Below, piece after piece: positions 1 through 64,000 of a stretch of 64,000 nt of DNA; position 1 is the first letter of the stretch; each line of letters begins with the position of its first letter. The stretch covers positions 124,001 to 188,000 of the forward strand of contig JAYKXP010000081.1 of NCBI GenBank assembly GCA_037176845.1. Direction: 5' to 3'. Source of the DNA: Paramarasmius palmivorus (Eukaryota > Basidiomycota > Agaricomycetes > Agaricales > Marasmiaceae). The position numbers and the translations under genes were made by a program. The notes under the pieces are model-generated. The model had not been told where the DNA came from, ran no database searches, and saw only the letters and a list, made by a program, of their open reading frames with translations.

Positions 1-640
1 TACGGAATCAATTCTCTTCCGCAGTACGGTATAGATCCCAAACAACACATTTGCCCTCGGAGCAACATGTATGGGCGTCTGCTCACATGCGCCGCTCTCT
101 ATCCCCTCGATGTTTATACGCTCGCTGCACAGCACGGTATGCACGATCTTGCTGTAGCTGCATCCTCCCATCTGCTTTCGGTAAATCTCGATATCGTTCA
201 ACTAGAGAGTTCAGGGAAGATTGAGCCACGTTATTTTCGCAGGCTTATTCAACTCCTAGAGGAGAGGAGGTCACTTCTAGCGAAGCTAATTGCGACTGAA
301 CCGAGCTTGCACGATCCCACGAAGAAATGCGGTTTTTTAGGACAAGGCGCGTCGAAGAAGGCATGGAATCAGGGAGTTGCATCTTTGACATCGGAAGCGC
401 ATCCTGGTATGTATTGAATAACTTCTTGATGTGGTGCTGATTCGAAAGCTTCAGGCATTACTACCGGCATGATTAAGGAAACATTTCTGAAGGCAACTGC
501 GGACATTGGATGTAGGGATTGCTTGAAGGCTAGGGACGAGCGTCTCCGTGTCATATGCGCAGAATGGACATTGGCTCCTGTGGGTTTTCCTGCTTTTGTC
601 GCCAGACTTGACACTTATCCATTATCAGCGCACAATATGA
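1..640 (+). CDS. BTB-like protein copy A, 5' end outside window
   Basis: This is the first of six paralogues (A-F) of an agaric BTB/POZ-like protein. The window cuts its first exon. Exons are 1-406, 455-579 and 629-640. The visible protein covers the C-terminal half: a helix with TCAALYPLDVYTLA, the HDLAVAASSHLL segment, then CRDCLKAR and the final residues R-T-I. Exon 2 is exactly 125 nt and exon 3 is a 12-nt micro-exon ending in TGA, as in copies C-E. It is closest to copy C (8217-9290), sharing LLTCAALYPLD and KKCGF. BTB domains mediate dimerisation and often CUL3 binding, but function here is inferred from the family only. The donor of intron 2 (GTGGGT) is acceptable. Confidence 0.8.
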
Positions 641-1081
641 GATGGTCAAGAGCGGTCCTCCAGGCGTCTTCGTTATCGGCAGACTCCTGAAATTCTTGTA
701 TCCCTTCTTGAAGAGTACTGTACATAGAGTATGCGGTTTTATCATTATGCAGAACTTGGAACGGCCTGTTTGATAGCGTGAGACACCGGAGTAATCGCTA
801 AATCTGGACTCCAAGCACTCCTTTTTCTCAAACCCTCAAGTACTCACTCAAGTCTGAAATCCTTAAACGCAGCGCTAGCCTCGTCACTCGGTAACAACTC
901 TCAAGAAAGTACAGGACAAATCTACTGGAGATGACGAAAACCAGAAGCGGTGTACGTACTGGTACATAAAACGTACCTCAACTGCTTGAGGAAACGAGGC
1001 TTCGGCTCTAATTCCCTGACTTTTAAAACAGAACTCGTTGCCACTGCCATTTTGCCACACCTCCTTTCCCTTTTGACCAAC

Positions 1082-3127
1082 ATGAGCAACGAAAAAATGG
1101 CTCGTGCAGAGAAGCTCAAAGATGAAGGAAACGTGCTATTCGGTCAGAAAAAATTCAAGGATGCGAACCAGAAGTACACCGAGGCGCTTAGTCTCGACGA
1201 CAAGAACCCAGTTTTGTACGCAAATCGTGCTGCTTGTAGACTTAGCTTGAAACGGTGCGTGCTTTCCACTCAAAGTTGTTGACAGAACTCATTTCTCAAG
1301 CCTTTTATTTGGCAGTTATCTAGACGCCAGTCATGACGCGATGAAGGTGGATAACAGCTCAGGACAGCAAACCCAGTATCTTATGCATTCTTTTAGGCAA
1401 CGGAATTGAACCCATCTTACGCAAAAGCATGGGCTAGGCTTGCTACTGCACAAGACGTGAGCCTTTGTAACACGTGTTTCCTTTCACTTTTCATTGCTCA
1501 ACTATCACAGCACCTTGGCCAGCCGCAAACCAGCATCAATTTTTGGCGCAAGGCCCTTGAAGCGCTACCAAAAGAGAATCTCACAGACGGAGAGAAGAAG
1601 CAAAAACAACAATACGAAGCTGGTCTAGTAGATGCGATCAAGACTGAAAAGGCAATGCAAGAGGGTGTCCCAGCAAAGGTTCACACTATTGATCAGCGTG
1701 ATACGCCTGCTTGGGTGGCAGCATTCTCCATGCTTCCCGAGCTAAGCCGTCAGGACAACGTTGGGAGTAGTGTGTGTTACCCTTTCATTCGACCTTTGTT
1801 TCACCCTTCGACTCACCCTTGACTCTACAGGCCTGGATCATCGCAAGCGCCTACCAAGATCTCGTGGAAGGGAACCGCAAGTTGGGGGTGGAACGCCGTG
1901 GTGGTCTAGACATCTTCCAGATGGAAGTGATGGAGCACATTTCTAACTCTATTCTCACCGATCCTCGAGCCTTTCATATCGATGACCCGGATTGGTGTCT
2001 AAAAGTCATGAAGCAAAGTATGGAAAGTTACTTGGTATCATCCTGAGAGCGACACTGATGATACGTCTCCCTCTAGTTCGAGTTCACACGAACGGCGTCC
2101 GGGCTTGGACCTTCGATAGCTTTGATACATTATTCCCGAAAGTGGTGGAACGTCTGGAAAAGGGAGGATGGGATGAAACCAGGCGAGCCTTGGCTACGAC
2201 TCTTCGGTGAGCCGTGCTATACTTTTTTCATCGCTAAGTCTGACAGTAGCTGTCAATATTAGATGCTGGATCGTAATGGGACATCTTGAAATGGGAATAA
2301 AGCAAAATCCCGACTCGAACCTCGAGTTTCTCGATCGTGTCGTCAAGACTATAGTCTGGGGTCAAAAGAAATGGGCAGGTGTTGACTATGGAAATCGTGG
2401 TGCCATCTTTCGCGAATCATTTCTTCGAGGTGTGCGCAACCTCCGCCTCGAGGCTTTCTTGAATGTGATGCGCGTTTGCTATCGGGAAGGTCTGTCACTG
2501 ACCCGGTTCTCAACTTTCAGGTTTACATCAATGATAACGACACCTCACGCAAGTCTGAATTACTCGAGGTCATTTGGAAAGAAGCCGAAGCTATCCACAA
2601 GAGCATTAAGGATGATCCTACTGTTCCTCCTTTTGACTGTCCGGCCTTCAAACTCGCGTATTGGGACTATCCGTGTGCACATGGCCATGTGTAAGTCCCC
2701 TCTGTCTTCGTCATTTCCATTCATTGATGAATGTTTGCAGGATGAAAGGCTTCTACCACCGTGAAAAGGCTAAGCTTGCAAAAGACGAACTCGAACAGTC
2801 AAAACTTTACGTGCAGGCGGGTACAGAATACATGAAGGGTGCTAGCAAATACCCGGATGACGATGAACACCATGCCTGTGAGCAGCATACTGTTCCTCAT
2901 CTTTCGCATGAACTAATGTCGTATTATTGGCAGGGCATCTAAGTGTAGCCGTTGAGCTTCTTGCAAAAGGACACGCGTCTCCCAAGTTAATATTAGACGT
3001 CATCGAACGATTGAAGTTGGCTGTTCCAAAGATGCAGAAGATTTGGGCCGTTTCTTCAATGGCGATGCAAGGACGAGACGACATGATCAAGATGACCCTT
3101 GGCTACGAGAAAGAGATAAGGAGGTGA
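1082..3127 (+). CDS. TPR-domain protein, 10 exons
   Basis: I spliced ten exons: 1082-1254, 1316-1346, 1397-1456, 1511-1771, 1831-2017, 2077-2206, 2263-2473, 2521-2690, 2741-2877 and 2934-3127. They give an open frame of about 517 residues. The N-terminus is a clear tetratricopeptide pair: KLKDEGNVLFGQKKFKDA, then LYANRAACRLSL, then ATELNPSYAKAWARLATAQD. This resembles TPR co-chaperones of the STI1/SGT type. The rest (DTPAWVAAF, FDSFDTLFPKVVERLEKGGW, AFKLAYWDYPCAHGHV) matches no domain I know. All introns are 47-61 nt with GT-AG ends. A decayed copy of the exon 8/exon 9 region lies at 6270-6470. Role unknown; a protein-interaction scaffold is a fair guess. Confidence 0.85.
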
Positions 3128-3799
3128 GCTGGGGGAGGCTGGGGGCAGAGCTCAAGGTGCTCTAGAGCGACCTGTGATCCTGCGCTTTCTTGGTAATACT
3201 AATGTAGTAATGTAGTATCAGTATGCTTTTGTAAGATATGACTTGACAATGTGGTAGCTGTAGCTTGAATATACCTCTTGCTTCTCAGATGTCGCTGATA
3301 GACTTAGGTTGATTTCAATTCCCTCAGCCGCCTGTCCCTTCCCGGTCAGGTGCGGACGAGCATTCTACGTATGTACCACTTCATAGGATAATGACGCCGA
3401 CTAGTAAATCAAAAGGGAAAGTGCCATGAGTTTGTTTCTTTTTTGTCTTGGAGTGAATACGATGTCCTTGATTCCAGCTCCAGCTAATTTCAATTCACAA
3501 ATTGAAAGAAAAGATTATTGAGACAGAACAATGCCGTGAATCCATGAAAGAGGGAAGGGAAAAATCATGTCAGTCGGAATCCGACTCCGAATTATCATAC
3601 ATACATCATTCGATGTGGGCGCTAGCTAACATCATGCTCTCTGGTCTGGTCGTCAACCTTTACATCGCCAGCACTATTGAATTGCTGCGGGTTTAACTCT
3701 TCAATACACTTCGCCCTTGACTTCTCAAATTCTCTGAAGGGATCGAAAGGATAGGAAAGCCAGAAAAACGGGGATTGCGAAGGAAAAACTACAGGGATC

Positions 3800-4790
3800 T
3801 TGATTACGGTGCTTGGAAGTCGGGACCTGGACTTTGGGTGTAGAATCAGTGAGTTGTTAGATTCAGACAACCGCTTCGTTAAAAGACAAACACGAGAGCA
3901 GTCGTGGGCGCTGGGCCTTCTATGCTCGATCGTATCTCGATACATGACCTACGTTTAACCAAAATGCTAAAAAGTCCACAGAACACGACACCGTCTACCC
4001 ACGACGAAGAGCGAGCATTTTTGTCGCAGAACCATGCTTTTTGTGACACGTAGATGCTCTCAAACCATACACAACATTCCTCATCCTAATCAAGCCAGTC
4101 CTCTATAAATCCATTTCTTCAACCCACTCCGACTACTATTACCTCAGTCATCATGTCCACGAACCTCTCCGCGCATCTTGCAGGTCTGGAAGATCGAGCG
4201 AGAGGCCAAAGACATCAGCGGTTTTCGGTACCTCGTTCCCCGTGCCGTCCGAGCTGTGGAGAACGACATCGTGTATTCGGTTTCGTGACGGGGCCGCAAA
4301 TTGGCTCGTGTATTGGCCGAAGCCAAACTTCTCCATGCTCCCAGTGACTAGTGACTGTGCGTCACCAGGTGCGCAGGGACGAGTGTTGCTTCTCGACTAG
4401 TTCTCCACTGGTTCGCTATTGCTATGTTCATTGCAACCCAATATGGCAGATGTTGCTGGAGATCGATGGCCCAGGCCATAACAGGCCATAACAGGGCAAG
4501 GTTGAGACAGCGCGATACTCACCAGCTGATGTTGGGCTCGTCGGCTGCAGTCTTCCTTGAGGATGGAATAATCCGGTCTTGGATATCATGACGAAGGAAA
4601 GGATCTCGATGGTCCCAAAGGCTATTGGGCGTAGAAACCGAAGGGCGTACCACGATCCTCATTTGCGCCATCCTGCCAATCAACAGCGAATTTTGGATTT
4701 GCGGAAGGAGATGGATATGTGGACCCATGACGGGTCTCCGTAATCGATGACATGAGTGTATTGCATCGGCTGCTTCCGGTGAGCATATTT
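3800..4790 (+). repeat. Duplicated upstream block, copy 1
   Basis: This stretch before BTB copy B matches 9840-10920 before BTB copy D at many points in the same order. Shared landmarks are GCTTGGAAG near 3810 and 9850, CAGTCCTCTATA near 4105 and 10252, the CGTAGAAACCGA segment near 4629 and 10777, and CCGTAATCGATGAC near 4737 and 10890. The block shows that gene and flank were duplicated together. It has no intact gene; 3128-3800 also holds nothing I recognise. Confidence 0.7.
4180..4345 (+). pseudogene. Decayed exon of an unknown protein
   Basis: One frame here reads as protein (ending RGRKLARVLAEAKLLHAPSD) but has a stop in the middle. The matching part of the second block, near 10320-10410, is likewise broken. 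It looks like a relic of an exon once carried by the duplicated unit. The parent protein is not recognised. Confidence 0.4.
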
Positions 4791-4836
4791 ATCATCCCTG
4801 TACAGTTCTCTTCCCTACTCTTAACCCTCACAGAAC

Positions 4837-5818
4837 ATGCTACGAAATGCGAACCCTGTACCCGTCTCTCCGGATTTTGGGCCAGACGTCGAGGGAAGTA
4901 GGAGGCTTTCCACGAACGTTATCCTGATTTCCAAAGATTCTGTTCTATTCTATGCCAACGAGTATTCCCTTCTCCAGTACTCGAGTAACAGCTTCAATGG
5001 CCTTCTTCCTCTTTCTAGTCAGGACAAAGACAAACGGATAATCTACCTTCGAGACCTTCACTCTACCGAACTCGACGTTCTACTCCAGTCGATCTATGGT
5101 GTTACACCTCAAAGCCCGACGAATGGGAACGACATCGCAAAGTTGCACTTGCTATCAAGAGGGATTGGGTGGTTGTCTGTCTTTGGTATACCCCCAAAGT
5201 CCGTTGTATTGTCCTCTACATATATCTTCACTCGGATATTGTCTTTCGCTCCGGTACACCCCCTGGAAACATACGCCATAGCTGGACAATATGATCTATA
5301 CGACCTCGCAGTGGCTGTGTCATCGCACACGTTACCGGTTGAGCTGTCGAATGTTGACGAGAGACTAGCAGCATGCATGGGAGCTCGATATCTATTGCGA
5401 TTGTTTCACCTTCATCTGAACAGGAAGGCCACACTTTCGAGCCTTTTATCAAAGGAGCTCGAATACCACGATGAAACAGAGAACTGCCGATTCACGAACC
5501 AGAACAAGGCGAAGAACAGGTGGAAGACTGCGATGGCTTCGTTAATGTGGAATGCTAGCCTGGGTAAGTCTTTTTTTTCTCGAACCACGCAAAAGTTCGT
5601 ATTAATCTTGCACCGCTAGATATGTCCACATGCCTCATACGGGAGAGCGTTCTCTCACACACAAGTGATACCATCTGTGATGAGTGCATAAAGGCGCGAG
5701 ATGCGCGCTTAAAAATCATTCTGACCGAATGGTCGATATCCGCGGCACGTTACTGTGTTATTACTTTGAGGTTCTTTTACTTATTGCATCCATTCAGAGG
5801 ACAATAGTTGCCGTTTGA
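4837..5818 (+). CDS. BTB-like protein copy B, altered last splice site
   Basis: Exons are 4837-5563 (727 nt), 5620-5744 (125 nt) and 5798-5818, giving about 290 residues. The BTB-like fold spans roughly residues 25-130 (ILISKDSVLFYANEYSLL, then IYLRDLHSTELDVLLQSIYG). A helical part with HPLETYAIAGQYDLYDLAVA follows, and the C-terminus carries CDECIKARDARL. The start sits at the same place as in copies D and E (MLRNANPVPVS). Two oddities set this copy apart. The last intron starts with GC (GCACGT), where the sisters have GTAAGT. The stop after R-T-I is also lost, so the tail runs three codons further to TGA. Either the GC donor is used or the last exon is lost. Confidence 0.8.
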
Positions 5819-6269
5819 TCATGAGGAATCTTCGATGTCGGGTTTCGACTGTACCAACCAGTGACTCGTTATTACCTTCTACTATGTATGGGAGACATGA
5901 TATACGAATAGCTCAGGCTGTAAACTAGAAATCCGTTTGAATGGGAGCTAGACATCAGGTTATACAGGGTTGAAACACTGCTGCTGGCGCCTACGTCTGG
6001 CACACAAGCATCTCGTAGACGTAGTCTGTAGTGTGATTGAAAGCGGAGAATCACCACGAGTCTTGCAACCTATTGAATCCTTGAATTAACGAATATGTGG
6101 TGCCGTACTCTATGTAGTCAATGTTTCCGCCATGAGGCTTTAAGCTTTAAGTGGTGCGCACAAACGTTCGAAGCCTGCTGTTGGGTGAATTCCTTAACTC
6201 GAAGCGCTCCAGCGCCTAACTCAGGATGTAATGTAATGGGCCGAGGCCTTTTCAGGCCTTTTCCTCCCA

Positions 6270-6470
6270 AATCCCATTGTTCTCCTCACGACTCGGACCT
6301 TCCAGTCTTCAAACTCACGTACTGGGATTATCCTATCCGTACGCTCATGTTCATATGTAAGCATCTTTTTCTCTTTACCGGCTCTATTCATTATTGATTC
6401 TCTGCGGGATGAAAAGCTTCTAAGCTTGCAAAGAAGAAACTCGATGAAGCAAGCACGAGAACTTGGACAG
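6270..6470 (+). pseudogene. Relic of the TPR-protein gene (exon 8/9 region)
   Basis: The segment FKLTYWDYPIRT near 6308-6343 corresponds to FKLAYWDYPCAH in the TPR gene at 2649-2684. The match continues into a former intron (GTAAGC at 6358) and the following exon (GATGAAAAGCTTCTAAGCTT against GATGAAAGGCTTCTACCACC). The copy has lost the rest of the gene and is broken by indels. Confidence 0.75.
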
Positions 6471-6499
6471 CGACGACGACATTCTTTCAATCGGAACGA

Positions 6500-6690
6500 G
6501 CACATTGCTTGGAAGCTGGGACACGGAGCCATGGGTGTAGAGCCAGTGGGTTACCATTGAGCTTTTGAATCCAGACCTGGCTGTTTCGTCGCAAGACAGT
6601 CACAATAGCAATATTGGGTCTTGGATGCTTGAAACATCCAAAAGTTGAACCCATCATCATCTAGGTGCGTACAATGAAGAGCAACTTCGA
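6500..6690 (+). repeat. Third copy of the GCTTGGAAG block
   Basis: GCTTGGAAGCTGGGACACGG near 6510 matches the sequences near 3810 and 9850. All three read AWK-G-G or a close variant in one frame and run on for about 110 nt. They look like three decayed copies of one exon. The parent gene is not in the window. Confidence 0.55.
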
Positions 6691-6784
6691 AGGATAATCT
6701 ATCTCACGAACCTTCTGTACACGTCTCGGGTCTGGGGGTGACGCATGCCGCTCATCCTATCCCCCTAACAGACCAACAATAGGT

Positions 6785-7099
6785 ATCCGCCCTCTCACCT
6801 CGTTTCCTGTCTCCATCGAATTCAGTTGCGGCGTTATCGAGTACTCGGAATTGCTTAAGGGAAAGCGACCTCCTAGGGTCGCTGTGGTTGTCTATTATCC
6901 ACGGCGTGCGTTTCCTGCTCCTATCCGAACTCCAGTTCTAATCCACCAACAGGGCAAACTTTTTAGGGTAAACCCTCTTCAGGGAAAGGGCCTCGTCAAT
7001 GACACCAAGTATTCTTTCTCTCGAGTAGGGTCTGGGATCATCAGGAAATTCTCAATCGCTATCGGAACAGACAACAATATTCTGCTCACTACCCGCTAG
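6785..7099 (+). other. Open stretch of unknown nature between BTB copies B and C
   Basis: One frame is open from about 6785 to the TAG at 7097 and has a protein-like composition (EYSELLKGKRPPRVAVVVYY, then NPLQGKGLVNDTKYSFSRVG). No start ATG or splice partner is evident, and I recognise no family. It may be a relic exon. The rest of 7100-8200 holds nothing I can support. Confidence 0.25.
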
Positions 7100-8216
7100 G
7101 CTTCGCCGTGTCACGCTCGACTCGGATATCCCGTGGCTCAACTTAATCATGGCAAGCGATAGGTTCAAGCTACTTATCACAACGTTCGGAAAAGTTACCT
7201 TTACGATCAGTGGCCTCGCGTCATGGGCAGGCGTTTTACCCTGTGAAAGGGTTTGGGAAGAGCTCAAAGGTCTTAATTCCACGTGTTAGGATGACCGCTG
7301 TTGTTTGGCATTTGTTTGGTATCAATTCATCAGTATCCTGCCATAGATATGCTCGATTCAACGATCGATACACCCACATATACCCACTACGGCATTTGAA
7401 ATTTGACCTCCAATTCCGAGAACCACAGCGGATATGACCGTGACTTGAGCTTCTGCTCTTGGTCGCCGGGATGAGGCGCAGGGCCTTACCCACAACATGA
7501 CTCGGCATATGGGATATAGATGATGCTTGTTCGATGGTATGTTCATCTTTCTTCCCTCTCAGATGATAGTACCTTTGATTCTGATGGTACTAATTCGTGA
7601 TCTCATCGCTGTCGTCACTGGTGATCCCCTCGCCAATTCTGGAATTGCCATTGAACACCTTCAAGCCTAAGGCTCAAAAATTGAAGACGAATATCATTTC
7701 CAATTCTATTAGATCAGATGAGACTACTATATTGCAGGCTCGCCAGGTGTCGAGTCGGTGGAAATATCGGACCAATAAGTTTTGATAGGTCCAACTGGCA
7801 TTGATCAGCAGGTCCTTGCATTGTTCTACTTCCTGGTGTTCCCCTGGCTCGGTCACGGCTGAAAGTCAGACACGTAGAACCGCGGCTCACCGATGACCTA
7901 CCTTGAACCAACTTTCGAGATATAAGGTATGTGATTAGTCCAGTTTGATGATACACCGTTTATCATGTCTACGATTTTGAACGCTTGTCAAAATGACAAC
8001 ACCTCGTCCACGTCTCTCAACGATTGGATCACGCCGTCGATCCTCGAAAATATAGATTCCGAAGTGGCTTCATATTGGGGGGAACCAAAGTGACACCCAT
8101 TCCTTTCAATCAACTCCATTGTTGACATTACTACAGCTACAATGTTGTGGAATCTAATGTGTATTCACCGATCCAGGTACGCGCAGTGCTCTACATCCGA
8201 CTGATGTTTTACTGAA

Positions 8217-9290
8217 TTGTATTCTCAGTCACCAAATAGCGATTATAATGCACTGGCTAATGATCCCGGTATCATGGCCGCGAACGATGCGGGGCAGTCA
8301 ATGGCAACCGCAGGCCACCATTCATTCAATGTAGGTATCACCGTCTCGCCTGTATTTGTCCCCGTTTCAACGTTGAGCGGTGGCGAAAGACCTCCCACGG
8401 ACTTGATCCTGCTCACAGTTGATTTCATGGTATTCCACGTTGACGAGGCTACGCTGTGCGAGTCCTCCAGCAACAATTTCGGTGGATTTCTTCCAGTTCC
8501 ATCTAATAAACAGCTCTGCCGCGTCGCGTACCTTCCTTCGCTTCTCTCACGTGATTTGCACGTGATATTACAGGCGATCTATGACATCCCTCTCAATCGA
8601 AGTCACCATACATTTTGGAACACCCAAGCTGGCATCGAAAGCATCATCTGTGGCATCAATTTTCTCCCGCAGTACGGCGTAGACCCCAGGGTACACGTTC
8701 ACCCTCGGAGCAACGTGCACAAGCACTTGCTCACATGCGCAGCGCTCTATCCGCTCGACGTTTTTGCGCTCGCATCTCAGCATGACATAAATGACCTCGC
8801 TGTAGCCGCATCCTCCCATCTGCTTTCGGTAAAGATGGATCCTGGTTATCTAGCGACTTCAGGAAAGATTGAGCCAGGATATCTTCGAAGGCTTTTTCGA
8901 CTGCTGGAAGAGAGGAAGTCACTGCTGGCGAAGCTCATAGCGACCGAACCAGGTTTGCATGATTCCACCAAGAAATGCGGGTTTGTGGGACAAGGCGCGT
9001 TGAAAGAGGCGTGGAACGAGGCGGCCATGATTTTGACGGGGGAAATGCATGGTGGTATGTTTTAACTTACTTCTGGATGCTGGTCCTGACTCAAGAGCTT
9101 CAGCTATCACCACTAGTATGATCAAAGAAACGTTTCTGAGGGCGACTGCACAGATTGATTGCAGGGATTGCATAAAGGCCAGGGATAATCGACTTCGTGC
9201 GATATGTGCAGAATGGGCACTAGCTCCCGTGAGTAGAGCGTCGTTTTTCAAGTTCATTAGACACTCATTTATACTCAGCGTACGATATGA
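8217..9290 (+). CDS. BTB-like protein copy C
   Basis: Exons are 8217-9054, 9104-9228 (125 nt) and 9279-9290 (R-T-I-stop), giving about 324 residues if the ATG at 8217 is used. The N-terminus is longer than in B, D and E. TCACC at 8229 follows TTCTCAG and matches copy F after an AG (TCACCG, near 26246 minus), so the true exon may start at 8229 with an unseen upstream exon. The BTB-like core begins at DLILLTVDFMVFHVDEATL. It is followed by LLTCAALYPLDVFALASQHD and the Cys motif CRDCIKARDNRL. It is the closest relative of copy A. Molecular role inferred from family only. Confidence 0.8.
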
Positions 9291-9839
9291 GTTGAGTGAC
9301 GGAGGTGCCCGCGCGTGAGGCTTCAATCGTACAGTCAGTGAAATTAGCTTCGGGTCGGGTCTTCAGCACCAGAAAGTTGAATCATTTATGATAAACACTG
9401 CACATAGACTATGTACCGTTACTATGCATATTGAAAAGGTCCGTAATGACCACCAGTGTATCGCCTCGTAAACATGTAATACCCGACAGCCATCCAAGTT
9501 GATTAATTCTTTTTGATGGCTCGAGTGAGTATCAGCAAATTCTATGTTCTGGCCGCGGTGGGACCTGAACTGACCTGAAGAAACAAAGGGGTGACGGCGA
9601 GGTGTCGGTGGGAAAAGCATGGACGAACCAGAATTTGGCTAGCCGCTCAAGCCAAACACAAACATGCCCTCTTCTCCTCTCCTCTCGACGACCTAGTACC
9701 CATGATTCATATTAGCATCCAATGCCACCTCCCCAAGTCCTCTGAAGAAGACGAAAATATTAGAAGGTCACTGGCAGAGCAACGAGGAATGTGAAGGAAA
9801 GCACTTGTGAGATGGCAACCCATGCTTTTCGAGACGATC

Positions 9840-11400
9840 ACAGTGCTTGGAAGTTGGGACCTGGAGCTATGGGCGTAGATCCAGTGAGTAAGTATCGAGC
9901 ATTGCATTTGAATCAGTTCTGACCGTTTTGTTGCAAGAAAATCACGAGAGCGTTTGCGGGCTTAGCGAACCATCCAGAGCTCGAACGCTCCGTCAATTCA
10001 GCCAGCTCTATTTTTCGGACTAGAAGGCTCACAGAAAACATCACCGTCTAGGCGCGACAACAGTGAAGAGCGACCTGAAGAAGATAAGCATCGGGTTTCT
10101 ATCAAGTATCAGCCTTTCCATCACAGGACAATGCGCGGTCTACTCTTTGCGACATGTAGATGTCCTCAAACCATTGGCATACACAACAACAATATCTTCC
10201 TTAACCTCATTGTTCACATTCATATTTCCGCCGCCCCTGCCCATCACACGCCAGTCCTCTATACACCCATTTCTCCAACCCACTATCATTATTACCTCGG
10301 TCAACCAATGATATCCGCAGTTTCTCGGCGTTATTGTCCAAGCTATAGAACGCTCCATCTCGCGACGAGCCCGTGGCCCAAATTGGCAGATTCTTGCCTG
10401 CAGAGCCTGTGCGTCGCGGGGTTCGCAGTGTTGCTCCATGATTCCCTATTGCCCCATTTATCGCCACCTGGTATGGCAGACCTTGGTGCGAAATCCTCCA
10501 GTGGCCAGAACAGGGGGAGTTGAGGACCAGTCATTCGACTTGACGTTGTCAGTGCATACGCAGCACGACCTTCACGACCTTCACTAGCTGATATCAGGCG
10601 TGTCGATTGTGGCCATCTTCTATGTTGACGCAGTATTCTCTGAGGAACCAAAGACCACTCAGACATCCCGGATGTGTCGTCGCGAAGGAAATAGCCCCGA
10701 TGGTGAATAGATATGTGGCCGCTCATCTTTGGTTGCGCCCCTTGCAGGATTCGTCGTTCACGTCTCAAAGGACCGTTGGCCGTAGAAACCGAGGGGTATG
10801 CTATGATACTCCCTTGCGCGATCCTACCGGTCACGATTCAAACTCGTGCACGAGTGCGCGACATATGGTTCCATGACGAGTCTGGCTCCGTAATCGATGA
10901 CTCAAGACATGAATGTACCACCGGCCCCTTGACCAGAATCGTTACCGGCCATTATACGAATCCCACGCCGGATGGCTTCCATCCTGAGGCTCGCGAATTC
11001 TTGGCATTCAATTCAGGTCCAAGGTCACACCTGCCCCGATCACTTGATGGCGGACGCCTTCGACAGGAATTTTGTTGCCGTACTGGCTTCGTCGTCATTT
11101 CCCATCGCAGTAGCGGTTTATACTTTGGAGTAATTTTCTCCTCTAAACACTCGGATTCCTTCGGTCTTCTTTCTGAGCGGCGGCCTATTTTTCATTTTCC
11201 GGTTGATAGGCGCTACCTATTGCCTTTTCTGCGTGAAGTCACGGAGTCACAACGCGGTGCACTCATAATAAAAGACAACTTGAATCCGGTACGTTTCCTT
11301 GATCTTTATGATTCGCACTACGCTCAAGCCCATCCCTCAGAACAGGCTGAAAGTGCATTCTATGCCAGTGAGTACGTTCTCCATACAGGTATTGCTCTCT
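9840..11400 (+). repeat. Duplicated upstream block, copy 2
   Basis: This is the counterpart of 3800-4790 and lies before BTB copy D. It is longer, with about 500 extra bases near 10920-11420. Both copies are non-coding or decayed, although a frame from 10713 happens to stay open into copy D. Confidence 0.65.
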
Positions 11401-11423
11401 TCCTCACCCGCTACCCCCAGAAC

Positions 11424-12396
11424 ATGCTACAAGACGTGAATCCTGTACCAGTCTCTCCGGACTTTGGACCAGACGTCGAGGGAAGCGGGAGGCCTGCAGC
11501 GAACATTATCTTGATAGCCAAAGATTCTGTCCTATTCTATGCCGACGAGTATTCCCTTCTTCAGTTCTCGAACAACAGCTTCAAGGGCCTTCTCCCTCTG
11601 ACTAGTCAGGACAGGGAGAGGCGGATGATCTTCCTTCGAGACTTACACTCCACCGAACTCGAAGTCCTGCTTCAGTCGATCTATGGGGTCACACCCAAAA
11701 GCGCGACAGCTGGGAATAACATCGAAAACCTCCGCTCGCTGTCCAGAGGTATTGGTTGGCTTCCCATCTTTGGTATACCTCCCAAATCTGTTGTATTGCC
11801 CTACAGTCATATTTTCACGCAACTATTGTCCTTCGCACCAATATATCCCCTAGAAACGTATGCCGTCGCTGAAAAATATGATATACATGACCTTGCAGTG
11901 GCTGCATCGTCACATACGTTACCGGTTGAGCTATCTGATGTCGACGAAGAACTGGCAACATGCATGGGAACACGATATCTACTGCGATTGTTCAACCTTC
12001 ATTTCAAGAGGAAGGCCACACTTTGGAACCTTTTATCGAAGGAGCCCGACTATCATGATCAGACAGTGAACTGCCGATTTACGGAACAGAAGAAGGCGAA
12101 ACAAAGGTGGAATACTGGTATGGCATCGTTGGTCTGGAATGTTCGAGCGGGTAAATGGCTTCTCACCTTTCTACCATTTTGAAGTTCACCGTTGATGCGA
12201 CACTTAGACACCCCGACAGGCCTTATACGGGAGAGGGTACTGGCACATACAAGTGATATCACCTGTGACGAGTGTATAAAAGTGCGAAATACGTGCTTAA
12301 ACACAATTTTGGCCGAGTGGTCCTTGTCGAATGTAAGTTGCCGTGCTAGCATATCAAGATTTCTACTAATCGTTCATTCGTTAGAGGACCATCTGA
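11424..12396 (+). CDS. BTB-like protein copy D
   Basis: Exons are 11424-12150 (727 nt), 12208-12332 (125 nt) and 12385-12396 (R-T-I-stop), for 287 residues. It is the nearest sister of copy B and shares NPVPVSPDFGPDVEGS, HSTELEVLLQSIYGVTP and HPLETYA-like PIYPLETYAVA. The Cys motif is CDECIKVR. The frame is open upstream to 10713, but homology to copies B and E begins at 11424, so I chose that ATG. BTB folds dimerise and commonly act as substrate adaptors. No catalytic residues are expected. Confidence 0.88.
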
Positions 12397-14972
12397 ATAT
12401 CGTGCAAGAAATCTTTTCTACGGTTGATACGAATCTTGTTCGGTGTATTGTGTATGAAGCGGTTCCGATGTATCCGAGTCCTTTTACATGTATATTAGTC
12501 GAGTTAAAAATGGTAGTGGAAGCACGGCGCCCCTGGACTGCAGATTCCGGCGAAAAGGCAATGCAGTGTACTATACTGAATGCTATCTTTGTCGTGTTTT
12601 GATTCCTGAGAGCATTTCGAGTTTCTCGCTTCGATTTTCGGGGCGAATATCAAGTATCAAAGTCTTCTATAGCGTCAGGAACTGGCTAGTACTGTTGCGG
12701 TAGCACATACCTTGGGGGAACCTCGTTAGCCTAACTGAAGAATTTAGGTTGCTTCGAAGACTGAGGAATTTCAGGATAACTTCAGGATGACATGACTCTG
12801 AAAGCAAAGATAAAAGAGTCAGTTTGTGTGGCATTCCGAGTCGGCCTCAAAGCTGGTATCTACATCCCACCATCGCTACCACCTTCGTTCTTCGAAGTCC
12901 TAGTGAACATTCTAAGTATGAGAATGCTTAAAGTGAGATCTTGAGAATTGCTGTCGTCATGCATGTTGAAGAAATCTCGGCGCTAAATTTCTTCCTCTCT
13001 TCCTTCACCGGCCTCTAGAACACTTGGAGCTCCTTCTAGCGTTTATCGCCATGTACTCAGGTCGAGGGATTATCACTTCTACAGTATCGGCGTCTAGAGG
13101 CATAGATGCATCGTCTTGTCTTGTTTCATTCGTCACGGTCTGGAAAGAGGCTTTGTAGGAAACCGAAAGCGATCATGGAGGGTGGTTGTGAAGGAATGGG
13201 CAGAAGGAGATGTTAGGGGCGCCAGTGTTTGCTCCCGGTCATCTCTTGAAGTCTTCGTGCGCGGGAGATAGAGGTATGCATGGAACATTGAAAATCATTC
13301 CATGAATGTGGAACCATGAACTAGTTCCAAGCGCCAGTTCCGGCCTCAGATTGAATAGCAATAACCTAGTGGAAAGTGAGTAATATTTTGTTCGACTCAG
13401 CGTGTATACTCACCTACTGCCAAAATTCAGGTCGACCTAGATTCAAGACCTGGAGTCATCACATATCACATCGAGCGGAACAAGGAGCTGAAGAGAATCG
13501 TTTTCACAGAAATACTACTAAGTCTGCCATGAAGCATACCAAGCATATCGACTGCGTCACGATACTCTACACGACTCAATCCCAACAACTTCGGTCTCTT
13601 TGACCGAAGGGTACAGTGTACACCTGCAGACATACGTCTAGCCTTTGCGCACGTACCCTCAGTTCTCTCTTGGGCACCTGCTACATAGGAGACGTCCCAT
13701 CCATATACTTCCTGGCTTCATTTCCCCATAGACCCGCGAACAAAGCCCGCAATGGAGGCCACCCATATCGACTACCAGTCACACCATCTCCCTATCACAT
13801 CATCCCTTCTTCGATGGTTTCGCACTTTACGACCATCTTAAGAAGAGCACCCCATATGCCCCTCTCCTTGGTGGATGATACACCGTGATGGACGCGCTCC
13901 CCAGGTTTCTGTAGCCCGTCATGATATGGGGGCGCCGCCGTCCAAAACCTATCCCTTGGTGCTCCTGTCGATCCTGTAGAGCTGAATGAATGATGTGGTG
14001 ACGATTTTCAGTGATCGTGAAGGTATGCCAGTGCCAGCAGTAGAGTGCGCAGAACCAATTCGTATGGTTTTGGGATCACTGAACGAACTGGGTGAATTCA
14101 CTCAGCAGCTGCATGGGGCGCGTGGGACCTTAACCCCAACCGTCTACGGTGCTGACATGTTGTACCGTGCGGTCTGGTGGGGCTGGGATACTGGAATTCT
14201 GATGGACGAAGCGGCTTCGACTTTCGACGGCGGGGATGGATGTTGGACTGTGCGACTTTTTCGCAGGTAGTTCGTCGATCACTCGGGTATTTTGGGAATG
14301 GACAATTTATCGGGATGTCCGATAGGGAAAGGCTTTCTTTTTCTTTGTGGTCCGAGCCTGCTGAAGAGTATGGGATGCGTATACCTGTGACGGATCCGAA
14401 GACAGGGTGGTCACCAGTGACGTCTATTAGGAGCCGCCTAGTCAGATTGTTGGACTGGCGTTATGGAGGATGCCTCAGCCCTAAGACATTTCCAAAGCTA
14501 CAGTAAAGCTGCAGACAAAACTTAGAGTGGGATATCCGATGCTGCGACAGATTGTGGCAGAACCAATGCTGTTTCGGTGACAGCCCGCCGTTGTCACCTT
14601 TGCCTCCAATCCGGGCCATTATACCTAATGGCGAAATCTGACGGCTCAGCGTCCAAGTAGACAAAGAGGGAAGGTGATCGAAATCAAGAACTATGTAACT
14701 TTTGAGTGCCTTGTCCAGGTAAGTTGTGCTTTTTCTCAGATATAGCTCTTTCCTTTAATAATGTTCCTTTTACAGAAGTCACGGTACCACGGACTATAAA
14801 GCTTCCTCGACAATTCGTATTGTATACTTCTACTCATTAATCCTCAGCGAAGCAGCTAGTGGTCTCGTCTCTACGTCAGTGGTACCCGAGCTGACACATA
14901 TACTGTAGCAACCTCCGGTACATCCTCCATTCTTGGTTGATTTCCCTTGTTGATTGTTAGCCTTTCTAGATC
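12397..14972. other. Gap with no confident gene
   Basis: About 2.6 kb separate BTB copies D and E. I see no intact gene in it. The best coding-like piece is 13986-14506 on the plus strand (VWWGWDTGILMDEAASTFDG in one frame, SFSLWSEPAEEYGMRIPV in another). The two pieces overlap at 14177-14270, which suggests either an intron or a broken gene. Both are unrecognised. Confidence 0.4.
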
Positions 14973-15943
14973 ATGCTCAGTGCAGCGAATCCAATGTCCG
15001 TTTCGCAAAATTTTGGGCCAGATGTACAAGGCAGTGGGCGGCCAGAGGCAAATATGATCCTCCTCTCCAAGGATTCCGTCACGTTCTATGTTAACGAGTA
15101 TTCACTACTCCGTTATTCAAACAACAATTTCAACGGGCTCCTTCCTTTCCATAGCGAGTACAGAGAGGGGCGAATGATTTTCCTTCGACATCTTCCATCC
15201 GCCGAGCTCGATATCCTACTCCAGTCGATCTACGGCGACGTGCCGCAAAGTAGGGTAGATGGGAGTGACATAGAAAGTCTTCGTTTGCTAACACGGGGTA
15301 TTGGTTGGTTACCTGTTTTCGGCATTGCCCCCAAGTCCGTCATATTGCCTGACACACATCTCTTTGACCGACTACTATCTCATGCGCCTCTATATCCCTT
15401 GGAAACATATGCCCTTGCTGGACATCATGACATATACGACCTTGCAGTGGCTGCTTCACCCCATACTCTACCGGTCGATTTGTCCAATGTTGGAGAGGAA
15501 TTGGCGTTACAAATGAGCTCAAAATATCTTCTACAATTGTTCAACCTCCATTCAAACAGGCGGGCCATGCTCTCGAAGCTTTTATCAGAGGAACTCGATC
15601 ACCATGACCAAACGGAGAACTGCCGACTGGAAGATCAGAGAGAGTCGAAGAACAGGTGGAATGCTGCGATAGAATCATTGGTATGGGATGTGAACGCAAG
15701 TGAGCTAAGACCTGTCTTTGGGATGTCCATGGACTGACTGTTGGTACCGCGCCCTTAGACACCTCGATAAACCTCATACGGGAGAGGATATTCGCACATA
15801 CTAGTGATATCACCTGTGACGAGTGTATCAAGGCGCGAGATGCACGCTTGAACACTATTCTAACAGAGTGGACCTCATCGGCTGTAAGTTGTCCTGCAAG
15901 TACTCCGAGATTCGGGATTGACGATATTCAGAGAACCATATGA
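14973..15943 (+). CDS. BTB-like protein copy E
   Basis: Exons are 14973-15699 (727 nt), 15759-15883 (125 nt) and 15932-15943 (R-T-I-stop), for 287 residues. Exon lengths equal those of copy D to the base. The core has MILLSKDSVTFYVNEYSLL and SAELDILLQSIYGD. The helical part has YPLETYALAGHHDIYDLAVA, and the tail has CDECIKARDARL. The start aligns with B and D (MLSAANPMSVSQNFGPDV). It is the last member of the same-strand array and has a clean set of splice sites. Confidence 0.88.
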
Positions 15944-16822
15944 CATTCGCAAATCCATTCGCGCTCAATTTTCAGCTGTCCGATTTCATTTGTATGTATC
16001 TGCATATGTCATTCAGCATTGTACGAATAGCTATGTCGATCTTTACGAGAAAAAGGTTGCAACTAACCTCTATGCGGTGTAGTAAATGTTTCAGTGCGAG
16101 TCTGAAAGACCTGTTGTGAATTGCCTCTTTCTGAACGCCGTACCCGGTTACGCGTTACGGGCGAGAAGTGCTACATACAAGTTGCAGTACGATCGAGAGG
16201 CCCTGATCAACCGGCGCGGGGAACGGGGTAAGCCGGTCTCTTTACTATTAGGTTCGCCAGTGAGCACGCCGCAAGCGGATAATTCTTTGTTATTGTACGC
16301 TCGAAGGTTTGGCCACCGCTTGCGGCCTTCCCCCTCAGTCATAGACTGGATATGTGGGAATACGCTCACAAAGCACCCAACAGAAGAGACGGTATGAAAC
16401 CGGCGCCGCGAAAGGATAACGGATCCCACGCTTGGTACGATCGAGAGAGATCAGGAGATCTGACCGGTGCCGATCTCAGGTCCGAAAAGGTTCGCCGTTC
16501 CCTTCAATATTTTTTTCCAGTCAATTCCTGTTCATCTTCGACTTTAATGATAGTGTGCGTGCTGCCTTTCCCGAGAGTATCCATGGCAATTCGTGCAGGA
16601 CAAGCTTAGGCTGTATCACCGTAGATACCTTGTATTGTCTTGCAAAAGTAAGCTTTTGTTTATCGGAGAATAAAAGGGAAGTAACTTGGTTTCGAAGGAG
16701 AATACCAGAGTCGTCGCTTTATAAGTATGCCGACTTTGGGCCCAAGATATTCTCGTGAGTGAGCCCGCCTTCCTTAAGCATTCTCGAGGAGTACTAACAG
16801 TTTTCCATACCAGAGTTTACTC

Positions 16823-17512
16823 ATGCTGCGTTATCGTTATCATACCTCTTTCGACACGCGAGTTCCAAATGAGCTTGCTGCAAAGACCCTGGCTGAGCGA
16901 GAATCTTTCGACTGGGATACACCTCGCTTGCCTCGAATCTCAAATCCAATTCCACTCAATGACGATCCGACAAGGTATGTATCTCGAATGGCTCGTCATC
17001 CGTAAATCTCGTGTAGCTCACTCTCCCAGACCTTCTATGCCTCCTCAGTCGACCGCGCGTGTGCAGTTCTACTCCCATTTATCCAAGATACAGAGGAATC
17101 TTTTGCCGGACTTTGAAGCTTCCGTTGAGCTGGATGAATATCAAAGGCTTCATACAGATAGGGTAGCTAGGATGTGGGGCTTGGAGAGCTGTGTGGTGCG
17201 TGTATTAGCGTACCCCATTCTTGGTTATATTCTAAAGAACTTCTTCAGCCAGTCGACCCAGAAAAGTGCCTCCCCATGTACGACTTGGTTGAACGCAAAA
17301 CGCGAGGCATTATTGAGTTCCCTTGGGTACGTAAACTGCAAGGGGACAAAGGTTCAATCATGTTTATTGGTGCGCTTGTTCAGCCAAAGATGGTGTTGCT
17401 ATCTCTGATTAGTTATGCTAGAGCTCGAACCTCCGTCCAAATCCATATCACAGAGGCGGGCATACCGAGAAAGCAAGATGAAGTTCTTCCAGGCCCTTTC
17501 AATCTTCTATAA
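16823..17512 (+). CDS. Predicted protein of unknown family
   Basis: Four exons splice in frame: 16823-16974, 17030-17195, 17249-17326 and 17384-17512. The introns are 53-57 nt with GT-AG ends. The product reads MLRYRYHTSFDTRVPNELA, then RVQFYSHLSKIQRNLLPDFE, then MYDLVERKTRGIIEFPW, and stops at 17510. I do not recognise it. An upstream exon ending at 16754 is possible, because an intron-like GTGAGT with an internal CTAAC branch site and CCAG follows it, but its phase does not fit this start. The 3' end overlaps the next frame, so the true gene may run on to 17939. Confidence 0.5.
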
Positions 17513-17939
17513 ACTCGTGAAGGGAATCCTTCTCGATGCTTCAGCCGACCTCGCCAGGTTTTACTATCACCGAACACCGTTTCCTTTGTGTTACCGAGAC
17601 ATGAAACGACTCTGTCGATTCATCTTTTTAGGGACTATTACCTCTTACTCCTGGATGAATACGACGGGAAAGGATCTAGCAGTTCGACACAGTCGCGAAG
17701 TCGCACAGTTTCTCCGTGACCTGGTTATGTTCACCATGGCGTGGTTTGAGTTCAAACTTGTGATGGTTTACTACCACCGTGTTGTCGGATTCTACACGGA
17801 TAGTGGGATAGAAGATAGGATTCATGCTGTGATGCGAAGGGTAGGGCTTGGGGAGTATCAGCACTTGACTTCCGCCATTCTCGTATTTATCGTGACCATT
17901 TTCGTACTACTGTTATGGCTCTTTCTTCCGGTGCGCTGA
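17478..17939 (+). CDS. Predicted membrane-anchored protein or last exon of the previous gene
   Basis: The frame starting MKFFQALSIFYKLVKGILLD is open to TGA at 17937. It contains one moderate hydrophobic stretch (FIFLGTITSYSWM) and a strong C-terminal membrane helix (AILVFIVTIFVLLLWLF) that ends four residues before the stop, the pattern of a tail-anchored protein. It overlaps the preceding frame by 35 nt in another phase. A frameshift or an unseen intron could make both parts one protein. No family recognised. Confidence 0.5.
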   Translation: MKFFQALSIFYKLVKGILLDASADLARFYYHRTPFPLCYRDMKRLCRFIFLGTITSYSWMNTTGKDLAVRHSREVAQFLRDLVMFTMAWFEFKLVMVYYHRVVGFYTDSGIEDRIHAVMRRVGLGEYQHLTSAILVFIVTIFVLLLWLFLPVR

Positions 17940-18397
17940 GCATTCTGAATGGTTTTAATCCACTCTTTCCATGCCCCTTTTACTCACACTGTCTGTATGT
18001 TATGCCCAACTATGCCTTTATGCCAGACGATGCACTCAAGTTATAAGTCTTTCTTTTTTTTTTGATTTACAAGGAAGTGTACGTGTAGTTTGTGCTGATA
18101 ACAATCAAGAACATATACCATAAAGCAGTTTGGACAGCTAGAAAACTATGTGCGAACGAAGAAATAAACGAGGTATACAATATATACGTAGACAATAGAG
18201 CTACAGGTATGGTTTATTATATTGGAGTGGTGTGGGGGCAGATGCATTGTGAGAGCCTGGAAAGCAATACAAGAACATGAACATGATGTGACTTGTGCAA
18301 TAGATAATGTGCTTGAAGGTGATTGTGATTGTAGTGTCCATAACGAAGACCATGAAATGAAAAAACCAAAAAGAGAAGAAAAGCATGACCTAAAGGG

Positions 18398-20231
18398 TCA
18401 CCGAATGAGTTTTCCATAGTTGAGAACGCTGTCTTCGTCTTTGGGCGCAGGCGTGCGACCAGGGAAGACACTCCAGAAACGTAACGTCTGGTCACCACCA
18501 CCAGTGACGATGGAATCACCGTTGGGATTCAATGCGACGTATTGAACACACTGGGTGTGTCCGGTAAGAGAGGTAACCATCGACATTGTTGGGTACTTCC
18601 ATATGCAGATCTGGTTCGGGAGTGCAGTGGTGGAGTAGCCGTGCGTGGAAACAAGTTCATGAGAGTTGATGGACCACACCAAGTTGCAAACCTGAATGTA
18701 ATGACTTGTTAGTGCGATGTTATTATGACGAACGAACAGCAATTGACCTGACTACCGGTGTCAACCTCATTTAACATCGTACCAGTCGACGTATTCCAGA
18801 ACCTGATACACCGATCTCTCTGCCCGCCTCCAGACGCCAAGACTCCGGAAATGTGAGGATCCCACGCAAGACCTTTCACAGCCGCCTTGTGCTGATGGAA
18901 TTTGTACAGCGGTAAATCCCCAGTGAGCTTTTGAGTGGAAGCTACGCCCAGCGCACGCATCATCGAAGTCGGTTCGGGTGCTCCAAGTGTCTGTGCCCGT
19001 TTGGAACCCCTCAGGTCCCACACACAGACTTTGTTGTCATTTCCTCCACTAGCGAGCAGCGCACGATGGGGACCTCCGTCACTGCTCCATTTGATCCCGC
19101 AGACCTCTTGTTTGTGACCGACCGACCGCTTGAAGGGTTTGTTAGAAGGGTCGCGGTGATCCCAGTGCTGTACTGAATGATCTCGGGAGCCAGAAGAGAG
19201 GGTGTCGCCTGTCCATGATAGGCATGCAATACGCTTGCCGTCGTGGGCATCTTTGTAGGTTCGGATTAAGCTGAGTGTAGGAGCGTCGTATATGCGAAGT
19301 TGTCCCTCGTATGTGCCAACTGCAAGGGTAGAACCCTGAATGAAGAAATAGGTCATCAACGTGCCTTAATAGATACGAGTAATCTTTCATACCGTTTGTT
19401 GCCACGCCACTGAGCTATACTCGTCCTTGGAGTCGGAAACGGTACACAACTTTGCCACAGTCTGGTTTTCTGATCTCCAGAGGAATATGCTCTTGCCTAG
19501 ACCCACGCCAAGGATGCCGGTACTCGACCAGTCAACAAGATTGGTATAGAAGTCGTCGGATAGGTCGGGTGCGTCAAGACACCGATATGGGGCTTTCGCA
19601 ATATTGCGTATGTGCGGCCGAGGCTGACTCATGATGGATCTCGTCTCTCTTTGCATGGGACTTATTTGGTATGTCAAGTCCGTTGGATTGTCAAGACGAT
19701 CCGGCGACATATCAGGTTTAGGTCGTAGTGGTGAACTGTACGCCAATATTCGACCTGGAGAAGGCGATGTTGTCGAAAGTTCAGACCGAAGAACAGACTT
19801 GTATAAATCGTTGGCCTGGTCTAAATAGGACGGTTAGATCTCGGATACACTGGTGACACGATGTGCCACGCACCTCTTACAGGGTCAGGTAGAAACCTGG
19901 GTATCGATTTCATAGAGAACAAAGGTGTGTTCTGCTCCTCCCCAAGACTGTACGCTGCCCGCAGACTGTCTCTATCTCGTGCCGGGACGAACCTATCGCC
20001 ACTCTCTCCACTGCTGTACCTGACCTTCTGCCGTCTTGTAGGTGTATTCGTAACATCGGTAGTAGGTCGTCCGATAATCCTGGTCCTTTTTGACGGCGAC
20101 CTCGATGGCGAAGATTGGGCATCTAGATTGAGATCTAGCCGTCGACGTTTCCTCCGGGGTGAGTTTTCATTGCCATTATCATGCGAAGCTCGCAAACGCT
20201 TTCCAAAGCTTGAGTTCTTCAGAGATGACAT
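18398..20231 (-). CDS. CDH1: APC/C activator Cdh1/Fizzy-related
   Basis: Four exons (20231-19874, 19820-19393, 19335-18748 and 18691-18398) give 555 residues. Cdh1 (FZR1; Ste9/Srw1 in fission yeast) loads D-box and KEN-box substrates onto the anaphase-promoting complex in late mitosis and G1. Visible hallmarks are a basic stretch SPRRKRRR near residue 25, the C-box GDRFVPARD near 78, and the entry to the propeller KAPYRCLDAPDLSDDFYTNL, which is more Cdh1-like than Cdc20-like. WD40 blades follow (VDWSSTGILGVGLG, HKQEVCGIKW, HKAAVKGLAWDP, SGGGQRDRCIRFW), and the protein ends with the Ile-Arg tail (YGKLIR) that docks on APC3/Cdc27. It looks intact. It is convergent with the frame ending at 17939 and divergent from the F-box gene, with about 290 bp between the two starts. 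Confidence 0.93.
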
Positions 20232-20521
20232 GAATTTTGAGACCTGTAGTAAATTTTCAGGACAGCCGTCTCATCAATGACTAGAGAGCTAGAAATTGAG
20301 AATATGCTTACTGTGGTAGTACTGGTGGTAGTACGGGAGAGGAAGGGTATACGTGGGAAAAATCAACAAGCAACCCGGGCCGTGGCCAAGCCGCGTTTAT
20401 CGCGCCCACGAAATTTTCACGTCCTCTCGAATCCTATGTTCCCAGTTTGAACTTCTCTGCATCTCCCTGTCTGACATCTCTCTCAAATCTTAACATTCTC
20501 GTTCTGTGCTGAAGGAAAAGG

Positions 20522-22874
20522 ATGGCTGGAAAACGAAAGAATCCCCCAGGAAAGGGAGATAGCGGTGCTGGGAAGAAGAAGAGGGTAGTCATGCGTAAGG
20601 GTGCTCTCCATTATGTCAAAGAGCTGCCACTGGAGATCTTATTCGAGGTGAAATATCCTATCATCGCATCTTCAGGCCAATTCTGAGTAGAATATAGATT
20701 CTCAACCACGTCGAACCCATTGATCTCCTGCGTTTGTCGAGGACATGCAAGGATCTCCGGAACATTCTCATGTCTCGTAAGATGTCAACGCTCTGGAAAA
20801 CCTCGAGACAATGTGCAGAATTGCCCGAAATCATCCCAAGCATGAGCGAACCGGCGTTTGTCAACTTGCTTTTCATGCCATATTGTCACGTCAGTCTCGG
20901 TGCCTAGGACTGTACACTACTATCCTAAAAGCCGTCTTATGGTCTTTTCCAGTTCTGCACTACTGCCGTGGTTCACCTCATCTCATGGTCTGCCCATCTC
21001 AGATGCTGTCACAAGTGCCTCCCAAAGAAGTACGTTTCAACCCGCGCAGAAAACCGCATATCGCTCACTTACACCTGTAGATTTTCTCCGCGATCCGAGC
21101 TCATCTTGACGGGTATAGAGATGCCCGAAGATATTTGGAACCTTGCCATCAAGTACGATCAAACCACGCGAGCTCCTCCCGAGTGTCAGAACTACTATCC
21201 AATCTCATGCATACCCAAGTTGATCCTTTATCAGGGCGTGAACTCGAAGATGACGACAAGATCTACCTGAAATCCTCTGTGGAAGCTCTCTTCAAGCAGT
21301 TTACCTTACTAGAAGATGATACAGATGCAACGGAAAAGTGGATCGCAAAAATGGCTTCGATTAGAGCCGCAGACATCAAGGTAGGCACTTGCTATTATCA
21401 ACTAAGCTGATGGCTGATTGTTATGTTAGCGAGAGTTGGAATGTTCTGCTTGGGTCAGCGTACGAAGCATCGAGCGAGTAACTGAGCTTCACGACACCCG
21501 AAGAGAACGATATAAGGCGTGAGGACTCGATCATTCTGGCAGAAATCGAACTCTGGCTCATGATCTTGCAGCGTCTTCAGCAGACTCAAGGCACTGGGGT
21601 GGGCCGACGAGCTGGCTCATGACAATTGCTGCACCGCACTCGCAAACCACAAACTGGTGAACAAACCGCAACTTTTGACCGATAAGAGTATGTCAAAGCT
21701 CTCTCTGTGGTGTTTTGCGTTACGCTCATGGTTGCTTCAGTCTGGAAGAACATCAGCTTGACTCTTGTCGCTTTCATATCCGATTTAAAGACCGAACGTT
21801 TATCCCGAGAACGTCACGTTTTGCTCTCGAAACGATTCGGTCTTCTTCCAGTCCTCATCAGAGACTGTGGAGCCTTGCTTCCTCGAGATCTGATCATGCC
21901 ACCGACTTCCGACGTCGCTCTATTGGAGCCATTCCGCAACGCTATCGAGGACACTCCACTCGAGGAAGGCGCAGAAGGCTCGCTTTTCAACAACGCACTG
22001 CCCATTCTTCCTCAATTCATCCAAGATTGGAACACGGCTGCGCATGTGAAAGTCTTCAAGGCCCTGCAGGACTACAAAGCAGGGGCATCAAAAGATGATC
22101 TTCACCTGTCAACGTCACTGTTTGCATGCACTTGCTCCCAAACATGGTCTCTAGAGGTCTACACATATCCCTCAATATTAACCCACCAGTGCTACTTGGC
22201 ATTCAGATCGGATTGGTCCTACCGCCAGCACAATTACAAGGTATGCGCGGATGCGGTAGCCTACACCACTAAAATCGGTGAGCTGTACAACATCGATCTA
22301 ACCAAGACCACTGTCGAGGAAATGTTATTGTTAAACCCACTTGTAGAATGTATGGGCTGTCGAAGTAGGCGTGGAACCCGGACCTTCATGCGATGGTCAA
22401 CAGCAGTGAGTTGAGCTCAGCGCTAAAGCACTAAAAAGAAGCCAACCTCTTTTAGGTTAGTCACTATTCAGGACATCTCAACGAGATAGCTGTAGTTTCC
22501 GAGGAGGACAAGGTGCTTGTGGAAGCCAGAGAGACAGAGAGAGATTTGCATGTAGGAAGAATTGTCAGAAAGAGGCAACCTTGGTATTTGTGCACCAAGT
22601 GTAACTTTAGAAGCTCGTTGAAGAAAGTCAAGTTCCATCTGCGAGAGACGTACGTATATGTCATGTTCGACTTGCTTCGTGGCTAACCGGATTATTGCAC
22701 AGTCACCAAGTAAGCCAGGTTACTGACCAAGATTGGGAATTCTCGCCACTAGGTCAATTGAAAAAGCTTGGCCCGAGTGACGTCCATCTTTACCCTCCGG
22801 GTCAGAATGACTGGCACGGACCTTCGTTTTGGTTGCACGTTTCAGATAGTGACGACGAATCTGAGGCCGAATAA
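20522..22874 (+). CDS. F-box protein with C-terminal Cys/His motifs
   Basis: Ten exons (20522-20647, 20698-20889, 20953-21029, 21081-21184, 21235-21380, 21430-21518, 21572-21687, 21741-22405, 22456-22649 and 22703-22874) splice in frame to 626 residues. The N-terminus is basic (GKKKRVVMRKG). The F-box is ELPLEILFE-ILNHVEPIDLLRLSRTC, split by intron 1. F-boxes bind SKP1 and make the protein a substrate receptor of an SCF ubiquitin ligase. Further on are a Cys cluster CCHKCLPKK, a repeat of LKALGW type, a second Cys cluster (FACTCSQTW then ILTHQC) and a zinc-finger-like end (WYLCTKCNF with KFHLRETH). This layout is common in agaric F-box proteins. Substrate unknown. Confidence 0.9.
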
Positions 22875-22964
22875 TAGTTTGGGAGTCGATAAGCTTTGCA
22901 TTATCCCAGTATATATTGTATTAAATGGCAGCGGCATGACAGCAATCATTACAAGTTCGAGATT

Positions 22965-24514
22965 TCAATACAGTACCGAATAAAACAAACGTGTACGGAT
23001 CCTTTTGAAGAAGAGAGCAAGAACGATGACTAGAAGGAATGACGTCGAGGACGAATAGCGATAGTTTTTGTGGTCTGAAGTGGCGGCGATAAAGACTAGT
23101 AGGTAAATTAGTGGCCAGGCGTAGAATAGGCAAAAACAATTTACCTGAAAGATGGCTGGGGTCCTTTTCCAGTGCGCCGGAACTTGACCAGGAGTCGTCG
23201 TTGTCGTGTAGCCCCAGACGGATGGCTCGAAGTGCACCCTGCTCTGTGTTACTGGAATAGGCAAAGTCTTTACAGAAACGGCGATTTCGGGGATTGAGAC
23301 ATGTTGAACAGAATCCTGCTCCTGAACTGACCCAACAAAGGATCGATCCATTCAGCGTTGCCTACATAGATGTTGATTTTGGGGCCATGGGTGATGAAGT
23401 TAGACTCACATCAATCATACACGCGTTCATGCAAATCCAATCCACCTCATGGTTACTCAGCTGAATAACCACGATCACGGATGCCTTGTGGGGGCGAGAA
23501 TGGGAAACGAATAACTCCAGGAGGCATTACTTACCAGTGAGATGGCCAGACCTCCCAAGGAACCACTAACATTCCCCTTTTAGCAAACAAATCGCCGTCG
23601 ACGCGGGCGTATAAGAAAAACTATGTACTCACTACAGTGACTTCCTCGCCACAGCACGAAGCCTCGGACTAATCAATTAATCACTGCCGATCGCCTTAGT
23701 GGCCAGACGAACATGAATGTGAAAAACAATTCCTGGAGTATTTGGTACACCGACAGAGCGATCAACCTGCATAACATTCAATCAGTAGTAACGATAATAA
23801 GTAATTGTCGTCTTACCCGGATGGCTTATAAGTAAGTACACCCTCCATCCTCTCGAATTGAACTTTTACTACCAAGGAAGAAGAAAATGACGGGAACGAT
23901 GGATCCGAGGTATAACACCAATCCGACGTGATACGCCTTGGACTTCAGACGAGGATGACAGCATCCTTTGGACCAAACAATATACATCTATGGGTCTAAG
24001 TTAAGATCACGCATGAGATTCAAGGGAAAAACTCACTCTCTCGATGAGGAAAGACATCGCCAGACCCTACAAACCATTTTAGGGTTTCTGCCACGCTTCA
24101 GCAACAACTTGAGCGTACCTTGCTGGTACTTTGAAAAAATAAGCAGGTAGTTTTCCCAGCCTTGCAAGTGACTGGGTTCCACGTTGTTCCCACTCCAAGC
24201 AGTAGAGTAGCAGCTGCAAGGTTGACATCAGTAAAGCGAAACACTGCCATGCATAACACAAACCTACAGCTGAACAGGAAAAGCCATCTCCAAAGATACG
24301 TGAACAACGATGAAGCATAAAAAGAGAACTGGACACATATGTCTAGCAACACTAGAAATATACATATTTTCCCCCATGTCCAATGCTTCCGTTGACTTAG
24401 AGTCATGCCGAGGGAAGGCACTCTACGGGAGAGTAACCACGACAAAACAGACTTAGAGTCAGATGCGCTCGTAGAAGACATCTATCATACCGACCAAGAA
24501 AATGAATCGCGCAT
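22965..24514 (-). CDS. Multi-pass membrane protein, exon structure partly resolved
   Basis: Several minus-strand exons code for hydrophobic segments: KHWTWGKICIFLVLLDI, CYAWQCFALLMSTLQLLLY, HVGLVLYLGSIVPVIFFFLG, LIALSVYQILQELFFTFMF, LGGLAISL and VDWICMNACMID. Donors and acceptors such as ACTG|GTAAGT near 23532 and GAT|GTGAGT near 23406 support splicing. The pattern (a WTWGK motif before a membrane helix, then about six more) resembles the agaric DUF6533-type proteins of unknown function. I could not fix the start (ATG at 24514 is a candidate) or the last exon. The start and several phases are uncertain, and decay cannot be excluded. Confidence 0.45.
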
Positions 24515-25177
24515 GTAAGGATACGATAGGAGTGGAACTCTTTCATCGTATCCGAGTCTGTATACTAGCAAACTAAGAACTTTGTGCGGGTCTCAGCTTC
24601 AGTATCGCAGGACGGTTGGAGGTAATGCGGGTTGGCTTATAAGTCAGAAAAACGAACGAGGTATATATCATTCAGGTTATGTCAAAGGCCTTTGAGAACG
24701 GCGAATGAGCCTGAGATTCAATTGAAACCACGCTCCGAGTCGGGAGGTCCAATTGAGTATTCTTCCGAAAATTTAGACGACGAATTGAACGACATGAGTG
24801 AATGAATGGTGACTCACGCACGTGTCTTGTAAGTTGAAAGTGAGATGGCGAAGACCGCTACAGCAGGGAAATGACAGCGCTCCTTAAGCTGAGCCGCGAA
24901 CGAGAAGTTCAAGTTCGTTTAATTCTCACGCTCACATGACATCCGATGCCTCCAATCATTGACAGTGACACCGTTCAACGTTCAAGACTTTCCACCTGAC
25001 TTTCCCCGCCAGTGTCGAACACTCCAATCGGACCGAGTACTTGCAAGACCCAAAAAGCATGGAATTATGAAGGTGTCAAGATGAAGAAAATCGGCGCCAG
25101 ATATGGCAGGAGTTTGCGACTACAATTCCACCATTTCAATAATCATCCCACCCCCGTCCTGTTGAGCTATATGTAGT
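24515..25177. other. Intergenic gap
   Basis: I see no gene, repeat or RNA in this 660-base stretch. It separates the 5' side of the membrane-protein gene from the 3' end of BTB copy F. Confidence 0.5.
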
Positions 25178-26247
25178 TTATTCTATATTTCGCTAAAATG
25201 AAGAAAAATAAGTTCTTTGGGGCTCAATTGGTCAGAACGTCCACGTACGCTAGTCATTGACCATCGTTGAAGAATGGAATTCAAGTGAGTATCTCTTACT
25301 TTAAGACACTCCTGGCAGCTGATTTCCTCGGTCGCTTTTATCATAGTATCTCGTATCAGTGTCGTCGTCGTGTCTAGAAGGAGCAGCGTATGGTTATGTA
25401 TCAGGACCTTGGTCGGGAACGAATGAAATCTACACACCGGCTTTCATGATAAACGCGAGCTTTGCTACTCCATGGTTCCATCGTGCCTTCAAACCTCTTT
25501 GTTCCTCAAATCCACAGGTATTCGTAACATTATGCAGGTCCGGCGGCCTCATCAACAACTGTTTTAACGCCTCTGTTCTCCGGAGATGCAGCGAGAAAAA
25601 TTTAAAGAGATACCTTCCTCCCATTCTCTCCGCCATCTCGCCCGACACGTTGGTAGGCGGAACCATCAACAAATGAGGTGAAACTTCCAACGCGAGCGCG
25701 TAGATATCAAACATGGCGGCGCAAGTGTACACTTCGAGTGAATGAAGAGGAGCATGCGATAGTAAGTAGTTGAATACCTTTGTACCAGATTTAATATAGG
25801 TCTTTGGGTCAAACCCGTATTTGGGAAGCAATGCAACTCCCCGCACCAATTCCCCAACCTCTGGTACAACCTCACTAGCAATGTTGTAGATGGATTGCAA
25901 GACAACCTGCAATTCTGACGAGAGTATTTCTTGCAGGGATATCATCCTATTCTCCTGGCTCATTGTCTGCAATGGAAGAAGCCTGTTGAATTGATTATTG
26001 GAGGTGGAATACAAAGTATGTTCATCGACATGAAATACGACGTTGTCGCCGGAAACGAGTATCATGTCCACAAGTGGTCTGTGTCTGCCCCGAATTTGGG
26101 AACCGTTTGGACCAAAAATCGGAGAGATCGATACGGGTTGTGGTGTTAGCTGCGCACTTTGTTGCCATTCCTGCAGTCCTCCGATAAATGACGTGCTAGG
26201 ACCTGGAGTTGGCCCTGTATCACTGGATTGTGGGCTGTACGGTGACT
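25178..26247 (-). CDS. BTB-like protein copy F, first exon unresolved
   Basis: This is the isolated, inverted member of the BTB-like family. Exons are about 26247-25438, 25373-25249 (again exactly 125 nt) and 25192-25178 (R-N-I-E-stop). The frame is open 62 codons upstream of the GTG at 26071, with PQPVSISPIFGPNGS aligning to the PVPVSPDFGP start of B and D, but it has no ATG before a TAA at about 26276. An acceptor AG before TCACCG near 26246 matches copy C, so a short upstream exon is likely. An open segment at 26652-26410 (MDPAYSFSSWDADDSSLETW) followed by GTGAGC is a candidate. The core is MILVSGDNVVFHVDEHTL, and the Cys motif is CQECLKVRDTHL. More diverged than A-E. Confidence 0.75.
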
Positions 26248-26652
26248 TTTGATCGTCATGTTGGCATTTAGCGCTTTAGCGGCGAAAAGGAACTGGACAC
26301 ACTGTGGACGTATAGGAGTTGTCCCAATCTAATGGCAAAGACGGATGTATTGTTGGCCTACGATAATTACTATTTATCAGGGAAACTTTGCGCTAGAATG
26401 CAAGTTTGCTCACCATGCGCTGACTTCTTCATTCATAGTAGAACTAGCATCCAACTGGGTTGCTAAAGCCAGATCTGCTGCGCCTGCTTCAAACCAGGTC
26501 TCCAGCGAAGAATCATCGGCATCCCATGAGGAAAAGGAATAAGCAGGGTCCATCGAGAGAAACTTCCGAAGGAAAAGTTCAAGCGGTTTACTCGTATATC
26601 TACCAAACTTACCCTGTGCCCGGATCGTACTTTCGTCGAAAAAATCCCACAC

Positions 26653-27040
26653 TGTACATCATTCTATTTCTTCTGGATGGTTTGAAAGGGCGTGGCAGAA
26701 CGAAATCAGGTTGCACCACTAAACTACGCCACCGCCTTCGTCAATGCGAGGGAATACTATGTTAGCATAGTTCGGGCATATCGGTCCTGATGTAACGTAT
26801 ACACGTGCACTCCACAACTCAATGGCCGTTGGAGTGGTATTTATGTGGCCGTGATCCTGGATTTGTTGTTCATCGTGATGATGCGGTCTAGCGCTGATCG
26901 ACTCACTGCAATAGGTTCACGGGAGTCCCTTCGAGAGCTTTGAGTGACATAGCGGGAAACACTTGATCCTGCGAGGAGCTGTTATGCTCCAGACTTCATG
27001 TCATCCCTCATGAAAACGGTGGCGTAACGTGTAACATATG
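26653..27040. other. Intergenic gap
   Basis: Nothing recognisable lies here. It is the region between the candidate first exon of BTB copy F and the stop of the NACHT-WD40 gene. Confidence 0.5.
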
Positions 27041-30000
27041 CTAGCTCGTAATATGAAGAAAGACGATACTTCCTGTAGTACTATCAAGTAATATCATTCG
27101 AGAATGATACGATGAATGACATGTGTAGTGATCCGCTCTGGGTATCCATGTACGTTTCCTCCCATCCCGGTCTATAATCCATCCCTTCTGTAAAAGGCAA
27201 TGCACAAACTGAGTGCTTACAGGCGATGCTGAAGGATCTAATGCCACCGTGGAGCAGGGAGAACAAGATAGTAAGCCTGCTGTCGATTGAATGTATTGCT
27301 CGTCCTTCGTGAAGAAAAGATTCCTTGCCGTAACTTCGGTGACGATGATAACCGACTTTTGATCCGCTTGAATGATCTCTCCGCATTCCGCGGACTGCTG
27401 AGGACATCTATAGCACAGCAAAAGGTCAGAGAATCCAACACACAACTGCAGACCATCTCGTGACAGGGCTATCGAAGCAGAAATGTAATTGGGACACAGG
27501 TTGCGCCCACCAGTTGGCATCGTTGATGGCATCCGACTACCCAACGCAAACTCCACGACACGGGAAACCTCCTTTTTGACAACGTCCAGAAATTCAACAT
27601 GTAGGGACTCCATCTCACCCAACATATACCCGGATGCCAATAACCTGGAATCGCCTGACCACGCACAAGCCAATAGCGGAAACGGCCCGGGCACTTTCTG
27701 GGCCCAGTGCATCTCGGATTCGGACCCAAGCTGTTCTATATTCCTAATGGTGAGATGACCATTGGAGGAGATCGAGGCCAGGTATTTCCCATTGGGGCTG
27801 AAAGCCAAGTGACATATCTTCTGGCTCTCTTTGGGCGCAAACCGACTTTGAATAGGATGTTTCAGTAAGTAATCCGACTCCCTACAGATTGATACCTCCC
27901 CGCTTCTGTGCCCATAAGCCACACGTTTACCATCAGGGCTAATAGCAAGTGCCGTAACATGCTGGGAAGTAATCGCGGTCCCGAATCTGTACGCGGCTAC
28001 TGATACCAGCTGCTCTTTTCCGTCTGGGTGATGATAGGCGAGCTTGAACGAGTTCCCGCCCAATCTGAGAGAAATGTGCTTTCCGCTGATCCTCGAATCA
28101 TTCACCCGCTTGTACGACCGTGTTCTCAGATCCCAGACACGGATAAGCTGGCTGCAGACAATAGCAAGGTGGGAACTATCACGAGAGAACGTAAAATACG
28201 ACGGAAGCTGATTTCCAGGTATTCCACATTGAATGGTGACCTTGATTGTAAGACGTTTCACCGTACACTCGTATAAGTGTACATTACCGTCGCGTGTACC
28301 GACTGCAAGCGTTGAATTGTCTGGAGCAAAGGCTGCACAGGAAATAGATTTTGGTGGTATCGAGAGTCGGGCATCGATCACCTTTCCGGACTTTATATCC
28401 CACATGTCGATACCAGCTAGTACGACCTGTGAGGAGACCGCCAGTAGCGGCCCCGTAGCAACAACTTGTCTGAATATTACTCTGCTGAAGTCGCTGATAT
28501 CCCAAACTCGAATGACCTTCCGGACCGACAGACTGACGTATTGCTGACCAGGAGACACAAGAATGCGAACCGCCCTATCTGCATCGCCCTCTTGATGGAA
28601 ACGTGTATACTCGAATCTGCACTGGTGAACGGTCACAAGGATGGCATCTACATAGTGACCCTTGACATCCAGCACAAGGATAACGAATTTGTCCGTGCCG
28701 ATGAAGTGCAAATCGCGCAAAACAAGCCGTCCTTCAGAGTCTGAGAACGCTTCGCCTTGGACTAAAAGCTCGCCACTGTTCGCATCCCAAAGTTGCAGCT
28801 TCCCTGCACGATGTCCCGTTATGACACGATCTCCGCCAGAGGAAATGCTGATAGCGACTACACCAGATCCACTGCGCAGAAACTGTCTTTGCGGTCGGAT
28901 TTTCACGCTGAGGACGGAAGACCCCACATGTCGGTAAACTTCGGCTAAGCGTCTCATGCTGGGAGTCGATGGAAAGAGGAGCGAATCGTAGACCTGTAGT
29001 GCGTAGTCTTTTATAGCATGCATGCACGTCCGTATCGATGATGCCATGTCAGCTAACAGGTTTTGTAGCTCCTTCCGTTGTTGAATCGAAATACGGGTCG
29101 TTGAGGATACCTATTGAATCAATCAGTACTAGAAGTAAAGGGTCAGAGCAGAAACAAACATTATTATCGATCCAGATGCTAGCGGTGCTCAACATTAACT
29201 CAGCCTTATCCACGCAGCCCAACAAACTGAGAACCTCCAACCAGTGTAAGAACGTCCTCTCGGCAAACACTCTAAGTGCAACAAAAACCTTCTCGAATGT
29301 ATCCTCGGATTCCGCTTCTGACTTGCTCGATCCCAGCTTCAAGTGATACCCCCAGTGAAGAGATGCATATTTGGTGGCTTCAGATAGCCTATTGCTGAGA
29401 TCTGGGATGTCCTTATTGGCCAATACTCCATCGAGTGAACATATGTTCCGCCTCAAGTGGGTTGTCATGAAGTCCATGAGGCATAGCACGACCGTCCAAT
29501 GTCCAATATCAGGTTTTCGCTCCACAAGAAACTCCCTAAAACTGTTGTGGACCAGGATAACAGGATCATTGTCGTCTCGGAACCGTAGGAGTGGCGAGAA
29601 GGACCGCAGGAATGGTCGTAACTGGTTTGGATCAACCCGAAGGAGATCTGAAATCACACAGATCGACAAGGGATGACGGAGATAAGCGGTGATTATCAGA
29701 GCATCGTAGAGGTGCTCATCCGAAAATGATCTGAGAGCGTCCTCCAAGAGATGAGTGTAAATCGCATTTGGACCAATGGAACCGTCTGCTTCCAACTCGG
29801 CGAAGAAAGCATTCGGTCCTTTCTCCTCGAGAAGATCGAACACTGTGGATACGTAGAGGAAATACCCTCTAGCCTTGGTTACCAATCGCGTGATGGCCTT
29901 CGCTACCGCTCCGTCATCGTTGTGCGTGCTCTTCTTTAACAGATGTTTGCAGTACACTCGGATATCGGCATCAACATCCGCTTTGTAGTCATCGAGTGAT

Positions 30001-31636
30001 TTGGAATTGCAGAGAGCCCGTCGAAGAATATGCTGAAACCTCGGTTCTGGCCCCGTACTAATGAATACCTTCATGTACTTGGGTAGAACAGCGACGAGCT
30101 TCTCCAAAAACTGAAGAGCTGGCTTCATGTCCAGACACTCATCAAGTCCATCGATGACGAGGATAACAGGAAGAGCTTTATGTCCAAACAGGCTGGTGAG
30201 AGGATCAACGAGTAGCTTTCGAAGCTGAACGTCGACACACTTATGAACCAGCTCTTCGTTGCCAGCGAGGATCTGGTGTAGTATTCCACGAAAGGGCGGC
30301 GACCGGGAAGCGAGTTGCCCCACGAGGGTCGGAACGATGTTCCTGACCTTTGTCTGCGGAGAGACGAAGAACGTGGCGAGGTGTTTTTCGAAATGTTTAT
30401 CGCTGCTGGCGAGGATATGGGCAAGGGAGCACGCAATCGCGGATTTCCCTGTTCCTGATGGCCCATGAAGCCAGAACACTTGGTGCTTAACGTCCGAGCG
30501 GGCCCATTGAGCGATTTCGGAGAGTATGCGAGTGCGTGTGCCTTCGAGGCATGTCGGTCGATCCCCGCTGTCATAAGCGGCATGGTGGTCGTAACAATCA
30601 CGAAGTGCCGCTGCAGAAAAAATAACTCAGCGATGAAAGGTAGTATTAGTGAAAGCTGCATACCAATTTCCAAAAGTTTCTGGTTATAATCGCTGAGTTA
30701 GAAGTATTGACGGTGGATCTTTCGTGACATCACTTACTGCAACAGCGCCATGGGTTTTCTGTACGAGGTGGGATCAGTCTCTGGATAGAATTTCATAGAG
30801 TTAACTTGCCTTGATCGTGCTATAAGTGTATACTGCCACGCTAAACTGAGAGCCATCATTGAAGGGCCGCGACGGACCGAGTATGTATCAGCCTACCTGA
30901 GCGCTTTCGAATTCGTGGTTCAGCTTCGTTGTTAGGTCTCCGAGATATCTAGCATGTTCTTGAACGAGGAAAAACCGCTTGATCTTTGCGGAAAAGGACG
31001 CGGAAGATTCGGTGTGCGTCTTGATCTCGGTATGATAACGATCGAGATTACTGATAACAGAAGATGGCGGTAAGCCCACGAAACAAGTACTTGCGAAATC
31101 ATACCTCGATAGCTGATTCAACTTCTTGGCTACACCATCATCCAACATGTCTGCGGACTCCACACTGCGGAGAGGCGAAAGCACCTCTTGTAGTTGCTCG
31201 AGATATTGTACAAGCTCGTCTAATTGCGCTGCGTTGTCCTCGTAGACCTAGAATCGCGTTAGATCGTTCTTGGGGAAATAATTGTAAAGCTAAGCACCCG
31301 ATATAGCTGAAAGAGTGTCAATAGGCTTGAGGTAACTGAGGTTAGTCCTGGAAAGGGGATAATGTTTGACAGCCCGTCGAGCATTTCCGATACGAGCTGT
31401 AATGCGTCTACAACTCGTGCTTGCTTGACGCTCCTTTTCCTGTTGAGGAAGAATCCAGTTTGCTTGGGTGCATCTGCGCTGCGATCGCCTTGTACGGTCG
31501 TGGTTGCTACGAAAAGTCAACACTTGAAGCTTGAAGTTCAAAAGCATCGGCGCAACTCACTGCTGGTGGAAATCGTGCGCTTCACTGAGCGAAAACTGAG
31601 ATTGCGGAAGAGGGGAGGTATCTGAGGTTTAACCAT
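27041..31636 (-). CDS. NACHT-WD40 NOD-like receptor
   Basis: Seven exons (31636-31561, 31506-31298, 31247-30897, 30778-30738, 30692-30664, 30610-29111 and 29052-27041) give about 1405 residues with an open frame. Exon 5 is only 29 nt. The N-terminus is a helical domain with VYEDNAAQLDELVQYLEQL, the type seen in agaric NLRs and related to HeLo/MLKL-like cell-death bundles (inferred). A linker YDSGDRPTCLEGTR follows. The NACHT ATPase has Walker A GPSGTGKS (about residues 284-291) and Walker B VILVIDGLDEC (about 383-393). WD40 repeats fill the rest (ISSGGDRVITGHRAGKLQLW, CAAFAPDNSTLAVGTRDGNV, LAISPDGKRVAYGHRSGEVS, LAFSPNGKYLASISSNG), and the end has GWIIDRDGRKRTWIPR. Such receptors are linked to heterokaryon incompatibility and immunity in fungi. 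The gene appears intact. Confidence 0.92.
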
Positions 31637-32797
31637 CGTCGCTTGGGCTGGAGCAGAGCACGCAAACGCGTCTAGACCTTTATACAGTCCTGAAGTTCAC
31701 AGCATGGATCCGAAATTGTATATCTGACAGCCTCGAGGCTATCGAAAGCTTCGTTTTGATTCGATGCGACTTGCGAATCCCAATAGAAGCTGATGCAGAT
31801 ACTGTAATGGTATTTCGAAGCGGCTGTTGGGCAGTTTCGCTGTCGCTCCAACAGCCTTGAGTTTCAAAGCTTCATCATCCACTGTTTTTGAGCTCCATAG
31901 CCAAAGAGACGATAAGAAACGTCGTCGTCATCTGCCCTGCAAGTAGTAGATAGCGTGAATTTAGTCATATCTTCACTGGAAAAAGAGAAGAAATCTCACT
32001 AATGCATAATAAATTGCAACGACAGCCAAGCTCCTGTATACTAAGTGCAACAGCGAGAAACTGTACCCATTGCAGTGAATACTCTGCGGAAGAGTGTGAC
32101 GAGAAGGTTCCTGAACAAGCGGGATTACCTCACCCCTACCGCTCTTAACCAGCGTCCTTAGCGGTGTCTCTCTCGATGACGACGCTCCACATTACTACTC
32201 CCTAAATCCCTTTTCTACTCTCATCGTCATATATATAAGTTCCAGCTCTTCTGAGCCGGTCTCAGCCGTACAATATCTCGCTTCGCCGTTCGACAACTCA
32301 CCCATTGATAATCAACCGGTAATCAACTTGGAGCCTATCCATTTCGCAAGTTCCCGAGAAGCGGGATCGTAACAGGAGGGCAAAGGACTACAGAGGTCTC
32401 TCTGTGAAAGAGTTTTGAGGGACATTCGAAGGGAAAGGTCGAAAGCGACTGGAATAGTACCGTCGAGTCGACCTGGCTTGATACAAGTTTGTCTGGAAGA
32501 GGGTAAGGTCTTATCCGTTTACTCCTCTCGGAAGTTTCCTTACATATGCAGTCAGTTTCTTAGCGGGACCCCGTTATCATTTGGTGTTGCGGTGCACATG
32601 AGATGAACGTTCTATTGTCTCCCACATCATCTTGTTGCGATTCTACCACATCCTCAACCCTCGTGGTGACACCGTGTTCCAGCCACAATCGAAAGGATAA
32701 CATCCTTCTAACACATGCTGGAACCTGTGCCACAGCAAGACAGAAGCCTTTTAATCCATCACAGAAACCTCCCATTCTTGCATATCCTTCACCCACC
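31637..32797. promoter_or_regulatory. Intergenic region between divergent genes
   Basis: This 1.2-kb region holds the upstream sequences of the NACHT-WD40 gene (minus) and the Ser-rich gene (plus). TATATATAAG at 32229-32238 is the only TATA-like element I can point to; its distance of about 560 nt from the ATG at 32798 implies a long leader or an unseen intron. A frame is open back to 32603, but I see no support for coding there. Confidence 0.35.
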
Positions 32798-34210
32798 ATG
32801 AACTCCGTGAACAGACCCAACGGTGATGGCAAAGGGCCACTTCAACCTCATATCAGTAATCTTCCTCGACGGCGACCTAAACGTACCCCCAACAACGCTC
32901 CACCACCCGTCAGAAGGAAGGCTGTTCGGGCACCGAGTTCGTCGTCGACGGAAAATGCTTCCCGAGCAAACAAAACGTTGCACTCATCGAACCGTACTAC
33001 CTGCCCCTCTGATTCACCGTTACCTCAACAACCTTCTCGCAATTCCTCACCTTCACCTTCGCCTGCACGATCCTCGTCGTCGTCTCGGTCTTCATCGGCA
33101 TCGTCATCCGAGGAAGCAAATGACAACGTCCTCACAGGAGACACGACGCCATCTCGATCTATCCCACATAGTCTGGGCTTACCCAAGCCGAAAGGCCATC
33201 TTCAGCCCCACGTTCACCATATGCCGAGACGGAGACGTGCGCACCTGAAGCTCTCTCCTTCAGAGCAGCACGCCAAGTGGAGAGAAGAATGGGATATGAG
33301 GAAGCACAAACAGGAGGTCGTCAAAGGATCAGGAATATGGATCGCCTTTGATATCGGAACCTCCGCCTTTGTCGCTGTATCGAAAGGAAAGGAAAAGGTC
33401 CTCAGTTCTGAGGAGGAAGAAGACGAGGCTGACGCGGAGAAGCGTCAGGAGTTTGCGAGATACGCGCACGAAACGGAAGAAACGGAGCGACGAACGTTCA
33501 AGTATATCCTTAGGGTCGAGACACGACTTCCGCTGGACGCCGTGGACGCAACCTGTAGTTCCATAGGAGAAGATGGCAACACCCATAGGTTTTACATCCC
33601 GACCGACTCCATACGAGACGATGGTGTTGCCGTTCTATCCAACGAGCAGCTTACGTCTGCAGCAAAAACAGTCCAGGAGTTTTGGTCGTCCGAAGACACC
33701 ACCGGTGAAAGTTCGGACAGGAAAAATCTTTTGATTGTTACACCGCGTAATCGGCCCGTAGAAGCGATATCGCTGGCTATCCTCGTATACCATCTTCACG
33801 CTCAACACTCGTGTTCATCAGCTCCTTCACCCGTGGCTAACATTCTTCCACGGCGACCATCGACACCACCCGCGTTGCGATTCGATATTGGTGTATCCTC
33901 ATCAGCGCCATCATCAGCGCCGGAGAATACTCACGAAATCGTGACGTCGTCTTCGCCTGTTCCAGAAACGACTCTTTCCACGTCATGGCTCGAATCTTCG
34001 TCGGTTCATTCTGCTGCGCCGTCTTCTTCGGCGGATCCACCAGCTATCGTATCAGTGGACCCTATGACGCCTGAAGGCGCTGCACAGTCGCCTGCTTTGG
34101 CGGTGTTGACGCGTATGCATGATTTGGAGGATTTGAAGGAGGCTTGGAGGGGTGCGCTTTCGTATGAGGGAGTAGCTTGTATTGATGAGGTATTGAGGCG
34201 ATCCATCTAA
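32798..34210 (+). CDS. Ser-rich protein with repeated LQPH-PRRR motif
   Basis: A single exon of 470 codons. The frame opens at 32603, but the ATG at 32798 (MNSVNRPNGDGKG) starts the region with internal repeats and is preferred. Two copies of a motif occur: KGPLQPHISNLPRRRP near residue 11 and KGHLQPHVHHMPRRRR near 138. Between them is a Ser/Pro/Arg-rich, probably disordered stretch (SPSPSPARSSSSSRSSSASS). A folded-looking part follows (GIWIAFDIGTSAFVAV, acidic SSEEEEDEADAEK, then FYIPTDS and NLLIVTPRNRPVEAISLAI). The last piece faintly recalls the P-loop region of dual-specificity phosphatases but lacks the Cys-X5-Arg signature. Function unknown. The gene is divergent from the NACHT-WD40 gene. 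Confidence 0.75.
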   Translation: MNSVNRPNGDGKGPLQPHISNLPRRRPKRTPNNAPPPVRRKAVRAPSSSSTENASRANKTLHSSNRTTCPSDSPLPQQPSRNSSPSPSPARSSSSSRSSSASSSEEANDNVLTGDTTPSRSIPHSLGLPKPKGHLQPHVHHMPRRRRAHLKLSPSEQHAKWREEWDMRKHKQEVVKGSGIWIAFDIGTSAFVAVSKGKEKVLSSEEEEDEADAEKRQEFARYAHETEETERRTFKYILRVETRLPLDAVDATCSSIGEDGNTHRFYIPTDSIRDDGVAVLSNEQLTSAAKTVQEFWSSEDTTGESSDRKNLLIVTPRNRPVEAISLAILVYHLHAQHSCSSAPSPVANILPRRPSTPPALRFDIGVSSSAPSSAPENTHEIVTSSSPVPETTLSTSWLESSSVHSAAPSSSADPPAIVSVDPMTPEGAAQSPALAVLTRMHDLEDLKEAWRGALSYEGVACIDEVLRRSI

Positions 34211-35106
34211 AAGCAAGTAGAGTTTTAGATATCTAGACGTAGAGATATCCTATGACGCGCTTAGATAGTAGATGGACACTAGATGAGTACATATCTATAG
34301 TCTGTATAATGTTAGGATGTATATATTGTCGGCACTTTGTACACTATTGGAAAAATGAAAGACGAGTTTAGTCGAGATTGCTTGCCTCGAGGGTCATCAA
34401 ATTTGGGCGCTAACTACTGCGGCAGATGCCGGGGGAAAAAGGCCTCGCGTTCTACACGCTACAGCCCGAACTTGAACCTGTTCTCCACTCTTACCACCGT
34501 CTAGCACACATAATTCCTCGATTCCTGCTCAATTACTCGAACTGAAAGGCGCTACCATGGAATCTCTGCTGCACCTGTCGGCTTCTCGCCGCTCTCATGT
34601 ACAGCGTAATCATAACTCGGTTCACGACTTTTAACGTCAATTAGCCACGCTTTATATCGCCTTTTGACTCGACTGTGAGCAAAAGGCGGACATAGAAGAT
34701 AATGGCCATTGGGCAGGAGACGGACTTCGCAGACTATCACAGGAAACTGAATGTATACACGGTTCTAGAATACCCAAGGTGCGTCTACGACTTTTCTGTC
34801 CACGTTTGTCATTCTGACGTTTGGGATAGGCTCGGGACTTGTATTGGAATCGACAACAGGAATGTCTTCAGACTTCAATGAAGAAACGCAGGCAGGCAAC
34901 GAATATACATAACGCTATCGATTCTCCTCGTGGCTGTTGGTTGCCCCGTTAGCACCATATATAAGCAATAGACAGTCTTCGATTCCACCAGCTCATTCCG
35001 CCACATCCTTACGACCATGCTCAGTTTCCATGTCTGCGGTCACCTCCTGCCTAATAGCGATGTCTACGGTTCTCCATCATTTGGCACTTTGAGCGTTATA
35101 CGCCGC
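34211..35106. other. Intergenic gap
   Basis: No gene that I can support. A minus-strand frame at 34740-34552 (CEVRLLPNGHYLLCPPFAHS) is open and protein-like but short, and no splice partner is obvious. Confidence 0.4.
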
Positions 35107-35560
35107 TTATCGGCCTGGTGCTCCAGAATCACTACCAGAAGAGGAGAAAAGATTGACAAGTGCACGCCGAAGCTTTGAGTTTGTCTCGTAAACAGCGGGA
35201 TGCACTTCGACGATATTTGATATTGCTCCGAAGCCTTTCCATAGGATTTCATCCAGTCTGTTCAGGTGAGTGCATTCGTTTACCCTTCGATTCTCTTTCT
35301 CACTAAGATTGATACAGAGAGGAAACCTTTCACCATAAGTACAAGCGAATTCGAGGCTCTTACGACGAATTCGGCAATACTTCTCATGGTTCTCTTTTTC
35401 ATATCCGAACGAGTCTCCCATGACACGCCACCGAGGCATACACATATACGGACAGTTGTGTTCGCACAACCCCATTAATATGGTCAAGATATGGCTTCGC
35501 AACGCCTTGCCGAACTGGCATCGTGTCATGTGCCTGAACAAGACTTCGAACAACCTATAA
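35107..35560 (-). CDS. Possible 3' exon of an unknown gene
   Basis: The segment ending at TAA 35107 reads RLDEILWKGFGAISNIVEVH, then KLRRALVNLFSSSGSDSGAP, and looks like real protein. It is preceded by an intron-like acceptor (TGAACAG) near 35261. The frame upstream stays open to 35553 but has poor composition. The gene start was not found. It would be head-to-head with the TPR-like gene at 35661. Low confidence. Confidence 0.3.
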
Positions 35561-35660
35561 TATACATCTGCTCTTATAAGCCTTCGAAAGGCACCGTAGC
35601 TGGGAATATTCCTGGCAGTTCCAGGTTGGACCTGACGACTTGGTTCGCATACCCTGTGCG

Positions 35661-37533
35661 ATGTCGGATACCCTTTCTCTCCTTGCTAATCTTGTTGCCC
35701 TTGGGTTCAAGCTGAAGGAGGCGGTCGAAAAGGTGCGTTCTTATACCATATTGATCATACCTAACGTGGCTCACAAGCTTGGCATACGCAGATTAAAGGG
35801 AACAAGGAGACACATCGGACCCTGGTACATCGAATCAATAACTCGCTCAGGTCACTCAACCAGGAATGTAGCAAAATTACAGCGAGGAGTAGTCCCAGTC
35901 TCCGACGCGCGATCAAGAAGCTGAAGTCGTACGCCTATATCGATCGCTTGGGGGATGATTAGATTAGCTGATAGCTGTCCTCCGGTAGAGATATGGAGCA
36001 TGCGCTGGAGAGCTGTAACAAGCCTGCAGCTCGCGCGACAATGTCCAACTTTATGCATTGGTTCAATAAGGATTCGATTGAAGCTGCTCTATTGGCAATC
36101 GACAAGCAGATAGTAGCTTGTTTCCAAGAGTTCACTGTAAGTTACATATCCATCTCAGCTGAATGGCTTCTGACAGTCGCTACCCGGTGTAGGCGCTCAG
36201 TACTATACGAATAGAGCGTAAGCTAGGGCACCACAACGTCGAGGTGAACCGCAAGCTCGACGAGCTATTACGACGAACGCCTAAAGTCCGAGACGGAAGC
36301 GCATCACCTGTGACCCAAAGGCGCACACTGCAAAAGACCCCGAAGCCTACTTCTCCGGTATGTAAATCCGTTCCAACTTTGTTTATTCGGCACCCTGACT
36401 AGACCGGTAGCCTGTGATCACCCGAGGGATTCTCTCTCCAAAATCGGATATATCTTCACTATCAAGTACCTCCAGTACGATACCGAAATCGGCTTCCGTG
36501 GATCGAATACACCAATCTGTATGTTCCATGTATATACTTCGCTGGCTCTTGCTGACCATTTTACTAGCCTATACATCCAGTTCGTGTTCCATTTCCGTCG
36601 AGAATGCGATCATCGTCCAGCCAGTCATCAACATCCACACAATCCCATACAAGCTCACTCCGGCCTAATCGTCCCTCGACTCTGAGGTCTCTTCACCAAC
36701 AGGCTGATGACCTCGACGCAGAGCATAGGCGACTCCGATCGCATAACTTTCCTACCGAAGCCATGATTGCAGCTCGGAAAGCTGTCGGCCTTCGCCGCAT
36801 CATTGTCTCCATGGACGAAAACGCTCGAACGACAGGTGCTCTAGCCAACTCCTTGACATACGTGGCTAGGTGTCTCAAAGACCTCGACGTTGGCCATCGC
36901 CTAGGAACTATATCACATCATCATGAACGAGAACTCTTGAACATCCTGTCAGAAAGTGTTGCCCTGTACAGGGAGGCCTTCCGAGCCGAAACCAGCTTTC
37001 GGTTAGACCTTGGTAACGCACTGTATAATCTTTCCGTTTGTCTTGCGGAAGTGTGGACGAATAGAAAGGCAGCGCGCTCGGTTGGTGGTGGCCTTAACAT
37101 GCCTTCGCTACCTGGACATTACCGGGTAAAGGAACTGAATGGTGACACGAGTCTCATGGCTGCTTTGGACGCAGCCCATGAAGCCGTTCACCATTTTAGC
37201 ATTCTGGAGAACGAGGAGCCCGAATTATATGGATTCAATTTGGCGAATGCACTTCTCAATCAGTCATTCATCCTTTCTGATCTCGGGAAGGGTGAGAAGG
37301 CGTTGGGAACAGCGAGAAGGGCGGTGGCGCTAGCAGGTCAGTTCTTGACAAGTCTGGAGGAGTTGCCAGGGGAGCGACATGATGCATTTGAGGAACGTGC
37401 AAAGCGTGCCAAGGTACTGCATAAGGCATGGATGCGGGTATCTTATTGCTTGGAGTACCTCGGAAGGAGGGAAGAGTCGGTGGAGGCGGAACAGGAGGCC
37501 AATCGCGTCTTGGATGACCAGATCAAAGTATGA
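35661..37533 (+). CDS. Receptor-type helical domain fused to TPR-like repeats
   Basis: Six exons (35661-35732, 35792-35928, 35989-36136, 36193-36357, 36411-36518 and 36568-37533) give 531 residues. The N-terminus MSDTLSLLANLVALGFKLKE, then IKGNKETHRTLVHRINNSL, is the amphipathic helical domain found at the front of agaric NLRs and resembles HeLo/MLKL-type bundles (inferred). A Ser/Thr-rich linker (about residues 175-240) follows. The C-terminal 290 residues are helical repeats of TPR type (ALANSLTYVARCLKDLD, DLGNALYNLSVCLAEVW, FNLANALLNQSFILSDLGK, WMRVSYCLEYLGRREE). There is no ATPase. It lies 4 kb from the NACHT-WD40 gene. It could be an effector or adaptor in cell-death signalling; no direct evidence. 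Confidence 0.85.
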
Positions 37534-37630
37534 TAATTACGAGCGTTTTTATTCCTTATTTACACTACGAGATACATATTACAAGTCACGAGTAAAAGAC
37601 TATTCTAGGGTACTATACAGTGGACATTAC

Positions 37631-38935
37631 TTACGGTTCATCATGGGAGATTGAGGTCGATGGTGACCATGACTTGGTAGTATGTATGAGTACAGGACGC
37701 TGTATATCGTTCTGAGTCGCTGTTACTTCCAACTCACGCGGTGGTATCACGGCGCTCGGAAAATGCGAAGTTTGATGGTTGGATATTCCGAGCACTGCTC
37801 GCAAAATGATGACGATAAAGACGATTCCCTAAGTGCCTGTTTTCAGTTATGGTCCTTGGAATGTGGCCAACGCTACTTACAATCAACTGGGTAATCTGCG
37901 TGTTGAATGGACATGAACGTTTACGGCAGAACATGAAACGGACAAACTGAGAACTGACCGCATCATAGACAATATATTGAGCATAGCTGCCACATAGGTA
38001 GAGAACCAATAGCACAATCGATGTCACAGAGTATATGGCGCCAGATTCGATAACTATTACTGCGATAGACGGCAACTGATTGGTGTGCACCTCTTTTGCG
38101 GCGGAAAACAGCGTTCGGGTCTTGTGGTGCATATACCAAATACGACATGCTATCAAGCCTATCGCGTTCGTTGAGCAACAAAAGAGATGGTGAAAGATTC
38201 GGAAACGAACCTGTGCTTCCCAAGTTCGTGGCCAACGTGAATAGCAGGAATGATATGGCCCATACGTGGTATTGAGAGGCAAAGATCGGGTCTCCGCCAT
38301 TTGAGGCATGGGTGAAAAGCTCGATGACTCGGGCGCCGGTTACTTTACATTGGATGATCAGCCACACACTTGAATGATTTGTGCACTTGGTCGACATACC
38401 TGTAGTACCTAGTAGGCACATCCCTAAACCAACCCCTACGCGTTTATCGTTGTTCCAAACGATGTATGCGCGATATAACTGTTATTTGAGTCGTCAGCCC
38501 CAAATAAGATGACAGAATCGCGGCGAATGACCCACCCAAAACGCATCTGCAACCAAGGTTTGCAGATAATAGACACTAGTCTTGACTAGGTACGATCTGA
38601 CGTTCACGACAGATAGCGCCTCGTTTGGTGTTTGGACACCCTGCTTGAAGATAAAGGCATCGAGAACCCGATACATATCAACTCCAATATGCTATATCAG
38701 ACTTTGGCATACATTTTTGGCCAGCACATACTTCAAGACTCACGGTAGATCCCAGCACAAACATGAGTATTACTACGACAAAGGCGCCAACATGGGTTTT
38801 GCTGCTCAGCTCGGGCCTTGGATGCGTACGTGAAAACGAGTGGTTTCGTTTTCGTTTGTCGAGGTAAACGAACAAGTAAAATCCACACAGTAATAAGAGA
38901 ACACCTATAACTACCAGGTAAGCCAAGTTAATCAT
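37631..38935 (-). CDS. Multi-pass membrane protein with 15-nt micro-exon
   Basis: Six exons (38935-38744, 38691-38536, 38478-38211, 38158-37959, 37895-37881 and 37828-37631) give 342 residues. About seven membrane helices are visible: LAYLVVIGVLLLLCGFYLFV, HVGAFVVVILMFVLGST, YLQTLVADAFWLYRAYIVW, WAISFLLFTLATNLG, IAVIVIESGAIYSVTSIVLL and GIVFIVIILRAVLG. DAFW-LYR, with an intron inside it, is shared with the paralogue at 57721-59042. Exon 5 is a 15-nt micro-exon coding ITQLI. The tail is Ser/Thr-rich and cytosolic-looking. This is a common agaric 7TM-like family of unknown function; a receptor role is only a guess. It is convergent with the TPR-like gene, with about 100 bp between stops. Confidence 0.87.
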
Positions 38936-39844
38936 CGAGGTGCCTAGCAGGGAAATTACTTGCCATACAGAATGCTCTCAAGGCAGAAAGCGACGAGACT
39001 GACTGTATCTAGACGAATTTGCGGGACAGTCATAGAGAAGGCGGGTAAGGTAGGCGAGGTCGTACGAATTTGAATTTGAAGGTGTATAAATACGAATCGA
39101 AGGGAAAAGTCCACGGTCAGGGCGGTTCCAAAGTCATACGAAGTTTGAGCGCTGCACTGCTATACAGATAGCCAAGAGCAGCGACTCAGGTTCCCTTCGG
39201 TCCCAGAACCATCCCGTCAACGGTCGACGTGGATGGGCGCGAACTATCGCCGATGTGACCCGCCGTGTTAAAACTCTTTCGAATCTTTGTATGGGATCTT
39301 GAAGTGTGAAGTTGGTATCGACCGGACTTTGACTGGATTTGTATAAGGCATGTCTTCTGAACGACTATCTTCAGTTTTGAAGTGTGGTCGGACGTGTACT
39401 ATTCCGGAGTCTTCAGAGAAAGGAGGAAGAATGTCTATGTCAACGGTGACGACGATGGGACTTTCGTGGTGCTCACCTAATTGGGTAGCTCATGCGAAAC
39501 CTGGATATTTCATAGAGTCTCCTTCTGTTTATATTGGGTAACCGGGGCACCGTGTAGTTGATTGGAGACGTGGTGAGCGTAGAAGGCAAGACGGAAATCT
39601 TGGTAAGCGCCCAAATCTTGATCCCAAACCGTCACCACCTCAGACCAAGCTCTCCACCATTCAAACACTATACTCCAGATATCAGAACTCAAAGGCTTAG
39701 GATGGATGGACTGCCGAAGACTTTATTCGTCCTTCTGCGACTCAGGTCGCCTTGACTAGTGCCAGCTGACTGTGGGTCCAATGGATAAGGTTAGCGCCAG
39801 CTGTGAAAGGAACAGTTTCTTCTCTTTGGTCACCCACCACCGCA
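38936..39844. other. Intergenic region with a duplicated BTB-upstream motif
   Basis: The part near 39604-39650 (GCGCCCAAATCTTGATCCCA) matches sequences near 52518 and 54840, which precede the other members of the second BTB family. No gene is seen. The AGCGCCCAAAACTTGACC-type element, at about 240 bp here and further away in the others, may be a conserved promoter piece or simply duplication residue. Confidence 0.45.
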
Positions 39845-40812
39845 ATGGCCTCCTCAGACCCGCCAAACACCCCATCTTGCCCCGGTAAGTCGCTGAAAAT
39901 CTCCATCTCGTATCAAACCCATTGATATCGTTTCGTTCCAGTCGACCACTGCCCTATTCCCGTCGATATCGCAATCAAATCCTCCGATGGACGTACATTT
40001 GGCGCACACGCGAAGAACCTCGAGTGGTTCACGGAAGGGTTCCCCCTCGTTGACTCCGTAATCAGCACAGTCCAAGAACCAGTAGAACTCACGGAGGATG
40101 GAGATGTACTTGCGCTCCTACTGACGTTCACACACAATTTACCTGCTCCTGACCTTACAGGACGCAGTATCGATGCAGTCATGGGGCTTGCAGATGCGGC
40201 TGATAAATACGGCGTGCATTATGCCTTGGTAGCATGCAGAAAAGCGATGAGGTACGAGCTCGGTTCCAAGTTTGTTTATGGTACTCTTGTTCATCTCTGA
40301 ACTGACAGGTCACTCTCTGAAGATTCTGAGTGTAATGCTCTCCGTATTGTCAAGTACAAAGCAAGCCATAATGATCTGGAAGATATCGATTATATCGCAC
40401 CGAGGACGATGAATTTCTCGATCGTACACGTGCTCGAATTCTTTGGAGAAGATCATGCAAAGCCATTTTGGCGATGGGTGAGGTGATCTGTGGCTTGGGT
40501 TCTTCAGGTTCACTGAAATAGTCTGTTTTATGTTAGGTGCGGTATCAACAATCTTATATGGAGGCACTAGAACGATATCGTAAGGCAGTTTCGGGATCAC
40601 CTATTCTTCATGAATTGTCCGAAGCTGGGTCCCCAGTAATACTCGGTCGCGGTCGCGGCCGCGGGGGTATATGGATACACTCATCCCAACGCAAAGGGGT
40701 TTGTCCCCAATTCGAAGACTTCTCAAAATTGGTTCTTTCAGCGCTCGAGGAAATCTCCAGCGTGGGGATGCCGACACCAACGACGTTTTCGCAGAACTGT
40801 GAAAATTTGTGA
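39845..40812 (+). CDS. BTB/POZ protein, second family, C-terminally truncated copy
   Basis: Exons 39845-39884, 39942-40251, 40309-40477 and 40537-40812 give 264 residues. The BTB domain (DIAIKSSDGRTFGAHAKNLE, then AVMGLADAADKYGVHYALVA) is followed by a helical part (EDIDYIAPRTMNF, ALERYRKAVSGSP). Exons 2 and 3 (310 and 169 nt) equal those of the intact sister at 53511-54557. After PTPTTF an extra base shifts the frame and a stop follows at 40810, so the conserved tail CLCGVD and about 40 residues are lost. They are still readable in another frame up to 40914. A short insert coding GRGRGRG near 40650 is also unique to this copy. Probably expressed as a shortened form, or on the way to a pseudogene. 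Confidence 0.8.
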
Positions 40813-41455
40813 AGTCGCTGCCGGAGGTGGCGACACCCTGTCTTTGTGGTGTGGATTACATGGTGCGAAAAATGTAGCAAAGATTCTGGAGAATCCACCA
40901 CGATGGTTGAAGTAATAGGTGAAATTCCGTCCAAGACTTCTACTGGGCCTACTTCCATAACAAATCGTTCGTCTGTGTCCATTTTAGGACTATAGGGTTT
41001 GCGCGAAGCATGCGTGATAAAATACTTGTACATACGATATCGTATGACTTAGCCATGTATTAAAGTACTTACCAGATTCCGAACATTCCTAGTAAATCAC
41101 CAGTAGTTGGGAAGGTTGGGCTTGCGTTGGAACGGAATTCGAAGAAATTGTCTCTGGACCCGTTCATTTATTAATACCGCTTGTATATGTGCTCAGGTTA
41201 CGAGTTCGAATTAGACCTGTGACCGATCCCTTAGTGACGATGACAAGTCATGTACTAGTTGAGCTGTAAAGGTGTTGCCCCATGTGTGCCATTTGGTGAT
41301 GGCGGTACACATTCCGTCTTCTATGTTCTCGCCTTTGTCTTTTCTCTCTCTTTCCATGATACGGGTTTGCAAGTGCCGTATAGTTGTATTTTGTTGCCTG
41401 GGCTTTTTACACCCGTACTCGGCATCTTCACGCTGGATGCCTGAAATGAGCATTC

Positions 41456-41643
41456 ACCTGTTTTGTTCGAGAATGCGCTTGTTAATACCGACCAAGGATA
41501 TGGGATATCGGAAACAATACCTTGGGATCTGAGATTGCCACATCAAAAGGCAGTCCGGTGGCCTGAAATTACGGTGGATACGCTGGAGGCGACATTGCAG
41601 CGATTGAGAGAATGCATGAAGGCCGCTAGTGTGTATGAGTGAC
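41456..41643 (+). other. Exon-like open segment, unrecognised
   Basis: One frame reads VLFENALVNTDQGYGISETI, then PWDLRLPHQKAVRWPEITVD, then LEATLQRLRECMKAASVYE and a TGA. The composition is protein-like and amphipathic at the end. No start or neighbouring exon could be joined. The rest of 40915-42119 holds nothing I can support. Confidence 0.3.
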
Positions 41644-42119
41644 CATAAATTGGGCTTTGAGTGAGAACTCACCCATGTGTTTCGCGCAAAGATGGCGACT
41701 ACCTTGATTATCGGCAGTCAAGTCCGGTGGGCCAAGTGCTCTGAGGTCGGGGATCTAAGGGATTCGAGCATTCATTCGTTGAGCTTTCCATGCGACGACG
41801 TTGATATTATGTACCTGCTGTGCTCGCGAGATGAGAATGCGGGGGACAGGACCTGACAGGACCTGGATAAGAACTATAACTACTCACCTTTCTTCAACCC
41901 GTAAACCCATAGTCAGCACGTCATTTGAGATGTGCAATGTATCCCGAAGTACTCAGTCTTAGGCCACGCGTTGTGTTTGATAACTAGGGCAGGGAAGAAC
42001 AGATGTAGCTGTGTCTGAAGTGCAAGAAAGAAGAGACACACTTACAAGTCTTCGGAACAATAGAATGAATTTGAGCCCTTGATAAATATATATATTGAGT
42101 ACTGCCTATATCCATGTAG

Positions 42120-42341
42120 ATGAGCGTAGTCCCCAGAGAACAAGATGGGCGTGAACTGACCGGTCTGGGACTGCCAGTGAAACGAGCCCTCGACGACCTA
42201 TTTTCTTTCAGAGACTGGTTCGACCCTCGAGTGTTGGCTACCTTGATGGGCGAAATAGGATCATGTTTGGCGAATGAGAAGGACTGTGTGAGTGTGCTTG
42301 TGGGTGTGATGGTGGTTTACAATCAAGAGGTGCTGTCATGA
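42120..42341 (+). other. Short open frame, unrecognised
   Basis: ATG to TGA frame with GLPVKRALDDLFSFRDWFDP and ATLMGEIGSCLANEKDC, protein-like but without family. A GTGAGT lies at 42287 after DC, so a donor and an unseen downstream exon are possible. It may belong with 41456-41643 to one damaged gene. Confidence 0.3.
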
Positions 42342-42493
42342 CGCGTTTGAGGAACGGCGTTCTGCCTAACCACCATCTTTCGTTCGACGCGATTTTCAGG
42401 CATCTCGTTCCTCTGTCGACCTTGGCTTCCTGCCTGTCCTATCAACAAGTCACTGAGGTGGATTAATGTGCGACTCAAGTTACAATAATGATG

Positions 42494-42515
42494 TTTTTTT
42501 TTTTTTTTTTTTTTT
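42494..42515. repeat. Homopolymer T tract (22 nt)
   Basis: Read on the minus strand it is a 22-nt A tract. It follows a short minus-strand frame that stops near 42531 (frame 42782-42531, ending EEKQGVSLLI). This could be the tail of a retroposed copy, or a plain microsatellite. Confidence 0.6.
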
Positions 42516-43045
42516 GCTGACGCACCTATTTTATATCAGCAATGAAACACCTTGTTTTTCTTCATTCACCATCACATCTCGAAATGTGTCGAGAATGGTG
42601 TCGTCGTCGAGCCTGTCAATGACAGAACGACGGGGACGATCAGCCACCCGAAACCGTTCAAGTGCTCCATCAAACCTCGTTCTCCCAGTGCCATAGCATT
42701 GATTCAAGGCGAAGACACTGCAATCTAATTCTATTTGCTCCGCTCCTGAATCATTTCCGCTCCCTGAATCTATACCAACCACTCCAGGCCCAAGCCTATC
42801 GTAGTATTCTGCGGGAACTGAGGAAGGCAGTCGATGTCTGTGGTGGGCCGTAAAGCAGTGAAGGACCAGACTTGGTTGGATAGAGCACCGTCACTTCATC
42901 AACACCTCCAACGTCGTTAACGTCGCCTTCATCATCACATACTCCCATAACATCCACAACACATCCCAACCATGCTGACCTTGCTCTGGAGTACCTCGAA
43001 ATCGTTCACTCCCTTCGCACCCGCACCGCCGTCCAACCCTTCTTG

Positions 43046-43078
43046 TTGACTGGCTTCGCATGATATATGTGCGCATGC
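43046..43078 (+). mobile_element. Short LINE-derived fragment
   Basis: The bases at 43047-43078 (TGACTGGCTTCGCATGATAT, then ATGTGCGCATGCA) are the same as bases 47437-47468 in the reverse-transcriptase region of the LINE, there coding WLRMIYVRM. The flanks differ, so this is a stray fragment or a recombination footprint. Confidence 0.7.
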
Positions 43079-43431
43079 ATCTTCACATTATGGGCGACTC
43101 GAGGTCGAGTTCGACAACACTCGTATGGACGAGCAAGACGCTCAGACATGGACGTGGAAGTTGCTCCTCGTCTTCTCTGCGACAAGTGTTCTCGATTTAT
43201 GGTGTTTAGACTCATACGTGCTCAACGCTATCACGTTTACACGCCGCCAGAGCTCTGACTGGGATTGCCATTGGCCCGCCGTCGACAGCGTCTTACACAT
43301 TATCATCCCCCACTTTGCTATACCGCGAAAGGATCGCTATTTTTCCGAAACCCCTCTATCGACTCTCCTTGGCTTTGCATTCATGGCCGAGGATCGAGCG
43401 GTGGAGTGGAGTCCCGTTATGGTCTCCGACA

Positions 43432-43563
43432 TGGCAGTGCCTTCACGGTGTCGGGACCGCGTTCGATTCCTAGGCATGGCAGTGTTTTCACGGTGCCCGC
43501 TTGCGACAGCTGATGCGTTCCCCTTGTATCACAAACATGCCAGTGTTTTCACGGTGTCTGAGG
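43432..43563 (+). repeat. Three imperfect direct repeats of about 25 nt
   Basis: CATGGCAGTGCCTTCACGGT at about 43432, CATGGCAGTGTTTTCACGGT at 43476 and CATGCCAGTGTTTTCACGGT at 43536 repeat with 44- and 60-nt spacing. They lie just upstream of the LINE, inside an open plus-strand frame (43125-43637) that I do not think is a gene. Possibly the 5' leader of the element. Confidence 0.6.
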
Positions 43564-43728
43564 GGTGGACGATTGCACAGAGTGTTGTCCTGCTGTTGTT
43601 TGTCCAGCATCACGTTCTTTTGGTCATGGGACACTGAGTAGATTCTTATCGCACAAGAGGTGCTGTCTCACCTGCCGTTCAAATATTGCACTGTTCGTGG
43701 TGGCCCCAAAACCTTCCTACGGCGCGTT

Positions 43729-46700
43729 ATGACCACCATTGCCGATATCACAGACCTTCCTGCTCTTCCGGCTCTGGAACCAACAGACTCGCCTGTCATT
43801 CTTGACCTCTCTCCCTTACCTCCTCTTGATTCTATCACGGCCACCGTGGCACCATCTTCGCCAACTCAGGCGACAACAACTCGCCAAATGACTCGCCAGA
43901 CGAGCAGGTCTTTGTCCAAAGCTGGCGGTAAGCTCAAGGACAAGAAAGTTCCGGAGAAGGACAAGCAACCCGAGCAAGAGCAAGGCTCCAGTGCTGCTCC
44001 TATTGTGTCGGACGATGATCTCTTGACGTATCAGCAGTTTGGTGTGTTCGTTGATTGGTGAATTATTGATGTCGTTCTGACTCTGCCACTCTTTTGCCTC
44101 CTAGGTCTCATGCCACCGGCTGCAAGCGAGTCTGCCAATGGCTATCGTCTGCGGGATGGAGACAATCTAATCAAGGTGGCACGTGCTCTGAAGGACTTTC
44201 TCGACAACTTCGCTACCGAGAAGAAGGTCCTCATCGACTCTCGTCAGGAACACCAACTCATGTTACATGAGACCCGCATTCGCCTCGAGAAGGAGATCGC
44301 CGAGCTCGCAGTGTTCGATATATCACGCGATGCTAATTTCCGCTCCCTTTATATGAGCGTGGCAAAGCTGATAAACGAGGTTCGGGATCTTAAGGCTACA
44401 GCTGCTCAAGCTCTACCTCCTCTTCCTGTGTTGGATGGTTCCTTTTCACCACCAACCAAGCGACCTTTGGTAGACGCTGAACTGCCTGTTGTGGGTCAAG
44501 CCAAGCGCCCTCGAATGGACACTTCCACAGATGTCCTTTGGACCCATGTCACTGAGGACGGAGATCCTCGTCAAGTAGCTCGCGTTCTCCTCAAGGGTAT
44601 TCCTTCATTCAACATCCGCGCACTGGCGACTGCCTTCAGGATGTCTCGTTACCCCAAGTGCATTGTTTTGCGATTCCACGAAGCATCTTCGGCTGCTTCC
44701 TTGGTTCACATCATGGCACTCGACTCGGGACTTCGCCCTGCTGGATATGAGACTAAGGCAGATCAGAACGGGAGGAAGGAACCAATGATCGTCTCCTTCA
44801 TGGATTCGGCTGTAGCAGACGTGGTAGCTGGCGGAGCTAATAAGTTGTCGAGCATTGCTGATGTGGCCGCTGGGTGAGACTGTTCTTGCACCATAGGCTA
44901 CATTGCAACTGTGACTGATTTTTGCTTGGACTTGATATTGTGTTATCATTGATGTACTAGTAACCGACCTTCTCAATTGAAGCTTCTTTCTTGGAATATT
45001 CAGGGGAACTTGTCACCTAAGATCAGGGATAGTCGTTTCATCGCGCGTTTCGCTTCTATGGATGTTGCCATTCTTGGAGAAACATGGTTGCGGTCGAATC
45101 AAGAAGATACGCTGCCCCTTCCACACGGCTGGGATGTCGTCGTATCGAGCCGTAAGGATCGTCCGGCTCACAGAAAGGTCATGGGAGGGATTGCAATCCT
45201 CCTCAGAGATGTCGTACCTTATCGAGTTCTCGAGTCGCTATGTGTACCTGATCTCTTGGTGATGGACTTGCCGGACTTCGTACTGGTTGGTGTATATCTA
45301 CCACCGGAGAACTCTGATTATGAACAATGGGCGGATGAGGATGTATGCCAGAAGCTGGAGGAAGCTCTGGTGTGGATTACGAGAGGCATGCAAAAGAAGG
45401 TGGTGGTCTCGGGTGATTTGAACGCGAGAATTGCACAGGAATTCCCGTCCAGGTCAGATGCTTCGGCTGGGCGCAAATCGATGGACACGAAGAAAACGAC
45501 GAGAGGTACATGGCTGTTGCAACTATGTGACGACCTCAATCTTGTCATTGTCAATGGTACGAGAGCGGAGACAAGTTCACCTGGCAGCTTTACGTCTTTT
45601 CAACCCCTCGGCTCCAGTGTGATTGATTATGTCATTGTGTCTCATGAGCTCTTCCTTCATCTTCCCGACTCATCTCTGGCCATACAGAGAGCTGATGATT
45701 GGTCGGACCACGCTGTGCTCTCCTGCACGCTACCTGTTACTGCCAATGCTCAAAGTGTGCCTAGTCCACAAGTTCCTCCTGCACTACCCCCTCCTTTGCC
45801 TCCTACAAAACTCGACTGTTTGGTCACAGACGCCCTAGAAGCAGCGAAGTCTCCGTTGGAACAGCGCCTCTCTCTCCTATATGGTCCGGTCTTCTTTGAT
45901 GAACCCCCAATTGGGGTGTATATCGCCGTCTCGGTACCTCCCAGCCCTGTTAATGCCTCCATTTTCTCCCTATATTGGGGTAAGGATGCAAAAGACAATG
46001 TTTGTCACAGTGTTCGAGGGAAGCGAGATGCAGGACGTGCAGCTCTGGCGGGTCTGCTATGTGCTCTCCAACGATTGGACTGCCAACCCCGCTCGTCAAA
46101 GATCAGACGAGTACAGGTCTTTACCACCTCGGACTACCTCATTCAGTCTCTCACCTCACTGGTCATACGGAACAAAGAACATGGGTGGGATAAAGCAAAT
46201 GCAGACCTTGTTCAACTCCTGGTGAAGTGGATCCAGCATCGTGTTGCACCTGTGGAGTTCACCCTTCTCAAGTCGACGACTACAAATGCCCATTTCCAAA
46301 AGGCTACTGCGGCAGTTAGGAAGTCGGTGTCGTCTAATTCTTTGCTTGACTGGAATCCTGGCAGTGTTACTCGTACGTCTCAATGTGATTGTTACCTTTG
46401 AATGGATGGTGACCTTTGTTTTAGCCTCGCCGCCTGTCCCAGGCAACTTTTGTCCAATACGGAATACATCAAAGGTTATTACACATTCCCCTATGGCTCC
46501 ATCCAATGGCGCGCCTCCATCATCACCACAAATCATCATTCCGACTGCCGATGACCTGTCAGAGGTCTCAGATGACTCTGATTGTGAGTCCGGGCAGCGT
46601 ACTACTCTCTCTCATCGAGGGAGACGACGTTTACGTGAACTCCGTCAGCGGAATTTGTCACGGCTTCTGAGCTGCTGCTCATCCCGTGAATTCTGGGACC

Positions 46701-47920
46701 TCATTAGAGACTGGACAGATCCTAAAAAGCGCCCTGCTCATGTCACTGCAGACATGCTTCGTGACAGTTTCTGCCGTCGGTTGAATCCTCCGGATGTCCT
46801 CCCCAGCAACTTCGATAGCGAGCTTTATGAAGCTCGGGCGGCTATGTCTGATGCCATTCCTTCCTCCACACATGATGATACGCCGGGACAGTGGTTTTCC
46901 CGTGCTTTCACGGAAGACGAGATTTGTGCTGCAAAGAAGCTTCTCTCCACACGCAACACCAAGTCGGCAAGAGGGATAGACAAAATCTCTTATCAGCTTA
47001 TTGATGACATACCGGTCGACCTCCTCACTTCGTTGTTCAACTCCTGCATTCAGGATTCCGATGCACCACGTGACTGGTTTACGACGGTATTAGTGGGCCT
47101 TTTGAAGCCACGAAAGGACTGTAAAGACCCAGAGGGTTATAGGCTGGTGGGATTGGAGTGTTGCCTTCTTAAGATGCTTACCCTGCTTATTGACCAACGA
47201 GTCCGCTCTTGGGCCGATTCCATTGCCATTATCCCTGACTCCCAAAATGGCTTTCGAGAAGGTTTCCGCACACACAACAACTCCTACATTCTTCGGACAG
47301 CCATTGAAGATGCACGCCATCAAGGAAAATCGTTGTATGTGGCTTTTGTGGACATCACCAACGCTTTCCCCTCGACACACCTTCCTACCTTGTGGGTGAA
47401 GCTTCACAAAGCAGGAGTTGCAGGCCCCCTTTTTGACTGGCTTCGCATGATATATGTGCGCATGCAGATCACGTTGCGCATGAGGTTGGTGGGTGAAACC
47501 CCCCCCCCCCCCCCCCCTTTGGGGGGGGTGGGGGGCCTCTCCCCATGGGGGGGGGGGGGCGAGCTTTCGTCCGCTGCATCATTTAAAAGCTTGATTGGAG
47601 TCTTGACTGGGGACACTGCTTCGCCGACGTTGTGGAACATCTACTTTGCAGATCTGACATTCCCAGACGATGCTGATGACATTGTCATGGATGGTCGCCA
47701 CGTCTCCCATTTAGAGCAGGCTGATGACGTGGTACTGTTCTCGACGTCGCTCACCGGGCTCCAAAAGAAGCTGGATCATTTTCGTCGATGGTGCGACTTC
47801 AACTTCATGACCATCAGTATTAAGAAGACTGAATTCATGGTGTTTGGCCCATTGCCATCATCACCGCCTGTCCTTCTCGTGTATGGTCACAAGGTCAACC
47901 TCGTCGACTCCTTCAAATAA
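43729..47920 (+). CDS. LINE polyprotein: ORF1 + endonuclease + RNase H-like + reverse transcriptase
   Basis: Four open segments (43729-44041, 44105-44873, 44961-46372 and 46425-47920) join in frame to about 1329 residues if three GT-AG segments of 63, 87 and 52 nt are removed. The ORF1 part is helical and basic (RIRLEKEIAELAVF). The endonuclease is complete by motif: LSWNIQGN, AILGETWL, VVSGDLNAR, SVIDYVIVS and WSDHAVLS, carrying the catalytic N, E, D, N and D-H. A segment at about residues 676-820 has an RNase H-like layout (KRDAGRAALAGLLCAL, QVFTTSDYLIQSL, ANADLVQLLVKWI) but lacks the acidic catalytic residues. The reverse transcriptase has FVDITNAFPS, LTGDTASPTLWN and QADDVVLFS, and then stops at 47918. 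Without splicing these are three separate ORFs. Confidence 0.8.
47499..47559. repeat. G/C homopolymer block inside the reverse transcriptase
   Basis: Nineteen C, three T, then runs of 8 and 6 G, a short CCTCTCCCCAT, and 13 G. It sits between reverse-transcriptase motifs A and B and would code runs of Pro and Gly. The C and G runs can fold back on each other. It is foreign to any reverse transcriptase and is either an insertion or a sequencing/assembly artefact. Confidence 0.9.
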
Positions 47921-49246
47921 CGTGGGTGTGCCGTGTTTGGCTTACTACCCGCGACATCTTTCTTGCACATTATCAACGCAAGGCGTCAAGGCTCGGAAAC
48001 GTGGCGAATGCTACTTTGCAGCAGAACAGATGGATTGGGTCTCTACCCCCGTTGAGGGAGTACGCTTGTATATGGCTCGGGTGGACCCACACCTCACCTT
48101 TAGTGCGAATCTTACTGCTGGACGTGGACGATAAGGGCCATTATTGTTGTTGGAGCGAGTACAGCTCCAATTTTCTCCGCCGCCTTCTCCATGTCAGACC
48201 GCCGCTCAGAGTCGATGTTTACTTTTCACAGAAACCGGGATGATGCCTATTCCGTGCGCGGAGAGTTCTCTTGGCCCTGGGCCTACCTCAAGTACATCTT
48301 CTCTCTCACCCGCCACCTTGCCCACCACTGCTTTTCGCGCATGCAGATCACGCTGACATTACACGGCTATCCGTGCCTGGTGTCTGACTTGCGCCTGGTG
48401 ATTAGCGCGCGATCAGAGTTCCACAGCATTGCTGTGGCTACTCCAGCATTGTTCTCGTGCGAGGGCGTGGATGTCGTTGTTCAACTTTAGTGAAGGTCTG
48501 ACTGCTTCTCAGCTTGAATGGATCTCGAGCGTCGTCCAAGCTTTGGCTTTTGCAGCAGAGAGTTGAATTCGACTCCAAAGGGGTACTCCACTTCCCTACG
48601 CCCCATGCGTTCCCGTCACTATTTGAAAGCTTAACACTCGATCCAAAACAACCGAAAGGCTATGTTCAGTTGGTGGACTCGGTCATGTCATGGTTTTGCA
48701 GTGGAGAGATTGAGAGTGGGTTGAGCGATACAGAGAGTTTGGTGCCGAGACAATTTGGGGGGGGGAGACTTTGCAGGTTTTGTCGAGCGACGTAGAAAGA
48801 CGAGGTACATGTATTGCTTGAAATGTCCTGGGTAACTCGGATGTCCAAGTGACTAGAGACACATTTTTACATACTCTATCTCTCGTGATTGCCCGCGCTC
48901 AGAACAATGTATGCTCCGAATCTTCTCGCTCTCTTTTTCTGCTACAAATCATCCCATAGACATGATACCCTTCCTCTTCGGCTAAATATGTCTCTGATAT
49001 TTCGCAGATATACGATTCTACCGAGATGTACATACCGGCACAACATTTATACCTGCCTCCATAGTAATTTCCCTTAATGCACGAATTGGTCTTATTTCTT
49101 TTCTGTCGGATTGCAGTTGATATTGGGAGACTGCTGCCTAAGCCGCATGTTCGGACCAATGTTGACTTGTAGTCCCCGTGGCATGTATGAGGGACGCCAT
49201 ACGTGTAGCACGGAAGCGGCCGTTCCGCAACGGGACCTGGTGCCGT

Positions 49247-49279
49247 TCTCCTCCTCCTCCTCCTCCTCCTCCTCCTCCA
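49247..49279. repeat. CTC trinucleotide microsatellite
   Basis: About eleven CTC units in the region upstream of the 49528 gene. No coding role is evident. Confidence 0.9.
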
Positions 49280-49527
49280 TCGACAGCTGGCATGAGCGCG
49301 TGCACGAAACAATCTCCACCGCTACCCAAACTTCCCATGCAGGCTCAGCATGTACTACAGCATTCACACTAACGCCCTCTGGAGATCATCGACCATTCCA
49401 TCTATCCATCACATCGTGCACCTGGCAACAGCTATAAAGCTGTGGGATGACTCTTGTTCTCCACGGTCTCTTCTGCTGTTCAATTACCACCACCAAGACC
49501 CTCAGCCCTAGTCCTCCTTTGCCAATA

Positions 49528-51898
49528 ATGGCCTTCAATAATGCCTCGCACTTCACCTTCACCGGTCAAGCTATCAACAATGTATCGGGCGACCAGTTCA
49601 ACGTCACAGGGGGAGTAGTACATATCAATTCACGGGCGGATGCTGAACCTACAGAATACGACGAGGTATGTGCACCTACAGTGACGTACTCTCATAAGTT
49701 GAACATGAAAATGATAGTTCAAACGGGTAACGACAGGGGAAATGTATCTTTTAGAAGAGATCCATCATGGCGTTATCTTGGCCTGCGGTCACTCACCCCG
49801 GTGGTGCAAATGTGATGCACGTCGTATAGCCCAGGGAACAATCTACAGTGTCGAATTGCCTGAGCGGAAAATCAAGTGCACCGCCATAGAATACAGAGGC
49901 CCAGAGGCACGAGAGGTTTGGGAGGAAGAATTCCGTCGTTTTTCACAAAACAGGTTCGTCACCGCCTTCCCCGCCCAACAACTTCACTGACAGCCAGATA
50001 GATCCCCCGACGCATGGCAACTCTACGGCCTGAACCGATCTAATGTCCCATTTTTGATCTTCCACGACAGTGAGTCTTCCTCCCTCTTCAGCAATGCCGT
50101 GTACTGATCGAGTTGGCGCAATAGAGCTTGTTCCTCTTGGGCATTTTTACAAAAACTCGTTCTGGGGGGATCTTTCTGTTTGGTGGTTGGCGGTGCGTCC
50201 TAAACTTGGTGTCTCCTGTACCTGCAAAAGCTGAACCTGTCTTTTTAGAAGAAATTGGCTTGCTATGAGTCGGAAATATGGTTGAACACGAGAGGGACAC
50301 TGACTAAGGGACCCAAGGGGCCTGGTTTTCTAGTCGAATACGCTACTGGAGAACCCGATGGAATGACTATCCCATCCTCAGCAAAGATGCTACAAGACGA
50401 CATTTCCTTTCAATTCTTCCAACAATTCCCTTCAAAGACGATGGACTGTCTCATTGTGGATTTTGCATGGGAACATAACTCAAGTTCACCGTTCGACTTT
50501 TTTCGTGAAGCGCCGCTCAACATCCCACCAGAAACCACCCCAGAATCCCTCGATGGGCTTCGCATTGATACTGTATACTCACCTTCACTGAGGGCTGTTG
50601 CGAGGTGGCGGGCGTCGTGGGAAATGGACAAGAGGGAGGGGTTGGTGGATAAAACGGTATTGGATGATGGGCTGATTCGGTGAGTGAGCGTGGGTGTAAT
50701 GGTTCAGTTTTTGGTGCTAATTTCTTAAGTTTCAAGCTAGACAGTCCAGATGTCAAGGCTCATTTCTCTTTTGACTGGTGCAAATCTGGGCAGAGTTGGT
50801 TGTCCCAGAGCACAAGGATCATCGATGCCTGCAGGATGCCAGGAACAGAGGAACAATGCTGTACGTCCTCCCCTTTCACTATGACAATTGAACTCATCAT
50901 CCTTCCTTTGCACAGATACAGTTTACTCATACCCTAAACTCATTCTCGAATCAACACCATCAAGATATCTGAATCGACAAAGACTCTTACCATATGAAGC
51001 ACCCCTGCCCATCTACCTCTTCATCTACCTTCTTCCCATGTCCGTGACTGAAATCGAGTCGTGGGGAGAAAACAGGACCTATTTCTGGTCTCTTGATGAG
51101 AATGGGCAGTCTGAGATGACGGAGGAGGAATGTAGCCAATGGATGGTTCCAAAGCTGGTTACAAAGGTAGACTTCCTTTTCGAGCCAAAGGTGCGGACAT
51201 GGCCAAGCTATGTCTACACCGCCATCCGCGACTGGCAAGTCGCTCGTGGCTTTGACCCTACCACTGCCGATTTTGCTCGGAGTTTGGGACATCCGGAGTT
51301 GGATATCCTCATCGATAACGAGACAATGGGAAGTCGGTTTGAAGAAGTTCATGGTTAGTCCCTCAATCTCGCAGTTGTTATATTGTTAATTTACGATTCA
51401 CAGAAACCTCGTCTTCTGGCTCATCTACGCCCGAAACATGGAGTAACCAAAGCACACCGGAGCACCTTGATATACCTCTGCCGGCTGAAGGTCAGTACCC
51501 GGTTCAAAGTTCTCTGTCAGTTTCGCCATCTCACTTGACAACAATAGTCGCAATCCCTCAGCCTTCACAATTCACCGTGCCGCCAAAGTATTCAAAGATG
51601 AAAGCTCAACCGAGAGCTGAATCACCTCAGATGCAGCCGATGATGGTTGACAGCTCAGACCCTGTGAGCATTCTGGGGAAACGCCAAAGAGGCAGTGAGA
51701 TTCAGACGAGAAGCACCAGACAAAGGGTGTCATTGTTTTTGGTAAGTCATTCAACGGCAAGTTCTAGATGATCGTGCTGACTATCTGCAGGTACTTGTGT
51801 CCTATACGATTCCTTGCTTCATTTGCATATTTATGTGTTATTCTTACTTTTCTTCCTCTCCGGTGGTTAGTATGCATAAGGCGCACAACGATACATGA
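49528..51898 (+). CDS. Unknown agaric protein with C-terminal membrane helix, 10 exons
   Basis: Ten exons (49528-49665, 49718-49953, 50002-50069, 50125-50192, 50249-50679, 50730-50860, 50916-51353, 51404-51490, 51548-51741 and 51791-51898) splice cleanly to 632 residues. The N-terminus HFTFTGQAINNVSGDQFNVT is a glycine/asparagine-rich opening common in agaric proteins of unknown role. The middle is a large folded region (GHFYKNSFWGDLSVWWLA, VARWRASWEMDKREG, WPSYVYTAIRDWQVARGFDP). Near the end are a basic, probably disordered stretch (SILGKRQRGSEIQTRSTRQR) and one membrane helix (FLVLVSYTIPCFICIFMCYS) about 20 residues before the stop. This suggests a protein anchored by its C-terminus with the large part in the cytosol. 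Family not recognised. Confidence 0.85.
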
Positions 51899-52390
51899 AA
51901 TGTGCGCTCTACGAGTTGAACTTGTTGTATTATATCGTCTATATCGTCCAATACTATGTATTTGACTCGGTTCTGCACCTCGCGTAGGATACCTTGATCA
52001 ATGGATTGCTATTGCCCGTCGGTGATATACTTGAAAGTAGCATCAACAACATCAGTGGCGCATTGAAGATGCGTTCAGGGTGTAGTGAAGTAGTCCGCTT
52101 GAATGTCATTTGTCGGATAACCATGCTGTCACGCCCGCATGTTCGTGTCTGGAGAACAGAACAGACATACGTTCCATGGCCAATTGAGCGTCAACTTTGT
52201 GAGGGTATTTAGGCTCTCATCAATACATACACGATAAATACACAGATTGTACAAAAGATATACTACATTACAGAAGTACCAGGAATTATACGTACTAGCG
52301 GAGTGGGTCGGCGATGGCCGAACGGTGCCTGTCAGTGGGTTACACCGACCCACAAGTTCAAGCTAGTATGATGATGACGACGGCGGAACG

Positions 52391-52665
52391 TTTTGCGTGT
52401 TAAACAGCTCGTTTCAGTATTTCGATGCTTCCCGGAATCTTCTACTGCATAGATGGTAGCTCCGTAATGAACGGTAGCATTGAATTTGAAGCAGGGCAAG
52501 AGGGCCAGAAATTTTAAGCGCCCAAAACTTGACCCCGAACCACCGCCTTGTCACCACCTCACGTGCCGGTTTCCTTCCTAGAGCGTCAGCTTTCCAACCT
52601 TGTGCTTCAGCTTTCAGGACCAGGAAATGAGCTGCCGACGAGCGTATTGGTTCTCTATGTCTCGT
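52391..52665 (+). repeat. Duplicated block upstream of intact second-family BTB gene
   Basis: TTTTGCGTGTTAAACAG at 52391 and at 54699 open two blocks that share GATGCTTCCCGGAATCT, AGATGGTAGCTCCGTAA, AAGCGCCCAAAACTTGACC, TTCAGGACCAGGAA and AGCGTATTGGTTC in the same order over about 250 bp. They lie before the BTB gene at 53511 and before its relic at 55028, so a unit of about 2.3 kb was duplicated in tandem. 51899-52390 and 52666-53200 hold no gene. Confidence 0.85.
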
Positions 52666-53210
52666 TGGACCGCTGGGATCCGACTGTAACTGACCGGGAC
52701 CCCTGGGTGACCTGGGTGAGTCAGTTCAGTTACGAGTTCGGATTTATCCGAATTCGTTCTTTATCGGTGAGCTCTGCGTTGGTCCTGTCAAACCCTGCCC
52801 TCTGATTGGCTGAATTCTTTTTAGTTTCTCCCACGGTCTCTGCATGCCGCCGGATGTTGTCGACAGCTGTCAAGATGTCAACCCCTTAATAGAAGTGTGT
52901 TCAGGCACATCCATGTTGCCCCCCAACTCTTCGCAAAGAGTTACATGTAGCTGGTACCATAGTTGATGTCAGCAGTAGGTACCCATCTATTGTTACCAGT
53001 GCTGCTGCTTTTTTACCTTGTTCCGGAAATAGATAGTGCACTTCTTATGATGAAACTATGACTGTAAATTCACTATATCCCTACTATCTACATGTAACCT
53101 AGCTCTAATTCAGCTCTATGTGAATACTCCAGTACTATGTATCTCCACAGAGATGCATATGCCGAACCCAACCAGCTCAAGGGCTTCAACTCTTTGTAAA
53201 TGTGATCATG

Positions 53211-53236
53211 TGACGACCTTGGGAGTAAGGTCGTCA
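53211..53236. promoter_or_regulatory. Perfect 10-bp inverted repeat (hairpin)
   Basis: TGACGACCTT at 53211-53220 and AAGGTCGTCA at 53227-53236 are exact reverse complements with a 6-nt loop, about 280 bp before the start of the BTB gene. It could be a binding site for a dimeric regulator or an RNA hairpin; function unproven. Confidence 0.6.
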
Positions 53237-53510
53237 TGTGACTCTCAGGGTTTGGTTAGGGTTGACAATGAACCGAAAGTTGAATGTTGAATGTTGACGC
53301 AATGTTGATATCGGGCAGACTTGGGTTATGCTCAGTACAATGAGAGGTGAGTCAATGTCCTTTGTTGAAAAAAAAAAAGGTGCCGAACTCGGTCCTGTCA
53401 GCGTTAGCTGACCCATTCCTGCTAGTCTCAGACACCCATTCTTCATTCATCCCCGAAAAAGTCCCTATTTAGCGAAGGGGTCGACCTCGTTTTGAGTACC
53501 TACTACCACA

Positions 53511-54557
53511 ATGCCGTCCCTCGAAAACCAGCCACATGCTCTTGCTTGCCCAGGTTAGTCACTTTTCACCTGCGTTTCATACAAGGCTCATGTTCGGTTC
53601 CAGTCGATGAATGTTCTTTCACCGTTGATATCGCAGTCAAATCTTCCGACGGACGTACATTCGGTGCGCATATGAAGAACCTCGAGTGGTTCACGGAAGG
53701 ATTCCCTCTCGGAAATTCCGTGACTTCGACAATTGAAGAACCAGTAGTGCTCATGGAAAACGGAGATGTGACCGAGCTTCTATTGGCGTTCACACACAAC
53801 TCGCCTGCTCCTGACCTCACAAGCCGCAGCCTCGATACGGTCATTGGGCTCGCAGATGCAGCTGATAAGTATGGCGTCTATCATGCGTTGACGGCATGCA
53901 GGCAAACTATGAGGTATGTAGTTGATCCTATGCCTACTATTGCCCTCAGTGTTGACACGTTGACAACCTGCGCTGCTGCAGACTGCTTTCCGAGGAATCG
54001 GAGCGAAACGCACTCGGTGTTCTCAAGTCCAAGCTGGCTCATAGCAATCTTGAGGATATCGATTATATTGCGCCAATGACGATGAAGCTGAAAATCGAAG
54101 AGGCACTCGATTTCTTTGGGGAGAATCATACAAAGGAATTCTGTCGCTGGGTGAGGCACCCTCAATGGCATAGGTTCTTCATGCTCACTGAAGCACTTTC
54201 TCGTGTTAGCTAAGGTATCAGCAAACCTACTTGATGGCTCTAGAGAAATATCGCAAAGCGATTTCGGAATTGCCTATTCGTCACAAATTGCCAGATATAG
54301 TGGATCCCAAACGTCCAAGCTGGGCCAACATCAACCGCACAGTAGTCTGTCCCCAATTCGCAAACTTTTCGAGATCGGTTCTTGCTGTGCTGGAGGAGAC
54401 CTCGAGTGTAGGATTCCCAACACCGACAACGTTCCGTAGAACGGTGAAGTTTGTTGAAGCACTGCCAGGAGTACCGACGCCCTGTCTTTGTGGCGTGGAT
54501 GCATGGAGCGAAAAGGTAGTAAAGATTCTAGAGGATCCGCCAAAGTGGTCAAAGTAA
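53511..54557 (+). CDS. BTB/POZ protein, second family, intact copy
   Basis: Exons 53511-53553, 53604-53913, 53982-54150 and 54210-54557 give 289 residues. BTB/POZ core: FTVDIAVKSSDGRTFGAHMK, NLEWFTEGFPLGNSV, LLLAFTHNSPAPDLTSRSLD and GLADAADKYGVYHALTACR. A helical second half follows with EDIDYIAPMTMKLKIEEALD, a Phe/Trp turn (FFGENHTKEFCRW) and the Cys-containing tail TPCLCGVDAWSEKV. This layout (BTB, then about 150 residues ending with a LCG-type motif) is frequent in agarics. BTB proteins dimerise and often recruit CUL3; substrates here are unknown. It serves as the reference for the truncated copy at 39845 and the relic at 55028. Confidence 0.9.
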
Positions 54558-54698
54558 CAGGAGATACTTACTTAACCGGGCCCATAACAATCTGGTATCC
54601 ACTCCAAGATTATAGGACTGTACGAAGCACGTTCGGGGTGGATTCGGATTCACATGCCTGTGGTTGACTACTGATACGTCCTGGACATATGATGAATG

Positions 54699-54945
54699 TT
54701 TTGCGTGTTAAACAGTTCCTTTCAGTATTTAGATGCTTCCCGGAATCTGCTAATACATAGATGGTAGCTCCGTAAAAAACTGTACAGGTTGAGGCAGGTC
54801 GCGAAGCAGGCAAGAGCCCGGGCCGAATAGAAATTTCAAGCGCCCAAAACTTGACCTCGAACCATCACCACCGTGCTTCAGGACCAGGAACTTTGGTTTA
54901 ATGAGCTACCGGCCAGCGTATTGGTTCATCTCTATTCAAATCGAA
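54699..54945 (+). repeat. Second copy of the BTB-upstream block
   Basis: Partner of 52391-52665, described there. It precedes the BTB relic. Confidence 0.85.
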
Positions 54946-55027
54946 GTGGGTGTGTAATCAAATGATAGAACACGTTAGCCAGACTATGAACCTCTGTGCA
55001 CTCACTATTCGCGTCGGCCAACCAACA

Positions 55028-55350
55028 AGAAAAGCGATGAGGTACGAGCTCAGTTCTGAGTTTGTTTGTGTCCTTCTTGTTCATCTCTCATCTGGCAGAT
55101 GGGTTCTCAAGAATTTGAGTCTAATGCCCTCTGTATTGTATAGTACAAAGCAGGCCGTAATGATCCGGAACTTGAAAATATCGATTATATCGCGCCGAAA
55201 ACAATGAATCTCTTGATTGTACGCGTGCTCGAATTCTTCGGAGAGGATCATGCAAAGCCATTTTGGCGATGGGTGAGGTGTTATTCTATGGCTTGGGTTC
55301 TTCAGGTTTATTGAGATAGTTTTGTTACCTTAGCTGAGATATCAACATCT
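55028..55350 (+). pseudogene. Relic of a second-family BTB gene
   Basis: The bases match 40240-40550 of the truncated BTB copy, exon and intron alike: AGAAAAGCGATGAGGTACGA, AATATCGATTATATCGCGCC, and CATGCAAAGCCATTTTGGCG followed by the GTGAGG donor. The BTB domain before it and the C-terminal exon after it are missing, and stops interrupt the frame. Similarity is higher to the 39.8-kb copy than to the neighbour at 53.5 kb. Confidence 0.85.
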
Positions 55351-55597
55351 CGCTATCGTGGATAGCGAAGGCGATGTCATATGCACACTCCCTACAGCGT
55401 ATCTCGAGACCAAACTGATTTCATGATCTCGTCTATCAACTGCATTCTATCCTGCCAGCTCTCTCCTCGGAACTAGGAGTGTTAGGCACTGAACCTCAAA
55501 GGTCAGGCCGATTGTCCTCGGTAACGGAGCTATACGACAAGACCACGAATGAAGCTTTCCGAGAGGTCTGTCACATTATCCCTTTGATCAGCTGCAA

Positions 55598-56860
55598 CCA
55601 CTGTATGCCCGTTTTTGCTGGACAAAAATCGTCCTAAGCCGTCCGGGAACGTTCCAGCATGTCCGGGACGGCCCGTGGACGGGAAGAGACCGCATCGGAC
55701 GGTATAGGATGTGAATGGACATTCCGAAAGACGTCCGATTACGTCCAATCACGTCCTGTCCCGTCGATAGACAGTCCCAGGACATTCCAGTACCAGAAAA
55801 AAGCGAAGGGGTTGCAAGATCCTTTCAAATCAACCTTGACCAAGGGGACAGTCGAGGGACCAACACTCGACCGTGTCGTGGCCCGATCGGACGTCTTTCC
55901 GACGTATCCTCGACGTATTCCTGGCGTCGCTTAGCACGCTCAGGCTGTCACGCTTTACGAGCCGTTAATCTTTTTTTTTTGCGAACTCATGAACATACAA
56001 TAACTTAAATAAATCTACTACATGAATCAACATATTCGGAGGCATAGATACATAGCTCATCTGATAGCACAATACTAGTAAAGTGGTATAGATAAAAAAA
56101 ACATTGATGGCAAAGTGATGGATGAAAGTGGGTTGACTGGGCTGCTACAAGCAGAGTTATGAGGATGTAGGACATTGAATGCATACTATTAGAGAGTATA
56201 TATTCCAATTTTCGGGGGAGAAGATTCAGGGATGACAGCGGACAATGAGCGTTTTTTGGGACGGGCCGGCGCTTACATGTTCAATGCACTTCTCTGTTCG
56301 CACCCCGGCGTCTTTCTGGTAGCTGAACTTTTGGATCTAGCAATGCAACAAGAATTGGCGTAGGAGTGTTTGCATATCAAGAGTATGCTGGGCCATTTTG
56401 GGAGCTGAAGGGGATGTAGGGTCAGCATCATAAATTAATCTTCATATCTTGGCAAGGTATAGTATAAGGGATGTTATATTGCTAAGATTTAATATATGGC
56501 CTGTGACTGTGACCGTTGGGCGTCTTGGGCGCATCTCGGATGCGTCGGGGACGGCTTGTCGACGTGTCGTGGACGTTCCGCGGAAGGTCTTCCGTCTGAC
56601 TAGAGAGGCTCCCTGTCATCCTCATAGCAGTCGAGGGCCGCTTTCACGCAATCCTTTACAGTCCTTTAAATGGCGGTCCTAGACTGTCTGTGGAATGGAC
56701 TGGACTGGATTGGACGCCATTGGCAGTGAACGGACGTATATCAGGCAGTCCATTCTCGTCGGATCACGTCGAATGACGTCCGATCCCGTCCAATCCGGTC
56801 TGCGGACATCACTCGACTGATTAGGACGATTTTTGTCCAGTGAAAACAGTCATACCACTG
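55598..56860. mobile_element. Non-coding element with terminal inverted repeats
   Basis: CTGGACAAAAATCGTCCTAA at 55618-55637 recurs as its exact reverse complement at 56821-56840. Outside it, CACTGTATGCCCGTTTT on the left pairs loosely with the reverse complement of the right end (CAGTGGTATGACTGTTTT). The ends therefore form inverted repeats of about 40 bp with CACTG/CAGTG tips. Inside each end are many GACGTCC/GGACGT motifs, as in subterminal transposase-binding arrays. The 1.26-kb element has no ORF of note and no clear target-site duplication. It looks like a non-autonomous DNA transposon (MITE-like). Superfamily undetermined. Confidence 0.75.
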
Positions 56861-57720
56861 ACTTGATTGTAGCAAATCGTATTCAACTCTGCTCCTGGCT
56901 CCTTTGCGGTCAACGGGATCTCATACGCACTTCAGTGTTTGCGTGTCTACATTGGCTGGCTTAGTACCCAGAAGCAACACACCGAAATTTTCATGTTACT
57001 CGAAAGTACTGGTAAGTTTCTTGGGACTGGATAATGATATGGGGGCTTAATTGTTTCCAGTTCAGGAAATTTATACCTCTGCCCTGTCGGGATTCCTCTC
57101 TGTGAAACGGGAATCGACCCTTGTATATTTCCTTCGTGTAGTTCAAGCAAGAAACTCAGGCTCGAACCCACTCGCGGTCCCAAGGATTCCTCAGGCCTTG
57201 TCTCCTGTCGCCTCTTGCCTGTTGACGAAGGATAAAACATACTTATTACTAAGATTCCGGCCGCACCGGGGGAACTTCTATTTTCTGGGGGGATGAAATC
57301 AGTTGTCATCACTGAGTACTGAAGGTTCCTCCTAGCTCCACCTTCGTGTCACAGGTACTTTCTCATTTTACATAATAGTGCGCGGTAATCTGCACTGAAT
57401 GCTGGAAACTGATAACTTATTCCGTGAATAGGTCACATTAATGATGGCTCATGGGTGTAGTCTGGTGCAGTTCACCCATTTTACTGTACATACCTGCATC
57501 CGTACATGTGATGGTACTTGGCCACTGATCAAATTGCAAATCCATCCTCGAGACGGAAAAGCAAGTACACGAGAGTGGCAATGATGATCATAATCATATC
57601 CACCGTGCTGCCATTCATGACGGGTATCATCAGGTATATTGCATCACGATTCTCGCTGTATGCGATGCCCTAACTCTTATATAAAGCTTACTGGATCGTT
57701 CTAGGGCTCCTTGGATCAAA
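56861..57720. other. Intergenic gap
   Basis: No gene is supported. A minus-strand frame (57312-56947) and a tRNA-like T-loop pattern near 57110 were examined and rejected. Confidence 0.4.
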
Positions 57721-59042
57721 ATGACCGAAGCTACTCGTGCCGCGAAGCTCACTGCGATAGCTGCGCTACTGGAGTGCATACTCTATGGTATGTCCTTGAG
57801 CCCCTCTTGCAGATCATACTCCGAGATCTTACAGCTCCACGAAAAAAGGAATCCTTTTTGTGCTGTTTATCGTCACTATATTTGCAGCCTCTCGAAAGCA
57901 CAAAATCACGTCTCAACATGTTCGTCTTCATTCTGTGGGGGCGATCATGATCATGTTGGCAACGATAGTGAGCATTGGTCCTCTCTTCAGTTTCAGCATT
58001 AATCTAATCAATGGTTTCGTAGCATGTTGCACTTAATATTCATCGCGTCGCAGATGCTTTTGGGAGAGGTGATATGGGAGCTGTTCTGATCCCATTCAGA
58101 AGTGCTTCGTTCCTTATCAAACAAATTACGCTTACACTGCAGGTTATTATCGGAGATGCATTTTGGGTGAATACGGTTATAATAATAACAATGGTTAGTA
58201 ATCTAACTGACATTGTCTAGCTCTATCGACTGCACGTCGTTTGGAGAGGAGACAAACGAGCAACATTCCCACTGGGAGCAGTATTACTTGCGGCCTTTGC
58301 GTTTGGGGTTCATTCTATCGTGCTATACACACAATCAACATCCGATGCCTCAAGCCCTCTTTCACTTAATATCCGTATTTCGGGTGGTGTAACGGTAGCT
58401 TTAGGGCTTGTTACAAATTTTGGGTGTACAAGTGCGTCCCATGATTTCATTGAACAGCTGATGAATGCTGAATGTGCTACGGACAAGCTCTCATTGCTGG
58501 TCGCCTGTTTTACATCCACTATAAAGTTCGCGACGTGCAGAGTAACCCCAGCGGAGGTGGCAGTGTGATCATGATATTAGCACTGGTAGTCGTGGAGTCT
58601 GGTGCTTTATACACCGCATTCTTACTTCTCTGGGTCGTGTCACTGGCTGTTAATAGCCCTATGAATAGTGTCCCGGACCAAACCGTAGGTCTTAGGCTTG
58701 TTTCTTTTTCGCAATTTCACACTAAGAATTATTCGGTTTTCAGGTCGTCCAAATCATCGTAAGTCGATCACTTCTAAAGACGATTCTCACAATCTGACAT
58801 TAACCATCATGTTACAGGGAATAGTTTTCTACATGATGATGCTTCCAGCCACACTCGCGAATCATAATACCAACAATACCACGCAGTCTAGTGCCAACAT
58901 TAACAGTCACCCGACCAATAATATTCCTCTACGTTTGAGTCAGACACCAGGTTACCAGCACTTCGGCGGTGGGAGGGACACAGACGTTCTCAATCTCTCG
59001 CCGGTGGTGGTTCATGTCATGAAATGGGAAACTCAGACATAG
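57721..59042 (+). CDS. Multi-pass membrane protein, paralogue of the 37.6-kb gene
   Basis: The exons from 57836 onward are firm: 57836-57967, 58023-58166, 58221-58431, 58488-58684, 58744-58758 (15 nt) and 58818-59042. They code LFVLFIVTIFAASRKHK, ITLTLQVIIGDAFW, LYRLHVVWRGDKR, GVTVALGLVTNFGCT, IMILALVVVESGALYTAFLL, VVQII and GIVFYMMMLPATLA. The DAFW/LYR junction and the 15-nt micro-exon are at the same places as in the gene at 37631-38935. The N-terminal exon (57721-57787, ending LLECILYG) does not join in phase to the second exon; one base is missing or extra. Either the first intron is misread or the 5' end is damaged. Function unknown. Confidence 0.75.
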
Positions 59043-59592
59043 GATTCCGACTGTTCAATTTGATCCAGTGGAGTCCTTGGAAGAAGCCGAGCTAACCCCC
59101 ATGTGCATCATCCAACCAATCTGCACCACTGGATTGTGACTTCTCGTTGTAGAATAATAGATCTCTGAACTGTATCTGCAAATATATTTAGATTCTACTT
59201 GAGTGCTATGCTAATGGGCAATCCGCAATCTCCTTGAATCAGATGGCCGATCGTCCGACAGATGAATCACGCGGTCTTGGGTGGTGGAAAGTAGTTTTTG
59301 CGGGGTCAATCGATGCGTGGAAGGCGTGTTGGGGACCAGTGCTTATTCATTCACTTTCAGGGTGATATTGGGCTGAACTAGGCGTAATTGATAGTGTGCA
59401 GGTACATACAGTAGGTCAAACGTTGGACTGAATGAATCAAACTCACAGAAGATATTCTACCGGGCCCATCATAAAGTGTTCATTTGGTACACTCACTATA
59501 GGTGTTTGATGACGGTCGATCAATTGCAAGAGTTTCCTGAAACCGCACAAAGCGTCCACCGGAATCAGGCGCGTCAGTTCCCACGAAAGGCA
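59043..59592. other. Intergenic gap
   Basis: A frame is open upstream of the RRM-like gene from 59476, but homology among the three RRM copies starts at MTSSLRPFRW. Otherwise nothing is seen. Confidence 0.45.
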
Positions 59593-60890
59593 ATGACCTC
59601 TTCCCTCCGGCCTTTTCGCTGGTTGAACACCTGCTCTCACCATTGCCGGCATTTTCACGTCTCTGCATCCTTCAAAGCCTCTCGATCCGTGAAAATCAAA
59701 GGATTACCTCTAACTTACGACGACCTCCGTCCCTATGAACCCATAGAGCACATCCAACTCTACCGAGATAAAACTGCCTACATCAACTTTCTCGACTATC
59801 GTGTCGCCTCGCAATTCGTCCAATCCCATTCTCAAAACGCTTATATAGTTGGAAATGTGACAAGGGTTAGCTCGAGTACTCTCATCCGACTTTGGAGAGG
59901 GGAGTCGCGGTCGTTTGTATGGAAAGCCGGAGATGCGTCGCTCGCTACGGGTGTTGAAGATGTCAGGGAGCAATTCAAGAAATTTGGAACGGTGCTAGAT
60001 GCGGAGGAATTGGAATCGTCTACGGACCGAAGGTTTAGGATAGCGTTCACGAGGTTGGATGATGCGGCCGAGGTTTGTATTCAGTATATCCCTCCGTACT
60101 TCAACTTATTTCATGAAGACAGGCAGCTAAAAGCTACCCATCCGAAGATATCACACATCTTCCTTTCGATGTTGGTTCTGTCCAACAGACCGTCAGAACA
60201 TTTCCCAACCTTGATCCCATACCCAAATTCTATGGCACGGACGAGCCTGGTATGGCCCACAACCTGGTTCATATACGAGGTTTTGTGCCAAATGTAGAAA
60301 ATTGGACTATATTTCGCAGTCTAACCGCATGGCTTGAGGTCGAGAGTTGCAGAATGTTGGGAGGAGACGTGTTGGTATGTCCGCCTGATTTGTACGCTAC
60401 GCGCCCTTCATTCAACACATACTATTAGGCGGTAAAGTTTGTCGAGCCCGTTCACTCAACATTCTTTATCCACCGGATCAACAAGACGCGAGCTTTCAAA
60501 CTCCTTTTCTCGTGGCCCGAGCAGTCCGTGTTTAGCCACCACCGTTGGCTCTGTACGAGAATGGGTGCATCCAGACAACTCATGATGGATATTCCCACCT
60601 CGTTAGAGACGGAAGACAAGGATAGGGTACGAGAAATCGAAGCGAAACTCAAAGAAGAATTCTCGCCATTTGGAGTCGTGATCAATGCGACTATCTATCG
60701 CAGGCAGGGCTATGTCGAGTTTGTGGATATAGACAGCGCAGTCGAGGCAAGGAGGGCCTATACAGAGTCTGAAGGCAGTATTGGTGTGAAACGGTTGGTT
60801 ATCCTTCCGCAGTCCGACAGGAGAAGTCCGTACAAACCGCTGACAGGGTCGACTACTAGACGTAGTCTCAAGGCGAACGAGACGTGGTAA
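59593..60890 (+). CDS. RRM-like protein copy 1, probably mitochondrial
   Basis: Exons 59593-60072, 60123-60374 and 60429-60890 give 397 residues. The N-terminus MTSSLRPFRWLNTCSHHCRH has Arg and hydroxyl residues but no acids for over 30 residues, as expected of a mitochondrial presequence (inference). Three RRM-fold-like units follow: IKGLPLTYDDLRPYEPIEHI with AYINFLDYRVASQFV; FVWKAGDASLATGVEDVREQ with FGTVLDAEE and IAFTRLDDAAEV; and at the C-terminus EIEAKLKEEFSPFGVVINAT with YVEFVDIDSAVEARRAY. RRMs bind RNA, but aromatic RNP residues are only partly kept. It is divergent from no gene and convergent with copy 2. Start chosen by agreement among the three copies. Confidence 0.87.
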
Positions 60891-61141
60891 GGTTGGAAAG
60901 GTTGGCAGTGTAGTTGTATCGTACCGAATAGATGTAAGATATATATACCAATTCTTATCGAGCTTTCCCCATCACCTCTTGAGTAGTAATACGAGCGATG
61001 GTGGTGGCTAGCGACTATAGACATGAACGGAATCGACTACAATGGGCAATGGCGCGTGGCACAACCATAGCGTCGGTTTTAGCACGTATAAACGCATGGT
61101 TTATCTACTATTACCTTACATTGGTTCGTGCACCGACGGCT

Positions 61142-62426
61142 TCATCCGTACGAGTGACCACTATCGCTGCCTATCCGGGGAAAAAATATCATCTGCTCAT
61201 CTTCAAGCCCTGGTATAGATTCCGGAGCCCGTAGCATAGCCTCCACCGCTCCTTCAATGTCCATAAAGTCAACAAATCCCGCTCCAGCATGAGTGTTCAC
61301 GCAGCCCACCAATCCCAGTACCGAGAATGATTCCTTCAATTTCGCTTCGACCGCTCCTGGCTCAAGCTTAAGCCTTTTACCCACCAGCGAAGCTGATTTT
61401 AGCAGAAGATTGACCGGAATCCGTAATTTTATGCGCCTGGCTATGCCAAGTTGTGCAGCCAACCAACGATGTTGGTAGAAGGTGGACTGTACTGGGCGGG
61501 AGCAGACACTTCTGAGCCAGGGCCAGAGGTTGCCCTTCCCTTTCGGGGCTCGGCGAAGGAAGGTGTTCAAGCATGCCGGCTCAGTGAATTTGAGTGCCTG
61601 TTGTATATGTTGGGCGAAAACTGAGAGGAGATAGATCCAATGAGCATACCAATGTATTATTATCCAATCGCATACAATTATCAATGTTGATATCCCATAG
61701 TGCAGTGTATAATCGAGACCAATTTTCTTCAGTCGGCACGAAGTCCCGTATATGAACCACATTATAAGCCATATTATACTTATCCCAGACCTGGAATGCA
61801 GGGAACGTTCTGACGGCTTGCTGAATTGGTCCAATTTCAAACGGGATATGTTCAATATCTTTGGGTGGATAGCTTTTGGCTGCCTGGATTGAAGAAATGA
61901 GCTGGGGTACATACACGTTGGACTAGACACTACCGAGACGCACCTCAACTGCATCTTCCAGTCTCGCAAACATTATACTGTACGCCCTCTTCCTTGATAT
62001 ATGTTCTACCTCCTTCACATCCAGTACCATCCCAAAAGTGCGAAACTGCTTTCTGACACCATCAATGTCCAGGGTGAGATCCTGTTCACCTCTTGGTCTC
62101 CATACGAACGTCCGCGACTCGCCCTTCCAAAGCCTCGCGAGTGTAATTGGGTTCAATCTTGACACATCGTCGGATGACTGTGTATGTTGACCGTGAGCTA
62201 GGGCAAATTGTAAGGCAACACGGTGGTCGAGAAAGCTGATGTAGGCAGTTTGGTCTCGGTAGACTTGGATCTGTTCTATGGGTTCATAGGGACGGAGGTC
62301 ATCGTATGTTAGAGGTGTGCCTTGAACTTTCACGGTTCGGGAGGTTTTGAGAGCAGAAAGATGAATAGGACGGCAATGGTGAGAGCAGGTGTTCAACCAG
62401 CGAAAAGGCCGGAGGGAAGAGGACAT
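61142..62426 (-). CDS. RRM-like protein copy 2 (inverted)
   Basis: Exons 62426-61944, 61883-61650 and 61597-61142 give 390 residues, with introns at the same places as in copy 1. The start MSSSLRPFRWLNTCSHHCRP is almost the same as in copy 1, and TPLTYDDLRPYEPIEQIQVY and WKGESRTFVW are shared. The last third has the RRM-like AVEAKLKESFSVLGLVGCVN with FVDFMDIEGAVEAMLRAP. The frame is open upstream to 62588, but copies 1 and 3 do not support that extension. It is tail-to-tail with copy 1 (250 bp between stops) and was probably made by an inverted duplication. Confidence 0.87.
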
Positions 62427-62802
62427 CTCGTGGGAACTACACGATTTATTCTCCTTCTTTCCTCCTCTCATCGACCTCTCATCGTCACGGATTTCCGACT
62501 GGTTCTGTATGCTTAGAAGACTTGAGAATTCGAGCTTCATCTGGGACGGTACATCGGCAATGGGTAAAGACGCGAACTTGAAGTCCAATCAGCAGACGGT
62601 CAATAAACGAAATACGGAGTTGACTCTAGGTCGGTAAGCTCAAACTTTTCAGTTCTATTCTATGTGAATAGTAACACGTTTATAGGCTTGTCAATTGTCT
62701 AGATGATATCTAGGTCCGTCGCACTCAAACCCATGCACTATCTTGCGCGTCATACACCGTACTCGGAAGTGTCAATGAGCGTACGGCAGGTCAGGCCAAA
62801 AC

Positions 62803-63397
62803 TTGCTTCTGCGTAGTCTAGAAGTCTTGCGCATTCTGGAGGCCAACGCACATCATTCTATCTATCGCGAGTTTGCTCAACGAGCGCGGAAAGCGACAAG
62901 AAAGGGGCTGGTCGAGAACCTCATCGTCAACCACCTTCAATTTCGGATGGATGGCTTCAAGAACACAAACACCCGAACGAGCTCCGATATGGACGCTGTA
63001 AAAGAAGGAGATCATCGCTATATCACGTTCCATGGTGAGTCTTCTATCTACTCGCTCGTTGAGTGCAACTTGACCCAAAATTCCGTTCCAGTTGGACATC
63101 TCGGGCAGACCGTAACGGTAAATGATCAATTCCGTGCTCTTCGTCGTGTGCGAATCCTGGTCCCTATCTTTTCCTGGACTCATGAGCGACGTACTAGCGA
63201 ATGTGGTGGAACATTCTAATGTCGATCCGAGGCTCTTCAAGGCCAGTATAGCGCTTTCTGGAGGATTATCTGTTGGGCATTGTCGTTGGGTTGGGCGCGC
63301 GCTCAGAGTTTGTTGGGTGACGGCTTTGGGTTCATTGGTACTATCAAGTTACATTGTCCCATCTGTACTATCGTTCGATTTGCGATACTATGTATAA
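62803..63397 (+). CDS. Possible gene between RRM copies 2 and 3, unresolved
   Basis: One frame reads LEVLRILEANAHHSIYREFA, then NLIVNHLQFRMDGFKNTN, and YITFHG before a good donor (GTGAGT at 63034) and an acceptor (TTCCAG at 63090). Downstream a second frame is protein-like (LANVVEHSNVDPRLFKASIA, then VCWVTALGSLVLSSYIVPSV, a possible membrane helix), but I could not join it in phase. Either another intron is missing or the gene is broken. Not recognised. Confidence 0.35.
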
Positions 63398-63457
63398 AGT
63401 TCCACTATAAACCATATCCATCGTCGCTGCCTCTGCCGCCATTTCCCACGTGAGACC

Positions 63458-64000
63458 ATGACCTCTTCCCTCCGGCCTTTTCGTTGGCGGCATTTTCGCG
63501 TTTCTACAACTTCCCACAACTCTCGTTCTGCGAAAATCCGGGGATTACCACTCACTTACGATGATCTCCGTCCCTACGAACCTATAGAAAACGTTCAAAT
63601 CTACCCAGACAAAACTTGTTACATCAATTTTCTTGACTCTCGCGTCGCCTCACGATTTTCACAAGCCCATGCTACAAATGCTCGGCCATCAGAAACGGGG
63701 ACAAGACTCAACTCGACTGCTTTGATAAAGCTTTGGAGAGGCGAGTCACGGACGTTTGTTTGGACAGCGAGAAGCGAAGAGGATGCTCGCGCTATGGGTA
63801 TCGACGATGTCAGGGAGCGATTCAAGACATTTGGGTTAGTGATTGATGTGGAAGAGCTAGAGCCAGAAGGTGCTACGAGGGAACGACAGTTCTCTATAAC
63901 ATTTGCGAGGTTAGACGATGCGGCCAAGGTGCATGTCCAACCAATGTTCACCGTGTTGCTTGTATCATCGTTACAGTACTCATTTATCCAAGATAGGCAG
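63458..64000 (+). CDS. RRM-like protein copy 3, cut by window end
   Basis: Exon 1 is 63458-63928 and exon 2 starts at 63997, four bases before the window ends; the intron is at the same place and phase as in copies 1 and 2. The product starts MTSSLRPFRWRHFRVSTTSH and continues IRGLPLTYDDLRPYEPIENV, WRGESRTFVW, MGIDDVRERFKTFG and FARLDDAAK. Compared with the others it lacks about ten residues of the presequence-like region (LNTCSHHC). Confidence 0.85.
   Translation, partial: MTSSLRPFRWRHFRVSTTSHNSRSAKIRGLPLTYDDLRPYEPIENVQIYPDKTCYINFLDSRVASRFSQAHATNARPSETGTRLNSTALIKLWRGESRTFVWTARSEEDARAMGIDDVRERFKTFGLVIDVEELEPEGATRERQFSITFARLDDAAKVHVQPMFTVLLVSSLQYSFIQDRQ

Follow-up and report, generated by a model that had tools for sequence, protein, structure and literature searches.

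The 64,000-nt stretch of Paramarasmius palmivorus DNA analysed here (the window, part of contig C81 in a genome assembly of 68.3 Mb and 393 contigs) contains an element that is probably best described as a LINE of a basidiomycete-type clade, with a one-frame protein gene interrupted by three host-type spliceosomal introns. We place the probability that the three interrupting segments are spliced introns at about 0.86, and we infer that splicing occurs and that a polyprotein is the working product. Splicing is much likelier than translation from separate ORFs because of the splice-signal scores, the placement of the same signals at null positions, some homologous proteins that cross the first two junctions without an insert, and the late position of the first endonuclease ATG.

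The interrupted frame and its locus

An earlier note on this DNA had pointed to three segments beginning with GT and ending with AG, and all three were found where it had placed them, with lengths of 63, 87 and 52 nt. They also interrupt translation as it had claimed, with one in-frame stop in segment 1, two in segment 2 and a shift of frame in segment 3. The gene model lies on the + strand and opens with exon 1 (43729..44041), which starts at the first ATG, downstream of an in-frame stop at 43639, and encodes the N-terminal part of ORF1. Putative intron 1 (44042..44104; GTGTGT...TTCTGACTC...CCTAG, phase 1) is followed by exon 2 (44105..44873), which holds the remainder of ORF1 and has no Pfam match, and then by putative intron 2 (44874..44960; GTGAGA...TACTAG, phase 2), the sole GT-AG pair of 45-90 nt found to restore the frame. 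Exon 3 (44961..46372) encodes an apurinic-type endonuclease and then an RNase-H-like domain, and putative intron 3 (46373..46424; GTACGT...TTTAG, phase 1) separates it from exon 4 (46425..49061), which encodes the reverse transcriptase and the C-terminal part and whose end was placed through its correspondence with a second copy on contig C41. The phases of 1, 2 and 1 are all mutually consistent. Intron 3 has an alternative acceptor at 46442, which gives a 70-nt form in the same frame with a score of 17.4 versus 16.8; the shorter form preserves a PPVPG stretch that is present in the homologue P0001.

With the segments omitted, ORF1, endonuclease and reverse transcriptase are joined in a single open frame, as the earlier note had proposed; its estimate of about 1329 residues was too short, since the frame of the C41 haplotype runs to 1673. 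The order in the product is ORF1, endonuclease, RNase-H-like domain and reverse transcriptase, and the Pfam matches are to PF03372, PF14529, PF00078 and, weakly, PF00075. The endonuclease domain (44986..45711; PF03372, E 4.3e-10) keeps the seven catalytic-type positions that were checked, and the reverse transcriptase (PF00078, E 1e-19) keeps its catalytic D, D and D. The RNase-H-like domain, placed approximately at 45907..46340 by alignment, lacks the D-E-D-D residues and matches PF00075 below its cut-off (E 0.0015). Splicing would yield a message encoding a single 1673-residue polyprotein, while translation of unspliced RNA from the same ATG would stop after 110 residues of ORF1.

Assignment to the LINEs follows from a reverse transcriptase domain with its catalytic Asp residues, an apurinic-type endonuclease upstream of it, and a 5'-truncated copy, on contig C26, that has a 3' tail in common with the element. 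A Penelope-like element was considered and rejected, as a GIY-YIG endonuclease had no Pfam match. No clear target-site duplication emerged: in the window the search returned a 9-nt match between 49281, two bases past the tail, and 43504, where about one such match is expected by chance; around the C26 copy the longest match was 7 nt and lay away from the edges of the insert.

The element is longer than first noted. Its earlier end at 47920 is not the true end of the frame, and that stop falls inside a disrupted stretch (47468..48994, + strand) that differs from the C41 haplotype in 241 alignment columns, of which 130 are gap columns. Small indels are closely spaced in the window copy there, along with long runs of C and of G, most likely the mark of unpolished assembly, and frames within the stretch are accordingly not trustworthy. 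The C41 haplotype shares all three segments, and its last exon is intact (a 908-codon open last frame); the C26 retrocopy gives a gap-free alignment to C41 over 1434 nt. The C41 frame is interrupted three times, each time precisely within a GT-AG segment, and its 1673 codons are otherwise unbroken. The 3' end of the element is a (CTC)n microsatellite tail (49248..49278, + strand), closing at 49278 and common to the C26 retrocopy.

The window and C41 copies are identical in alignment over 42495-47467 and 48995-50400. Upstream, 52 columns differ over 40500-43600, the last of them at 42494; the flank at 49300-56300 is 98% identical over most of its length, and the matching parts of 26000-34000 are 90% identical or less. 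Since these flanks differ, C41 was rejected as an assembly duplicate and is taken as the other haplotype of one locus. The identity around the element gives way to a divergence of about 2-10% or higher in the more distant flanks, and may be due to gene conversion, to recent sharing or to a collapse in the assembly.

Several repeats accompany the locus. Three 24-nt direct repeats (CATGGCAGTGTTTTCACGGTG-like) lie at 43429..43558 on the + strand, some 170-300 nt before the first ATG, and are possibly promoter or 5' UTR repeats of the element, a function that we infer. A 38-nt near-copy of the reverse transcriptase segment 47429-47466 occurs upstream of the element at 43042-43079, and the disrupted patch of the window starts right after 47429-47466, the second copy of this near-repeat. 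The flank at 49353-52290 belongs to a high-copy repeat with more than 20 further copies at 75-82% identity.

Splice signals, homologues and separate reading frames

A host yardstick was assembled from 23 chaperonin-gene stretches in which the frame is fixed by flanking profile matches. Four stretches (L055, L058, L060 and L067) had no clear GT-AG intron fitting the profile gap and were dropped, and for L070 and L072 the gap-fitting candidate was kept though others ranked higher. The 19 introns retained in this way lean to consensus donors, because they were chosen partly by donor match; they are 47-62 nt long, with a median of 52. The earlier description of the segments as like host introns thus holds for the splice signals and fails for length, the 87-nt segment exceeding all 19 sampled introns and the 63-nt segment lying just above the top of their range.

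The signals were scored by donor, acceptor and branch-like motif, with the host introns treated leave-one-out except in the branch matrix. Segment 1 scored 21.1, above all 19 host introns; segment 3 scored 16.8, above nine of the 19; and segment 2 scored 13.0, above four of the 19 and so low in their range. All three segments have GT-AG ends, a branch-like motif and a score within or above the host range. For a null, the same geometry was slid along other LINE coding sequence (partly that of this element) and along the remainder of the window. No place among 3285 was as good as segment 1, as against 30 of 3331 for segment 2 and 261 of 3182 for segment 3. These counts are rough: overlapping places are not independent trials, and real introns are probably present in the remainder of the window. 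The signals of segment 1 are clearly beyond chance and those of segment 2 moderately so; those of segment 3 are not beyond chance by themselves.

Relatives within the genome are fused and lack introns. One on contig C25 (1938 aa, stop to stop) has endonuclease, RNase H and reverse transcriptase in one intronless frame by Pfam, and another on C22/C100 (1962 aa, stop to stop) has the same three domains in one intronless frame by alignment of the C22 copy. Both have the domain order of this element, and the reverse transcriptase part of the C25 relative is 36% identical to it over 730 aligned columns. A protein search with the ORF1 of this element gave no match in either relative.

Proteins from other genomes allowed the junctions themselves to be scanned. 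There were 50 protein matches, of which the first 17 were aligned and eight were scanned at the junctions, ungapped and with lengths of 24 and 32 residues. P0001 of Mycena venus (1850 aa) is 45% identical over product residues 365-1670, and P0013, a protein of 1815 aa predicted on a 7874-base JGI contig, can be aligned with 90% of the product at 33% identity. P0001 and P0003 (Tricholomella constricta, 1835 aa) each have an N-terminal part, endonuclease, RNase-H-like region and reverse transcriptase in one protein. The best homologues with a species name belong to Mycena and Tricholomella, both mushroom-forming fungi, which points to a host of mushroom type. In each of the 17 aligned homologues one protein carries the RNase-H-like region together with some or all of the reverse transcriptase, and in 15 of the 17 the endonuclease is represented as well, wholly or in part.

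At junction 1 the exon 1 residues before the junction match P0001, which placed the joined sequence at the expected position with a score of 49 versus 20 at the next-best place (24 residues) and 54 versus 18 (32 residues). P0004 had the expected place as best, tied at 18, with 24 residues and lay elsewhere with 32; P0003, P0008 and P0013 gave no support in the ungapped scan, and P0002, P0005 and P0006 stop short of the junction. Junction 2 was supported by P0003 and P0008, near-identical proteins of one species (Tricholomella), at 21 versus 12 and 15 (24 residues) and 38 versus 13 and 14 (32 residues). With 32 residues only, it was also placed by P0001 (25 versus 10), P0004 (19 versus 13) and P0006 (28 versus 16), placements that are driven mainly by the endonuclease side and absent with 24 residues; P0013 gave no support in the ungapped scan, and P0002 starts at the endonuclease and P0005 inside it. 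At junction 3 none of the eight homologues was supportive in the ungapped scan, since the linker there is poorly conserved. Most homologues spanning the first two junctions come from annotated gene models, which may be spliced themselves. By eye, P0005 differs from P0003 in having 17 additional in-frame residues, intron-like in length, close to where the reverse transcriptase begins; they may stem from an intron retained in another LINE of the clade.

These results bear directly on the reading of the element as a bicistronic or tricistronic LINE with separate ORFs, expressed by reinitiation, stop read-through or frameshifting, in which the GT-AG segments would be due to chance. ORF1/ORF2 LINEs are common, the endonuclease and reverse transcriptase frames share 176 nt, an overlap of the kind that frameshift sites may show, and the null matches to segment 3 leave room for chance at that site. 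An ATG at 44110, just past segment 1, could start the exon 2 frame alone. The first ATG of the endonuclease frame, at 45058, lies downstream of the SWNIQGN motif at 44989-45009, so that a separate ATG-started ORF would lose this first motif and could not yield a complete endonuclease. Read-through would have to pass three stops plus one shift, the relatives are single-frame, and the signals of segment 1 exceed those of every null place. We know of no LINE layout with endonuclease and reverse transcriptase in separate ORFs, and a search for split-ORF homologues, covering proteins of similar length, gave no match to the exon-2 ORF1 frame alone and one weak match to the endonuclease frame alone. 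The separate-ORF reading as a whole is improbable, and read-through, reinitiation and frameshifting were rejected as the main reading in view of how many stops would have to be passed, how late the first endonuclease ATG lies and how the relatives keep a single frame. The earlier note had offered chance in a bicistronic element as one possibility, which is unlikely, and fusion by splicing as another, which is supported by host-type signals, fused intronless relatives, insert-free junctions 1 and 2 in some homologues, and the lack of an ATG for a complete endonuclease. It is more improbable still that the copy is a decayed one with its stops and frameshift due to ordinary damage, for which the disrupted 3' part of the window copy might speak, given the otherwise unbroken C41 frame, the retained active-site residues and the existence of a recent retrocopy.

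An RNase-H-like domain without canonical residues

The RNase-H-like domain was compared across 20 proteins, namely this one, the C25 and C22 relatives and the 17 aligned homologues. All four catalytic residues are kept in 11 of the 20, and nine lack the canonical residue at every one of the four positions: this element together with P0001-P0005, P0008, P0009 and P0013. At these positions P0003 has a gap at one, and another acidic residue stands at two in P0004 and at one in P0009. The C25 and C22/C100 relatives, intronless and with all four residues, differ from this element, with its three segments and none of the four, and the C25 domain matches solved RNase H structures. P0001 and P0003, compared here as protein models, resemble this element in having the domain without canonical catalytic residues. 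The checked positions of the endonuclease and reverse transcriptase are kept nearly throughout, where the proteins cover them.

On a reverse transcriptase tree, in which P0004 has a long branch and P0009 an unusual make-up, the two RNase H groups need at least three changes, so the residues were probably lost, or regained, more than once. The pattern suggests a recurrent pseudo-RNase H in this LINE clade, with a recognisable domain kept between endonuclease and reverse transcriptase.

Copies of the element and the persistence of its putative introns

The only full-length locus found is that of C81 and C41, the two haplotypes. The C26 retrocopy is 5'-truncated, starting at the equivalent of about 47811 in the window, downstream of all three segments; it has one coding and two tail differences in 1434 nt and ends in the same (CTC)n tail. 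Judged from sequence, this copy shows that RNA of the family entered the genome very recently, and its copying could have been carried out by the machinery of another element. A related site on C367 is without the insertion. Nine further short matches, at 68-98% identity, cover the 3' end of the element only, and two cover an inner piece.

The comparison of copies that had been proposed as a check on splicing was run, and the only two copies found to span the segments are the C81 and C41 haplotypes, which are identical there. No copy lacking exactly these segments was found in this assembly by the whole-element DNA search or by protein searches part by part, and each of the three exon-exon joins, allowing up to three mismatches, had zero matches in the assembly. 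Repeated introns of the introner type were also considered and rejected, as the segments were unmatched outside the two haplotype copies in the whole-element DNA search, which gives lower bounds.

That an element copied through RNA should lose introns, as the earlier note remarked, is a fair statement of the puzzle. Gain of the introns after insertion, unspliced RNA as template and a captured gene all fit what was found. We give about even odds to intron gain at the DNA level, in this locus and after its insertion, with or without capture. Capture itself, in which a single locus would be under selection for a host role and would have gained introns as host genes do, is compatible with real introns and is a possible, if doubtful, account: one full-length locus was found, on both haplotypes, with three introns and an intact frame, but the retained endonuclease and reverse transcriptase active-site residues, the retained 3' tail and the near-identical truncated retrocopy on C26 speak against it, being as in a mobile element.

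A similarly tentative account, also compatible with spliced introns, is that a mobile lineage retains them by using unspliced (or antisense) RNA as template and spliced RNA as messenger. Family RNA was copied very recently and the sole full-length locus found bears introns; the C26 copy, however, begins downstream of the introns and is silent on them, and among proteins of similar length no close split-ORF homologues were found. Cis-preference of LINE proteins would moreover favour spliced copies. It is rather unlikely, though conceivable, that the element is a LINE, mobile now or until recently, that needs splicing for its translation and uses unspliced RNA for its copying, so that the introns would survive and splicing would set the amount of polyprotein. 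We know of no earlier LINE with such a split between spliced messenger and unspliced template.

A precedent for introns in retroelements exists elsewhere. Penelope elements are described as dispersing intron-containing genes, unlike all other retrotransposon types (PMC3846280). Their retention of introns speaks for the unspliced template. As described there, Penelope-like elements are likewise able to hold a spliceosomal intron in their ORF, but they belong to another class of retroelement and have a GIY-YIG endonuclease, where the element studied here is a LINE with an apurinic-type endonuclease (PMC3846280). Tad and Deceiver are named as fungal LINE clades (PMC3411680), and are likened to this element by class, as fungal non-LTR retrotransposons. 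No report of a LINE with introns in its ORFs was recognised in a literature search that covered mainly papers outside the subscription journals, an absence that does not establish novelty.

Movement through RNA should strip an element of its introns, and retention of three in a LINE would be odd. With its three putative introns, a near-perfect recent retrocopy and retained active sites, the element makes intron gain inside mobile DNA directly testable, and it likewise makes testable the control of a LINE by splicing, or its takeover by the host as a gene.
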